This document shows, one piece after another, positions 1 to 64,000 of a stretch of 64,000 nucleotides of DNA. Each line of letters starts with the position of its first letter. The first letter of the stretch is position 1. A program made the translations under genes and the position numbers. This stretch comes from Taiwanofungus camphoratus. Its lineage: Eukaryota; Basidiomycota; Agaricomycetes; Polyporales; Taiwanofungaceae. Location of the stretch: the NCBI GenBank assembly GCA_003999685.1, contig CP021224.1:2604001-2668000 (forward strand), in the 5' to 3' direction. The notes beneath the pieces were generated by a model. It searched no databases and was not told where the DNA came from. It worked only from the letters and a program-made list of their open reading frames with translations.

Positions 1-1463
1 CTCTGCCCCTTCCTCAAGTTTCCGACAAGCGCATACGACACCTACGCTAATGTGAAGCTTGAGATTGACGACGACGTTGCCACGGACGTTGACGTCAAAC
101 CGTTAGAAAAGTTGGTCTTCGAGATTGATAACAATCGAAGTGTCTACGCGAGTTACGAAGCATTCGGGCGAGGAACGACGATCGTGCCGATCCAGGCGAC
201 TGGGGTAGCCAAGGTTATGTTTGGCGAAGACGATCTGGTGGCGAAGATGGCATGGCCTTCGAAGGAGCGAGAAGCAGAAGACAATTTTATCAAGAAAATC
301 AGGCGGAATCTCAAGGTCCATGCACCGCGGTGGCTCGATCATGTAGTCGATCTAAAATGCTCGGTCACACGGAACATGAAGGAAATGAATTTGCCAAGAG
401 TCTACATGACAAAAGTTCTGGACTACCGGGAGCAATTGTTTCGTATGACGGTGATGAAGAAATACGAAGCCCTTGAACAAGTGAACAGTGTTGATGAATT
501 CAAGAAGGTCTTTGTCGACGTTGTGAACGGTATGTTTTCTTTCGCTGTATCATATTGCATCATCGCCGATTCCTATTTAAATTAGCGCACCACTGGGTAT
601 GGGAGACAGCGGAAGCCCTGCATCGCGACATCAGTGCGAACAATATCATGTTCTACAGGAAGAATGGTGATATTATGGGCGTCCTGTGTGACTGGGATCT
701 TGCAATGACCAAACTTCCAGAAAAGGATTACGCAGAAGACGATAGGCAGTCCAATATCTTCAACAAGCCCGATGAGAATGACATCTTCGGATATCCTGCA
801 GTTGTCGATAACAGCGAAGTTGAAGGCCAATCGGGGCAGCAGGTCAAAGTGCCAGCTCAGGATGCGCCCGACATTGTCGAAGAGGAGGATGAAGATGGAC
901 CAGCACCCAGCGACAATGAAGTCCGTGCAACACAGGAGCAATCCCGTAAACGACCTCGGTACCGTACTGGCACAGGTCCTTTCATGGCGCTGGATCTACT
1001 GGCGAAGGGGGATGTACCTCTGCATCGCTATCGTCATGACCTTGAATCATTTTTCTTTGTTCTAGCGTGGTTCTGCGCCGTCTTCGATCCAGACAACCAC
1101 AAGTCCAGGCATCTCTCCGACTGGGAATCCCCCAACTTGTATGCAATCGGCCGGAACAAGAGGGCATTTCTTAGCGCAGAGGAGGATTGGCGGATAGTGT
1201 TCGCTTCTATGCATCCCGACTACGCACCGCTTGCTCGCACATGGGTCCGGTCGCTACGCGTGAAGTTCTTTGACCTTAACGCCCTGTCGCGTCAGATTGA
1301 AGACCTCGCAGAAGATCTGGATACGGCAGTAAAAGAAGGTAACCAGAAGGAGGCGACCTCGCTGGATGCTCAGATAGCTCGAATGAAGGCACAGAAGGAC
1401 GAGATGATGACATATGAAATCTTCATGCAGCGGCTTCGAATTCCGACATCAAGTCCCCGATGA
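1..1463 (+). CDS. FunK1-type fungal protein kinase, copy A (3' part, cut by window edge)
   Basis: Two exons are visible: 1-529 and 586-1463, joined across a 56-bp intron (GTATGT...TTAG), giving about 468 residues with no stop. It is a fungal-specific FunK1 kinase (Pfam Pkinase_fungal family, as I know it). The segment VAKMAWPSKE carries the likely ATP-binding Lys, and the Glu of REAEDNFI is the likely helix-C Glu. The catalytic loop is HRDISANN, and the metal-binding DFG is replaced by DWDLAM, as is usual in this family. An acidic linker with EEEDEDGPAPSD follows, then the conserved GTGPFMALDLL and HRYRHDLESFFFVLAW of the C-lobe and a charged C-terminal helix. The N-terminal exons lie outside the window. 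It is closest to copy B at 50.6 kb. Substrates of FunK1 kinases are unknown. Family assignment is firm; activity is inferred. Confidence 0.88.
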
Positions 1464-1919
1464 CGCTTGGTTAAATATGTCTCTTCGTCAATCGTGATGA
1501 TCTTGTCTTGCGGACACAGTATATAGACTCTGTTGTTCACTCCTGCATTCAACCACCTCCGGCATCTGTCGATATCAGTACTTTTTCGTTCCACAGCCGT
1601 TCGCGCAAGCCCGTTCAACACCTGCATGATTAGCACCGAGGCGTGTCTGTGTCTGCCAGTGTGTCTGCTTTTACGCGAGACACGACACTGTGTCCTAGGG
1701 CATATGCCCGACGCGTAGCAAATCTTATATATTGATGTTTTGATATCTATTTTGTCCCCGTTGATAGTGTTAGTAGTCTTGTATGTCGCGAGGAAATCCA
1801 TGATTGTTTCCTTCGTTCGAGAGCTCATACATCCGACTCCTACTTCATCATTAGATCAGCATTATGATGTTCAGTGCATTGAGGAACCTCAAATTCACCC
1901 TAGGCTCACTTGATGCCCA
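1464..1919. other. 3' flank of FunK1 A, no gene seen
   Basis: Downstream flank of copy A. Reading frames on both strands are short, and I recognise no domain, RNA gene or repeat. Confidence 0.4.
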
Positions 1920-2482
1920 TGCGTGGGAGGCTGGCGTTCTCATACACCAGCCTGCACTCGAGCGTAGAGCGCTTCCTGCATGCGCGGAATGGCGTTGTCG
2001 ACGAACAGACCAAGTATGCGCTCGCGTGCGCATTCCAAAAGGCGGCTGTGGCCCAACTTGAGGAGAAACTGGCTCTCGGGCTGCAAAAATGCCAGCGCCA
2101 GGGTGTTGAGATCCAGCATGTCGTTGTGAGTGGAGGAGTAGCAAGTAATTCGTTCCTGAGGGAAAGTTACTACCGTGCACATGACGCTAAGGACACGGTC
2201 CTGGTTTGACAACTCATTGGATGCAGGCTACGCATTTGTCTCGATAAGACCAGCCCAGACAAAGACACTTCCCTCATATTTCCTCCTCCCTCGTTATGTA
2301 CCGGTGTGCCTTCTCTTTCTGGTCTGATTGAACTGTTACTCATTCATCTCACAGATAACGCAGCAATGATTGCTTGGGCCTCCATGGACCGCTTTTTGGG
2401 CGGTGACACCGATGACTACACCGTGGAACTGCGTTCAAAATGGGACATAGAAGAATTGTCCGTGCATATCGAGAGAATTTAA
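1920..2482 (+). pseudogene. QRI7/OSGEPL1-type tRNA threonylcarbamoyltransferase, C-terminal fragment
   Basis: Three pieces match the C-terminal third of the Kae1/TsaD/Qri7 family, which makes the t6A modification of ANN-decoding tRNAs (Qri7 is the mitochondrial form). The first piece (about 1925-2160) reads LHSSVERFL and then the diagnostic VVSGGVASNSFLRE. The second (about 2231-2303) reads SLIFPPPSLCT. The third (2355-2482) begins DNAAMIAWASMDRFL and ends with a stop at 2480-2482. A clean GT-AG intron (2304-2354) joins pieces two and three and restores the family motif CTDNAAMIAW. The join between pieces one and two is out of phase with the obvious splice sites. Everything N-terminal (ATP-binding and metal-binding His residues) is missing upstream, so this is a gene fragment. 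The functional gene is presumably elsewhere in the genome. Confidence 0.75.
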
Positions 2483-4415
2483 AGCCTACGCAGAGACGGT
2501 CTGGGCCAATGAGAGACTGGAAGATTGCTGCAAGGGGCAGCACAGAATATAGCACTGCCTCAATGCCTGGCATTGGGTGTTCCCGATCTGAGGACTTGAT
2601 TAGATGCCAATTTTTGATTGTGCGCTATTCCCCGTCAAGCCCATATCAAAGTGTTGTCTTGTCTCATAGGGCTATATTAATACAGTTACGAGTGAATCAT
2701 GCTATTCCATCAGCTCCTTCATGATCTGTGACGACTCGATAATTTGCGGGCGCTCTATTGTCAGCGTCTGTTTACGGTATTGACAGATCAACTATATTGT
2801 GAAAGTATACCCCCATTTTCCCTCAGTACCTCCCCAAAGCCAAGAGCGGTAGCAATCTTGTAGCATGTTGTACGTCTTCCGAGTCTGCTTTCGTGACATT
2901 TGTTCACGCTTTACAGAGTTGCAATCATGTCAGACGATAATAGCTCGCCAGAGTCAAACGCAAAATCGATTCCGTGCCCGCAGAAGCTATTGCATGCTGC
3001 TGCTTGCTCGACAGGCATAGTGTGTCATACCTTACTTGCCGCAATATCAGCGGCTGGGGGATGCATCAACGAGCTATCAAACGGTGGTAGATGGGAGGAT
3101 TTCGAACGATGCATCGGTGGCGAAGGCAGGGAGGACGGCGAGGGGAGACTGCTTTCTGGAACAATGTTCTGGCTGTACCCGAGAGGTCTGTATGGCCCGT
3201 ATCACGACACCAAGGAGGGCGGTGTCCAGTAGCATGGCTTGCTGTTCACGGTAGAACGCGGAGCGCGCGTCTCAGATGTGGTGCAGGCAGCGAAAGGGGC
3301 GATGGACGCAATCGCGCATGTACACGTTGCGGCCGCTCGATGAACAGTGGGTCTGATACATCGGTATGAAATGAGGTGCACAGACCTGCCTATGGTCCGT
3401 CCATGCTCGCGGAAAACCTGAGGCGACAAACAACCGAAACCGCCGTGCATAAGACGTGCTGGGCATCAAGCATCGACTCCTTTCCGTGCGTTGCCTGTAG
3501 CTTATGATGGGACTCGGAGCGACGATGAAGCCCCCATTTGCAACCGGAAACCGCAAGCGCTTGAAACTTCAAAGGTAAGATGGAGCGACCACCCACATAA
3601 CATATGGTTTTCAGAATAGGTTGGAGCGGATGCTCAATGTAGTTCGCGGTTTCTTGGTTGATGTTCTTATGATATATCTGATCACTATGACAATCTTGGG
3701 CATTGAGTCCACAGATCCGGATGGGAAGCGTGGTCATGGCGTCGGGGGAAGAGCGCGGAGTCGGTCAGGTGGCAGTGGGCGCCGACGACGTGCCAGAGCA
3801 CCGATGGAGAGCCTAGTTTACACGAGGTCGAGATGAGGTTTGGATCTGTCATTGCGGGCAGCACGCTCGCTGGCAGGTGTAGCGCAACACCGAGCGTGTA
3901 TCGAGTATGGAAAATTGACTCACCTGCCATGGACCCCGATGCCGAGCACATCTCCACCGATCCTGTACAGCGTACACACGAAGTTTTTCGGGGCACCAGT
4001 GAGCACGATTGGGGGTATGAGAGAAGGCAGGAGAGCCTGTGTGAGGCTGAGTGGTGAATGTGAAGCAGGGGTCTCAAGCGCTAGCAGTGGGCCGTAGAAG
4101 TTCTCGGACACACCCGAGCTGCACGAGCACCGGGATTGGACTTGTAAGTTTGGCACAACTTCTGCCACTAATAAACCGTGCACAGTAATGGATACAGAGC
4201 AAGACAGCAAGTGCAGTACAAGCAGGTGCAGCCCCAGGCACACACCGCCATACCTTTCCCCCCAACCCACCCACACCCGCACCCGGTACCCCCTTGCTCT
4301 CAGCCAGGCACTATCCGAGCTTGCGAGCTCGTGCTCCAACGCAGGCTTGATGTGCGTCGTTCCCTTCTCACTCTTGTTCGTTTCCCGCAATGCAACACAA
4401 CGCTGACCGTGTCCC
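2483..4415. other. Unassigned stretch
   Basis: Many short overlapping frames on both strands with no protein I recognise and no convincing exon chain. 4.2-4.4 kb turns C-rich. No tandem repeat or terminal repeat was spotted. Confidence 0.35.
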
Positions 4416-4418
4416 CAG

Positions 4419-4973
4419 CCCGAAGCCTTCTCCGTGCTCACTGCACGCCTCGCGCAGCACAACATGCGTAGCGCGCTGCCTGCGCTGCCGCTTCTCCTGC
4501 CTTCGATGCCCGCATCGCAGCCCACATCCAGCAGCACCTCACCCGAGCTCACACCCGCACACACTGTGCCCGGCAAGACGTTTATCGACCCTGCAGAGGC
4601 TGCCAACCTCCCTGGCTCTGGCACCCACAGCCACAGTGTCAAGTTCTGCACCGAAATTTGTATGCGTATACGCTCCTGTCCACTTGTTTGCTAAAATGTC
4701 TTATCACACTCCAAGTCACCCTCATCGTGGGCCAGCACCAGCACCAGCACCAGTGCACAGACGAGCCCCAGCCTCAGCGCACCGTCGTTCTCCGCCAGCC
4801 CCAGCATGACCGCCTTGCCAATGCACGCGCAGGGCACCAGCGACGGGCCCTCGCAGACATCGCAGAAGCGTACGGGCTCCGATGTGTTTGTGGGCATGGC
4901 GTTGCCGTTTGCGTCTGTGGTGAGGTGGCCCAAGCGGCTCGCCGTCGTGCCATGTGAGGGGCGCGTTCTCGGT
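4419..4973 (+). pseudogene. GC-rich host-gene fragment, function unknown
   Basis: Two exon-like open blocks stand out from their AT-richer surroundings. Block 4419-4659 follows a good acceptor (GTCCCCAG) and reads like protein, including VPGKTFIDPAEAANLPGSG. Block 4716-4973 is open and Ser/Thr-rich, then VFVGMALPFASVVRWPKR, and ends at a plausible donor (GTATGCAG). The intron between them would be 56 bp, but the phases do not agree for the frame that looks coding in both blocks. Either one boundary is wrong or the fragment has decayed. The opposite strand is also open over part of this stretch. I do not recognise the protein. No start or end is defined. Confidence 0.3.
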
Positions 4974-5301
4974 GTATGCAGTGAGTGGCGCACACAGAAA
5001 CAGGCATGGGCATGGAAACAGGCACATGCACTTGTGTATGGAGAGTGTGAGTGCAGGGGAGAAACCGATAGTACTTACAAGTTTAGTAGTGCTTATGGTG
5101 TCTTAATTTACATTTTTCATCCATGGCTTAAACTTCTTGTGCACTTTATTGTGCCTTGCTGTACTTATGATGATATCTTCCTTTGTGACATGAATATGCA
5201 TTTATTGTCCTTTATGAGTATTTGAAGTACAGACAACAAGACATTAAAAGACAAGGAAAAGTAACTAGAGAGTTTTGCTAAGACATCCTGCTCGTATGGA
5301 A

Positions 5302-8300
5302 TCATGCAGCATCTTTACTGTCTTTCTTCTTGGAGTCTGGCAATGATATCTCCTTCTTTTCCAGCAGTTCTTGGAGTTGCATAGCTTGTGTCCATTGCAA
5401 ATGGGCATCTAGCTTCCCATTCTGCAATCGCACGATAAGGCTGTCCTTGATTTGTAAGAACCTTGTATATAACTCTTTGGATTGCTGTATAGCAATTCGA
5501 CATAGTACAGTCGCATAGTGCCAAGCACCAATTGCTGTAGAAATGTCGAATGATAGTGTGTGTCGTTCGAAAATGTGAACTACCTAGAAATCAATTTTGT
5601 CAGAAGATGAGTAAGAAAGGAAGAGAAGACGCACTCCGTTTCTGATTCGAGCACTAGACAACGTCGCTTGCGGTCCTTCTGCCAGTACACTGTAGATCGG
5701 ATAGTCGGTGATGCCTATTGCCTCCAAAAATCGCAGAAGTGCCGTGCAATACAACCGATGCTGATTCTCTCCCTGGGTCTCAGAATATGATGCTTTCTTG
5801 TATTCAATGACAATCAGGGGTAGCTCCAAAATTGCAGATTCAGATGAATCTGACTTGACTTTGCAATCAAAGCCTAATCCTTTCAGGGTTTCAGTGAGGA
5901 GAGACACCGGGTCTTTACGCTCCTCGCGGAAACGGTTATGGATAGCACGGGAAGGACAGGTCGTACTAGCGACCATAGCATACGTATGGTTCGTTCCCTT
6001 GGGTGTACTGGCACCTTGCTTGTTGTCAGGTGGGGACAATGAATCAGGCCGAGATTGGGGCGAATGCTGAGATTCATATGGGGTTGCATACGGCGCTAGA
6101 TTAGCAAGGCGGATCGTCTTGAGTAGCTCTTCCGCAACAGCGATAGGGATACGGAGGGTACCAAGGGCGTCACATTTCCCTTGGTGCGGAGCCTGTCCCA
6201 TTCTAGTCAAGAGTTCCCAGCGGCGGCATTGGTCCATCCAGTCGATAGCCCGGTCCCCAACATACTGGCCATCACGAGTTTCCTGCCGGACGGCCGCAAG
6301 TCTCCGCTGTGCTGCTGTAGAAGGCACAACATTAGCTTCTGCCCATTGCACCACTTGCTCATTTTCCTTCACTTGTGCTCTCGTCACAACCTCTGTGAAG
6401 CCCACAGCCTCTAGTTCAGCACTTTCATTGAGGTCAACGAAAATGTTTCGAGGAAACTGGAGCATGCGCTCCAAACTTTGTAATACAGCTTCAGCATGAT
6501 TTACAACATTTTGTTAGCCGCCATATATGCACTCACGATGGAAACGAAAGAGGCTTATCAGGATGAGCTGGCGGAGCTTCCGGAGTCACTTTGGGGGTAC
6601 CAGGGAATAGAGTATACCCTTCGCCCGCTTTACCAGTGAAAAAGTCAAAGAACAACCGATCGTTGTCATGCCGCCATGACACTTCAGCAACACTGCCTGG
6701 ATAGTGGGCCTTGACTTGCGCGTTTGCACACGCCTGGAAGATTGCCGAAAAATTACCAACTAACATAGATTTGACGTCTGAAGGGACGTCAACTAGTTCT
6801 TTTGCTCCTGCTCCCACCTCTTTGGAAAGCAGCCGAACCTGATCATAGAGGTCCTTCCTCAGTGATTCACAACCACGATCAACCCTAGGCATGTCATCCT
6901 GTCTTCCATGAACACGGGATGGACATAACACAGCCGTTCACTCACGACCTCGACCCATTCACGTGGCCACATGAACTCTGTCTTTATCTTGTACTCTTTT
7001 TGCACAACCTGGTCACTAAGAACAGATCTTAGTATTGCCTTTCGATCGAACAGCCAGTTAAATATAAGGATAGCATTGTTGTCTGCAGCTTTTCTGGCAA
7101 AGCTATGAGTTCAAATGTGAGCAATGCTTCACTGAAGATCTAGCGCTTTTACTAACTCAGAGCATGATAGATGTTTAGGTATTTTAAATGAGCCAGCCCT
7201 ATTATATCAATGATCAATCATTTGTAGCGGTGTAGAAAAAGCCACTGTCATGTCTGACCTGCTCCCGCCATCTCCATCTGGTGCAATGATGCTCCTACAA
7301 TGTGTTTGAGGATTAGTCATGTGTTGGAATATGAAACACCAGATCACTTACGGAATAGAGGATTGAGTTTCTGAAGTCGCAGAAGGTGGCGAAGATAGTG
7401 CGTCCAAGGATTTCTTGCGGCTGATTTATGACCATATCAAGCCATGCCTCACATGAAATAAAGGATACGCACGACTTAGATGCCGATGTCGGCGCAGAGG
7501 ATTTGGTAGACTTGGGAGCCATGTTTCCGAATCTGTGAACGAAGTCAAGTATGAGGAAAGAACGTCAAACTGAAGCTTACCCTTCAGCGGCTTTATAGCC
7601 TGATCCCTCGACCCACATCATGATTCTCTCACGACGATCACGGACCAGTACCGCGGTCAGTTTCTCAATACATGCGTCCAGACGCCATTGCAAGACCGAT
7701 CCTTGTCGAATCTCATCTGAAACAGCGCTTGCCGCCTGGCACGCTGCGTTGCGGACTTTGGAAGCACAGTCTGCTAGGCATAGAAGATATCGACAGAGAG
7801 AAAGGGCTGCACATGGATCCGAAAGATCGATGTCGGAGTATTGTTCAATGCACCCTAGATGAACTTGAGGCTACATCATTTCTTCATAAGCAATTTTAGT
7901 CCCGATCTGTGCCAATACTTACAAGGATCCTCCCCGAATCAGATTGCTTGTCGAGCCATCCAAAATAGACACGAACGGAACTGCCAGTTTCGGAAAACGC
8001 GAGCCCGATAAGAGGCTCAGAGACTTGCCACACATGCCTCTGATAGAGCATGCTTGACATGTGCACAGGCAGGCTAGTCTCCTCAGCCATGCACAGAACT
8101 GGCAGTGCGCTCGTCCTCGGCAACGGCTTCGACGTAGAATAGGCCAGAACGTGTGCATCAAGCTCAGCACGGCAGCGCTGATCTTCTTCGGGCTCTTCTT
8201 CAGGCACTTCTACATAAACAGGCCGATTGCACATGGCCATAAACGTGGACAGACCGGGTCCTGCAAAGGAACGTGGCTTGGACGATGAAGTCGAGGAAGT

Positions 8301-9159
8301 TTCTTTCTCGTCACCGTGTTGGCCGTCGGTGCCTTCGCCATTGGGTTTCCCGCCGCCGGAATGTTCAGGCGTTCCGTGGTTGTCTCCGTTAGACTCTCCG
8401 CCACCAGATCCATTGCCATTGGTGCCCGCTGCATGACCATTGGCATTGTTTGCTTCGTGTGCCTCAGGCTCGTCGCGGTCAGGATGCAGACTGCACGATA
8501 CTTCCATACCAACTGAAACCATGAGAGGCACCCTGATATCCATTTGCATGTATTTCAACAGAGGGTTAAACACGCCCGTTCCATGTCGAGGAAGAGCGAC
8601 ACATGCATCCTCGCTGTCGACCAAGGCAATAGCCACCAACAGAGTGAGAACGGATTCGAACATCAAAAGAACAACTTGAAACTCACTCGACCAGATAATG
8701 GTTCGAAGCAGGGCACATGGCGTTACGCACCATGACAGCCAGAAAAGACTCCTTCGAGCTCGACTTGTTGCACAGATAATCCGAGATAATAGCATTCCTC
8801 AAAGAAACGCAATCGCTGAGGGTGGTGTTGAACACGTCACGCAGACGCTGATCTATCTGACTCTCTGGTTCATTTTCGGGAAGGACATTCGCACTCGAAT
8901 CCGGGGCCTGCAGCTCATGTAGTAGTGGTTGTACCCGACGATCGACAGGTGGATATGGTCCCTAGAGACACAAATTCAAACGAAAACATTACTGCAACTG
9001 CACGTCACTTACATTCTTCACCCATGAGGGTAGCCGGAAAGCACTTTGAAGACGTGCGCCACATTCCCTGACGTTAAGCGGCCATGTCTCACCGTCCACG
9101 CTATGGTTGTGATATACAACGTCGTCCTTGAGCAGCTGAACATACGCAGAGTATGTCAT
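5302..9159 (-). CDS. P1: multi-exon protein with PD-(D/E)XK-like nuclease signature, function unknown
   Basis: Proposed exons on the minus strand: 9159-9013, 8961-8687, 8613-7923, 7870-7581, 7532-7352, a doubtful 7294-7259, 7102-6946, 6898-6537, 6475-5635 and 5583-5302. All have GT-AG introns of about 45-75 bp and consistent phases except around the doubtful exon. The paralogue P3 confirms the last four. The N-terminal half holds a Gly/Asn-rich linker (about 8.3-8.5 kb) and a block with LPVHMSSMLYQRHVW. The C-terminal half contains LPLIVIEYKKA, which fits the (D/E)XK core, followed by QHRLY, a match to the QxxxY motif of RecB-like PD-(D/E)XK nucleases, and IFERHTLSFDISTAIGAWHY. I know no named family for it. 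Nuclease fold is inferred from these motifs only. A stop ends it at 5302-5304, and no internal stop is seen in the proposed exons. A LINE lies about 170 bp upstream of the start. Confidence 0.7.
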
Positions 9160-9330
9160 GAGCGAATCAATTTTGATCCAATAGAGACTGCGGAAGGAGA
9201 ACTTTGCGTCAAAGGTAGGCCAACTCAAAGTAGCAAGAAACGCGTGCTAGCTGAAAGTTCGATCGGAGCAGCGAGACGCGTCGACGCGTCGCAATCTTGC
9301 ACATGCGGGCGCCTAATCATGCCCTTCCTT

Positions 9331-9343
9331 GAAGTTCAGACTC
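9331..9343. repeat. Target-site duplication of LINE copy 1, left
   Basis: GAAGTTCAGACTC precedes the T-run and recurs exactly at 16437-16449 beyond the other end of the LINE. A 13-bp perfect duplication fits target-primed reverse transcription. Confidence 0.9.
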
Positions 9344-9654
9344 TTTTTTTTTTTTTTTTTTTTTTTTAATTCCTCGAGTTTATACTCCATACGACGTAGG
9401 TACATGTAGAGTAATAATGATAGTAAGTGGGCATCCGCGCCCGCATGAGCGACACACCTACAGTTTTCGGTGTCCTCGTTATATGGCGTGGGCATGTAAT
9501 CCAACAAGGCCTGACAGGAAGTGTACAGTCGCCATATGACGCCATACCCGACCCCGACCCGTTTTTCGCGCTCTGTGTGTTTACTCGGCCCGGTAATCCC
9601 GTTCCGTCAGCAAATCACTTAGGGAACTGAGTCTAGCCCTACAGGTTTCAGGCC

Positions 9655-11904
9655 TCAGTTATCGTTTGGATTAATGTGGGGGTCGTCGCGGATGCTAGGT
9701 TCCGCTATCCCCTCATCTATCCAGTTATGGTACATTTCAAACGCCTTTGTTTCGGCATCGTACCACTCACAGAAATCTCGGTATTTTCCACCCAGGGCGG
9801 TGGTCATACCGGGATCTAAATGTCGGTCCGCATGGAACCGTTGCCAGGCCGCTTGTCTTCCGACAGTGTGGCACATAAGACGGGCACGAGTGAATGTTCT
9901 CGTGCACGCAGCTTCAGCTTCAAGCAGAGATTCTGCCAGAATCTCCGCCCAATCAAAAGTGGAGACCATCGGGTTGAGCCGAAGGAACTCCATGATGTCA
10001 TCCGGGGTCCATCCCCTTTGTTCTGGGGGCCCCATCAGAAGCGGATCACGAGGACCCTGTTGGCGCTTCGTCCTGATCCAAAACGGACAGTCGAAAAGCA
10101 CATGTTCCCTGGTTTCCTCCGCTCCGCACAAGCAGAGGTGAGGGCCAGGGATATTGAACCGAGAACGGTATTCACCGCCAGGGAAATGGTTGGTGAGCAC
10201 ACGACATACGCGTGCCACCTCCTTATTGGACTTGCCAGCTGCCTTCAAGACCCACGTGCCCTTGGCCGTAGTCCCGTGCAGCGGTAGGGCGTCCTCGGTT
10301 ACTTTCCATAACTGTCGGCCGCGATAGCTGGGGTTATCGACTAGCGTTCCCCAGCGCTTTTTGACCCTTGCCTTGACACGAGCAAGGGCCATCGATTGTG
10401 AGATGAATTCCGGTTGGGGATCATCCAATGCCTTCTTCGCGAGTTCATCAACGAATTCGTTCTGAAAAATGCCTTTATGGGATGGTACCCACAAAAGGAC
10501 GATGCGTCGGCATTCATCTGCATCGAGGAACGCTCGAACGTGTTGAGAAGCCATGACCGCTGTCATTTGCGACGGTCCGACCTCCAGCTTAAAGATTCGG
10601 TCTAGTGCCGATTGGTTATCGGAACATACCGTAAGGGTGGTGATGTGGTCAGGGACATCACGGACCGCTTCACGCAGCCCATGTGCCAATGCCAGCATCT
10701 CCACATCAAAGCTTTGGACCTTTCCGGCTCCAAACCTTCCATGTGCGACATGATCTTCCCCGTCAATGACGAGCCATGCGCTACCCGATCTTACTATGGG
10801 CGCATTTGTATACGACCCATCAGTAAATAGCATGCGCCCCTCTGGCTGGGCCATCTGGCGCCGGAATTCCGGCCACCAGGTGTACTCCAACCAATCAGCG
10901 AATTCAGGAGAGCTTTTGTTTGGACCTTTTCCGTCCAAAAACACTCGCTCGAAGCGATCTATGTACCGATCCACGACCCGGTCACCGGGCCGCGCCTCCG
11001 GGTGGAGGGGTGCAAAGTCTTCTGATGACTGTCTCCCGATGCGATCTATGAACGTCATGGGAGTAACAGCCTGTTTTTTGCCACGTCGCGAGTTAAGCGG
11101 CCATGGCGCAATGATATTGGTGACATTTGTCGCCCAATAAGGTGGAAGGGCGGCCCTCATTGGGTGCCCTTCGTGGACTCGCCGCGCTCTGAGCGCAGCT
11201 TTTTCCATGTACCGGTCGACCTGGATGCGGATGGGGACCAACCCACCCAACATTTCCGTCGCCCCGATCGGTGTGGTCTTGAAACAGCCGGTGATCCACC
11301 GAGCTGCTCTCGACTGAGCGGTCTGCAATTCTTTTGCAGCCCATTTGAGGCCCTTCCACTGTGGGTTCCACCACAATTGAGCGCCGTATAGCATCAACGG
11401 AACGACGTGTGCTATATAGAGCCGCCGTTTGTTGATAGGATGGAATCCGCGTGCCGAGTTACCCAGCATGCGAAGTGCATTGCACGTGCTGGCCGCCTTA
11501 TTAGCGTAGAACCGCACGTGTGCATGGAAGCTAAGCTTGGGGTCTAAAAAGAACCCAAGATAGCGCATCGTGTCCTTTGCTCGCAAAGTGACATCATGTC
11601 CGTCAGTCTGGATGGTTAGATCCGGGCCAAGGGGTCGGGAAGTCGAATACCCCTTCTAGCGTTTCCAGAAGTGCATCAACTCCAGCTTGTCTCCTTCGAC
11701 GCCTAAACCTAAACGGTTTAGGTCGCCAACTAGATCATGGAAGACATCCGCCAATATGGCGTTGTTCTTCAGGACAAGGGCTTGCGGGCTGTCATCAACA
11801 GCCTTCGGCGAAGCCGCCATGATGAGACCGTCGTCCACATAGAACTGAGTCCCGGTTTGGCCCGGTTGTACCAAATGAACTGGCGCCCACTTGTGTATAA
11901 CCGG
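9655..11904 (-). pseudogene. LINE polyprotein, C-terminal part: RT active site, RNase H, CCHC-like tail
   Basis: This continues the LINE frame from HKWAPVHLV. It contains the RT catalytic box FYVDDG near 11.84 kb and the thumb region. One in-frame TAG lies at 11656-11658, just after LMHFWKR, after which the frame is open to its stop at 9655-9657. RNase H follows with all expected acids: LFTDGSYTN, the Glu of DVEMLALAHGL, SDNQSALDRI and NEFVDELAKKA. A C-terminal CLCGAEETREHVLFDCPFW is the Cys/His tail often seen after RNase H in fungal LINEs. With the insertion and this stop the copy cannot make the whole protein, but decay is minimal. Confidence 0.88.
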
Positions 11905-13669
11905 TGATGAGTCCCGTAGCCTCCTGGGCCCCGAATCGCGATTTTAGGAGCTTTCTGATCCCCCAACCGACCACTCTAAGACTCTCCTACAGCCTACGAC
12001 AGGAGGGATAGGTTCCTATAATATTCCTAACGCCCCCTCTCCTTCCTAAACCCTCCTAACACCCTACGAAGTCTTGCGAAGTCACACGAGGTGCTACGAG
12101 ATTTCGAATGCTAGACGCGAAGTCCCTAACTCCTGCTAAGTCCACTATCGGACACTGCCGGCCCTCCCATACTGTTCCATTGGATCTAGGTCCTATCTAC
12201 AACGTCACTCATCCTGGGCTTAGCTAAGAAGTCTTAGCTAAGTCTCTCCTAGCTCTTGTGATTGCAGCTACCTCCGATAGGCTCCGAAACGGTCTGAAGT
12301 TCCGGAAATTGGACTTAGGAAGCCTTGTGCACCCCCATGGGTCTCGATCCTATGCCATAAGGTCATCCTAGGGCGTACCCATATGACCCTCCACCCAGTT
12401 AGGACACCTCCTGCCCCGATTAGGCCAAGTCCCGCTGCTAAGAACTTCGTGCGCTCTTAGCCCGCTAAGATAGGTGATCACGGTGCATGGCTGCTCTCGG
12501 ATAGTCATCCCGCCCTCGTGAATGAAGTTGGTCACCTTTCTACCGTTCGTAGTTCCCCTGTTTCAGTTCCTAATTAGTTCCTATCCCCCTCGTGTTCACT
12601 TCGGAGTCCATGCGTTTTAGTACACATTTCGGACTCGTAAGGATCACTTCGCGCAAGATTAGTTCACCTCACGCTCCCCTATTTAGTCAGAGGTAGTTTA
12701 CTATGTACGAGAGAGACCCCTCAGTGTACGCTTCTCTTTTTGGAATACCAGTTCCCCTGTAGCTCCGATCTCAGGAAAGCGCCACGAGTACAACCTTAGG
12801 AACGGTCCCAAGGTCCCTAAGTCTCCACCCCAGCTCCGTTTCAGTACCTTTGAACTACGTCTATGCTCGCGATATATCTACGAACTACGTCTACGCTTCC
12901 CGAACTACGCACTACGATCTACGAAGTCGTCGTGACTTCGTGCCCTTCAGCACCTCTTATAGCACCTATCCGGTGGGCCTCCGCCTTAGTTATACCCTTA
13001 GGCTCACGTTGCGTCATCCCTACGTCCTACGAATAACCCTACGACTCCCCCATAGCCTTCATTACAGGCTATAGTACATCTCTCTACGCCCTCGAACTCT
13101 CCGACCCACACCTCGATGTCATCAGACACTTCAGAGCTTCCAGCAACCTCGTTCCCTCATTCCTATTCCAAGTATTAGCTCTCCGAACCATCCGACCTCT
13201 CCTACAAGTCTCCTACGCCAGCCAAACCTCGCCCACCTCGCTCTAACGAACCTCTAAGCCTTACACCCTTTAGCTAACTCTAGCTAAAAGGACTTCGCAG
13301 CAGTCTCGTACCCTCTGCCGCTTAGTAGAAATTATAGTCCATTGGCTTATTGCTCCCTAACTCTATACAGCCTACGAAGTCAGCTCGCGCGATTTAGCTA
13401 AAACTTCGAAGGACTTCGCAGAATCTCGAAGGACTTCGCGTATTTCGGAGGGCCTCGCAAGGCCTTAGGGATAGTATAACACTTAGGAACAAGATCCTGT
13501 TGTGCAGGACCCTTGACCCCTTACTCCCCTACTTACAAAAACAAGACATACAGGTTTCCCGGTATCATACAGGTTGTAGCTCCTACCCTCACACCCTCAC
13601 AGTTATCACACTACCCCCAGCCACGTTGCGGAGCACTCCCTAGGTACCAGGGTCCCCTAGGTCGTATCA
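11905..13669 (-). repeat. 1.77-kb LTR-like repeat, copy 1, inserted in the LINE RT region
   Basis: Ends are TGAT...ATCA, the TG...CA form of LTRs. The target CCGG is present on both sides, and removing the repeat plus one CCGG restores the LINE reading frame (IAPVI-HKWAP). No long reading frame is inside; it is full of short repeated words such as TTAGCTAA, ACTACGTCTACG and GACTTCG. A second copy lies at 29822-31428 in the opposite orientation. The likeliest identity is a solo LTR of an LTR retrotransposon with long LTRs. A non-autonomous DNA element is less likely, because the terminal inverted repeats are only a few bases. Confidence 0.7.
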
Positions 13670-16382
13670 CCGGTGCAATGTAAACCCCAGATAGGATCGG
13701 GGATAAGCTCGATCCTTGACCGACTCCGACATCAAAGTCAGATGGATCAGTCAAGGTACCGTTGAACATGAATCGGGTTTTTTGCCCGATCAGGTAATTT
13801 GCCATGAAATTACAGAGCTTGCTATTGAAGCCCTGCTTTCGCATGATTCCTACCAGCGCATCATGATTGATGGACGGGTAGAATTGTGACACATCGAGCA
13901 ATAGCACCGATGGGATAAGGTTGCGCGCCCATGCCTCTTTGACATTGTGCACTAATTGAATGCCAGCATCAGTGGTGCTATGCTGCATAGCCCCACCAAA
14001 CTGGCATGGGTGTAGGATTCCCCACTTCTGGGCATCCCACTGCATTCGTTTGGCAATGATCTTCTCGAACAATTTGCCAAAACAATTCAGCAAGCAGATA
14101 GGCCTGTAGGCCTTCGCTAGCGTATAGTCCGGTTTGTTCGGTTTGGGTAAAACCACCGTAACAGACCGTTTAAAGACGCTTGGATAGACCTCGAAATCGA
14201 GGCAAGCGTTATAGTACGCGCGCAACCATTGTCGCACGTGTATACCGAGATCGGTTTCGATGCCCTCCTCAGAGCGCTCGATCCGATCCACCATCCATTT
14301 AATCCACATCCAGTTCACGTGATCGGGACCGGGTGCGGACGTATTGCTGGTGGATTTGAGATTCTCACGAATCTCAAGCTCACTAATATCCAGTAGAGTC
14401 AATTCCTCCCGTTGAGGAATTTCGTCTACAAACGACAGATCCACCGGCCGTGGGTTGGCAGGTGTGAACTGAGCTTGAAAAGCACGACTGAGCTCAGTCG
14501 CACTTTGAACTGGCGCACCATCAGCTTGTCGCAGCTGAATAGTGGCCTCTTGTCGTCTCGGCTTTGTCCATGCGACAAAGTTCGAGATCGATTGGGGATT
14601 GGATTCATCCATGATCTGATCAAAGTGTGCACGCTTCGCCCGCTTCGTGGCAAGGCGAAGTGTTGCACGTTGTTTATGCCGTTCGGACCGAAGTTCGGCA
14701 GCAATATCATATGCGTCTGCAGTGGCCTGAGCGCCAGGTCCCGACTGATGACGTATGTAGCGATACTGTCCTGACGCCGCACTAAGGCGGTGTTGGGTGT
14801 TCGCCAACTTAGTGGCCGCATGGGAGCATGCAGCATCCCACCACGACTTTGAACGTTTGGATGGTCGTTTTACTGTCGAAAACTCCATCCATAGTCGTTG
14901 GAGGTCTCGCTCTAGGCGATCCCCCATTCTTTCAACGCCTTGGGCGCTGCTGAAATGTGTAGGGTAATCGACGAATAGTTTTGCCGTTGCCGTCACGAAT
15001 TGTTGGGCCGCGTCGCCGGTACGAGGAATCCCCCGCACCGGTTCTGGCTCAACCTCAATCGGCATCTCCCACCGCAGGACCGCGTGGTCGCTGTTGTGAC
15101 GATGTGACATGAGTACATGAAGGTCTTGGCCTTCATAGTACACTGGGTCGATCCACACCAAGTCTATGACTCCAGGCGTGAGAGCGATGTTGTGGGAATG
15201 CCAAGTGACTGGACCGTCCTGGGCGTTCATCAAGACCAGATCGAGTTCGGCCTGGGCCAACTCGATGAGGCGATTGGAATCAGCGTAGTGCGGAGGCCGC
15301 ACCCGAGATTCCGCAGCGCGTGCATCCCACAATGGGTGGCGGAGATTGAAATCCCCGCACATACACGCAATGGGTGGAAGCGCGTGTACACGTGTTTCCA
15401 AATATCGGACAGCATCAAAAGTGGTGCTGTCGTTGTAGACGTTCAGGACATTGAAGTCCTCGGACGAAAGCTTGAGCGCTACCAGAAGGCAATCCTTATG
15501 GGAGACGCTGTGGGTGACAACTTGCGGAGAGGCAGACGCCCACCGCTTGTTGACATAAATTGCGATCCGGGAATCTTTCGATGCCCCGAGGCACTTGAAC
15601 GAGGCATGGGCAGTCGTATTCTCATACGCCTCCCCGTCTCGTGACTTAGCTGAGGCCACATCCTTGATGCGGCCCCAGAATATCTCCTGGACGCAGATAA
15701 TATCGGTGTCCCTATGTCTCTCAAGTAGAATGCTCGTATTCTCCGCAGATTTCTGAACATTCGCACTTATGCATGTGAGTACGGGCCTGGTAGGCTCGTC
15801 TCTCAGATTGTCGCCCTCAGTCACAGGGCTGGGCGTACGGGAGGGGTCCGCTTCCACCACCATGGGAGAATCGGGCCGTTCATTAGGTTGTGAAACCAGC
15901 GGAGTTCCAAACGGTGGGGCCGAAGCACCGTCGGAAGAATCCGGTTTACATACTGACTCACTAAACCCATAAGGGTTTAGTGGTGCTAGGCCCAAACTGG
16001 TGTGCCATGCATTTCCAGCGTGGTCAAGGGGCATGGAGACAGCAAGGCTGTCTTCAGTGCCATTGTATTCATTGCCCCCTCCCTCAGAGGGAGAGGGCCT
16101 TTGCGAATCGTCTAGTGCAATGGCTGTCGATTCTAGGAGAGGACCTCCCGAGAGGGAGGAACTCGAAGTGGATCTCTCCCCATGGTAGGGTGAGATCAAA
16201 GGTGTGTCCAAAGGGCGAGAGCTCGGGTGGTCCGAGTCGGCTTGAGTGCGATGAGCAGGGCAGCCGCCATGCACCGACATCGCACTCGACGAGGTGGGTG
16301 CACTATCAGTCCTAAGACCAACAGCGGCTATAAGGGCACCAGTATGGGGGGAATAGGGAAGGGAGCGATGAGATTTAGACAT
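13670..16382 (-). CDS. LINE polyprotein, N-terminal part: endonuclease and RT fingers/palm
   Basis: I place the start at 16382 (MSKSHRSL), because the longer upstream frame runs past the element's own 5' end into host DNA. Residues 1-200 are Ser/Pro-rich without a recognisable zinc knuckle. Residues about 201-435 are an APE-type endonuclease: SANVQKS, CVQEIFW (catalytic Glu), CGDFNLRHPLWD (Asp/Asn) and SDHAVL. Residues about 740-906 begin the reverse transcriptase: LPKPNKPD, AYRPICLL, LLLDVSQFYPSI (first catalytic Asp) and GVGQGSSLSPILSGVYIAP. The frame is then interrupted by the LTR-like repeat. It continues at 11904, starting with the 4-bp duplicated target. The full frame would be about 1,650 codons. 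Confidence 0.88.
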
Positions 16383-16436
16383 GCCAGACACGGGCGCTAA
16401 ATCGAGATGGTGGTGGTACTGGTTCAAGAAGCGGCG

Positions 16437-16449
16437 GAAGTTCAGACTC
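16437..16449. repeat. Target-site duplication of LINE copy 1, right
   Basis: Exact repeat of the 13-mer at 9331-9343, directly beyond the LINE 5' end. Confidence 0.9.
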
Positions 16450-16950
16450 GCATGCCACCCGAGTCGTCCTCTTCCCCCGTCTAGATTGACCATCACTGAA
16501 AAGATTCCGCGTGTATGTTCTGGTCTTGTTTTTCATTTTCCACAGTCACCCCGAGTCGTCTCGAGTCACCACCCCGAATTTGATCCTCGTTGCTCGCCCA
16601 TGTTGGTATAGCTCCGATCCAAGATAGTTAGTCTCGAAATCGGAAGCTGTCTCTCTCGATGAGGCCTTGAGGTATCTTCGTGCCTGTAAAACTGTACGAT
16701 AGAACTTGTATCTCTTTTCTGATGGAATGGTCGCCTTACTTTTTACTAACGTTATTCATCGCTTGTGAGAGATTTTCGCTGTTTCTGACGATGCACGAAG
16801 TGACTGCACCTGCTTTTGCAAGGTGCGTTGATTCAGAAGGCACGCGACTTGTCTTCTCGCAAACTCACTCCGTAAGTGTCGATTTGGTTTGTGGCAGAAT
16901 GTCTTGTATCCTATTTTGACCGATTTTTTGGTGTGTAAGGAGTTGTGTAA
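16450..16950. other. Former upstream flank of P1, displaced by the LINE
   Basis: By the target-site duplication this sequence once continued directly from 9331, so it holds what was the distal promoter side of P1. I see no gene in it. Confidence 0.45.
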
Positions 16951-16959
16951 ATATCCACC

Positions 16960-17590
16960 ACACGCGGTTTACTTCTTGTACTTAGTGAAAATCAGAGGCA
17001 GCTCCAACACCAATTTCTCTGACAGTGTAGGTCGGACAGATACATTCAAGTTGGACACCTCCGAAGCAAGGCCAGAGACAACGTCCATGTCCCGTGGTGA
17101 GAACTCCTGCCTGTGGTGTATTTCTTGCTGACAAGTATGCTATATTTGTGGCCTTCGACCAATCCCAGCTCCATACTTGGAGGCGGTGTAGTTGTCAAAT
17201 GGTTAGACGAACCCACCGCTACCTTTCCTCTACTCCAACTATGAGTTGAGCATTTTGAAAACCACCTCTCCGCCGCCTGCCCTAATTCTTCCGCAGCTCT
17301 GTTTCAGCCGTGACAATAAATACAAGAAGGACCAAGGATAGCAAACCGTCTCCAGGAATTTTGTGTGGCACGTCCGAGAGGCCACGCAAAGACTGAAGCG
17401 CATAGGTGCTTCCCCCATTGGACGGGCCAGCAAGTCCTCCCGGTTACAGTTAGCTGCCCATGTTGTGGCTCGGTCACTGATGTACGGGACATCACGATGT
17501 TCTATGGTAGAAGCTGCGATATATTGTGCACCTTTCCCAGCCCCAAGGTTCCAAAATATCTTTCCGCAGACTATCATCCCCTGGAAGGCT
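16960..17590 (-). pseudogene. P2: decayed fragment of the P family
   Basis: Two islands match P1 and P3 in the right order on the minus strand. About 17.4-17.5 kb reads ATTWAANCNREDLLARP then MGEAP, compared with ATWRVNCYRENLLTRLGEAP in P3. About 16.98-17.07 kb reads ELPLIFTKYKK, the counterpart of the EYKK core of the putative nuclease domain. The segments between them are no longer open, and neither the N-terminal half nor the C-terminal IFERHT block is found. It lies between P1 and P3 on the same strand, so the three look like an old tandem array. Confidence 0.55.
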
Positions 17591-17699
17591 GTCCATCACT
17601 CCGGTATACTTAAGTTCGATGTCATTATTTTCATAGTCGACAAAGACACTTCTAGGTATGCGAATTAAGCAGTCTAGTCTGTATCGAATCTAGCATTGA

Positions 17700-19092
17700 A
17701 TATACTGAAAGATCTGGCATTACTCACGATGGTGTAAAGGAGTCTTCACATCAGTACCGGAGGAAGTAGCACCCGAACTGTCCCCAGAAGCGCGTTGATT
17801 TTGATACTTATCAACGTCAACAGATAAGCAGCATCTGTCATCTCTTGAATTGATTAAAAGACTCGAAGAAAAGACCACATGACCGTGGCGCCAATCACCT
17901 ATATGGCGTGATTTGGCGCGCGACTGTTAGCATGCCTGCTGCCTCAGGTAACGGGCCTCACTCCGGGAGGGGGGTGTTAGCTGCAGAGTACGTAGGATCA
18001 TCATGTGCGGGCTCTCCGTGTGCGTAGAAGTGCAGATACTCACGGAAAGTCACCAAGGTCGAGACGAAGAACAGAGCACCAAGACATTGCAAAGTCCAGG
18101 AGACGAACGGCAGCGATCACGACCGTCAATAGGGACCGTATACGCTCTTCGAGTTGAGTCGTCCCCTTAGTATTGATGTGAAACAAGGTCGCTTCAGATT
18201 CTTCGTACAGTATGTACACGAGTCATGAGACGTGAGTCTCGGAATCGCGACGCGTTGCAGTCATGCGTGTGTGCGGACGCTCTTACTACCTGATATGTAT
18301 CACCGTCGATCTCCTCGAACAGGAAGAGTACTGTTCCGGGTAAAACCACTTAGTTTTTGACAAGGTAGCTATTGACATAGTTAAAAACATGTTTTACTGA
18401 CCATGTCAAAAATCAGTGAAGGCTGAAATTGAACAACAGCATGACCCTCTGACGGAATGGTATGCGGGATACTGGACTACTTCAAGTGCCCGTTGTTTGC
18501 CCAAACTCGGAAAAAAGTCAGTAAGTTATATGTGCCACTGACCTTCTTTCGTGGTCTGAGAAGGGAATCTCCGCTCTCCTGCTTTGCTCTTTATATATGA
18601 TATATCTCAACAATGTCCGATAGTCTGTTTCCTGGTACATTGAGCCTCTAGAGCCCTGATTCGCCACAATAATGTGTCCTTTCGCTTTCAAAGGCAGTTT
18701 TGCAATCTGGTGAAAAGCACTCGTTTTCAAGGGTCCCTGTTCCGTTCCGTGCGGATGCGGACTAACGGCCACAACGAAACCACTAAACAGAGAGGATGTA
18801 AGTCCTGTAGCACATCCAATTTTATCATAAGAATTTTTGATTCCATTGGAATAATGTTTATCAAATCGCCTGTTAGGTACAGCATTGTCGCTCACTAATC
18901 CTAAGCGAATCAGTAATATCAAGTGGCTTGATGGTATAATGCAAGGAAGGACGTGAAGCTGCTATAAATGAACAGAATAGGTGAGCAACAAGGCCTTTGA
19001 CCAATCCTGCAGTTAGTTAGGTTTGCTTATCATTATATCGTCAAAACTCATGCCCCCATCAGGCCAGAATCACTAGAGTTGGCGCCATCCTT
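17700..19092. other. Intergenic, no gene recognised
   Basis: Only short frames. A GTTTTTGACA...TGTCAAAAATC inverted repeat (about 18354-18415) could be the ends of a tiny palindromic element. A short open block on the minus strand around 18.3 kb (FLFEEIDGDTYQ, followed by a GTAGTA donor) might be a relic exon. Confidence 0.35.
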
Positions 19093-20998
19093 CTATTTCT
19101 CATCGTTTGTCTGGTTTTTCTTCGCCCTCGGTGGCCGTTTGGCGACGTTGCTTGCATCCAAAGTTTCTAATTGATGTTTGATTTTCCAACGCAAGGCTTT
19201 GTCACTGCCCTTCAATCGTTGTATAAGCTCGTCCTTGACCTCAGCAAATTTCGCATAAAGTTCCCTTGACTGCCACACCGCAATCCTACAAAGCACAGTC
19301 GCGTAGTGCCATGCACCTATCGCGGTGGAAATGTCAAAGGATTGTGTATGGCGTTCGAAGATATATACTCTCTGCATGTCGTTGTAAACGAACACTGATG
19401 TATCACGGAGAAAACAAGACATTACCCCTTGCTTTATCCAAGCGCTTGCCACCACAGCTTGCGGACCATCTGTTACAACGCTGAAAAGCGGGTAATTCGT
19501 GATCCCTAGAGACTCCAAGAACCTGGCAGCTGCCGTACAATACATGCGGTGCTGATTCGTGCCTTGAGCAATGGTGGTTGTAGCCTTCTTGTATTCGGCG
19601 AAAATCAAGGGCAGCTCCAGGACAGATTCCGATGGCCCTTTGGGTTGAACGGATACTCCCAAGTCGGACATGCTTGTAGCGAGTTCTGATACTACGTCTG
19701 TTTTCTCCTGTGAAAGGTTTCGGGTTGTTGGAGAAGTACATTTCGTACTCGCGAGTATATCGTAATTGTGAATCCCAACCGGAGACGGTGCCAAGTGATC
19801 TGATGAAGTCACAGTTGGCTTCTGATCTGATGAAGTCACCACTGACTGCCAATCTGATGAAGTTATCACTGACTTCCGATCCGACTGACCACTGGCTGAC
19901 TGTTTCGATTGTTTCTGTTTCTGTTTCTTTGATTCCTCTGTCCTCGATTCTGCATATGACCGTTTAGGAGGATCAAGTGAGGCAAATCGCACGTCACCCA
20001 AGAGCTTGTGCGGGATATCCAAGACTATACGAAGAGTGCCGAGTGCATCACAAACACCCTTGGTAGGCGCCTCCCCTAGACGGGTCAGTAAGTTCTCTCG
20101 GTAACAATTAACTCGCCAGGTGGCCGATTGAGAGTGAACGAAGATCGCATCACGTTCTTCGATGCTATCAGCAGCTTCGAGTTGTTCGTCCGTTACAGCC
20201 CATGACTGCAGAGCTTCTATATCCATGTTCAGCTCCTTAAAATACTTGGGCAACTGACCACTCTCGGCCTTCACGGCAGCATCTTCCTTGTCAACAAACA
20301 TGCTTTTTGGAAGCCAGAGTAAGCGTTCCAACCTGTTCAAAAGATTAGACAACTTATGTATTGAGAAATCGGACAACTCACGACGGATACACAGGCGGTT
20401 CAAACGGTTCCCTCGTGTCGATTCGAGGAGATATATCATCAGACTTGCCACTCGCTGACGCAGACTGGCTTTCAGATTTATTAACGCCAACTGATAGACT
20501 GTATCCATCGTCTCCTGCATTGTTGAAGAAATCGAACAAGAGACGATCATGGTCATGGCGCCACGACGCTTCCGAAACAGTGCCCGAGTGATGTGCTTTG
20601 GTCCGCGAATGCTTGCATGCTTGAAACATGGCAGAAAAGCTCCCAACGAGCAAGGGTAGTATATCATCCGGAACGTCATTAGTGGTGGATGAATCCAGAC
20701 GGCCTTCACGCTGCGCCTGTAAGACTTGCCTATGAAGGTCACCGAGCAAGAATCTGACGCTTCCGTCAACCTTAGGAATATCATCCTGCATTTTATTAAT
20801 AGATAACCGGCCAAATGTTGACAAACACTACTCACAACATGCTTCCATTTGCTTGGCCAGATAAATTCTGTCACCCTTTGATACCTCTGTCGCATTTCTG
20901 GATCATGTAGGACAGACAGGACGACGGCATTCCTATCGAAAAGCCACTCGAATATTCGTGCATTGTCCACACCTTCTGCTCCTCTAATTAGTGCCAAT
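19093..20998 (-). CDS. P3: paralogue of P1, lacking the N-terminal part
   Basis: Exons on the minus strand: about 20998-20836, 20785-20382, 20332-19426 and 19371-19093. Introns of 44-54 bp sit at the same places and phases as in P1. A single uninterrupted frame also runs through most of this interval, but its middle is the wrong frame: paralogue comparison shows the spliced product is the real one. The protein shares IFEWLFDRNAV, SWRHDHDRLLFDFF, GEAPTKGVCDALGTLRI, LPLIFAEYKKA (the (D/E)XK-like core), QHRMY (QxxxY) and IFERHTQSFDISTAIGAWHY with P1. A Ser/Thr/Asp-rich repeat with the words SSD and VTSSD (about 19.79-19.87 kb) takes the place of the P1 linker. The tail is Lys-rich. All P1 exons before this point are absent upstream, so this is an N-terminally truncated gene or one with a new start. 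Downstream it looks open. Confidence 0.65.
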
Positions 20999-22208
20999 CG
21001 TAGTCCCCAAATTGCGCCAGGTGACTAGTATCGTGACTAAATCAGGGAGCGCAGTAGCACCCCAGTCGCTCGAATCGACTGATGCATGACTGTTTTCTCC
21101 ACAGTCAAGAAAAATGACTAGTTAGTCTACTGACCCAATTTAGAGACTAGGTTGACTATATTCCTTTTTTTACAGAGGGTGAGGCATAACAGTATAGAAC
21201 AATCAGATGGTAGAGCAGAAGCCGTGCATAGTTCAATTCCAGCTCTCGCACAACTATTACCACCGCCAGCCCTGAGTCACCTTATCATCAGACTTCAGGT
21301 CTCAGGCCTCATGCACTGCTGAAGCTGCACACTTATTATTGGGCACCCCTTGCTTTCTGTAAAGCACCCATCCGTGGGTTACACGAAGACGATCAAGACA
21401 GTCCTAGTTGGACGGTGATCTACGAGCTGCCACTTTCTGTCATAAGGCGCATGCGCTGCAGCATGCCCCGGGGTACTTCCGTGAAGGTTCAACGTTTATC
21501 TGCCGAAGCCGCAGATTTCGGCCTCAAATAAACACCAGGGCATGAGAATGATCACAGCTTGGAATTACGTACCTGCAGTCCTTGAAGGAAAGACGTCGAA
21601 TTTCGTGGATAATATCTTGTCCATCCAGACCGCGACTTATCCCTCATGCCGTGCCTATCATCGGACACCGACGCTTTGAAGTTGCAGATGAACTAGGAAC
21701 CCATCACAGGATGTGCAGTCAGAATTCAAGCCACTAGATACACGCACATACCCACCGGTCATCAAGGCTTTTCCAGCCCGGGAAAAAGGAGCCGTAATAG
21801 CGGGACAGGCTTACCTTGTGCCCCGAGCATACACGAAAGGACTGATGCAGCACAGCAGCGTGTCCAGTTCCCAGCACACATCCTCTGCGGGAGGCCCTAC
21901 CGCCCGTCACGCATCCAACGCAACACCCCATTCCAAAGAAACGGTCCAGTACACGACTGCAACTACACGATTAGGTTGCGGAGTAGCATATAGAGAGCAT
22001 CCGAATTCAAGAGCCGAGCGCGGATGCGGAAAAAAGAAAGCGCACGGTTGAGCAGGCGAGACGGACAACACATAACCGCAAACACGCACCACGACAGCAA
22101 GACCGAACCAGCCAGGGATCCAAGCCCCAAGCCCCAATTTTAAATACGGCTCCGCAACCTGCGCCCCAAGCACGCACGCACGCACCGCGCAGAGCGCCGC
22201 AAGAGACC
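20999..22208. other. Intergenic with GACTAG-rich patch and tRNA-like boxes
   Basis: About 21030-21170 is dense in GACT and GACTAG words, with no clear period. The rest has no recognisable gene. The short plus-strand frame at 21713-22051 has no known domain. Confidence 0.35.
21195..21258 (+). repeat. tRNA-like sequence, possible SINE head
   Basis: GATGGTAGAGCAG resembles the A box and AGTTCAATTCC the B box of a tRNA promoter, about 30 bp apart, ending in CAGCTCTCGCA. No pairing acceptor stem is present on the 5' side, so this is not an intact tRNA gene. It could be the pol III head of a SINE or a decayed tRNA. Confidence 0.3.
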
Positions 22209-23347
22209 CTACGCCCCGAACGCCCACCCGTCCTCCGCGCTGCTCTCTCCCCCATACCGATCCCCATACCCATACCGATCCCCATCCTCGTCCCCGTCCC
22301 CACCACCACCCCGGTCGCTCGCCGGGCCCGCACTCCGCCTCCGCCCCGCTGGCGCCAGCGGCTTCGGCCTCAGCCTCGGCTTCAGCGCAGGCGGGTGCGG
22401 GTGCGGGTGCGGGTGCGGCTCGGTGCGCATCGGCGCGCGCCTGCGCGGCGTGCGCTGGTGCTCGCGGATGTTCAGGCACGCGCCGAAGCGCGAGATGTGC
22501 TGTGCGGGCGCGTCTGGCGTCAGTGCTGCGTCGCGGGGCGTGAGGGGGCGGGAGTAGGAGAGCGGGGTCTCCGGAGAAGGGGAGGGGGAAGGGAAGAGGA
22601 AGAGGGGAGAGAGAGGGAAGAAACGAGCGAGAGCGAGAGAACGCGAAAGAGCGGTGCAGAGCGTGCGCGCCACTTACCTTGGTCAGGTCCGTCGACGCGC
22701 GCAGCCCCGGGAACGCCTTGGTGCCGGACACCCTGAACGGGCCGCCGACGCACTCGGCGAGGACGGGCGCTGCCCCGGGGCCCGCCTGCGACGTGATGCT
22801 GAACGCGCGGTAACGCAGCATAAATGCGCCCTCCGCGCGCACGGACAGGTCCTACAGTGCATGCACAGCCGCAAACACAGACAGAACGCAAAGTCAATTT
22901 CAGAACGCGCGCGCAGACACGCAGACACGCACCGGGAAGATTGAACAGCAGCGCGCTGCGGCCGGCGTACTCGGCGCATATCGCCTCGACCACGGTCGTG
23001 CCCGCGAGCTGCTCCGTGCACTTGGCGTCTTCGCGGATCGCGTGGCCGTCCAGGAACGCGACGGCGCCCTCCGCATGCGCGCCCGGGCCGTGACGTTGGT
23101 AGTGGTGTTCGCTTCCGGGCTGGGGCGCGTACGCGGAGGGCCAGTGGCGCGGCGGCCCCGACCCTGTGTACAGGTACGGCACGGCCGCGCTCCCCGCGTG
23201 CGACGCGTCTGGCGCGAACGCGGGTGGCGCAACGACGGGACCTACCCGCTGTGCGTCGAAGGGCGGCTGTCGTAGGGAAAGCAGCGCGCCCGGGGGCGAG
23301 GCGCTAACCTTCCGACACAGCCGAGTCGTAATCCCGTGGCACCGCAT
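22209..23347 (-). pseudogene. Velvet-domain regulator gene fragment (C-terminal half of velvet domain)
   Basis: Velvet proteins (VosA/VelB/VelC type) are fungal transcription factors of development and secondary metabolism. The exon 22851-22678 reads DLSVRAEGAFMLRYRAF, APVLAECVGGPF and TKAFPGLRASTDLTK, the hallmark C-terminal half of the velvet domain. A donor GTAAGT leads to exon 22499-22209 beginning HISRFGACLNIREHQRT, then a basic, Pro-rich tail. The upstream exon (about 23300-22933) has TEQLAGTTVVEAICAEYAG then RSALLFNLP, which fits just before DLSVR, but its end is one base out of phase with the next exon. The N-terminal half of the domain (the RQQP...DRRPIDPPP region) is not found upstream. 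GC content is much higher than in the neighbours. I read it as a captured or truncated host-gene fragment. Confidence 0.7.
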
Positions 23348-23349
23348 TT

Positions 23350-26084
23350 GTTCATCTCACTAGAGGAGTCTATTCACACCACGCCTCTCGAGGCTCACAT
23401 ATTGAACTACAGTTGCTGGGCCCGTGTCACCCTCCATCTGAACAGCATACAAAGCGTATGCTAACGGCAGGTGCTGTGCTGAGACTCGTATCCACTGATT
23501 CTTTCGCGGCGACCGTTCTAGAGCCTCCAACACTGTTTTTCATCCATTTCCTCTCTCTCTTCTTTGATTCCATCAGCATGAAACGCAGGGAAGTCAGGAC
23601 ACGGCGCCAGGAGCCAACAGCCGATGGTCGTTCAAAGGTCAGATCTATCCAAGACCATTCAAGTTTAGCATACAATTTCACGTTTAATAGGTTTAACCTC
23701 TTCATTGGAAGCAGCATGGTACCCCAGTTTTTGGCGCTGGAAAGGGCTACCGACGGACATAATTTCCAGCTTTTCGACCTGTAGCTTGTCCAGGCCCACA
23801 ATGCCGCAAGAAGCATGGCGAAGGAGCAGGTCGGTGTCGGGATTATGGTAAACATGGTCGATGTTGGGAACATCTTCATAAAAATGGTCGGTTCCGGGAA
23901 CGACTTGATACTAATAGTCGGCGTCGGGGACACAGAATCTTATTTTCCAAGAAAACAGCTGCTCATCGCCCTGAGCTTTGGTAGAAAACAGGGTGGTCTC
24001 GAGTTCCCGCTTCTCCTTAACCGCTTTCAGTTCGTCTTTGCCCGGCTCTTTGTTCCGCTTGTATTTCCGCTGTCCTCGTTCGACATCCAGACAGGAACGA
24101 AAGAGCAGTGGTCACTGTAGGCGTTCTGACCCAACCATCCTCTCTGAGCCTCCTTCGGAGTTTAATGGGAGTAGGTTTTTCAAGCCTTGCTTGGTTCCGT
24201 CGGTGCTTGTTACATGTAAATGGAGCTGATCGAAGGGTGGAATCTGAGGAATGTTATCTTCCTGGATCGACCGTGCGCTATAGTCTTCTACGGGAAAGGC
24301 GGCTAATTCGACGTGGAAGGGCTGGGAGGCTGGGTCCCCCTCGCCTGCATCCCAAGGAGGACCAGCCTCCAACGCATCCCCAGTGGACAAAGTCATACAT
24401 ACCAGTCTGGATGTCGTGCGAATGTGTCGATATCAGGCCCGCGTGAAGAAAAAAAATGCTGTCCAACCGTCGCAGCCTTAAAGCCGCTCTGCGCCGTCTT
24501 CCCGTAGCCTACAGCATCTTGTCGGCTCCCTCTCTCCACGCCGTACCCTGCCTTCCGCCGTCCTGGCCAATTGTCTCGCCAATTCCCGTCCGCCCTCCCA
24601 TCTCGTCTACATCTACGCCGGTCTTAATCACGCATTGCTGGACATATACGCTGCACCACGTCGGTTCCTGCGGCCTGCTCCTCTCTAGCACTAGGGAACA
24701 CGTTCTGCCCGGCCGAATCTGTTCTGCTACGTCGACACGAGCATCGCACCGCCCGGCGAGTGCAGGTCCCTGGGCCCAGATTGGAGGGCTGGCGCGAACG
24801 AAAGAAATTCGTACATACGGGCCAGCATGGCGGGCCAGATGGCTCAACGACGGAATCTGCCACTCCAGGCTTGGTGAACGCGCTACCGCGTGACCGTGGC
24901 CGGCTTAGCATTCACCAACCATGGTCAAAACTCCGGGTGAGTGCGCGAGCGCTTGACACTCTCGGTGTATTTTCTCCATCTGATGGCGGTGGCGAAAGAA
25001 CAGAAGCAACTCGGACGGTGGAGGAGCTCGTCCTGCCTCTGACCGACTGCATCTAACGCCACTCGAGAACGCTGGTATGAACGACTAGCGAGAGTTTGGA
25101 CGATGCGAGAATGTGGAGGGGACCTCGTCTGGAATATACCAATCTACTTACCTCCCTGCGCTCGGACTTGACTGCCTTTGCATTCTTCGGAGCGCATGGT
25201 ATGTAATGCATACTTGTCCGGCCGGAAATATTGCATGGAAGCATTCCTCCCCAATTGCCAGACCTCATGCGACATTGTTATAGCCAATGAATGATTTGCG
25301 AGACTCTTCGTCGATCACCCCTCAACGACTGTCGTTTCCTGGCGGCCATGTCTTTCCCGCTCGTAGGACCGTCGCAATCAAGAAGAGTTTCCACAGCACT
25401 GTTTGCCTTCAAGCGTGTGATTTTTGTTTCTCTATCAACTGATTCAAGCATTGTACCTTCCGTTGTGCGGGAGGGCTGTCAATTCCTGAGCCGGGTGAGT
25501 TATCTATGTACAGGCTTTCTACTTACATCAAATATCTGTTTACATACATTATAACTATAAGACATGCGCCCGCGTGCTCGATTCGAAAACTCCTGTTTCG
25601 ACGATGAAGATACCTTATTTGGACCATGTTTGAAGCTGCTACGCTGTAGCTGAGCTAATTGACGTATCAATGGAAACTGATCCACCCGTCGGGTGGTCTC
25701 TGTTTAGTGATCTAGCCCCTTCGGATACTTCCCCTTATACTTGATCATGGAAAATCACTCCCGAGAAATAATTCGAATATATGACCTTACGAACGAAGCA
25801 AATGATAATACCTCCACAAAAATATGATATAAATTACATGAGAGATACGAGAGATACCAATACATTTCGGTATAAAGTTGGCTATCGATCGAGTATACAA
25901 CCTGGGTACGACATGCTATCTTCCACCGCGACAAACTAAACTCACTTGGTCCTCAGTAACGGTCACGAAAGCACTGTACCAGCTTGCACGAGGTACTGGA
26001 AGAGCGATGGGAACAGGTGTGGTAGCTGTCGAGAAGGACAATTGGAGGCGTGAGGAATATCAAAAGGAGACATATAGACGAAAA
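23350..26084. other. Unassigned stretch with no gene recognised
   Basis: Many short frames on both strands, none with a recognisable domain or splice-consistent exon chain. A short degenerate tandem repeat is listed separately. Confidence 0.35.
23826..23934 (+). repeat. Degenerate tandem repeat of about 30 bp, 3-4 units
   Basis: Units start GGTCGGTGTCGGGA, GGTCGATGTTGGGAA, GGTCGGTTCCGGGAA and AGTCGGCGTCGGGGA, spaced 27-30 bp. In one frame they encode a Val-Gly-x-Gly repeat of ten residues, but the frame is short and probably not a gene. Confidence 0.5.
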
Positions 26085-28734
26085 TCATCGCGGCTCCAAA
26101 CTCGAAAGACGAAGAGAGTCCATGAAGACCTCATATGTCATTAGCTCGTCTATGCGCTCGTGCGCTTTCGACAGCTCGGCGCTGATGGACTCTGCCTCAT
26201 CCATTTCACCGTTAACTCTTGCGTCTCGCAAAGAACAACGCAAGTAGGTGATGCTCATCTTTGCAATAGCTACTGCCATCATCTTGGTGCGAAGCCGCCT
26301 AACCCACGACACCGCAAGCGCCTTATAATCAGGGTGCGCGGACCGAAATGCAGCTATATAGTGATTGTCATCGTTTATGAAGGATGCCTTGTTGGATCCG
26401 ATGTCGGACAGCTTGGGGCACTCCCAGTCCGGGAAATGCCCAAAAGTGTGCTGAACCGGATCAAATACAGCACACACCCATGCTAGCACAAAGAAGAATG
26501 ACTCCAGATCGTAACGATACTGATGAAGCGGTACCCTTCCCACGGATAGCAATTCAAGAGCCATGAAGGGACCTGTACCACTGCGACACCGAGGTCGCTT
26601 ATGTGACTCTTCCTTCGCTGCCTTACCTGGTAACGGGTCAGCCTGTTTGTCACCTTTGTGCAGATCTTGCGCCTTGGTGGTCGGCTCTGGGTCCTGTTGC
26701 TGTGATGTTTCTCCCGTTTCATTGTCGTCGGCAACCGGAGCGTAGTTAGAACTCATGCCTTCAGTAAGCTCCATCCCTGCAAGTTCCTCTCTTATCTCTT
26801 CCATGTACTCCTCTTTGGAAGGTTCCTTCATCGCGAGATCTCAGTCACACAGAACACCCATGACTAGACCGTCCTCCCTGTAGAACATGATATTGTTCAC
26901 ACTGATATCGCGATGCAAAATACTAGATGTTTTCCACACCCAGTGGTGAGCTAATGAGATTATGAGTCGGGAGTTATTCGGCATTTGATAGTACAAGTGT
27001 ACGTACCATTCACGACATCGACAAATACTTTCTTGAACTCGTCAACGCTGTTCACTTGCTCAAGGACCTCGTACTTCTTCATCACCATCAGGCGGAATAT
27101 CCGCTCCTCGTAATCCAGAAGACCATTCATGTAGAATCTGGGCAAGTCCATCTGTTCCATATTCCGAGTGATCGAGCACTTCAGATCGACGACATGATCA
27201 AGCCAGCGTGGTGCGTGCGTCTTCAGTCCCTGCCGGATGATCCTTACGAAGCCGTCTTCCGCATCCCGCTCCTTCGAAGGCCATGCCATCTTCGCTACGA
27301 GCTCATCTTCGCCAAATAGAGCTTTCGCCCTTCCAGTCGCCTTGATCGGCACGATAGTGGTCCCCCGTCCGACTGCACCGAAATCGGTGATCACTCTTCG
27401 ACTTTCATCGACCTTGAACACCACCTTCTCCAATGGTGTTTCATTCACGTCTATAGCAAGCTGATCGTCCAGCTCCAGCTGCACACCAGAGTAATTCTCG
27501 TATGTGCCTGTCGGGAATTTGAGGAAAGGACAGATCCCCATACGCGCATGGTCCGCCGACTCCATGGCTGCGAGGAAAAGCACCAGAAGGTCTGGGTTTA
27601 GTATGAAGTCGAATGGTTCAGATTGAACGATCCCCATTCGATCTCCATACCACAGCGTGATTAATGTGCTCTTGATCATGCATCCGGTCGCAAACGATCT
27701 GACGCCATGCGACAGCAACTCGTTCATGTATTTCCCTGCCTGCACTTCATGGTCCGTCAACATCGGCTGGTCATTAGGGTCGAGCTCCCTATTGATATGC
27801 TCTGGTGGTGCAATGCTCATGCTGGCATCATCGTCGCCATTGATATTCGAGCGAGAGCGCTTTGATGGCCGTTCGTCGTCTTCGAAAATAGTGGCCGGTG
27901 CCTTACGCTTTGTGCTAGAGGAAGGCCGACGATTACCCCGTACCGTTGATTTCCTGGTGGTAGCGTTTTTGGACGTGGAAGATTGGTAGACACCTTCTAA
28001 CTGTAGTAGAGCAGTACAGTCAGCCAATACAAAGGACCGAGACCAATCAATATTCGTGCCTTTATAGAATGGGGTATTTGAAGTTCGACCGGAATTTTTC
28101 TACCGTATTCTTGTGCAATTTCAATAAACCCAAGGGACCACTCCCACCGAAGAAGTCCCTCGCTGTTGGTAGTGCCGAACGCAAGGTCCGGCTTCGATCC
28201 CAACGTGTAGTCTCCTTTCACCGTACGCTCCCATACACGGACAAAGTCCAATGTTCCAAGGCGTTCACCGGAAGTCGCAACACGTCTTTGCCGTTCATGA
28301 CGCTCACCAGACAATATCTCGTTGAGGATGTGTCTGAAGATGTTCGCCAAAGGAATGTAATTCTGTCTCTTGCAACGAGATTGCATGTATTGCCTCACAC
28401 GGTGTGTCGGAATTACTTCTCCTTGAAGATATGGGACATCCTTGGAAGTAAAATCCCACACCGCTCGAATGAACTCGCGCACAGGCATTTTGCGATGAAT
28501 CTTGTTTCTGAAGTGCGCCCGGGCATACCACGTGACACCCTCATCGACGATAACGCTGTCCTCTTCGGAAGCGTAAAAGGCGGCTTATGACTTTGTAGGC
28601 GATCCTTGAGCTGTGGGATTGACACAATCAGAATATCTGCAACGTTGACACCATGACCATCTTACTTGTCGCAAAGCGCTTCTGGGTATTTCTGGGGTGA
28701 AGGGGGATGTTTTTCCAGTTTCTTCAGTCTCCAT
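26085..28734 (-). pseudogene. FunK1-type kinase, copy E, degenerate
   Basis: Exon 1 begins at 28734 (METEETGKTSPF). Exon 2 holds VREFIRAVWDF, LANIFRHILNEI and LAFGTT. Exon 3 is about 27996-27007 with a basic RPSKRSRS stretch, GDRMGIVQSEPFDF and VAKMAWPSKERDAED (Lys and Glu of the N-lobe). Exon 4 is 26950-26085 with HRDISVNN, GTGPFMALELL, HQYRYDLESFFFVLAW and a C-terminal helix. One in-frame TGA at 26843-26841 replaces the Trp codon of the DWD metal-binding motif (LCD-stop-DLAM). Near 28.55-28.6 kb the exon 2 frame changes before VIVDEGVTWYARAHF, and the exon 2 donor is not canonical. It belongs with copies C and F in the N-terminal half, and its exon 4 is the closest match to exon 4 of D. Not functional as written. 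Confidence 0.85.
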
Positions 28735-28737
28735 TTG

Positions 28738-29621
28738 TCATTCTGTCCATTCAATGTCAGGGTCAGTCAGCTCTGAGCTGGAGCCTTCGTCAGAAGGTGG
28801 CTCAGTTTCGTCAAAGGTTGTAAAGTGGGTCTGGATGAGGGTGTGATTGGTTGGGGTACAAGGTTCGAGATCGCTTCCCCTGTAAAGTGCAGAGTTGTAG
28901 TGATGAGGGCACAGTTGCATTGAGCAGACCCTCCAGTTAGAACTCTTTGTGTAATGTCAATGTACATTCTGATTGTTCTCCACTTGATATTGATGAGCCT
29001 TTCTGACGCATGTCAGGGTCGACCTCCGCCTTGTTTTGGAGAATGGATCCAGCTTGTCAACAATAATAGAAATCTCGGGCACTCAGCAGCCTTTGATATA
29101 GGTTCACGATTATGGGCACGGCTAACTGGAATGAGAAACATGGGTTTGAGAGCACCTTCTGAGCAGTGAGGATGTGGTGGTCGAGGACTTTGTCGAAATC
29201 TTTAGAGGGAGTGGGAGGCAGAGGTCGGCTCCCTTCCCTACTTGTCAGCCTGTCATGATTTTCTAATATGGCTTGCCAAGCATCACTTGCCCTGGAGATG
29301 CGGGAGCAGGTGTAATGAATCAGCTCCCTCTGTTTGGCTGGGAGGAAACTGATGGAACTATCGGTGTGGAGAATGGCTCTGAGGTTGCACTCAGCTCGAT
29401 CCAAGACCTCTTCTAAAGTCGGGAGAGCAGGGTCAAACGCTGCATGATCCAGCTCTTTCTCTTGTTCATAGTTGATATCAAAAGGTCATTGATAATCTGT
29501 GGTGGTCAGTACTAGTCCTATGAGTACACTGACCTCGCCTTTTCTGAGACCGATACAGGTCTTTAGACACTGTCTTCTTGTGACTTCTCGAACCTGGACA
29601 GGTTCGGGTTTGTGGAGTCAT
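28738..29621 (-). CDS. Hypothetical protein, multi-exon
   Basis: A plausible exon chain on the minus strand starts at 29621 (MTPQTRTCPGSRSHKKTVSK), ends its first exon with KRRG at a GTCAGT donor, and resumes near 29.48 kb with NYEQEKELDHAAFDPALPTL then EEVLDRAECNLRAIL. It continues to about 29.16 kb (SRASDAWQAILENHD), and a last exon ends at 28738 with GSSSELTDPDIEWTE. The first residues are basic, the end acidic. I do not recognise a domain. Similar small proteins are common beside DNA transposons in Agaricomycetes, but that is only a resemblance of context. Exon limits between 29.16 and 28.95 kb are not resolved. Confidence 0.45.
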
Positions 29622-29821
29622 ATTTTAGTGTTACTGGAGGGTTCACTTTGGTAATGCTGCAAAAGCTTAGAGTGGTGTGCAGCGAAGGGTCGAGGAGAAA
29701 CGGCAGTGACGATGAGCCACATTTCTCAGTAGTCTTCAACTACAAGCTCAATGTAGTCACGATAGTCTTTATGGGCTTCTTGTGGATGTGTGGGTGCAAG
29801 AAGATGTGTAAGGAAAAGCGT

Positions 29822-31428
29822 TGATACGACCTAGGGAACCCTGGTACCTAGAGAGTGCTCCGCAACGTGGCTGTGGGGTAGTGTGATAACTGTGAGGATG
29901 TGAGGGTAGGAGCTACAACCTGTATGATACCGGGAAACCTGTATGTCTTGTTTTTGTAAGTAGGGGAGTAAGTGGTCAAGGGTCCTGCACAACAGGACCT
30001 TGTTCCTAAGTGCTATACTATCCCTAAGGCCTTGCGAGGCCCTCCAAAGTACACAAAGTTCTTCGAGATTCTGTGAAGTCCTTCGAAGTTTTTAGCTAAA
30101 TCGCACGAGCTGACTTCGTAGGTGCTGCGAAGTCCTTTTAGCTAGAGTTAGCTAAAGGGCATAAGGCTTAGAGGTTTGTTAGAGCAAGGTGGGCGAGGTT
30201 TGGCTAGCGTAGGAGACCTGTAGGACAGGTCGGAGAGTTCGAGGGTGTAGGGAGATGTACTATAGCCTGAAACTAAGGCTATGGGAGAGTCGTAGGGCTA
30301 TTCGTAGGACGTAGGGATGACACAACGTGAGCCTAAGGGTATAACTAAGGCGGAGGCCCACCGGGTAGATGCTATATGAGGTGCCGAAAGGTGTGAAGTC
30401 ACGACGACTTCGTGGATCGTAGTGCGTAGTTCGGGAAGCGTAGACGTGGTTCGTAGATATATCGCGAGCGTAGACGTAGTTCAAAGGTACTGAAACAGAG
30501 CTGGGGTGGAGACTTAGGGACCTTAGAACCGTTCCTAAGGTTGTACTCGCGGCGCTTTCCTGAGATCGGAGCTACAGGGGAACTGGTATTTCAAAGAGAG
30601 AAGCGTGCACTGAGGGGTCTCTGTCTTACATAGCAAACTACCTCTGACTAAATAGGGGAGCGTGAGGTGAACTATTCTTGCACGAAGTGATCCTTACGAG
30701 TCCGAAATGTGTACTAAAGCGCATGGGCTCCGAAGTGAACATGAGGAGGATAGGAACTAAATAGGAACTGAAACAGGGGAACTACGTATGGTAGAAAGGT
30801 GACCAACTTCATTCACAAGGGCGGGATGACTATCCGAGAGCAGCCATGCATCGTGATCACCTATCTTAGTGGGCTAAGAGCGCACAAAGTTCTTAGCAGC
30901 GGGACTTGGCCTAATCGGAGTAGGAGGTGTCCTAACTGGGTGGAGGGCCATATGAATACGCTCTAGGATGACCTTATGGCATAGGATCGAGACCCATGGG
31001 GTGCGCAAGGCTTTCTAAGTCCAACTTCCGGAACTTCAGACCGTTTCGGAGCCTATCGGAGGTAGCTGCAATCACAAGAGCTAGGAGAGACTTAGCTAAG
31101 ACTTCTTAGCTAAGCCCGGGATGAGTGACGTAGTAGCTGGGACCTAGATCCAATAGAACAGTATGGGAGGGCCGGCAGTGTCTGATAGTGGACTTAGCAG
31201 GAGTTAGGGACTTCGCGTCTAGCATTCGAAACCTCGTAGCACCTCGTGTGACTTTGCAAGACTTCGTAGGGTGTTAGGAGGGTTTAGGAAGGAAAGAGGG
31301 CGTTAGGAATATTATAGGGACCTATCCCTCCTGTCGTAGGCTGTAGAAGAGTCTTAGAGTGGTCGGTTGGGGGATTAGAAAGCTCCTAAAATCGCGATTC
31401 GGGGCCCAGGAGGCTACGGGACTCATCA
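29822..31428 (+). repeat. 1.6-kb LTR-like repeat, copy 2
   Basis: Same sequence as 11905-13669 over its whole length but in the opposite orientation, starting TGATACGACCTAGGG and ending GGGACTCATCA. It is about 160 bp shorter, so indels separate the copies. Flanks are GCGT on the left and CCGT on the right, a 4-bp duplication with one mismatch. It abuts the coding part of a hAT transposase on its right, whose upstream part is not found on its left. Confidence 0.7.
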
Positions 31429-31429
31429 C

Positions 31430-33305
31430 CGTTTACTCCTTCTGAAAAAGCAACCATGGCTCATTGTATTGGATTGTTACGCACACCAAGTATGTTTATC
31501 TTTTCTCATCTTATTGTGCCTGAATCTCGAGCTGACTTATATAACTGTAGATCAATTTGATTGTTGGCGATTACTTTAAATGCCCCTCCATCTTCTTTCT
31601 CTATGCTGAGAAGGCAGATGAACTTATCAGTTGGCTACGAAAAAGAACATATGTTCTTGCTGTACTCTGAGACGTGCAGGTTGCACATGGCAAGAAGCCC
31701 CTTACAGTGATCCGTGCAGTGCTCACACGCTGGACAGCACACTATCTGGCTTATCGTCGCCTTCTTGAGCTCCAACCTACCTTGAAATGGATCATCAATG
31801 ATGATGAATTGCATGGGAATGAAAGTCGTCTAATCACTGGGTCAAATGCTAAGATGAAGCAGAAGTCTCGAGAGATGATAGAGCTTATAAAAGATGGTCT
31901 ATTTTGGCATTCTCTTGCTCGGTATGTACGTTTCCCACATATCTGACAACGTGAGAATGCTAAAACAAGCCTGTCATCCTTTGTAGAATGAAACGACATC
32001 TTGAACCTCTTGCCATCGCTGCCAATGTCACCCAGGCTGCTCACTGTCATCTTGACCAAGTTCTTCTTACCTTTGGCTTACTTTATGTGAAGTATAGCAA
32101 GCTTGATGCTAATGATGTGACTGAGCGTGATGTGCGCCAGGCCTTGCTCAACAGTATTGAGGAGCAATGGTCGAAAGCTGATCAAGATGTCTTCATTGCT
32201 GCAATCATTTTAAATCCATTCTTTCGAACATATCCATTTGCTTCATTGCACAGTCTTACAAATGCTGGCATTTATGTGCTCTTTGAGCGACTCTAGAGGC
32301 AATTTTACAGGACTACCAAGGTGCCAGATGACCTTCGCCAGGAGCTTTCAAACTATCTGAATGAGAAGAAGCACTACACAGGTCTTACAACATATCTTGA
32401 GTCATTTTGTTCAGAAGCACAGAAGAATGTAAGTTATTTCAGCTGTCTGCCTATCTATTTTCTCATACGGCTCTCAGAATTTCAGTCCAGACCCACTCGT
32501 TGTGTGGGAAGGGCTCTGCCATCCTGGCAGACAAATGCCTTCTCTTATCAAACTCGCTACTCACCTCCTGTCTGTTTGTGCCAACTCAGCATCCTGCGAA
32601 CGTCTCTTTAGCACATTTGGCCTCATTTTGACCAAGTTACGCAATTATATGTCCATGAAAACACTCACAACAATAGCGGAACTGAAATTGCATCTTCGAG
32701 ATGAACATCTTCGGTCAGGAGCCAAGGAACGCTTGCAACGACATTTCGGAAGATCTCAAGTTCCCGTCCCTCCTCCTGGAAGTGATCAAGTGCTTGCCTC
32801 AGAAACAGGCACAGACACAGACAGAGATGTGAGCGCAGCTACCATGGATGGACGTGCAGTCAGAGGTGAGCATATGAATATAATTGCAAACATGCCTGAA
32901 CAAGAGCACTGTCTGACTTGGCCTGGTTGTGTAACAGACATTTCCAAGTCGGCTGTCTCAATGAATTCAGAGACTGCACACCTTGAGGCCTCTGAAGATG
33001 TCAGAGAAGATGATGTTGAGGAGCCATGCACCATTGAATTAGAGGGAATCATTGAGGGATTCATCCGGATGTCAGATGAAGATGTTGATATAGATGAGAT
33101 ACAGTTCCCGTCACGCCTCAAAATACCACTCGAGAAACTTTTTGACTTCAAGTGCTCGGAGTGGGTTGATAGTATACAGCAATTCATGGAACATGGGTTG
33201 CAGGAGGAACTGAAATTATATGAGCTGCTCGATTTTGATGCTGGAGGGGAGGAAGACGAGCAAATGGACTTGGACGCAGGTGCACAGGCTGTCCTTACTG
33301 CATGA
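31430..33305 (+). pseudogene. hAT-family transposase, C-terminal two thirds, degenerate
   Basis: Exons about 31430-31489, 31551-31921, 31987-32428 and 32478-33305 are joined by introns with good GT-AG sites. Sequence landmarks are QPWLIVLDCYAHQ-INLIVGDYF, TRWTAHYLAYRRLLELQP, LEPLAIAANVTQAAHC, and the C-terminal hAT dimerisation block SASCERLFSTFGLILTKLRN. A long acidic tail follows to the stop at 33303-33305. Two in-frame stops occur: TGA at 31668-31670, probably from CGA, and TAG at 32294-32296. The N-terminal BED-type zinc finger part is missing, because the LTR-like repeat abuts here and the left flank does not resume the gene. Terminal inverted repeats were not identified. Confidence 0.8.
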
Positions 33306-34995
33306 GGATTCAATGTCTATAATTCTCTAATACTCTATTACAATCTGATTGTATATTTCCATCACTTTAAGCCATACATACTAGTATTCTACAACCGGAC
33401 TCTCTGATACGATGACCCTGCGCGCTGCGCACCTGCCAGTCGTCGAGCGTGGGAATAGTCGTTGTCCTGTGCAGTTGTTAAGTCATGAATTTACGACTTT
33501 ACGTCAGTCGTGCGACTAGTCAACGACTGGCACAACACTGCGTGATACAGAGTCTGGCACGACACCGCGTTGGTCTGCGAGAAGGGACTCCGGTGCAGGC
33601 TGTTTGTGCCAGCCTGTCAGGGAGCGTTGTCGGGTTTTTCTAAATTTCGACTTGAGCCTCCTATGGCAGCGTAGGGCCAAGGACGGTGCACAACGGGAGG
33701 CACGGGCTCACCAACGGCGGTATGTATTATGTATATTGCCTGCTATCTGGCGGCTTCAGAAAGGCAGTGTGCCATCAGACTAGTACTCCCTCATGTCTCT
33801 CATCCTCTACTTTGGAGCGATGTGTTCAACACAGCGATAACTTATAAGTACTTATTCCTGGGTGAGCACTGGCAGGTGCTTCGTGCAGTGTTACAGTGAT
33901 GTCAGACAGTCAATCTGACCCTGTATATGCTTGAGTGGCTGCACTGGATTAAGTGCACTTCACTTCATTTCCAGATGCCCGACTAGATCAAGGTTTGGAT
34001 TTTTGACGTCCGGACTACCGGAGGATCTTCAACGTCCTAGGACTATCCGGCAGCCACTCAAATATTTGATATCAACACCTTGTATTGTACCGTCATAGTT
34101 CAGTTGGTAGAGCATGCGAGAGTATTAAGGCTCCCACTTGGTGATGTCGAAAGTGTTGGCCTCTTGGGGCTTGATCTTCCGCTGCTGGTGCGATGGTGCT
34201 CATGTTTTGTTTTTCATATTGTCACAAACCTTTTACACATGAGTAGTTATACAAGTGGACACTACACACTAGTTGCATTTTCTTCGATTAGTCTCGTGTT
34301 TGGGTACGAGACCGCAATTGCTCATCAGTCTAAAAGTACGCTTCTTCGTCTCCCACAGGCATTTCCATCAATTTCATGCTGCATGCATTCTGGTCGAAGT
34401 CAAATCATTGAAGGACTGAACCAGGGGAGTGGCGGACAAAAAGCTTTTGACATCAACTCCAGACAGTGAGGGCAGACCCCGGAACCATGACCACCACCAT
34501 CAAAAAAGGAAAAATGCCAACCACCACCATCAAAAAAAGGAAAAATCTAGGCAGTTGTGTTCAAAGTCTTACACAGCCAAAATGGGCTGGTACCGGAAAA
34601 TCATAGGATGAAAAGGATGGGAATGGTCAAAATGGTGGCGTGAATCGGGCACCTCAGACAGGACCTTTATCGTGACATCTACACTTCTCAAGTCACTATT
34701 TGTGCACAGCGATAAGATCCTGAGAGGCTAAATCTGCGGGGATGGCCCCTATTGAATCCAAATCGGGTCTTCCCTTTTCTGGACTTGCTACTAATTGCCT
34801 GCTCGAGATCATTCTGGTATTCGTCTCATATGCTCACCACACAATACCTCCATATCACATAGCGCACTGTAGATCACTACATCTTTGTAATGCGAACCAA
34901 ATATTTCATACAACAGTACATGCATAGGATATTCTTCAAGACAGGCTGCTATTATAAAATACTACTCAGCGGCATCAGGCGAAGATCAAGTTCAT
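33306..34995. other. Intergenic, no gene recognised
   Basis: About 33430-33560 is rich in AGTCG/CGACT words that could be hAT subterminal repeats. A tRNA-like patch is listed separately. About 34470-34560 has a short near-duplication of CCACCACCATCAAAAAAGG. Confidence 0.35.
34090..34160 (+). repeat. tRNA-like A box, possible SINE head
   Basis: TAGTTCAGTTGGTAGAGCATG is a textbook tRNA D-arm/A box. A weak B-box-like GATGTCGAAAGT follows, but no complete cloverleaf or matching acceptor stem can be drawn. Confidence 0.35.
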
Positions 34996-35295
34996 ATTAA
35001 GGGTCAAGAAAGTGACGGTGGATGCAATGGAAATGAGCATATTTTTAACGTTATGAAGGTCACCATAAGAGGGTCAAGAAAAGGACATCTGCAGACATTG
35101 CGGGCACAGGTGAACATATATATCTCACACATTATCATGAGATGTATCTTGTGTGGTTCTGAATTGCGGAAAGCGATCTCCAGGAGGATATTGCTGATAG
35201 GGGCTTCTGGCCCTTGCCTGCAGCATAGCAGGATTGCTGGGGCCAACAGTATGCCCTCCTGTTGAAATAAGTCCATTAGCCCTGTGCATGGCAGA

Positions 35296-38200
35296 TCAGT
35301 CACATTGACACTCACGCTGCATAACAGAAGAATATTGAAGCTGATATGGATTAGTTGCAGGTGCCGCAACATCGATGGTGGAATGCACAGCATTTTCTGG
35401 AGCATTGGGAGATGCATGTGAAGATGACGTTGCAAATCCCATGGGATGTATGAAAGGACTAGAAGATGCCACAGAATTGGATGTGAAGCCGGTTGCCTGA
35501 AGAAATTGGGCAGCACGGGCCAATAGTTCTGGTGTGAATTGTTCCTGAGGAGTGGGCATGCAGGCCATGTTGGCAGGAGTGTTGTGCAGTACATGAGTGG
35601 CATTGATCATCTCAAAGTCCAGAGTTCTTGTTGTATTTATTCCCATCTGCTGTGCTGGAGATAGAAGACTGTCAACTTGAGAATGCTGCAAAAATGGTGA
35701 ACTGACAGGAACATGCGATATTGGGCTTGAAATCACAGGTCCACCACCCTGTTGACTCAACATTCCCAGTGCAGAATGAGTGCCAGAAGCATCTGCGAAA
35801 GGAGCAGATATGCCAAAATGAGCGCTTTGAGAGGCTTGCAGTGAATCGGTATAAGATTTCATCTGGTTGAACTTCTCAGATACCAACACTGTCTCCTTGG
35901 CCTTGTGTGTTCTAACAGGGAGACAGTGTGGCTTTGGGTGGGAAGAGCCTGACTGCACAGGAGAACCATCAGAGGTTACAGTGTCCTGCTGCGAGATATG
36001 GGAAGCAATGGGCTGCTGTTCACCAGATGAGAGCTTCTTGTTCACAAAATGATGTGGAATGGTGATGGAAACTGATTTCCCTTTGGACTTGGAGCTAGTT
36101 GTTTTCTGCTCCATTTTGGCTGGTGGTAGTGGCAGTGGCGGCAAGGTGATCTGAACTTCATCAGATGATTTGCTATCATCATCAGAGGTGAACTTGAACT
36201 TGACTTTAGAATCTGACTTGAACATTGCATCAGAAGTCAAAGTATGATCAGTGGTATTGATGCAATTTGTGGTAGATCTAGTAGTGCGAACACATTTCTG
36301 AACAGGTTCAGAAGGGATATGCTTGTCACTGGAGACCAGTTTGGTCTCCTCTGGTGGATGTTGACGTTTGCGTGGACCAGCAGACAGAGAATGGTCTGCA
36401 TCACTGGTGGAAGAAATTGAGATACTTGAGTTATGTGTAGTAATCTGACGTTGAACGCCCTTGTAATCAAAGGATATGCTACCATTCTGAGAGACAAAGA
36501 CACGAAGGCTACGGACATGAGTTGATTCAGGGGCTGGTGGAATGCCATATATAACAATGTGAGAGGATTTAACTTCTGTAAGGGTGCATCAGATCATCAG
36601 CGTGAAGTCTTAAAGACACAATGTAGAATATCTTACGATCTGTATCCATAGCATGTTGACACCCCAGAGGATGAACAGAATCTGTTAGAGCTTTTGCTAG
36701 TATACGCTGCTCTACCTGTGTCAGTGTTGCAATCCCCTTCTTGATGTCATTGCCCTGGCCCGGGTAGCGCACATTCTCAGGCCAATTGATGATGACAAGT
36801 TGGTCAGCATGAAGGAGACCTGGCATTGTTTTCCAGGGGAATGAGTTGGACTTCTCATTCCATGTGCTTCCTTTGAGATCAACTAGAGATAGATTTTGCT
36901 TAGATTTCAACTGGACAATCTAGATTTCAAATATATCAATCACTCACCAATCATTTTTGTTATATGCTCTTTGATGATCTTGAGATAATCATCGTCTGCC
37001 AGTTTAGAGAGTGAAGTATTGACAGGTGGATTGAATGTGCCAACAGTTTTCATCCCTTCTATAATCTCTTCTTTGGGAAAGCGCATATTGAGGAGGTTCT
37101 CTGAGACATTGTAGCTGTAAATTAATGTCTATTAATGCATCAAGAAAATAAAAGATTCATTCACATACACAGCATGTGCTTTAAAGTGACCCAGGATCTC
37201 ATCTAGAGATTCTGCTCGAGTCATTCTCTGCAGTGCCTTTAAGATGAAGATGGTCAGCATAAAGGGTATAAGGCTATCAGTTCCACTGGTGTACATACCC
37301 CTTTGATGCCATCTGTCTCAAAGATTCTGCCAATGATATCATCTTGTTGCACATTGTTGCCAGTACTCAAAATAGCTGATTGAAAATCATACATGGTTGA
37401 AAACGATTCACACTGCAAATGATATCAGAAGCAGACAGATTGAGTATAGATAGACTCACAATGCATTTCATCTTCTCAAAAAACTTGCAAAATGTACACT
37501 TGCGTGAGCCAATGGTCTGTCCTGGACGTGAGAGAATCTGGAGCTCATAGTAGACTCTCAATTTCTCCAGCCAGGTATCGGGATATGTCTTCTGAAATGC
37601 CTGGTAACATTTGCTGATATGTGCCCTGGTTTGCAGAATATGAACACTCACTACAGGAGTTTAGCACTCAATATTACAATATGAACAGATCACTTACTAT
37701 CAGGTGTATCAGGTGTGACTGGTTGTCGGGACTCTTGCAGCGCATTCTCAGAATAATAGACTTCATACAGCACCTATGAATTTTGCGCTCCAGACTGACA
37801 GGAGTGGATGTTTTGCCACAGTGTGACTACTTGCTCAACACGAACGTCATGCTGCGAGGCAATGTTCACAAAAAGGTGATCGATTTCTTTAAGGGCAGCA
37901 TGCAACTTTTGATGTTTAGCAGCAGTCATGCGATGGTGATATTCTTCAGCCTCCTCAGTCTCATCCAGATCGGAAGTGTAAACAGCATCATGTATTGCAA
38001 GCCCGTCTGTCTCAAGAAGATCCAGCTGGGGCATGATGAACTCAGGTACAGTGTGAGCGATAGAGTTAACAGCGGCCTCTGAGAGTGCAAGTGGTTCATC
38101 AGGTGGTGAGCGAAGAGTATGAGGGCTGTGTTCAGTCTGCTCAGGGATTGGAGAGAGACCAGTATATTGGCCTGATCTTGCTGCACTCTCAATGATGGTA

Positions 38201-39261
38201 TGAGAGAAACATCTGTCGTGTGGTTGATCCAAATCTATTCTGGCTGAATTTGATTTTTGCGTGCCTATGGCCATCGTTGTTGGTTCTGCAGCGAACACAT
38301 CATCCAGTAAGGACTTGTGTTGATCTGTCAAACAAGGGGCCTGGTCCTGTTTGATGCTCTTGGAAGGAGATGGGGGCACCGATGATGCCCTTACAATAGA
38401 AGTATGAGACAAATGATTCTGGTTTGCAGAGTTGACAGGATCGACGTAGAAAGAGGTGACAGATGAAGCTCGTGATCAAACTATTGATGGGCCAGGAGGA
38501 CATGTGGGCTGTTCAGCTCCTTGACAAGACTTTAAGACCACATTAACTTGCCACTGATTCGCAGATACATGTGAGGTATTGGAAATGACAGAGTCCCCTC
38601 GTGAGTGAGGGTGAGTTGCTGTTGTGACCACAAAAGGTGAAGGTTGGTGGCTGGATGACACAGGATGTGAGAGATGATGGCCAGATGGCATAGATTATGA
38701 GGGGTGATGGGTGGATGGCACAGGAAAATGAGCAGTTCGAAGGGTAGTGAATGATTCACGATGTTCAGCAGGCAAAATGTTTTCAGAAGGAGCAGCCTGT
38801 CTGACATTGAAATAACCATATCCAATGTGTGATATAGGTTTCACCAGGGCTTCCAGATGTGACAGAGGGCTAGAGCCAGTGGTGACTTCAGAGCTAGTAC
38901 CTACATGGGGATCACCTCCTTCAGATATTGCTGCATCAAGCTCGTCAAATGCACTAAGCATGTCCAGAGACATATCAAGACAGTCATATTCATCTTCCAC
39001 AGGCAGATTCTCTAGACGTGAGTCAGAAGAGACACCATGCACTTGCAATGAAGCAGCTGCTGAGGTCTCTGAGTTGCGCAGATATGGAGGTGAGGTGCGT
39101 GAACGAATGCTTGTATCTACATGATCAGGTGAACGTTCACGCTCAAAGGCCTTCAAATTTTGTTGTACAAGATAATGAGAAGATGGTGGTGCATTGGACT
39201 GGGTATGAGATATATTTGAATCCTGACAGGATCCTCTAGAACTGTTTAACCCTTGCAACAC
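35296..39261 (-). pseudogene. Accessory gene(s) of a large DNA transposon, function unknown
   Basis: A chain of open blocks on the minus strand is separated by short AT-rich, intron-like gaps: 39261-38695, 38412-37774, 37651-37440, 36910-36620 and 36240-35296. One block reads LVIINWPENVRYPGQG then KKGIATLTQVEQRILAKAL. The last block is Ser/Gln/Pro-rich. Composition and strand agree throughout, so this may be one multi-exon gene running toward lower coordinates. I do not recognise a domain. Its position beside the Ulp1/KDZ-like gene on the same strand suggests it belongs to the same element. Exon joins are not established. Confidence 0.4.
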
Positions 39262-39933
39262 ATTGGGACCATGATGAGATGTGTCACTGGATTAGCAGTG
39301 AAATGTGCTCAGATCTCGTGATATGCCAGAATTGTGATAGGATGTTTCATGTTTGGGTTGCAATGTATTGAGGGTGTGACCTGACACTTCAAAATTGTGT
39401 CGAGACATGCCAGAGTGAGCAAAAGGCTTGTTGTTCAGCATCTTTTCAATCTAGGAAAAGTCTGTTAGTAGTTGTTTTCATAATTGAAGTAACACAGTAA
39501 ATATTTACCAAGAATATGATTGCTAGAGACTCAATTTTGAAGAGATACACAAAATATACGGCAGAAAGAGGTGTTGAAGTGGACGAGGAGAAGAAGGACA
39601 TGGCCTCTTCAATTTTATTCATCCTAAATCATGACAATAGTTCATGAAGATGATCAGCACTGTCAAGAGACACCAATAAAGTACATACCTGGAGTGAAGA
39701 TACTCTTGAGATGCTATTGCATGTATTGCCAGAGGCATACTGGATGTCACCTGCCAACCAATCAGGATGTGAATAAAGGTGGTGATTGTCATTAAAAAAG
39801 TCTAAAACAATAGAATAAAGGAATTACATGTCAGCGCACAAAAAATATGTAGTTATGAGATCCCCGCACAGACCTTAGGTGTTGATGTCTCCTAAAAAAT
39901 GTATCAACAATCATGAGGCTTTGGTAACTTCAA

Positions 39934-40668
39934 GTGCACTCACTGTACTCTCGAAGTCCAACTGGCTTTGCCTGTTTACAAGCAACTCAGAGTAGCCTTT
40001 GGATGGGCCGTCGAGCTAAGTATTTGACTCTGGAGGCAAAGCAACAAGCATGTCTGCAGCATGATGCAGACAGGGCAAAGCTTACAAGGTATGTTATATC
40101 AGCTCGGCTAGTCAGTAACTGACTCGTCTGAAAATTTACATCATTCTCATCATTCAGTGTCAAAGACCGTCGATGAATGTATAATGCTAAAGCCTATGCT
40201 CATCTCCATCGCTGTCACCAAGCCTTCACATATACTGCAAGTTCTCTAGGCCTACCTGAGCATCTTCTCTCATTCTGCTTACGGCCAATTGAACTCACAC
40301 CATTATTCTGAGAGGCTTTACGTGGAGCAGAGTTTATTGATGAATCAGAACTATGTATATGGGATCATCCACCTCCATACTCAACCAACACACCAGACAC
40401 TTCTGCTGAAAGACACTTCACAACCAAACTGATTGAAGTCATGCACGGCAAGCAATATCGTGAGCTGTGTGAGGAGGCAGAGGGAAGGATGTCTCAAGTG
40501 TTGGATGAAGGGCCGGCTGCAATGCTCAAAATGGCCCGGGAGTTACTGCGAGAGCTCGAGGTGAAATTTGATAACTATTATCAGCAATGGAAGATACAGA
40601 CAGAATGTCGAGAGGAGTGGAAAAGAGATGTTCTTATGGCAGGTTTGGCCACAGAGTGGATGGCATGA
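39934..40668 (+). pseudogene. Hypothetical transposon-linked gene, plus strand
   Basis: Open blocks in plus orientation: one near 39.93-40.10 kb with RRAKYLTLEAKQQACLQHDA, and one near 40.2-40.67 kb with LIEVMHGKQYRELCEEAEGR and ELEVKFDNYYQQWK, ending at a stop. The middle contains at least one in-frame stop (near 40.31 kb). The protein is charged and helical. No known domain is recognised. It is oriented against the Ulp1/KDZ-like gene. Confidence 0.35.
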
Positions 40669-40792
40669 TGTGTATATACATTACAGCACAATATCTGTGA
40701 CTGCCAATGTTCTTGTCAGTACTACATCTCTCTTTACATGAAGAAGGCTCTTACTTGGCAGACAATGATTCCAGATTGTGGTATATAGCTTG

Positions 40793-42275
40793 CTACTGAT
40801 ACATTTTGAGACTACACACCAATTGTAACAAATACTGTCGCATATTTTGCATATCTGAATCTTGCAATCCAGTTCTTTCAAAGCCATGTAGTATTGCTGT
40901 TATCTGAGCCAGCACCCAAACACCACAATCCACACTGTTCTTCTGAAAAGGGACAGTCTATCAACAGTGAATGAACATCCTTTGATCTACAGAGATTCTA
41001 TAAAATCTTACCATGAGTGGATATGCATGCCATAATTGAGTTGATTCCTTCATACCGACAAGTGTGACCAGCTTGTGTATCAGGATCATTACTGCCTATT
41101 GCACAAATATGAGTCATAATAGATTTGATGAGATAGATAGACATACCTCTATATCTTCTTGCCAGGTGACCTCATTTGTAAGACTGTCAAAGTGAAGGAT
41201 GCGTTGCTGTGGCACCACAGCAATCACAACAGTCCAATGGCCTATCATACCTGCACGATGTACAGGGATGATCCATAAGTATCGCTCACAGTATGATATG
41301 CACTTCACAGAGCACCATAGAGCCCCTCCATTGTCATTGTGCTTGGCAAGTTCGATGTCATAAGTTGAGAATAGAGCACAAGCAGCTGCCATACTGGCAG
41401 CTTAGTCACGAAATAACAAGAAAGTGCATCCGTTGATGCAAATGTCGTTGAGAAGGGCATTGTGATTGTGGAGACGCATAATGTCGTCGGTTTTGAAGAT
41501 AACATGAGATAGCCAACCATGCGCAGGGCACACTCGAGGTACAAAAGGTGGATTGTGTGATCTTGTATGAGATGCGCAAATCACATTTAACTCTGTGAAG
41601 TAATGTAACTTCACACTGTCCTGTTTCCAACCAGAAAATGTTTATTCATGTGAAGCAGGCTTACTCAAATTACACATACCAGGCAGTGCCAATACAACTC
41701 AACATGACTTTGATGCTTCTCTGGTAGCAAATTACCCTCAACATCATCAGGCTCATGGCATACATCCTCAAGAAGATCCCACATCTGTGGGTCCTCCACT
41801 ACCTCTATGGGATCCTCCTCCATCTCCATAAGCTCCAGATCAACATTGGATACAATATGAGGTGGCATCCATATGACAGGCGCATGGAGTGTTGGATCTT
41901 GAGTGACCAACTGACGGGCCAACAAGCGAGCTGATTCGACTTGAGAGTGCAATTGTGTCTGTGAGAGGAAAGGCAAAACCCAATGGCTTTCAAGCATCAA
42001 CAAACTTTCACGTTGTTGCAGCAACTGTGGAACAATTAATACATCTGGCAAGAAAGTCAGATATGCTTTCTGTCATTATTGACATGACATACTTTTTGGC
42101 AAACATAGCGCAAGTTCTACGGATGCAAGCTCTTGTCTCAACCACTGATATAAACTCTCAGCCTCTGATCTCAGACGGCAGCACTCTTCAAGACATCGAT
42201 CAATCTTAAGCATTCCTTGAATCCCTCGATGCATGCTGATACGACCTACAGAGTCCTGGACTGTGTGGATAAATC
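40793..42275 (-). pseudogene. KDZ-like transposase tail followed by Ulp1 (C48) cysteine peptidase domain
   Basis: The upstream end at 42275 is cut by the Gypsy LTR. The first block reads MHRGIQGMLKIDRCLEECCR then SEAESLYQWLRQEL, like the C-terminal helices of KDZ transposases, and continues through a short intron to an acidic region (about 41.8 kb). The Ulp1/C48 domain follows: CINGCTFLL, WIIPVHRAGMIGHWTVVI with the catalytic His, ILHFDSLTNE with the Asp, and NSVDCGVWVLAQI with the nucleophile Cys near 40.92 kb. The end is a TAG at 40795-40793. An in-frame TAA lies at 41404-41402, so the copy is degenerate. Ulp1 domains are common in plant and fungal DNA transposons. KDZ elements are known from Agaricomycetes; assignment of this tail is by resemblance. 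Confidence 0.6.
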
Positions 42276-42846
42276 TGTTACAAGGCGGTAATGGTGCGAA
42301 CATACATTTTCATTTCTCTTCACTATACCAGACTAGCGGATTGTGTACACTTACAATTATCACCATCATTCCTGACGGGCTGACCGTCACCCGCCTGGTT
42401 ATGGACTGTTCCTCAAAAGGGGCCACTCAGGCCTCTGACTTATGGACGCTTAGGTGCTGGTACCCGTGGGAGTGAGGGCTGGCTTGCCCTAAACCCACCA
42501 TAGTACTTAAGGGGTTGGCTCACTGCGGAGCACCCCAATCTTGTCCTCCTTAGTTACACTGTGTACTTTGGTGCCATTATTACCATTTGTACTTTACGAC
42601 TGGGCTTAGGCCCCTATACCTTTGTCTATTCAACAGGTCACCTTAGACTATCTATATCCTTATGACTACCCTAGGACTTAGGCTGTGACTTAGCCCGCAA
42701 CTCTCTCAAGACCGTTGGGCTAGCGGTTGAAGACTTAGATGTGTACTCATCGTCAGCCAGGCTGACTCCTCGTTTACACTTCACGCCTGACTACTCAACG
42801 ACCCCCCATCACGGTAGTCACCTACGGGCGTAGACTCCCCGTAACA
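42276..42846 (+). repeat. 5' LTR of the Gypsy element
   Basis: 571 bp, TGTTACAAGG...CCGTAACA, with 5-bp inverted ends. About 97.5% identical to the 3' LTR. Confidence 0.93.
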
Positions 42847-43049
42847 TTAGGACAAGATTCCCTACAAACTCTATCTCAGGATAGCGAATTAGAACGCGAA
42901 CAAGCGGAAGAAACCGGACCCTCACCAACGTCCCCATAGGAAGGGTTGGGTAAGACCAGTGTCCCCATTGGAAGGGACTGGCAGGAGGATCACTTGACTA
43001 CAAGTGCGTACCATCAGTGTTGAGTTGAAGGATAAGAAACACCGGAAAG

Positions 43050-46000
43050 ATGGAGAAGTTCCTCGTGATAGTCCGGAGAGCTATCACCTGGCGAAGAAAA
43101 TTGAAGGAAGGAAGGGAGGAAGACCACATACCCCGACCAGAAACAACAGAAGAAGCAGCCCTAGAGATCCCCTGGGATGGACCGCTTACCCCAAGTGACA
43201 ACGACCTCGGACTTTCTCAGCCCTCCACTGAAGCCCTCGAACAGGGGCAGAGAGGCACAGGCTCCAGGCAAGGACACCGACACAACCACTCTAATACAGC
43301 TCTGACACCTCATCACTGGAAGAAGAGGAGCTGCTACCGATGCAGGAAGCCAGGACACTTGGTCAAGGCATGCCTGGAGCCCAGGAAAATCAGAAAGGAA
43401 GGACACAGAGACGTGGCCCTAGGGGAAGCTGACGATAAACACGATAATCCACACAAAAGCGAACCCAGACTTCCACAACCTTCCAATGATGCCGGGAGAG
43501 ACAGGGAACTGGAACTGCACCACTCGTCAAACTCAGATGACTTCGCCTTGGAGGAAACCCAGCCATATCCGGTCCCACCAGCAGACTACTGGAGCAGTGA
43601 AGAAACGGAGGAATCCTTAGGAACGTCCACCATAGAGTCCATTGAACAGAAACGGTTCCCTCATTTTAAACACTTCACTGATGCCCCAGGAGGAGAATCA
43701 ATGGCTGAAGGCACAGGGAAACCTGTGCAAAGAAACTTGGACAAGCCAAAGACCAGTAAGGACCCGACCATCTCAATGGGGGCCACAATCACAGGATATC
43801 GGAAAGGAACCACTCTGTATGTAGAAGGTTATGTCGTCACCGGGAAAAAGGCCATCACTGTGAGACCACTAATCAATAGTGGAGCCAATGCCAACCTCAT
43901 ACACCCTGACCTTGTGGAACGATGGGGACTGCCCACACGACTGCTACCTTCGGAAGGTACAAAGTACGACCATTGATGGGACCCCCAACAGGGGTGGACC
44001 GATTACCCATCGAGTTGAAGGGAGCATACAGCTTGAAGGGTATGACATACCCACAAACTTCTATGTATCGGACATTGGGGACCTCGAAGTAGTGCTGGGC
44101 AACCCTTGGTTGATTCAAGTCAACCTGCAGATCGATTGGCCAAAAGGGACCCTCACAGTTGACCCGGACAGGATTAAGGAATGGCAGGGGTACTATGCTT
44201 GGATCATGGACCAGCCTACCACGGACGGCATCCCATTGTGCCGAGCCTCTGCACACGAGGATAATGACGAGCTAGAAACCATCCTATGTGCTTATACAAG
44301 GGGAGAAGGGGTCTTAGGCATGTTCAACGATCAACCGGAACCCCTATTTGATGAAATGGGCCTGCTGCAGCCACCCAAGAAGTCTCAACCATCGTTAGAT
44401 CGGAACAGCCATGTAAAGGGCTCAAGACAGTTCATAGCCACCGCCAGGCAGACAAGCACACCACTGACACCCCCTGAGGAGGGGCCACAGATTGAAGACC
44501 TGGTGCCTGAGTACTTGCTTGACTACCGGGACCGCTTTGAAAAGGCGGCCGCTGCTCGATTCCCTGATTCAAGACCATGGGACCACGCTGTGGAGACAAA
44601 GCCTAACTTTGTACCTAGGAAGTGCGGGGTAATTGCATTATCCCTGGCTGAACAAGCGGAGATGGATAAGTTCCTTGACGAGAACCTGGTGAAAGGATAT
44701 CTACGGGACTCAAAGTCACCCATGGCCTCCCCAGCATTCTTTGTGGCAAAAAAGGATGGTACACTCAGGCCCTGTCAGGATTACTGATACCTCAACAACA
44801 GCACGGTAAAAGATGCGTACCCACTTCCACTCATTGGAGAGCTCATCGACAACCTGCAAAAGGCAACCATATTCACAAAGCTGGACCTCCGAAATGGCTA
44901 CAACAATGTACGCATCAGGGAGGGCGACCAGTGGAAGGGAGCGTTCATGGTGAATCACCACGGAACCAAGAAGCTAGTTGAACCAACAGTAATGTTCTTC
45001 GGCATGTGCAATGCCCCGGCCACCTTCCAGCGGCTTATGAATGATGGGTTTCAAGACATGCTCGCGGAAGGATGGTTAGCCATTTACATGGATGACATCC
45101 TGATCTACTCCGATGATGCTACCATCCACCGAGAACGGACATGCCGGGTACTGCAATGCTTGCAGGAGATGGACCTCTTTGTGAAACTGGAAAAGTGTGC
45201 CTTCGATGTACAAGAAGTTGAGTTTCTGGGAATGACCATCACACCGGGCCACATCCATATGGACACTGGCAAGCTGCAGGGCATCGATGAATGGCCCATA
45301 CCGACCAAAGTCAAGGACGTGGAACGATTCCTGGGCCTCGCCAATTACTATTGACGGTTTATATGCAGATTCTTGGACATCGCCCACCCCCTGAATGCAC
45401 TTAAGAAGAAGGGGGTAGCTTGGAACTGGTCGAACAAGTGCCAGGCAGCCTTCGAGGCACTTAAACGCCATTTTTGTGAGGCCCCAGTACTCACCATGCC
45501 CGACCCTGAGAAACCGTTTGTAATCGAAGCCGATGCCTCACTGGTTGCAACAGGTGCAGTACTGCAACAGGAGGGCCCTGATGGGAAACTTCACCCAGTG
45601 GCATTCCTTTCAAAATTGCTGAAGGAAGCAGAACGGAACTATCAGATCTATGATAGAGAACTACTGACAATCATACGAGCACTTGAGGAATGGCATCATC
45701 ACCTGGAGGGCGCAAAACACCCGGTTACAGTTATAACGGACCACAAGAACCTGACATACTTCAGAGAAGCCCAATGGCTAACACGACGCCAGGCACGATG
45801 GCAACTGCTGCTATTGCAGTTCGACTTACTACTGGAGAATCGAAAAGGTAAACGACTCGTAGTGGCGGACGCCCTATCATGTAGACCAGGACATCCCGGA
45901 GGTGAGAGGGACAATGAGGACATTATCCTCTTACCAGAAACACTGTTTGCAAAGGCAGTTAATGTTGACCTCATCGAGCGCATCCGGCAACACCGAAGTC

Positions 46001-47430
46001 GTGACAGCATGGTCATCAAGACGATTAACGCTTTAAAACGGGGGAAAGTACCACCATTTAAGGGCACTGGATTTGTGCACACAACATTGGCCGATTGGGA
46101 TGTGCAGGATGGATTGATTCTGTACAAAAATCGAATCTACGTACCCCCTAGTGACGACTTGCGCAGAGAAGTTATTCGACTTTGCCATGACACCCCAGCT
46201 ATGGCCCATCCAGGAGCACAGGGAACGTTTGCCATTGCCAGAAGGGACTGGTTCTGGGATGGCATGACCACGTTTATCGAAAACTATGTGAAAGGCTGCG
46301 CCAAATGCCAGGAGAATAAGGTCAACACGCATCCAACACGACCACCAATGCAACCCATCCCAACGGAACTGAACTCCAGGCCGTTCTCACACATCTCAGT
46401 CGACTTCATCACAGACCTGCCAGAATCGCATGGATCTGACGCAATAATGGTAGTGGTGGACCAAGAACTGTCCAAAGGGATAGTCCTGGTTCCTTGCAAC
46501 AAGACCATCGATGCAGTAGGAACAGCCGAGGCACTCCATCAGAACGTTTACCAGCGATATGGGCTACCCAACAGAATCATATCAGACCGAGGCCCACAGT
46601 TCGCAGCAACAGTGTTCCGGGAGTGGTGCAAGCTGACAGGTGTCAAAGCGGCCATGAGCACTGCCTACCATCCACAGTCTGATGGAAGCACTGAGCGTGT
46701 CAATCAGAAACTCGAAGCTGCATGGAGGATCCTGTGTGCCAACAATCCTCACAACTGGGCAAAGTTTATCCCAGAATTTGAATTCGCACACAATCAGGTG
46801 CCACATGCTGGAAGAAGGGAGTCACCATTCAAGCTGATTATGGGATATGATCCAAAGGCAATCGGATCACCAAAGACATCAGAAAGGTACCCATCAATCA
46901 AGGACCGACTCTTAGCCATCGGAGAGTTCAGAAAGGAAGCACTGGCAGCACAGGATCTAGCTGTGCAGTTGATGGCAGAAAGGGCTCGAACCACATGGCA
47001 GCCATTTGAGAAGGGGATGCAGGTTTGGCTAGAAGCAACTAACCTCCGCCTAAAGACCCCGAGGAAGTTTTCCCCAAAGCGAGTAGGACCACTCAAGATA
47101 GCTGAAGTCCTAGGACCGCTAACGTACAAACTTCAGCTACCAAGGGCATGGAAGATACATCCAGTATTCCATGCATCGCTGTTGACACCATACAGGGAAA
47201 CTAAGGAACATGGTCCGAACTTCATAAGGCCACCCCCAGAATTAGTCGATGGCGATGAAGAATACGAAGTCGAAGCCATTCATGGGCATCGTGCCCAACG
47301 TGGGAAATGGCAGTTCCTGATCAAATGGGTTGGATGGCCGAACTCTGCTAATACGTGGCAGTCCGAGGCGGACTTAAGGAACTTGCCCGACCTTCTGGAG
47401 GAATATAAGAAGGTCAACAGGTTGCCTACA
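43050..47430 (+). pseudogene. Gag-Pol coding region of the Gypsy chromovirus
   Basis: Fossil coding region from the Gag zinc knuckle (CYRCRKPGHLVKAC) through protease, reverse transcriptase, RNase H and integrase to the chromodomain. The integrase-chromodomain half is the best preserved. Agaricomycete chromoviruses of this type use a methyl-lysine-reading chromodomain to direct integration into heterochromatin, which suits the gene-poor, repeat-rich surroundings. Confidence 0.9.
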
Positions 47431-47548
47431 AGGCCCCAGGTCAACGCCCGCTACACCCGGATCTGCAGAGCTGCATACAGCCGACATTCAGCAGAGGCAC
47501 GGCACTACGATGTCCACTCATACCGACCCCTGACAGCTATCCGTCTAC

Positions 47549-48265
47549 TTGAACCACAGCGCAGCAAGGGTACGAGACCTCGCACCCCGAGTACGAGCAA
47601 GGCACACACGTGCACACCCATACCGAAACATTCAGGAAACAGTGCCCCCATTGGCAGCGTCCGACGATCCGTACGATCAGTGGAGGCTTGCGCATCGCAC
47701 TGCCTGGGCCCTGGTGGATGCCGATCTACGACCAGAAATAGACACCCGGCTGTTGGCTTGGCCAGACCTGTGGGAGTTGACGAACATTTACCGGACACTG
47801 GTCATTGTCACGCAAGAGGCTGGCAGCTTGGCCACACTCGAACGAAGGCAAACAGGCCTTGGGCCAAATGGCAACAACCCGACAATGTGGCAGTTGGCCA
47901 CTCTCCACATAGATGCAAGCCGAGCAGCCCGCAATCTGCTCGCCGTCCTTATGCGCTCCCCTCTAATAGGCGTCATAGACAACCTGATACCACCACGACA
48001 TCAGGCCAGAACACAGGCCCCTCCTGCCAGTGATGGTCCGTCCAACTCTATCACTGGTGGTGCCCCTAGCTCGACCAGCGGGGGGAACTCCCCCTTCTGC
48101 ATACGAAGCCGACAAATGGGACATTGGAGTCATGACTGCATGCATACCAGCGATGACGATATCCCTTCTGACCAGTCCGACACCCTCCGACCTCGAGCCA
48201 GGGTCAAATCAGAACAAGAAGGGTCAGACGCTGAGGGTTCGATCGTTGGGGCGACGAGTCCTTGA
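47549..48265 (+). CDS. Extra ORF of the Gypsy element downstream of pol, zinc-knuckle-like
   Basis: A 238-codon frame lies between the chromodomain and the 3' LTR, in a different frame from pol. Its middle is helical and hydrophobic (LLAWPDLWELTNIYRTLVIV), and its end has a zinc-knuckle-like GHWSHDC segment and an acidic tail. This resembles a Gag-type capsid/nucleocapsid organisation, but placed after pol. I do not recognise a named family. The codons of the overlapping pol frame look random here, so this frame is the likelier coding one. Confidence 0.5.
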   Translation: MNHSAARVRDLAPRVRARHTRAHPYRNIQETVPPLAASDDPYDQWRLAHRTAWALVDADLRPEIDTRLLAWPDLWELTNIYRTLVIVTQEAGSLATLERRQTGLGPNGNNPTMWQLATLHIDASRAARNLLAVLMRSPLIGVIDNLIPPRHQARTQAPPASDGPSNSITGGAPSSTSGGNSPFCIRSRQMGHWSHDCMHTSDDDIPSDQSDTLRPRARVKSEQEGSDAEGSIVGATSP

Positions 48266-48276
48266 GAGGGGGGTAA

Positions 48277-48847
48277 TGTTACAAGGTGGTAATGGTGCGA
48301 ACATACATTTTCATTTCTCTTCACTATACCAGACTAGTGGGTCGTGTACACTTACAATTATCACCATCATTCCTGACGGGCTGACCGTCACCCGCCTGGT
48401 TATGGACTGTTCCTCAAAAGGGGCCACTCGGGCCTCTGACTTATGGACGCTTAGGTGCTGGTACCCGTGGGAGTGAGGGCTGGCTTGCCCTAAACCCACC
48501 ATAGTACTTAAGGGGTTGGCTCACTGCGGAGCACCCCAATCTTGTCCTCCTTAGTTACACTGTGTACTTTGGTGCCGTTATTACCATTTGTACTTTACGA
48601 CTGGGCTTAGGCCCCTATACCTTTGTCTATTCAACAGGTCACCTTAGACTATCTATATCCTTATGACTACACTAGGACTTAGGCTATGACTTAGCCCGCA
48701 ACTCTCTCAAGACCGTTGGGCTAGCGGTTGAAGACTTAGACGTGTACTCATTGTCAGCCAGGCTGACTCCTCATTTACACTTCACGCCTGACTACTCAAC
48801 AACCCCCCATCACGGTAGTCGCCTACGGGCGTAGACTCCCCATAACA
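48277..48847 (+). repeat. 3' LTR of the Gypsy element
   Basis: 571 bp, same ends as the 5' LTR. The bases outside the two LTRs (AAATC on the left, GTGCA on the right) do not form a target-site duplication. Confidence 0.93.
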
Positions 48848-48850
48848 GTG

Positions 48851-49024
48851 CACGTCTTGCAAGCATCATTGAAGTACGGAATATTAGACGTAGCTGCCAT
48901 CTTTATCCTGAATTTGGCTCTGTCACACCGCGTGAATGGACAAGTAGTAATGTTCTCGATAAAAGCCCATCATTCTGGATCAACTCATTTGCTGATTGAC
49001 ACACATATATGACTGTTTTCTGAG
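48851..49024 (+). pseudogene. C-terminal fragment of a DNA-transposon protein (KDZ/Plavaka-like)
   Basis: Directly right of the Gypsy 3' LTR, the plus strand reads ARLASIIEVRNIRRSCHLYP, then EFGSVTPREWTSSNVLDKS and INSFADHTYM, with one TGA at FAD-stop. The words IRRSCHL, WTSSNVLD and NSFAD recall the C-terminus of transposases common in Agaricomycetes (KDZ or the CACTA-like Plavaka group). The strand is opposite to the KDZ-like tail left of the Gypsy, so the two are not halves of one simple target gene. Confidence 0.45.
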
Positions 49025-49577
49025 ACACTGGCGACATTACAGCAACTCTTGACATCACGCAACTGTACAGACATGTATTCTGATCAGAACCACAGCTATT
49101 GATCCTTGTCGATAAGCAGATAGACTGTCACACAACTCGGACTGCAGAGTTTCCTGTATATGTCTCTTTCAATAGTCCCCAATACGAATTTACAATGTCT
49201 GATTATTAGGAGAATTAGTTGATCACTATTTCATTTATATGCAATTATTGAAATACGATGAGACCTATCTGTACATTAGGTAAATGAGCACTGACTTAGT
49301 GCTAATTAGCGCGGGAGGTTTTTCCTGATGCAGCATCATTCACTAACGATTTGCACTGCTCGCTAGCGATACGGAATTTTGGCTACCCCCCGTCCCTCCC
49401 ATGTACTCATAGAAATAGCGATCTGTAGCAGCGATCTGACAAAATAATTAGCACGTTCGGTGGGCAGTAGCTGCCGAACGTGGCTGAGCCTGGCTACCCA
49501 ACGCGAGACCTCGGCGAGCGCAACCTTAGAAGCAAGAAATGGACTATGATGCTCCCAGGATCGACCAAGACTTTCCA
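49025..49577. other. Intergenic, no gene recognised
   Basis: AT-rich stretch with no open frame of note. Confidence 0.4.
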
Positions 49578-49593
49578 TGTCTTGTCCATACTT
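49578..49593. repeat. Target-site duplication of LINE copy 2, left
   Basis: TGTCTTGTCCATACTT, repeated exactly at 50524-50539. The last two T merge with the T-run. Confidence 0.88.
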
Positions 49594-50523
49594 TTTTTTT
49601 TTTTTTTTTTTTTTTTAAATTCACCGGGTTTATACTCCGTACACCGTGGTACATGTAGAGTTAGGGATAGTAAGTAGGCTCCGTGCCCCCATGAGCAGTG
49701 CACCGTTATCGATCAGTGCCCTCGTTACGTGGCGTGGGCAGGAAATCCACACGCTCGGAAGGGTTGCCCGGCTCGGTTGTCCGTACCGACAGCACCCGTA
49801 AGGGACTGAGTTTGCCCTACTGGTTTCGGGCCTCAGTCATCAAGTGGGCGGGAAGGGTCATCGCCGGCTCTCGGTGTCGCTATTCTCCCCGCCTCATGGG
49901 TGACCCAATTAGGGATGGTCACTGGCACTCAAATAAACTTCCCACGCGGATTCCTCCCGTGTTCCATGCGGCCCGTTGAAGGAGGCCCGCTTACCCAACG
50001 ACTGACTGAAGTTCCCCCCCTTCCCCTCCCAGCCTGGCTCAGAAATCCTCATACCGACAGGACCAGTATATCGGCCCACCCCTTCGACCCCAATCCCCTG
50101 GCAACTTGCCCTAACTCCCATAATGATGAACCACGCACGGAGGCCCTCTTTTCAGCACATCTTGCATGGATGTTGAGTGTTGTCAAGTAGTGATTGCTCC
50201 CCTCCCCTTCTACAAGCAACCGTGTTCATCAACAATTGGATAAGTTTGGGGCTGACCACATTTAAGGTCAAGAGGATTTGGAGGCTGTCGCTTCCGAGTG
50301 ACAGGTGGCAGATAAGGGAGAGAAGAATGTTGCCGTAGACAGTGTAGGACAGCGACAATTCTATGATTGAGTTAATCGATGCTCAGAAAGAGAATGTGGG
50401 GGTCAAGTTGGATGATCTTGACACGAGAATGAGTGGTATTAAGAGAGAGGGATGGTAGAGTAAAGCCTCGGTGAGCGACAAGCGCCCAAGGAGATGGTGG
50501 TGGTTCGAGGTCAAGAAGCGGCG
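49594..50523 (-). mobile_element. Short LINE copy 2 with both ends preserved
   Basis: The element is on the minus strand, with a run of about 25 T at 49592-49616 marking its 3' end. The next 300 bp match the 3' UTR and ORF end of LINE copy 1 with clear divergence (shared TTTATACTCCGTAC, GGTACATGTAGAGT and GGGCCTCAGTCATC-type words). The other end reads CAAGAAGCGGCG, the same 5' terminus as copy 1, next to similar GATGGTGGTGGT words. At 930 bp it therefore keeps both termini but lacks nearly all of the endonuclease-RT-RNase H region. Flanking 16-bp duplications are perfect, so it inserted recently, in this short form or as a related family. Confidence 0.8.
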
Positions 50524-50539
50524 TGTCTTGTCCATACTT
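50524..50539. repeat. Target-site duplication of LINE copy 2, right
   Basis: Exact repeat of 49578-49593, ending 67 bp before the FunK1 B start codon. Confidence 0.88.
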
Positions 50540-50544
50540 GTACC

Positions 50545-50556
50545 CTTATAGGAGGC
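50545..50556 (+). promoter_or_regulatory. TATA-like core promoter of FunK1 B
   Basis: CTTATAGGAGGC sits about 50 bp before the start codon. The intact copy C has GCTTATAAGAGGC in the same role (60933-60945). The shared TTATA(A)GAGGC word is the support. LINE copy 2 lies a few bases upstream. Confidence 0.4.
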
Positions 50557-50606
50557 GCTTCAACCACTATCCCCCCTCGATTGTATCTAACCGAAGCAAT
50601 GCCATC

Positions 50607-53314
50607 ATGAGTGGCGCCTCCAGTACTGGTACTGACTGTCGCTCGGAGACGAGCGACGATGTACCAGAACGTGAATGGAAATCTCTACCTACGCATATTG
50701 ATGACACAGACGAGAATATGGACGACAAAGACGAGCTCAAACCGCAACCAAGAAGGCGCCGGTCGATAGGTAAGACAAACAATTCCAACTGCATTTCTCG
50801 GGTATGTTCCTTGTGCTGATGACGCACCTCTGTAGAGCCACAAATGATGCAGATGAAATCGCACACTACTTATTACGCCGGAGATGGCGTTATGGACGCA
50901 AGCACCAGGCGGCATGCGCGCGAGCACGTTGGAAACAAGATCTATCGTGGGCTGCCCGTCCACGAGTTCGTTCGTGCAGTCTGGGATTTTGGCCCAGAGG
51001 ACATCCCAGATTTTGAACAGTATACACTGCCCATCGGACATTTAAACATGTATCTTCAGCGTCACGTCGGAACTGAGAAGAACAGTTCTCTACCGTTGGC
51101 GAAGATCTTGGAGCACCTATTGGCCCAAATCAACTCTGGTGAACGTCCGCAGGCACAACAGAGGCATATCACTCGTGTAGGCCAACGGCTTCAGCCTATG
51201 TTCCCGTTTCGTCTTCGGGAACGTAATGCGAAAGGATATTATACGGAGACGACGGCTCAGGCGGATTTAGCATGGGGCACTGCGAAAGACAACGGACGGC
51301 GACATTGGCAATGGTACCTCTCTTTTGTCGAGGTCCGGCAGAACAAGGGGGAGCCTATTGCGAGCGAGACAGACCTTCCTATTTCGAGGACAGCCATCAG
51401 AGAGGTGTGTACGTATGTAAATTGAGAGCAGTTCTCCTTATACATGATTGTACAGTTGGTTTCCGTGGCATCTGTGTCTGGTGGTAATGTGTCTGATGCT
51501 GCATCTGCAACGCTTGCGAACACTCCGATATGTTCTGGCAGAAAACGCAAAGAACCGGAAACTGGACGTGAAGTTGTTGATTCCCCGAGAAAGCGAGCTC
51601 GCACCACCAGTCCTACCGATTGTTCTGTTTTGAGGAACAATGAGATACAAGCAGCAAATTATATGATTGAAATGCTGTCTCACGGTGTACGCTCCTACGC
51701 GACAGGATGTACAATTAAGAACACAACTATGACGCTGTGGTACGGGGATCGGATGGGGATCGTTCAGTCGCAAGCCTTTGACTTTATACAACAGCCGGAT
51801 CTACTCCTCCTCTACCTCGCCGCCATGGACTCCGCGGATCATGCACGCATGGGCCTCTGCCCCTTCCTCAAGTTTCCGACGAGCGCATACGACACCTACG
51901 CTGATGTGAAGCTTGAGATTGACGACGACGTTGCCACGGACGTTGACGACAAACCGTTAGAGAAGTTGGTCTTTGAGATTGATATCAATCGAAGTGTCTA
52001 CGCGAGTGACGAAGCAGTTGGGCGAGGAACGACGATCGTGCCGATCAAGGCGACTGGGGTAGCCAAGGTTATGTTTGGTGAAGACGATCTGGTGGCGAAG
52101 ATGGCATGGCCTTCGAAGGATCGACAAGCGGAAGACAATTTTATCAAGAAAATCAGGCGGAATCTCAAGGTCCATGCACCGCGGTGGCTCGATCATGTAG
52201 TCGATCTAAAATGCTCGGTCACACGGAACATGAAGGAAATGAATTTGCCAAGAGTCTACATGACAAAAGTTCTGGACTACCGGGAGCAATTGTTTCGTAT
52301 GACGGTGATGAAGAAATACGAAGCCCTTGAACAAGTGAACAGTGTTGATGAATTCAAGAAGGTCTTTGTCGATGTTGTAAACGGTATGTTTTCCTTCACT
52401 GTATTATACTGGACTGTCACAAGTCAACATCTGGATTAGCGCATCACTGGGTATGGGAGACAGCGGAAATTTTGCATCGTGACATCAGTGCAGGCAACAT
52501 CATGTTCTACCGAAAGGATGGTGATGTTATGGGTGTCCTGTGTGACTGGGATCTCGCAATGGCCAAACTCCCAGAAAATGACTACATAGAAGAAGATAGG
52601 CAGTTAGATACCACTGACGAATCCGACACCATCTTCGGGTGTTCTGGAGTCGCTGATAACAGCGAAGTTGAAGGCCAATCTGAACAGCAGATCAAAGTGC
52701 CAGCTCACAATGCACCGCACATTCTCAAAAAAGAGGAGGGTGAAGACGGGCCAGCCCCCAGCGACAGCCAGGTCCATGCAACCCAGGAGAAATGCCGCAA
52801 ACGACCTCGGTATCCTACCGGCACAGGTCCTTTCATGGCGCTTGATCTACTGGTGAAGGGGAATGCACCTCTGCATCGCTATCGTCATGACCTTGAATCG
52901 TTTTTCTTCGTTCTAGCGTGGTTCTGTGCTGTATTCGATCCAGAGAAACACCAGTTTAGACGTCTCTCTGACTAGGAATCCCCCAACCTGTATGTGATCG
53001 GCCTAAATAAGTGGGCGTTCATTGGCAGACGGCAAGAGTGGCAGGACGTGTTCGCTTCTACGCATCCCGACTACGAACAGCTTACTCGCACATGGGTCCG
53101 CCCGCTGCGAAGGGCGTTTTTCGCCATTACCATTCTGACGGATCAAATAGAAGACCTTACAGCAGGTCTGGTGGCGGCAAGAGAGGATGGTGATCAGGAA
53201 GAGGCGACCTTGCTCAGAGCTCAGATAACTCGTATGAAGGCACAGAAGGATGAAATGATGACATACGAAATCTTCATGCAGCACCTTTCTATTCCGACAT
53301 CAGGTCCTCGATGA
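50607..53314 (+). pseudogene. FunK1-type kinase, copy B, one premature stop
   Basis: Exons: 50607-50769, 50836-51404, 51456-52383 and 52440-53314; all phases agree. Start MSGASSTGTD. Exon 2 holds VHEFVRAVWDFGPEDIP, LPLAKILEHLLAQI and LAWGTA, the conserved FunK1 N-terminal region. Exon 3 has a basic KRKEPETGRE...RKRARTT stretch (possible nuclear signal), GDRMGIVQSQAFDFI, and the N-lobe Lys in VAKMAWPSKD. Exon 4 has HRDISAGN, CDWDLAM, an acidic linker, GTGPFMALDLL and HRYRHDLESFFFVLAW. The full frame would be 844 residues, but TAG at 52973-52975 replaces a conserved Trp (RRLSD-stop-ESPNLY; copies A and C have TGG) and cuts it to 731. The catalytic core up to that point is intact, so a truncated active kinase cannot be excluded. 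Confidence 0.88.
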
Positions 53315-54578
53315 CGCTTTTTTCAACACACCCTCAGTCTTGATGATTCTGTATTTAACGTCCAGCGCGGCAATGGCTTAATTTACCTTGTATTTGTTGA
53401 GGGTACTCCTCATTGTTTCCTCCATTCGAGAAGGCATACGTTTCATTTTGGTTCCATGCGTCAGGATTATGATTTACGACGAACATGTCGTTTGTTGATA
53501 TTCCCACCTGGGTGGTAAGCCCTTTTCACTGAAAGCCATATGTAATGAAATGGATGATTGCCAGGCCTCAATGGCAGAGCTGTTGACTACATGTATGTAT
53601 ATGCAATGTGCACGGTCTTCAACACAACCTTTGTCATCACATGTATGGCATTCGTGTTCGTTTCGTGTCCTTTGCTCATATTTCCACTGCCCACCACAGG
53701 GTGACAGTTGAATGATGAAATAGTTCGATGCCGATAACCAAATTCCTGACATGATCTGGTCTGCCGGCGGGCCACCTGAACCTCACAATATACTTACACT
53801 GCCAGATACACGGCAGTTGCTGCCCATTGCCTTCCCTGTTAAGTCAACAAGCGTACTAAGAGTGAAAGCTTAAGGTGAGCCGTGTGCTCGGAGGCCACTG
53901 CGGACGCACGATCAAAGCAAGGTGTCAAAGTATGAACGCGAGCCCCAGGTTGCACCATCACAATGTTCGCAAGACCACGACGGTCATCGCGCGCATGATA
54001 AAGGAGAGACCACTCGTCGCATCAGTGCTGTCTACGCGCACGGACAGCACTAGCGCACTGTTAACGGGTGTTAATACCTGGGGCAAGGAGGTTCCCGATA
54101 GCATCACCGAGGCACTTGTCGCAGATAATGATTTAGAAACGGGAATCGTCATGTCCAACTTAGGTATGTAATACTATATTCAGAAGAGTCATTCCGGAGG
54201 GTCCGTTTAAACGTGCCACGACCCACCAGACTAAAATCCGTTGTTATAAACCCAAAACCTGTGGAGGACTTCCTGCCAAATTTTGCCAAGAGCGGCAGTC
54301 TCAAAACGTTTCTACCCCCGACACTGACTGACCATTGAGCAACTCACAATGGAGACTCAACCTGCGTGACAATGTATTTGATGACAAACGAATGCACGCA
54401 CTGGATTGGTGAAGCATCTTCTACAACGCGACAGGATGCCAGTACTCCGAAGAGGATACAAGCTATATCATTGCGAACAAGACTATACAGGCTTCAGGCT
54501 ATCAGCACAACGACCCCTTGCCTCATCAGACATGATGCGCGACTCAACCCAACTTGGGTGACCCACGACTGTCCCTGC
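53315..54578. other. Intergenic, no gene recognised
   Basis: Short frames only; no repeat or RNA gene recognised. Confidence 0.35.
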
Positions 54579-55811
54579 TCATTCGTACGTAGCGTGAGGT
54601 CCATCTTCTCCGCCTTCATCACGCCGCTGGCTTGCGTATGGACTATCAGCCCCGACCGCAGTATTGTAATCAGGCAGCGGTTCGGTCATTGAATGCGAAT
54701 GCGAAGTTTGAAGAGACCGTCCCTGGGCTTGCACCTGCTCCATCATCACCCGCAGCTCCCTCATCTGCGCCTGCAGCTCCCGGTTAGGCAGCGGGGAGGT
54801 CTGCGTTGCGTGTGCCGTAGTACGGTGGTGTTTGCGGGGGCCGCGCGTCCGTTGCGAAGCGCTGCCGCCGGACGTGGGCGGAATGATGCTGTTGTCGTAC
54901 TGTGGGCCGCCTGTGTTGAACGGGCGTATGTGGCTACCAGAGCAACGTCAGTAGGTGAAAGCGAGCAGAAGCAGAGCCGCCAATGCCAGAGTGCCTCCAA
55001 CGGCCCCTCCGATGACTGCGCCTATAGGTGTATGGCTGGAACTCCTGGGAGACACAGTGCCCGTTGATTCTGACGATGGGATTATTGTGATGTTTGGTGA
55101 GACAGTTGTTGAGATACCACTCGTCGGGGTCATCGTTGTGGCCACGTCTTCCTCTGGCGTTCTACAAATATCCTATTCACGCTGAGACGGAGAGGGCAGA
55201 TCAAGTGGCACATACGTGTAAATGGCATAGTCGAAGAGGTTCACCAGGAAAGATTGGATGGTGAGGTTATGCTGGATGCCAGGAAGAGGTGTAGCAAGGG
55301 ATTCGTTGACATAGACTGGAAAGTTGTACGCGTAATCGAATACTGAGCTATTATCTGGGTCGTGGACAAATTGGCCGGCCGGCTGGTTGTCCAAGGTGAA
55401 TATGAGTTGCATTCCAGTCTCGACCTCAGAATTGAATGGTGATGTCGTCGGGACTATGCAAAATATATAAATGGCAGTTCCTGAAGACACACCGTAGTTG
55501 AGCTTACAGATAGGGAGATGCACGGGGATAACGGGTCACTGACCACTGAAGAGTAAAGTTATGGTCGGAATCCCTGGGCGAAGAGTAGGAGCGTATGTCG
55601 AGTCGTGCCATGTGTGGTAGAATGCATTCAACGGATTAGGGTGAAGTGCGCAACCAGTGCAAATCTCACCCTGGTCCCAGTCGCTACTGGGAGTGTAGAT
55701 TGGTTGCTGACCAGTGATCTCGTCACCGTATGTGTCGTCGATGGTCACATTCCCTGCAGCTGCGCACAAAATAGAGAGTGTAGAGAAGAGGACGCACACA
55801 AGGAGAAACAT
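54579..55811 (-). pseudogene. Secreted, single-pass membrane protein of a basidiomycete family, with one in-frame TGA
   Basis: Exons: 55811-55544, 55480-55216 and from 55161 on. A signal peptide starts the protein (MFLLVCVLFSTLSILCAAAG), then NVTIDDTYGDEITG, a short Cys pair (CTGC), TWHDSTYAP and, across intron 1, LLFSG-TAIYIFCIV. This arrangement is common in Agaricomycete surface proteins whose function is unknown. N-glycosylation sites are frequent. After a Ser/Thr-rich stalk comes the membrane span IGAVIGGAVGGTLALAALLL. TGA at 54950-54948 follows AFTY. The same frame then continues open for about 120 codons with a basic and coiled cytosolic tail (ELQAQMRELRVMMEQVQAQG and PLPDYNTAV), as expected for the family. 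So it is either a point-mutated gene or one that ends just after the membrane span. Confidence 0.65.
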
Positions 55812-57712
55812 GCAGACGATGAAGGGTAAAGAGATGAGGCCAACGACAGCTATTCAGGTGCATGCGAGAATTGCAAGGACCACATTGCATACCACAACAT
55901 CTACAAGTGATCAACCTCCGTAGCAACCAGACTCCTGATACTTCCATATGATCTTTTTTGCAATAGAACCTTCTCAATCGAGACCAGGATCAATAACAAT
56001 TTCAAGGGGGGGGCCTTCGGACGTGAGAGAGTAATTCAAATTATGGCTGTTCACTGGCCAGGCGCATACGCATAAAAGGAAGATGCAGCCTACGCTGAGC
56101 GATTTCGGGAAGCTTTGTGGCCCACAGCCTGATCACGGATGGACAAGAGGACGTACCGCATAAATCAGGGCGGCAAAAAATGGACATATCGTCAGACACT
56201 CTGATTACACAGTCATTTGGCAATCCAATAACCAATCAAACGAACTTTTTTAAGACTGGAACGCGCCTGTCGAATCTGATGCGGGGGGACACACTGGGTT
56301 CTATCAAGTTTCAATACTGCCAGTGTAAAGTTTGGACGCATCAGGATCATGATGCAAGATACAGCAACTGCCAACTGTCGAGAGTCCAAGCTCAGAGAGG
56401 CAATTAGATATGACACTCTGTAAGAAAGGATAGTCAATTGCAGCCCCCAAACGGTGTTGCCGTGAGTACCTCACGGCAGACATGGGGCAATTGACGAAGG
56501 TCAGATAGTCTTAACATACTTACTTAAATGTGGCATATTGACCATATTTCAATCAATATTTTACGGCCTAACCGATTGGGCCATGTCTGTGCCTCAAACT
56601 TAATGGCTGCCGGCCATAACAGTCACGTTACCTATTTACAATGCCTCAGTGAACAGCGAATACAATATCAATGTGTTATGCTAAACATTCTGCCATTAAT
56701 TGATCTAGGTTAATTAACCCAGCCTCATTCACTGGCAGTGTCAAAATTAGAGATACATCTAGCAAGGGAAATAGTGGTGGATGGAACCGAGTAAATGAGC
56801 AGGTGGCAGTACAATTCAAGTTGGGCACTCAAATCAGCGAGCGCACATCCCACAAGCGGTACCAACATGCAGACACAATTGCTACCGAGCAGCTGACCAC
56901 GATCACTATTTTGCTCAGATAGCTAGCAAATACAGTTCGCTGTAGGTAGGGGGCTGGCCGACCAGGCTGCGCGAGTCCGCCTCCCCATACACTCGTAGCA
57001 TACAGTTCCATATAGCTGTGCGGAAGCGAGACACGGTGTGGAATAAGTCAGGGTACAATGATAAGGCTGAGACCTCAGAAAGAGTCAGCTGAGAGATGAA
57101 TAAGCGAAATTGGCAAGGACGACTGCCGTGTAAGTGCATGCTCCGTCGGTGGTCTGGGGACCAACGATACATGCTGTTGCGTGAGAGCCGGTCAGTGAGC
57201 TACGGACTAGTGCGAACAGAATCCAGGACTGAGGCTGTGATGGGACAGGGAGTGTACAGGTGCGAAAGAAAAGGTACGGCGGATGGTGCGTGTGTGGGTC
57301 GCAATGGCATCGGCTTGGCCAACGATGGGCGAGGATGGTTACCTTGCACACGAACATTGCTGCGTGTCTTTTTACAAGAAGTAGACTGTATAGGCACGAG
57401 ACTAGGGCACGGTATCCCAGCCGTACGGAAAGATGTCATTCCTACCGGATGGTAGATACACAGTAGAAACGACAGAATAGCCACCCGAAAATGTCGACAC
57501 ACTGCGGAACAGATTCAGTCGGGAACCACTCCAGTAAGGCGGTCTGCGGTGTGCCTGTCCGGGAACTTGTGGGATGCGGTCGCATTACGTTGTCAGTAAA
57601 GATCATGGAAGCATTATACGTCCTTGCGCGAAGTACAGAAGTGTGCAGATGCTTTTGAGGGGACGAGCGCAGGGTCCGCGCACAGGAAAAAGTCAAAGAT
57701 GATCCTGAAGCA
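55812..57712. other. Intergenic, no gene recognised
   Basis: Short frames on both strands without recognisable domains; AT-rich from 56.4 to 56.9 kb. Confidence 0.35.
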
Positions 57713-59953
57713 CTAACGTAGGAGACATTGCATGAAAAAATATCGTTGAAGCTCGGAAGTGGAGATATCAAGACACTCCATGAAAGTCTCGTACGTTATC
57801 AGTTCCTCTCTTCGCGCGTTCAACTGCGTTATGGCAGCATTGATTGATTCCACCGTATTCGAATTGCTCTTAGCCTTCGCTCTCGTACGCTCGTCACGGA
57901 GTTCCAGTTGTACAGCGGCAACGCAAGTGAGCAGTATGTGGAGTGGTACCACCCACTGCACAGCGAGCGTGGCATAGTCAGGATGTGCAGACGAGAGCGC
58001 TGATCGGTAGTGTGATTGATCTTGGATGAATGATCTCTTGTTGGAACCGATCTGGGACAGTTCGGAACATTCCCATTCCTGTATGGGTTCTGCAACATGA
58101 CCACAGCTCTGAAATACCCAAGTATCGTAACGACTCAAGATCGTGACGGTAACGATGGAGAGGAACCCTTCCCTCTGACAGTAGATCGGATGACATGAAT
58201 GGACCTGTACCAGTGCGATATCCAGGGCGTTTGCGAGCTCGCTCTTTTCCTGATCCTTGCTTCGTGTTCCCTCTTTGCAACTCTCTTTGTGTGCCTCTTT
58301 GCAGCTCTCTTTGTGTGCTTTCGAGGTCAATGCTCTCGCTTGTTGCGTCAATGGGTCATCAGTCTTGTTGTCACCAGCCATTGCGGCGTAGTCGAAAATA
58401 ACATCCTCATCCACCTGGTCTTCCTGGTTATGTTCATTGTCGTCCTCAATATACTGCTCCCTCGAAGGTTCCTTCATCGCGACATCCCAGTGGCACAGGA
58501 CACCCATTACAAAGCCATCCTTCCTGTAAAACATGATGTTGTCCACACTGATATCACGATGCAGGATCCGTGACGTCTTCCACACCCGGTGATGTGCGTA
58601 TGAAAATATCAGCCGTGTGCCATCCAACGCCCAAAAATATGTGACTTGCCGTTCACAACATCGATTAACACCTTCTTGAACTCGTCGACACTGTTCACTT
58701 GTTGAAGAGGCTCATATTTCTTCATTACACGTGCATGATCCGCGGAGTCCATGGCGGCGAGGTACAGGAGGAGCAGATCCGGCTGTTGTATAAAGTCGAA
58801 GGCTTCAGACTGAATGATCCCCATCCGATCTCCGTACCACAGCGTTACGGTTGTGTTTTTGATTGTACATCCCGTAGCATAGGAGCACATGCCATGAGAC
58901 AGCAGATTGATCATACAGTTTGCTGCTTGTACCTCATTGTCCCTCAGAACGAGGCAATCAATAGGACTGGTGGTGCGAGCTCGCTTTCTCGGGTGATCAA
59001 CAGCTTCACGTTCAGTTTCCGGTTCTTTGCGTTTTCTGCCAGAAGATGTCGGGGTGTTCGCAAGCGTTGCGGATGCAGCATCAGACGTAGTACCATCAGA
59101 CACAAATGCCAAGGAAACCAACTATACAAGAATGTATATAAGGAGAACTGCTCTCAATTGACATACGTACGCACTTCTCTGATGGCTGTCCTCGAAATAG
59201 GAAGGTCTGTCTTGCTCGTAATAGGCTTCCTCTTGTTCACTGGACCTCGACATAAGAGAGGTACTATTGCCAATGTCGCTGTCCGTTGTCTTTCGCAGTG
59301 CCCCATGCTAAATCCGCCTTCGCCGTCTCCGTATGATCTCCTTTCGCACTACGTTCCCGTAGACGAAACAGGAACATAGGCTGAAGCCGTTGGCTCACAC
59401 GAGTGGTATGCCTCTGTTGTGCCTGCGGACGTTCACCAGAGTTGATTTGGCCCAATAGGTGCTCCAAGATCTTCGCCAATGGCAGAGAACTGTCATCCTC
59501 GATCCCGACGTGATGCTGCAGATACATGTTCACATATCTGATGGGTAGTATATACTGCTTAAAGGCGGGTATGTCCTCTGGGCCAAAAACCCAGATCGCA
59601 TCAACGAACTCATGGACGGGCAGCCCGCGATAGATCTTGTCTCCGACGTGCTCGCGCGCACACAACCTGGTGCTTGCGTTCATGATACTATCACCGGCAT
59701 AATAAGTAGTGTGTGATTTCAGCCGTGCCACTGTAGGCTCTACAGCGATGCAGTATCAGCATAAGGAAACTTCCCCGAGAGAAAGGTGGGGGTTGTTCCG
59801 GTCTTATGTGTTGAGTACCAATACCTTCTCGGCCGCGGTTTGAGCTCGTCTGTCTCCTCCATGTGTACAGGCAAAGATTTCCACTCACGCTCTGGCACAT
59901 CGTCGCTCGTCTCCAAGCAGTAGTCAGTACCAGTGTGAGAGGCAACACATCAT
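57713..59953 (-). pseudogene. FunK1-type kinase, copy D, mosaic and decayed
   Basis: The 5' part (about 59950-58740) matches copy B closely (SDDVPEREWKSLP; HTTYYAGD; VHEFV; GRKRKEPET; RKRARTTSP). After MDSADHAR the sequence jumps in frame to VMKKYEPLQQ, removing about 152 codons (456 bp relative to B), including the ATP-binding Lys. The exon 3/4 intron has lost both normal ends (GC donor, no AG). Exon 4 instead matches copy E (KEPSREQYIED; IGSNKRSFIQD). It has CHWD in place of CDWD, a small AHKESCKE tandem duplication and a frame change before RRYRHDLES-type sequence. A TAG near 59.27 kb replaces a Trp of exon 2, the start codon is out of frame, and the normal stop is lost. Certainly non-functional. 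Confidence 0.85.
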
Positions 59954-60113
59954 GACATTGTTCCGATTGGCTATAGAGGGAGGGTGACAGTTAAAGCAAT
60001 TCCTATTAGAGTATGAATAGGAGCAAGACCAGGACATGGTGAGTTTTGCGGATTCCCTTGGTAGACCCTGAGAGCATAGTGTCCATTTCTTTATAATCGA
60101 TCGAGGGTGGCCC

Positions 60114-60661
60114 TTAGGTAATAAAGAAAAAGTCCCCCGCTCTCACGATGCGACTCCGGTAGTCAATCTGAAATGCTCGGTGTACGTCTTTGCCGCTAAC
60201 AACATGCGCCAAAAGAAAGCTTGTCGAGTTTGGTTCCAGCATCCTTGGCGGAGGAAGATGGGGATCGTATCGACACCGCATAAACAAGTTCAGCTGGCCG
60301 ATCGGGAATGCGTAGTCTGGAATTTCAGGAATGTCGTCGGGCGTAGAGTCCCAAACGGCGCAAACGAACAGGCAGCCCATGATGAATTCTGTCTCTGAAG
60401 TGCGCCACGATGTACCGCTTTACCCTTTCATCCATAATGACGCCGTCGTCTCCTGTAATGCTACGAAGAGCCAATGGTCTGAGAAGCATCGTATGCAACC
60501 CCGTGTCTGCAAAAATGATATAGAATGAGATTCTACATATACCAAGCATTGTCCTCTATCTTACCTGTCGACAAGGCATCTAGACGCAGTGTTCTGGGTA
60601 CGTCTGAGTTCCATGTGGGCGTAGGCTCAGATTGATGTAGTCGGTCCGAAAATTGTGTCAT
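60114..60661 (-). pseudogene. FunK1-type kinase, copy F, N-terminal fragment
   Basis: Exon 1 starts at 60661 (MTQFSDRLHQSEPTPTWNSD) and ends with ALSTG at a GTAAGAT donor. A 59-bp intron leads to DTGLHTMLLRPLALRSITGD, then GVIMDERVKRYIVAHFRDRI. After HHGLPV the frame shifts, and AVWDSTPDDIPEIPDYAFPI follows in the next frame. The match to FunK1 stops near 60.15 kb, inside exon 2; the kinase domain is absent. It is closest to copy C, with which it shares the sequence of intron 1 and the words either side, and the two lie head to head. Confidence 0.8.
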
Positions 60662-61038
60662 GGTATTGTGTAACCAAGATGCGTAGCTGGGGGGCGGTTG
60701 TATTGATACAGCACCTCGCTAGTAGCACATAATGAGGAGTACAAAATTTCGAGATCGAGAAGTAAACAGACATGATAGTGGCAGATGTCCTGAAATATCA
60801 CAAGCTGCGACTTTGGGCGCTTTGAGAGCATACGGTCACGTGGTCGCGTTTCCATTGTCCTGCGTCCAGCCACGGTCAACGTGAGCAGGCCACAACTTCA
60901 CCTGGCCACACAAGCTTTGGCCACCGTTAGTTGCTTATAAGAGGCAAAATGGAAATGATGTCTTCAACATACTCATTCTATTCTTTTTGGATCCGCTTCC
61001 GTTACTACCTCCCTCCATCCAACCAAAGCGATATTATA
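60662..61038. promoter_or_regulatory. Divergent promoter interval between FunK1 F and C
   Basis: 377 bp separate the start codons of F (minus) and C (plus). A TATA-like GCTTATAAGAGGC is at 60933-60945, about 93 bp before the C start, and a pyrimidine-rich tract (CTACCTCCCTCC) lies between them, as is usual for fungal transcription starts. Confidence 0.45.
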
Positions 61039-63985
61039 ATGACTGACACTCCCGACCCCAACTACGAATCCGGGACAAAGAACACCATGGCTAAACTGCC
61101 AGGTAGAAAATATCACTCTGCGCCCACGGCCACATCGATTGAAGACAATACAGACGTACCCAGAACACCCCCTCGAATTGCCTTGTCGACAGGTAAGATG
61201 GAAGACACTATTCACCATTTGCCTTATGTGTAACCTCATTATATATCAATTTTGCAGACACGGGGTTGCAGGCGACGCCTCTGAAACAGAAAGCCATTCA
61301 CAGTGTTACAGGAGAGAAAGGTATCATGGATGACGGCTTAAAGCGATACATTCGTGCGCACTTCAGAGACAAAGTTCACCGCGGGATGCCTGTCACCGAG
61401 TTCATTCGGGCGGTTTGGGACTTTGCGCCTGACGACATTCCTGAAATGTCAAATTACACATTCCCGGTGGAGTACCTGAACTGGTATCTGAGGTGTCGAT
61501 ATGAAAAGGACAGCTATTTCCCTTTGTCAAAGATGCTGGAACACATACTTGACCAGATCACTTCTGGCACACGTCGTCAGCGGCAAAGTCGTACTACGGT
61601 CTCCGACGGACGTCTCGGGAAGATGAAGTTCTCTCGCCTAGAAGAACGTACGGTAAAAGGCACCTTTACTCGGATATTAAAGCCAGATCTAGCATTCGGG
61701 ACTTCCAAAAGCGGACGACGTCGACACTGGGAATGGTACCTTGGATTTATCGAGATCAAAAATGGAGATGAAGGGCCTGTTCGAGGATCCGATTTTGACT
61801 TGTCCAAGGTGGCGTTTGAAAAGGTGTGAACTCAAATAGATGACAGTCCGTTTTATTCTTTTATTCGTTGCATCTGATGGCTCTTCACAGTCAACTTCTT
61901 CCGCCTGCACGCCTGGAACAGCTACGCCTAGTAGAAGCGTTGCATGTGCGAGTCGTCGAACCTCGTCTGGTACAAAACGCAAGGGACCCGCAAGCGCTTC
62001 CGATGACGTCGAACCTCGACCAAAGAGATCTCGGTCTCATGCGAACAGCGACGAGGATGCCAATATGAGTCTTGCACCGGCAGCACATATCAACGCAGAA
62101 CTCGACCCTGATACCCAGCCGGCATTGACGGATAACGAAGTGCAAGCAGGTAAATATATGAACGAACTGCTGTCTCACGGCGTACGATCGTACGCTACCG
62201 GATGCATGATCCGAGGTGCGAAAGTAATCCTGTGGTATGGCGATCGAATGGGAATTGTCCAGTCTGAGCCGTTCGATCTGAGGAAGGAGTCACGGCTGCT
62301 CCTCCTGTACCTTGCGGCCATGGACTCGGCTGATCATGCACGCATGGGCATCTGTCCATTTCTCAAATTTCCATCAAGCTCTTATGACAGCTACGACGGC
62401 GTGAAACTTGAGCTGGATGACAAGCTTGCCATGGACGTGAACGATAAACCGTTGGAAAAGCTGGTCTTCGAGGTTGATAACAGCCGAAGAGTCATCACCG
62501 AATTTGGAGCGGTTGGCAGAGGAACGGCGGTTGTACAGATCAAGGCGACTGGTGCAGCGAAGGCTATGTTTGGCGAAGACGATCTGGTGGCAAAATTGGC
62601 ATGGCCTTCGAAGGGGAGAGAAGCGGAAGACAACTTCATCAAGACAATCAGGCGGAAGCTCAAGGCCCATGCACCGCGGTGGCTGGATCATGTAGTCGAT
62701 CTAAAATGCTCGGTCACACGAAACATGGAGCAAATGGATTTGCCAAGAATATACATGACAAACCTTCTGGACTACGAGGAGCGGGTGTTTCGTATAATGG
62801 TGATGAAGAAATACGATGCCCTTGAACAAGTGAACAGTGTTGATGAATTTAAGAAGGTCTTTGTTGATGTTGTGAACGGTACGTTTTCTTTCGTGCTATT
62901 ACATTGAATCACCGCTAATCTGGGTTGAGTTAGCGCATCACTGGGTATGGAAGACAGCGCAAGTCCTGCATCGTGACATTAGTGCAGGCAATATCATGTT
63001 CTACCGGAAGGATGGTGATGTCATGGGTGTCCTGTGCGACTGGGATCTCGCGATGGCCAAACTTCAAGAAAAGGATTATGCAGAAGATGACAGACAGTCG
63101 AAGATCTGTAACAAGCCTGATGAGAATAACATTTTCGGGTATCCAGAGGTTGCGGATAGCGGCAAAGCTGAAGGCCAATCTAAACAGCAGGTCGAAGTGC
63201 CACTGGCAGCTCTCAATGCACCGGACATTGTCGAAGAGGAGGATGAAGACGGACCAGCTCCCAGCGACAATGAAGTCCATGCAGTGCCATGCGGCGTCCG
63301 CGGAGCAGACGAGCTTGCCCAGGCGTGGGCACCATGCGGTGATGAATCTAAACCGCAGGTCAAAGTGCCACTAGTAGCTTACAATGCACCGGACATTGTC
63401 GAAGAGGAGGGCGAAGATGGACCAGCCCCCAGCGACAGTGAAGTCCGTCCAACACAGGAGCGATCTCGCAAACGACCTCGGTACCGTACTGGCACAGGTC
63501 CCTTCATGGCGCTGGATCTACTGGAGAAGGGGAATCCACCTCTGCACCGCTATCGTCATGACCTTGAATCATTTTTCTTCGTTCTAGTGTGGTTCTGTGC
63601 TGTATTCGAACCAGAGAAACACCAATTTAGACATCTCTCTGACTGGGAATCCCCCAACTTGTATGTGATCGGCCGAAACAAATGGGCATTTATCAGTCAG
63701 GAGCAGGAGAGGCGAGATGTGTTCGCTTCTACACATCCCGACTACGCACAGCTTGTTGACACATGGGTCCGGTCTCTGAGGACGAAGTTCCACCACGTTG
63801 CCCTTCTATCACATAACATCATTTTTCTGGCAGAGAGACTCAATATGGCCATAGAGGGAGGGGATTTGGAAGAGGCGACCTCGTTCGAAGCCCAGATAGC
63901 ACAGACGAAAGCACAGAGGAGCGAGGTGATGACGTACGAAATCTTCATGCGGTCCCTTCAACTTCCGGCATCAGGACCGCAATGA
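61039..63985 (+). CDS. FunK1-type fungal protein kinase, copy C, complete
   Basis: Exons 61039-61192, 61258-61823, 61891-62878 and 62934-63985 have consistent phases and introns of 55-67 bp, giving about 919 residues with no stop. Start MTDTPDPNYESG. Exon 2: TEFIRAVWDFAPDDIP, LSKMLEHILDQITSG, LAFGTSKSGRRRHWEWYLGF. Exon 3: basic RPKRSRS (possible nuclear signal), GDRMGIVQSEPFDL, VAKLAWPSKGREAED with Lys and Glu of the N-lobe. Exon 4: HRDISAGN catalytic loop, CDWDLAM, GTGPFMALDLL, HRYRHDLESFFFVL. The acidic linker is duplicated (APDIVEEEDEDGPAPSD near 63.24 kb and APDIVEEEGEDGPAPSD near 63.41 kb), making it longer than in A and B. This is the only complete, open FunK1 gene in the window. Target and pathway unknown; FunK1 is expanded in multicellular fungi. 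Confidence 0.92.
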
Positions 63986-64000
63986 TATTTGGTCAGCGAC

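What the first reader, a model, noticed from the sequence alone, without database searches (positions are those of the whole stretch)
5302..9159. Undescribed multi-exon family with (D/E)XK and QxxxY motifs
P1, P2 and P3 share a C-terminal domain with ELPLI-x(2)-EYKK followed by QHR(L/M)Y, the pattern of RecB-like PD-(D/E)XK nucleases, and a highly conserved IFERHT-x-SFDISTAIGAWHY tail. I know no named family with this layout. An upstream domain and a variable low-complexity linker make up the rest. Conserved intron positions between P1 and P3 show it is a real gene family.
Basis: partly seen in the sequence, partly recalled or inferred. Interest (0 to 1): 0.75.

Follow-up and report, generated by a model that had tools for sequence, protein, structure and literature searches.

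The report
Fungal nuclease-like gene family, mostly decayed
A small, clustered fungal gene family carries a strongly conserved domain that resembles the DNA-cutting domain of bacterial type I restriction enzymes; it is real and unnamed in the libraries searched, but whether it cuts DNA is not shown.

Summary
P1 is a 12-exon, 1083-aa gene on the minus strand, 9159..5302. The genome shows 13 family places (lower bound), all in two stretches (C4:2.16-2.54 Mb; C5:2.609-2.625 Mb). Three P1-type copies are open throughout and two B-type copies probably so; 8 of 13 are broken, cut or partial. Window P3 lacks its 5' half; window P2 is a further remnant with KYKK and a stop.

The C-terminal core is strongly constrained (dN/dS 0.08-0.12). 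Alone it matches Pfam HSDR_N, the PD-(D/E)XK domain of type I restriction enzymes, below the curated cut-off (E 0.0025-0.26 in 4 of 4 fragments, two nearly identical; other fragments gave nothing), with ExK in register. A profile comparison beats 200 of 200 column shuffles.

Against an active enzyme: the first acidic residue is not conserved between subfamilies, and the C-type copy has EHR for EYK. Both AlphaFold models failed (mean pLDDT 39 and 40), so the fold is not shown.

Best reading: an undescribed restriction-endonuclease-fold family, close in kind to the nuclease domain of SPOK spore killers and Crinkler-type proteins, without kinase or ATPase. Function untested.

The parts
5302..9159 (-). 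P1 gene, 12 exons (9159-9013, 8961-8687, 8613-7923, 7870-7581, 7532-7473, 7420-7352, 7294-7259, 7198-7157, 7102-6946, 6898-6537, 6475-5635, 5583-5302), 1083 aa
   Evidence: spliced frame open; same 11 introns in L031 and L032
7532..9159 (-). N-terminal part, residues 1-468, no library match; low-complexity linker inside at about 8495-8250
   Evidence: Pfam: best E 0.19, far under cut-off; PDB 0 matches; conserved in B-type at 44% identity
6175..6456 (-). fast-changing segment, residues 717-810 (limits chosen by eye)
   Evidence: dN/dS 1.17, 1.24, 0.91 among three open P1-type copies; 0.37 in the B-type pair
5419..5829 (-). constrained core, residues 926-1045 (the span includes the last intron)
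   Evidence: dN/dS 0.09, 0.08, 0.12; HSDR_N match
5794..5826 (-). ELPLIVIEYKK, ExK motif, residues 927-937
   Evidence: register with HsdR ExK
5749..5763 (-). QHRLY, QxxxY motif, residues 948-952
   Evidence: aligned with HsdR QLQTY
5836..5856 (-). KSDSSES, the candidate place for the first acidic residue in the P1-type; not kept in register in B- and C-types
5515..5580 (-). VHIFERHTLSFDISTAIGAWHY tail
   Evidence: 36 of the 63 invariant columns of A1 lie from G284 on
19093..20979 (-). P3, B-type copy without its 5' half; ELPLIFAEYKK at 19617-19585, QHRMY at 19554-19540; open 54-base intron at 19425-19372
16972..17595 (-). P2, decayed remnant (TKYKK at 16986-16972, then stop)
9344..16436 (-). 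LINE-type retrotransposon (identified by eye from its frames) inserted between P1 and P2, 13-bp target duplication, empty site in L037

Best explanation
P1 belongs to a small fungal gene family whose C-terminal core has the restriction-endonuclease (PD-(D/E)XK) fold of the HsdR_N kind. The core would bind a nucleic acid and, in copies that keep a full site, cut it: E and K of EYK on the core strand hold the metal, and QxxxY on the next helix contacts the substrate as in HsdR. The large N-terminal part and the fast-changing segment ahead of the core would decide targeting or regulation. The array changes by duplication and decay, as genes of genetic conflict do. Shown: the gene model, the family, the constraint on the core, the gain and decay of copies, the sequence resemblance to HSDR_N in register. 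Inferred: the fold, nuclease activity, the role of each part, the role in conflict (self/non-self, killing, or defence against mobile DNA). P1-type copies are the likeliest to be active; B- and C-types may have lost catalysis.
For: HSDR_N match of 4 of 4 core fragments (two nearly identical), ExK in register. Profile comparison 25.1, 0 of 200 shuffles as high; controls lower: HsdR motor part 13.8, P N-terminal part 16.1, FunK1 13.2. The aligned stretch carries LPLIVIEYKK / NQHRLY / SVLAEGPQA against LPLVVIELKN / NQLQTY / LIISDGLSA. Core dN/dS 0.08-0.12 among P1-types and 0.10 between the B-type copies (0.070/0.671), against 0.91-1.24 just upstream in P1-types (Fisher p 2.8e-4 or less in 3 of 3 pairs; pairs share sequences and the segment was chosen after seeing the alignment). 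SPOK3 domain 2 had HsdR as its best HHpred hit, with ExK and QxxxY aligned, and its lysine is needed for killing (PMC6660238, section 17 and passages). 13 of 13 family places lie in two stretches, 8 of 13 broken, cut or partial.
Against: No library match passes a curated cut-off. Full-length P1 has no PD-(D/E)XK hit; HSDR_N rang in 1 of 6 longer fragments and not in a 117-aa P1 core or the C-type; whole-genome HSDR_N gives no match. Single-sequence scores with my own HsdR profile are weak, -1.3 to 3.4 bits: of 3000 shuffled decoys 7-8 score as high as the P1-types, 25 as L039, 88 as L038, 304 as L040, and the best decoy (8.6) beats every real sequence. B-type alone and C-type alone are reached by 3 and 4 of 100 column shuffles, and the P1-type match rests on 16 columns. 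The first acid is not conserved, and C-type has EHR. AlphaFold mean pLDDT 38.7 and 40.3; no nuclease among the 50 Foldseek rows shown. No expression or activity data.
Confidence: 0.5

Rival explanations
1. The core has the restriction-endonuclease fold but no longer cuts: it binds nucleic acid or another protein, for example as an antidote or a regulator of a nuclease relative.
For: The first acid is missing in register in B- and C-types, and C-type has R for K. The whole core, and most of all the IFERHT-SFDIST tail, is constrained, not only the motif residues.
Against: E and K of ExK and QxxxY are kept in 5 of 5 A- and B-type rows; but the whole core is conserved, so this is weak.
Confidence: 0.35
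2. The motif is convergent and the core is an unrelated alpha/beta fold.
For: Matches are below curated cut-offs and depend on how the fragment is cut; both structure models failed; the P1-type profile match is 16 columns long.
Against: Same register in 4 of 4 fragments, three motifs in the right order, and 0 of 200 column shuffles as high.
Confidence: 0.15
3. Not exclusive of the above: the genes are cargo or parts of a mobile element that moves them by its own termini.
For: Copies lie among retrotransposons and nested repeats.
Against: Six of the seven other P1-type copies were compared with P1 (L035 left out): similarity ends upstream at -25, -43, -115 or -184 and downstream at 3248 to 4878 or beyond from the ATG. 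-184 recurs in three copies, but that is where the LINE interrupts P1's own locus; 3753 recurs in two. No pair of ends is common to all. Introns are kept, so no retrocopying.
Confidence: 0.05

Closest known systems
HsdR N-terminal nuclease domain of type I restriction enzymes (Pfam HSDR_N, PF04313)
   Same: ExK in the same register, QxxxY helix, and a following (D/E)G-A strand
   Different: PD acid not conserved, no SWI2/SNF2 motor found, fungal, multi-exon; matches stay below the curated cut-off
SPOK spore killers of Podospora, domain 2 (PMC6660238; section 17 and passages read)
   Same: fungal, multi-copy with pseudogenes, PD-(D/E)XK domain whose best HHpred hit was HsdR, with QxxxY
   Different: no kinase found here; about 1083 aa with a long N-terminal part of unknown kind. 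No SPOK sequence was compared directly
Crinkler (CRN/CR) proteins with a REase domain (Zhang et al. 2016, known only through PMC5289972, passages read)
   Same: REase domain at the C-terminal side of a longer eukaryotic protein
   Different: Pfam scan of P1 listed no header, P-loop NTPase or kinase (only TrAA12 at E 8.8)
FunK1 (Pfam Pkinase_fungal, PF17667) genes in the same window
   Same: FunK1 copies here carry PDLAFG...FIEIK and QAGKY ahead of the kinase, a REase-like layout by eye
   Different: no profile support for kinship with the P core (hhalign score 10.5, E 0.63)

Membership tests
PD-(D/E)XK superfamily, HsdR_N kind | (D/E)xK on the core strand | tested here: met
   EYK in 5 of 6 rows of A1, EHR in the C-type row; register equals HsdR. 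Met for A- and B-types, not for C-type
PD-(D/E)XK superfamily, HsdR_N kind | first acidic residue (the D of PD) 10 or more residues before ExK | tested here: inconclusive
   P1-type has D at -15 and E at -12 from the E; B-type has only E at -11; C-type none from -8 to -15. HsdR D is at -14
PD-(D/E)XK superfamily, HsdR_N kind | QxxxY helix after ExK | tested here: met
   QHR(L/M)Y in 5 of 5 A- and B-type rows; QLRMN in the C-type row
PD-(D/E)XK superfamily, HsdR_N kind | Pfam HSDR_N score over the curated cut-off of 25.1 bits | tested here: not met
   best 18.2 bits
PD-(D/E)XK superfamily, HsdR_N kind | restriction-endonuclease core fold | tested here: inconclusive
   AlphaFold mean pLDDT 38.7 and 40.3
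SPOK | kinase domain after the nuclease domain | tested here: not met
   no kinase match in full-length P1 at E up to 10
SPOK | spore killing and resistance from one gene | not testable with these tools
   needs crosses
Crinkler (CR) proteins | ubiquitin-like header with LXLFLAK-type motif | not tested
   no header-specific profile was run; the general Pfam scan of P1 listed none
FunK1 (PF17667) | Pfam Pkinase_fungal match | tested here: not met
   no match in P1 or in any of the 6 A1 rows at E up to 10

The most novel reading that the evidence does not exclude
The array is a basidiomycete counterpart of the SPOK block: clustered HsdR-type nuclease genes, some perhaps killers and some non-cutting relatives acting as antidotes, evolving in nuclear conflict, with the segment 717-810 as the recognition part.
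Probability: 0.1. Interest if true: 0.8.

Novelty: new member of a known kind. Interest (0 to 1): 0.42.

Why it matters
Restriction-enzyme-like domains are the killing part of the SPOK spore killers and are frequent in Crinkler-type proteins. A clustered, fast-turning family with an HsdR-like core and no kinase would add a layout in which to ask how such nucleases are kept harmless at home. If it is only a non-cutting relic of the fold, it is still an unnamed family that the protein libraries searched here do not cover.

Tried and rejected
Internal duplication: an N-terminal half as a degenerate copy of the C-terminal core looked possible by eye; hhalign gave probability 0.1 and E 0.45. Not supported.

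Kinship with FunK1: similar layout by eye, no profile support. Left open.

Solved structures by sequence: A1 matched MHC class I at E 0.12 and above over profile positions 42-100, outside the core; A2 matched nothing; A5 matched an agglutinin at E 1.7. Taken as chance.

NCBIfam and PHROGs: single weak matches (best E 0.21 and 0.071); PADLOC none. Relatives in viral contigs and prokaryote genomes by pattern: none confirmed. A first DNA pattern search of the own genome found nothing.

Fold search on the second model: 0 of 536 matches at E 0.001 or better; none of the 50 rows shown is a nuclease; the model is too poor to count.

Link to mating-type genes: STE3 matches lie on C12 and C7, homeobox on C7 and C1, none near the family. 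Link to FunK1: holds on C5 only; FunK1 matches listed on C4 lie at 0.05-0.11 Mb, but the list was cut.

Mobile element with fixed ends: disfavoured.

Full report
What is there. P1 is a real gene: minus strand, 9159 to 5302, 12 exons, 1083 aa. A splice-aware alignment of P1 to related loci of the same genome finds the same 11 introns, at the same residue and phase, in L031 and L032. The B-type copy L039, about 44% identical, keeps 9 of the 11 positions exactly and the other two within 3 residues, with two extra introns that I take as artefacts; L038 keeps 7 exactly, two within 1-2 residues, and two are not found.

Copies. A search of the genome (33.2 Mb, 15 contigs) with the P1 C-terminal half gave 35 matches in 12 places, all on C4:2.16-2.54 Mb or C5:2.609-2.625 Mb. 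A B-type N-terminal query (42 matches) added a decayed N-terminal piece at C4:2190420-2191822: 13 places, 11 on C4 and 2 on C5. The tool states that such counts are lower bounds. P1-type: P1, L031, L032 open; L033 three frame breaks and 3' end lost; L034 similar only to about residue 900; L035 without its 5' half and with frame breaks and stops (the aligner gave eight and four, some in stretches without real similarity); L036 one frame break and two stops; L037 one frame break and one stop. B-type: L038 and L039 open end to end in one scoring scheme; with other gap costs the same program inserted frame breaks and a stop in each, and L038's first donor looks altered, so their integrity is likely but not certain. 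Window P3 is a B-type without its 5' half, 99.6% identical to L039 over 17764-20979. C-type L040 shows only the C-terminal part. P2 is a further remnant outside this count, and its C4 twin lies in the 99%-identical stretch of L037.

How it spread. Similarity between P1 and six other P1-type copies (L035 left out) ends at varying points on either side; -184 upstream recurs in three, where the LINE interrupts P1's own locus, and 3753 downstream in two. Introns are kept. This looks like segmental duplication, not an element with fixed ends. dS between open P1-type copies varies from 0 to 0.54 along the gene, as gene conversion of the 5' half would give; conversion was not tested.

Selection. Among P1, L031 and L032, residues 926-1045 have dN/dS 0.09, 0.08 and 0.12, and residues 717-810 have 1.17, 1.24 and 0.91. 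The contrast is significant in 3 of 3 pairs (Fisher on rounded counts, p 2.5e-5, 1.7e-7, 2.8e-4), but the pairs share sequences and I chose the segment after seeing the alignment. In the B-type pair the core has 0.070/0.671 and the upstream segment 0.546/1.483, so there the segment is at 0.37. A ratio near 1 does not separate relaxed from diversifying selection. Two broken copies, L036 and L037, have 0.47 and 0.48 against P1 over the whole gene.

The nuclease reading. Full-length P1 has no meaningful Pfam match. Among six longer C-terminal fragments HSDR_N rang in one, at E 0.017. Of five fragments only that same L039 piece rang; a 117-aa P1 core and the C-type did not. With cores cut from SES to the tail it rang in 4 of 4: E 0.0025 (L039), 0.005 (P3, nearly the same sequence), 0.028 (L038), 0.26 (P1), all under the cut-off of 25.1 bits. 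In each the E of ELPL is on profile position 136; a fragment of a genuine cyanobacterial HsdR beginning NGLPLVVIELK starts on 135, so its G is on 136. I then built an 82-row HsdR alignment (the seed twice and 80 prokaryote loci). hhalign of the P core against it: score 25.1, E 0.0025, 56 columns, 0 of 200 column shuffles as high, best shuffle 19.9; the printed alignment puts EYK on ELK, QHRLY on QLQTY and EGPQA on DGLSA. Controls: P N-terminal part 16.1, FunK1 13.2, HsdR motor part 13.8. P1-types alone 27.5 (0 of 100 shuffles) but over 16 columns; B alone 18.2 (3 of 100); C alone 17.4 (4 of 100). Single sequences against the HsdR HMM score only -1.3 to 3.4 bits, and the best of 3000 decoys scores 8.6. 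The evidence is consistent and in register, but modest.

The active site. Within A1, E of ExK is kept in 6 of 6 rows, K in 5 of 6 (C-type EHR), Q in 6 of 6, Y in 5 of 6. The first acid is the weak point: P1-types have D at -15 and E at -12 relative to E; B-types have only E at -11; C-type has none between -8 and -15. HsdR has D at -14. P1-type proteins could be active; B- and C-type may not be.

Structure. The order of elements around the motif (strand ending before EYKK, long helix, strands) is what the fold would need, but at this confidence it is not evidence. The fold search gave nothing.

Likely mechanism. [quoted passage not shown] that ExK and the acid hold a metal is textbook knowledge, recalled. 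SPOK3 domain 2, found by the same kind of match to HsdR, loses killing when its lysine is changed (PMC6660238, passages), and SPOK1 toxicity in E. coli and yeast works through DNA damage (PMC9972908, passages). I therefore think the P family most likely acts on nucleic acids, with an array dynamic like that of conflict genes. P1 has no kinase match, so if it is toxic its control must lie elsewhere. This last part is inference.

Setting. The window also holds several FunK1 kinase genes, some with a REase-like stretch before the kinase. The association is not general: the C4 cluster shows no listed FunK1 nearby, though that list was cut. The family is not near the STE3 or homeobox matches.

Literature. 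Eight paper searches listed no paper that by title or abstract describes this family; I read passages of PMC5289972, PMC3482391, PMC6660238 (section 17 in full), PMC9972908 and PMC8955403, and of the rest saw only the listings. The library lacks most subscription journals, and Zhang et al. 2016 was not read. The species was not identified.

Noticed in passing
window 9344-16436: LINE-type retrotransposon (endonuclease, reverse transcriptase and RNase H parts read by eye, A-rich end at 9344) inserted beside P1 with a 13-bp target duplication; the empty site is present once in L037.
   Followed up: yes
window 11901-13672 and 29819-31431: A repeat of about 1.8 kb nested in the LINE; similar copies in L040 (96%), part of it in L032 (97%) and elsewhere in the window.
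   Followed up: no
window 1-1460, 26088-28584, 50823-53311, 57716-59755, 61197-63982: Several FunK1-type fungal kinase genes (four by listed PF17667 matches; the one at 57716-59755 by eye); the genome has 169 exon-level matches, many on C5. Some carry PD...FIEIK before the kinase, one reads AD...FVEVR.
   Followed up: partly
window 16437-20979 and C4 twin (L037, L039): A stretch 99-99.6% identical between C4 and C5, although the neighbouring P1-type genes differ by about 9%: recent transfer or conversion between the two regions.
   Followed up: partly
window 43029-48262: Open frames that look like a Gypsy-type LTR retrotransposon (read by eye).
   Followed up: no
window 32433-33302: Open frame with an end like a hAT-type transposase (read by eye).
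   Followed up: no
G000 C12:457-540 kb: Cluster of STE3 pheromone-receptor matches, on another contig than this family.
   Followed up: no
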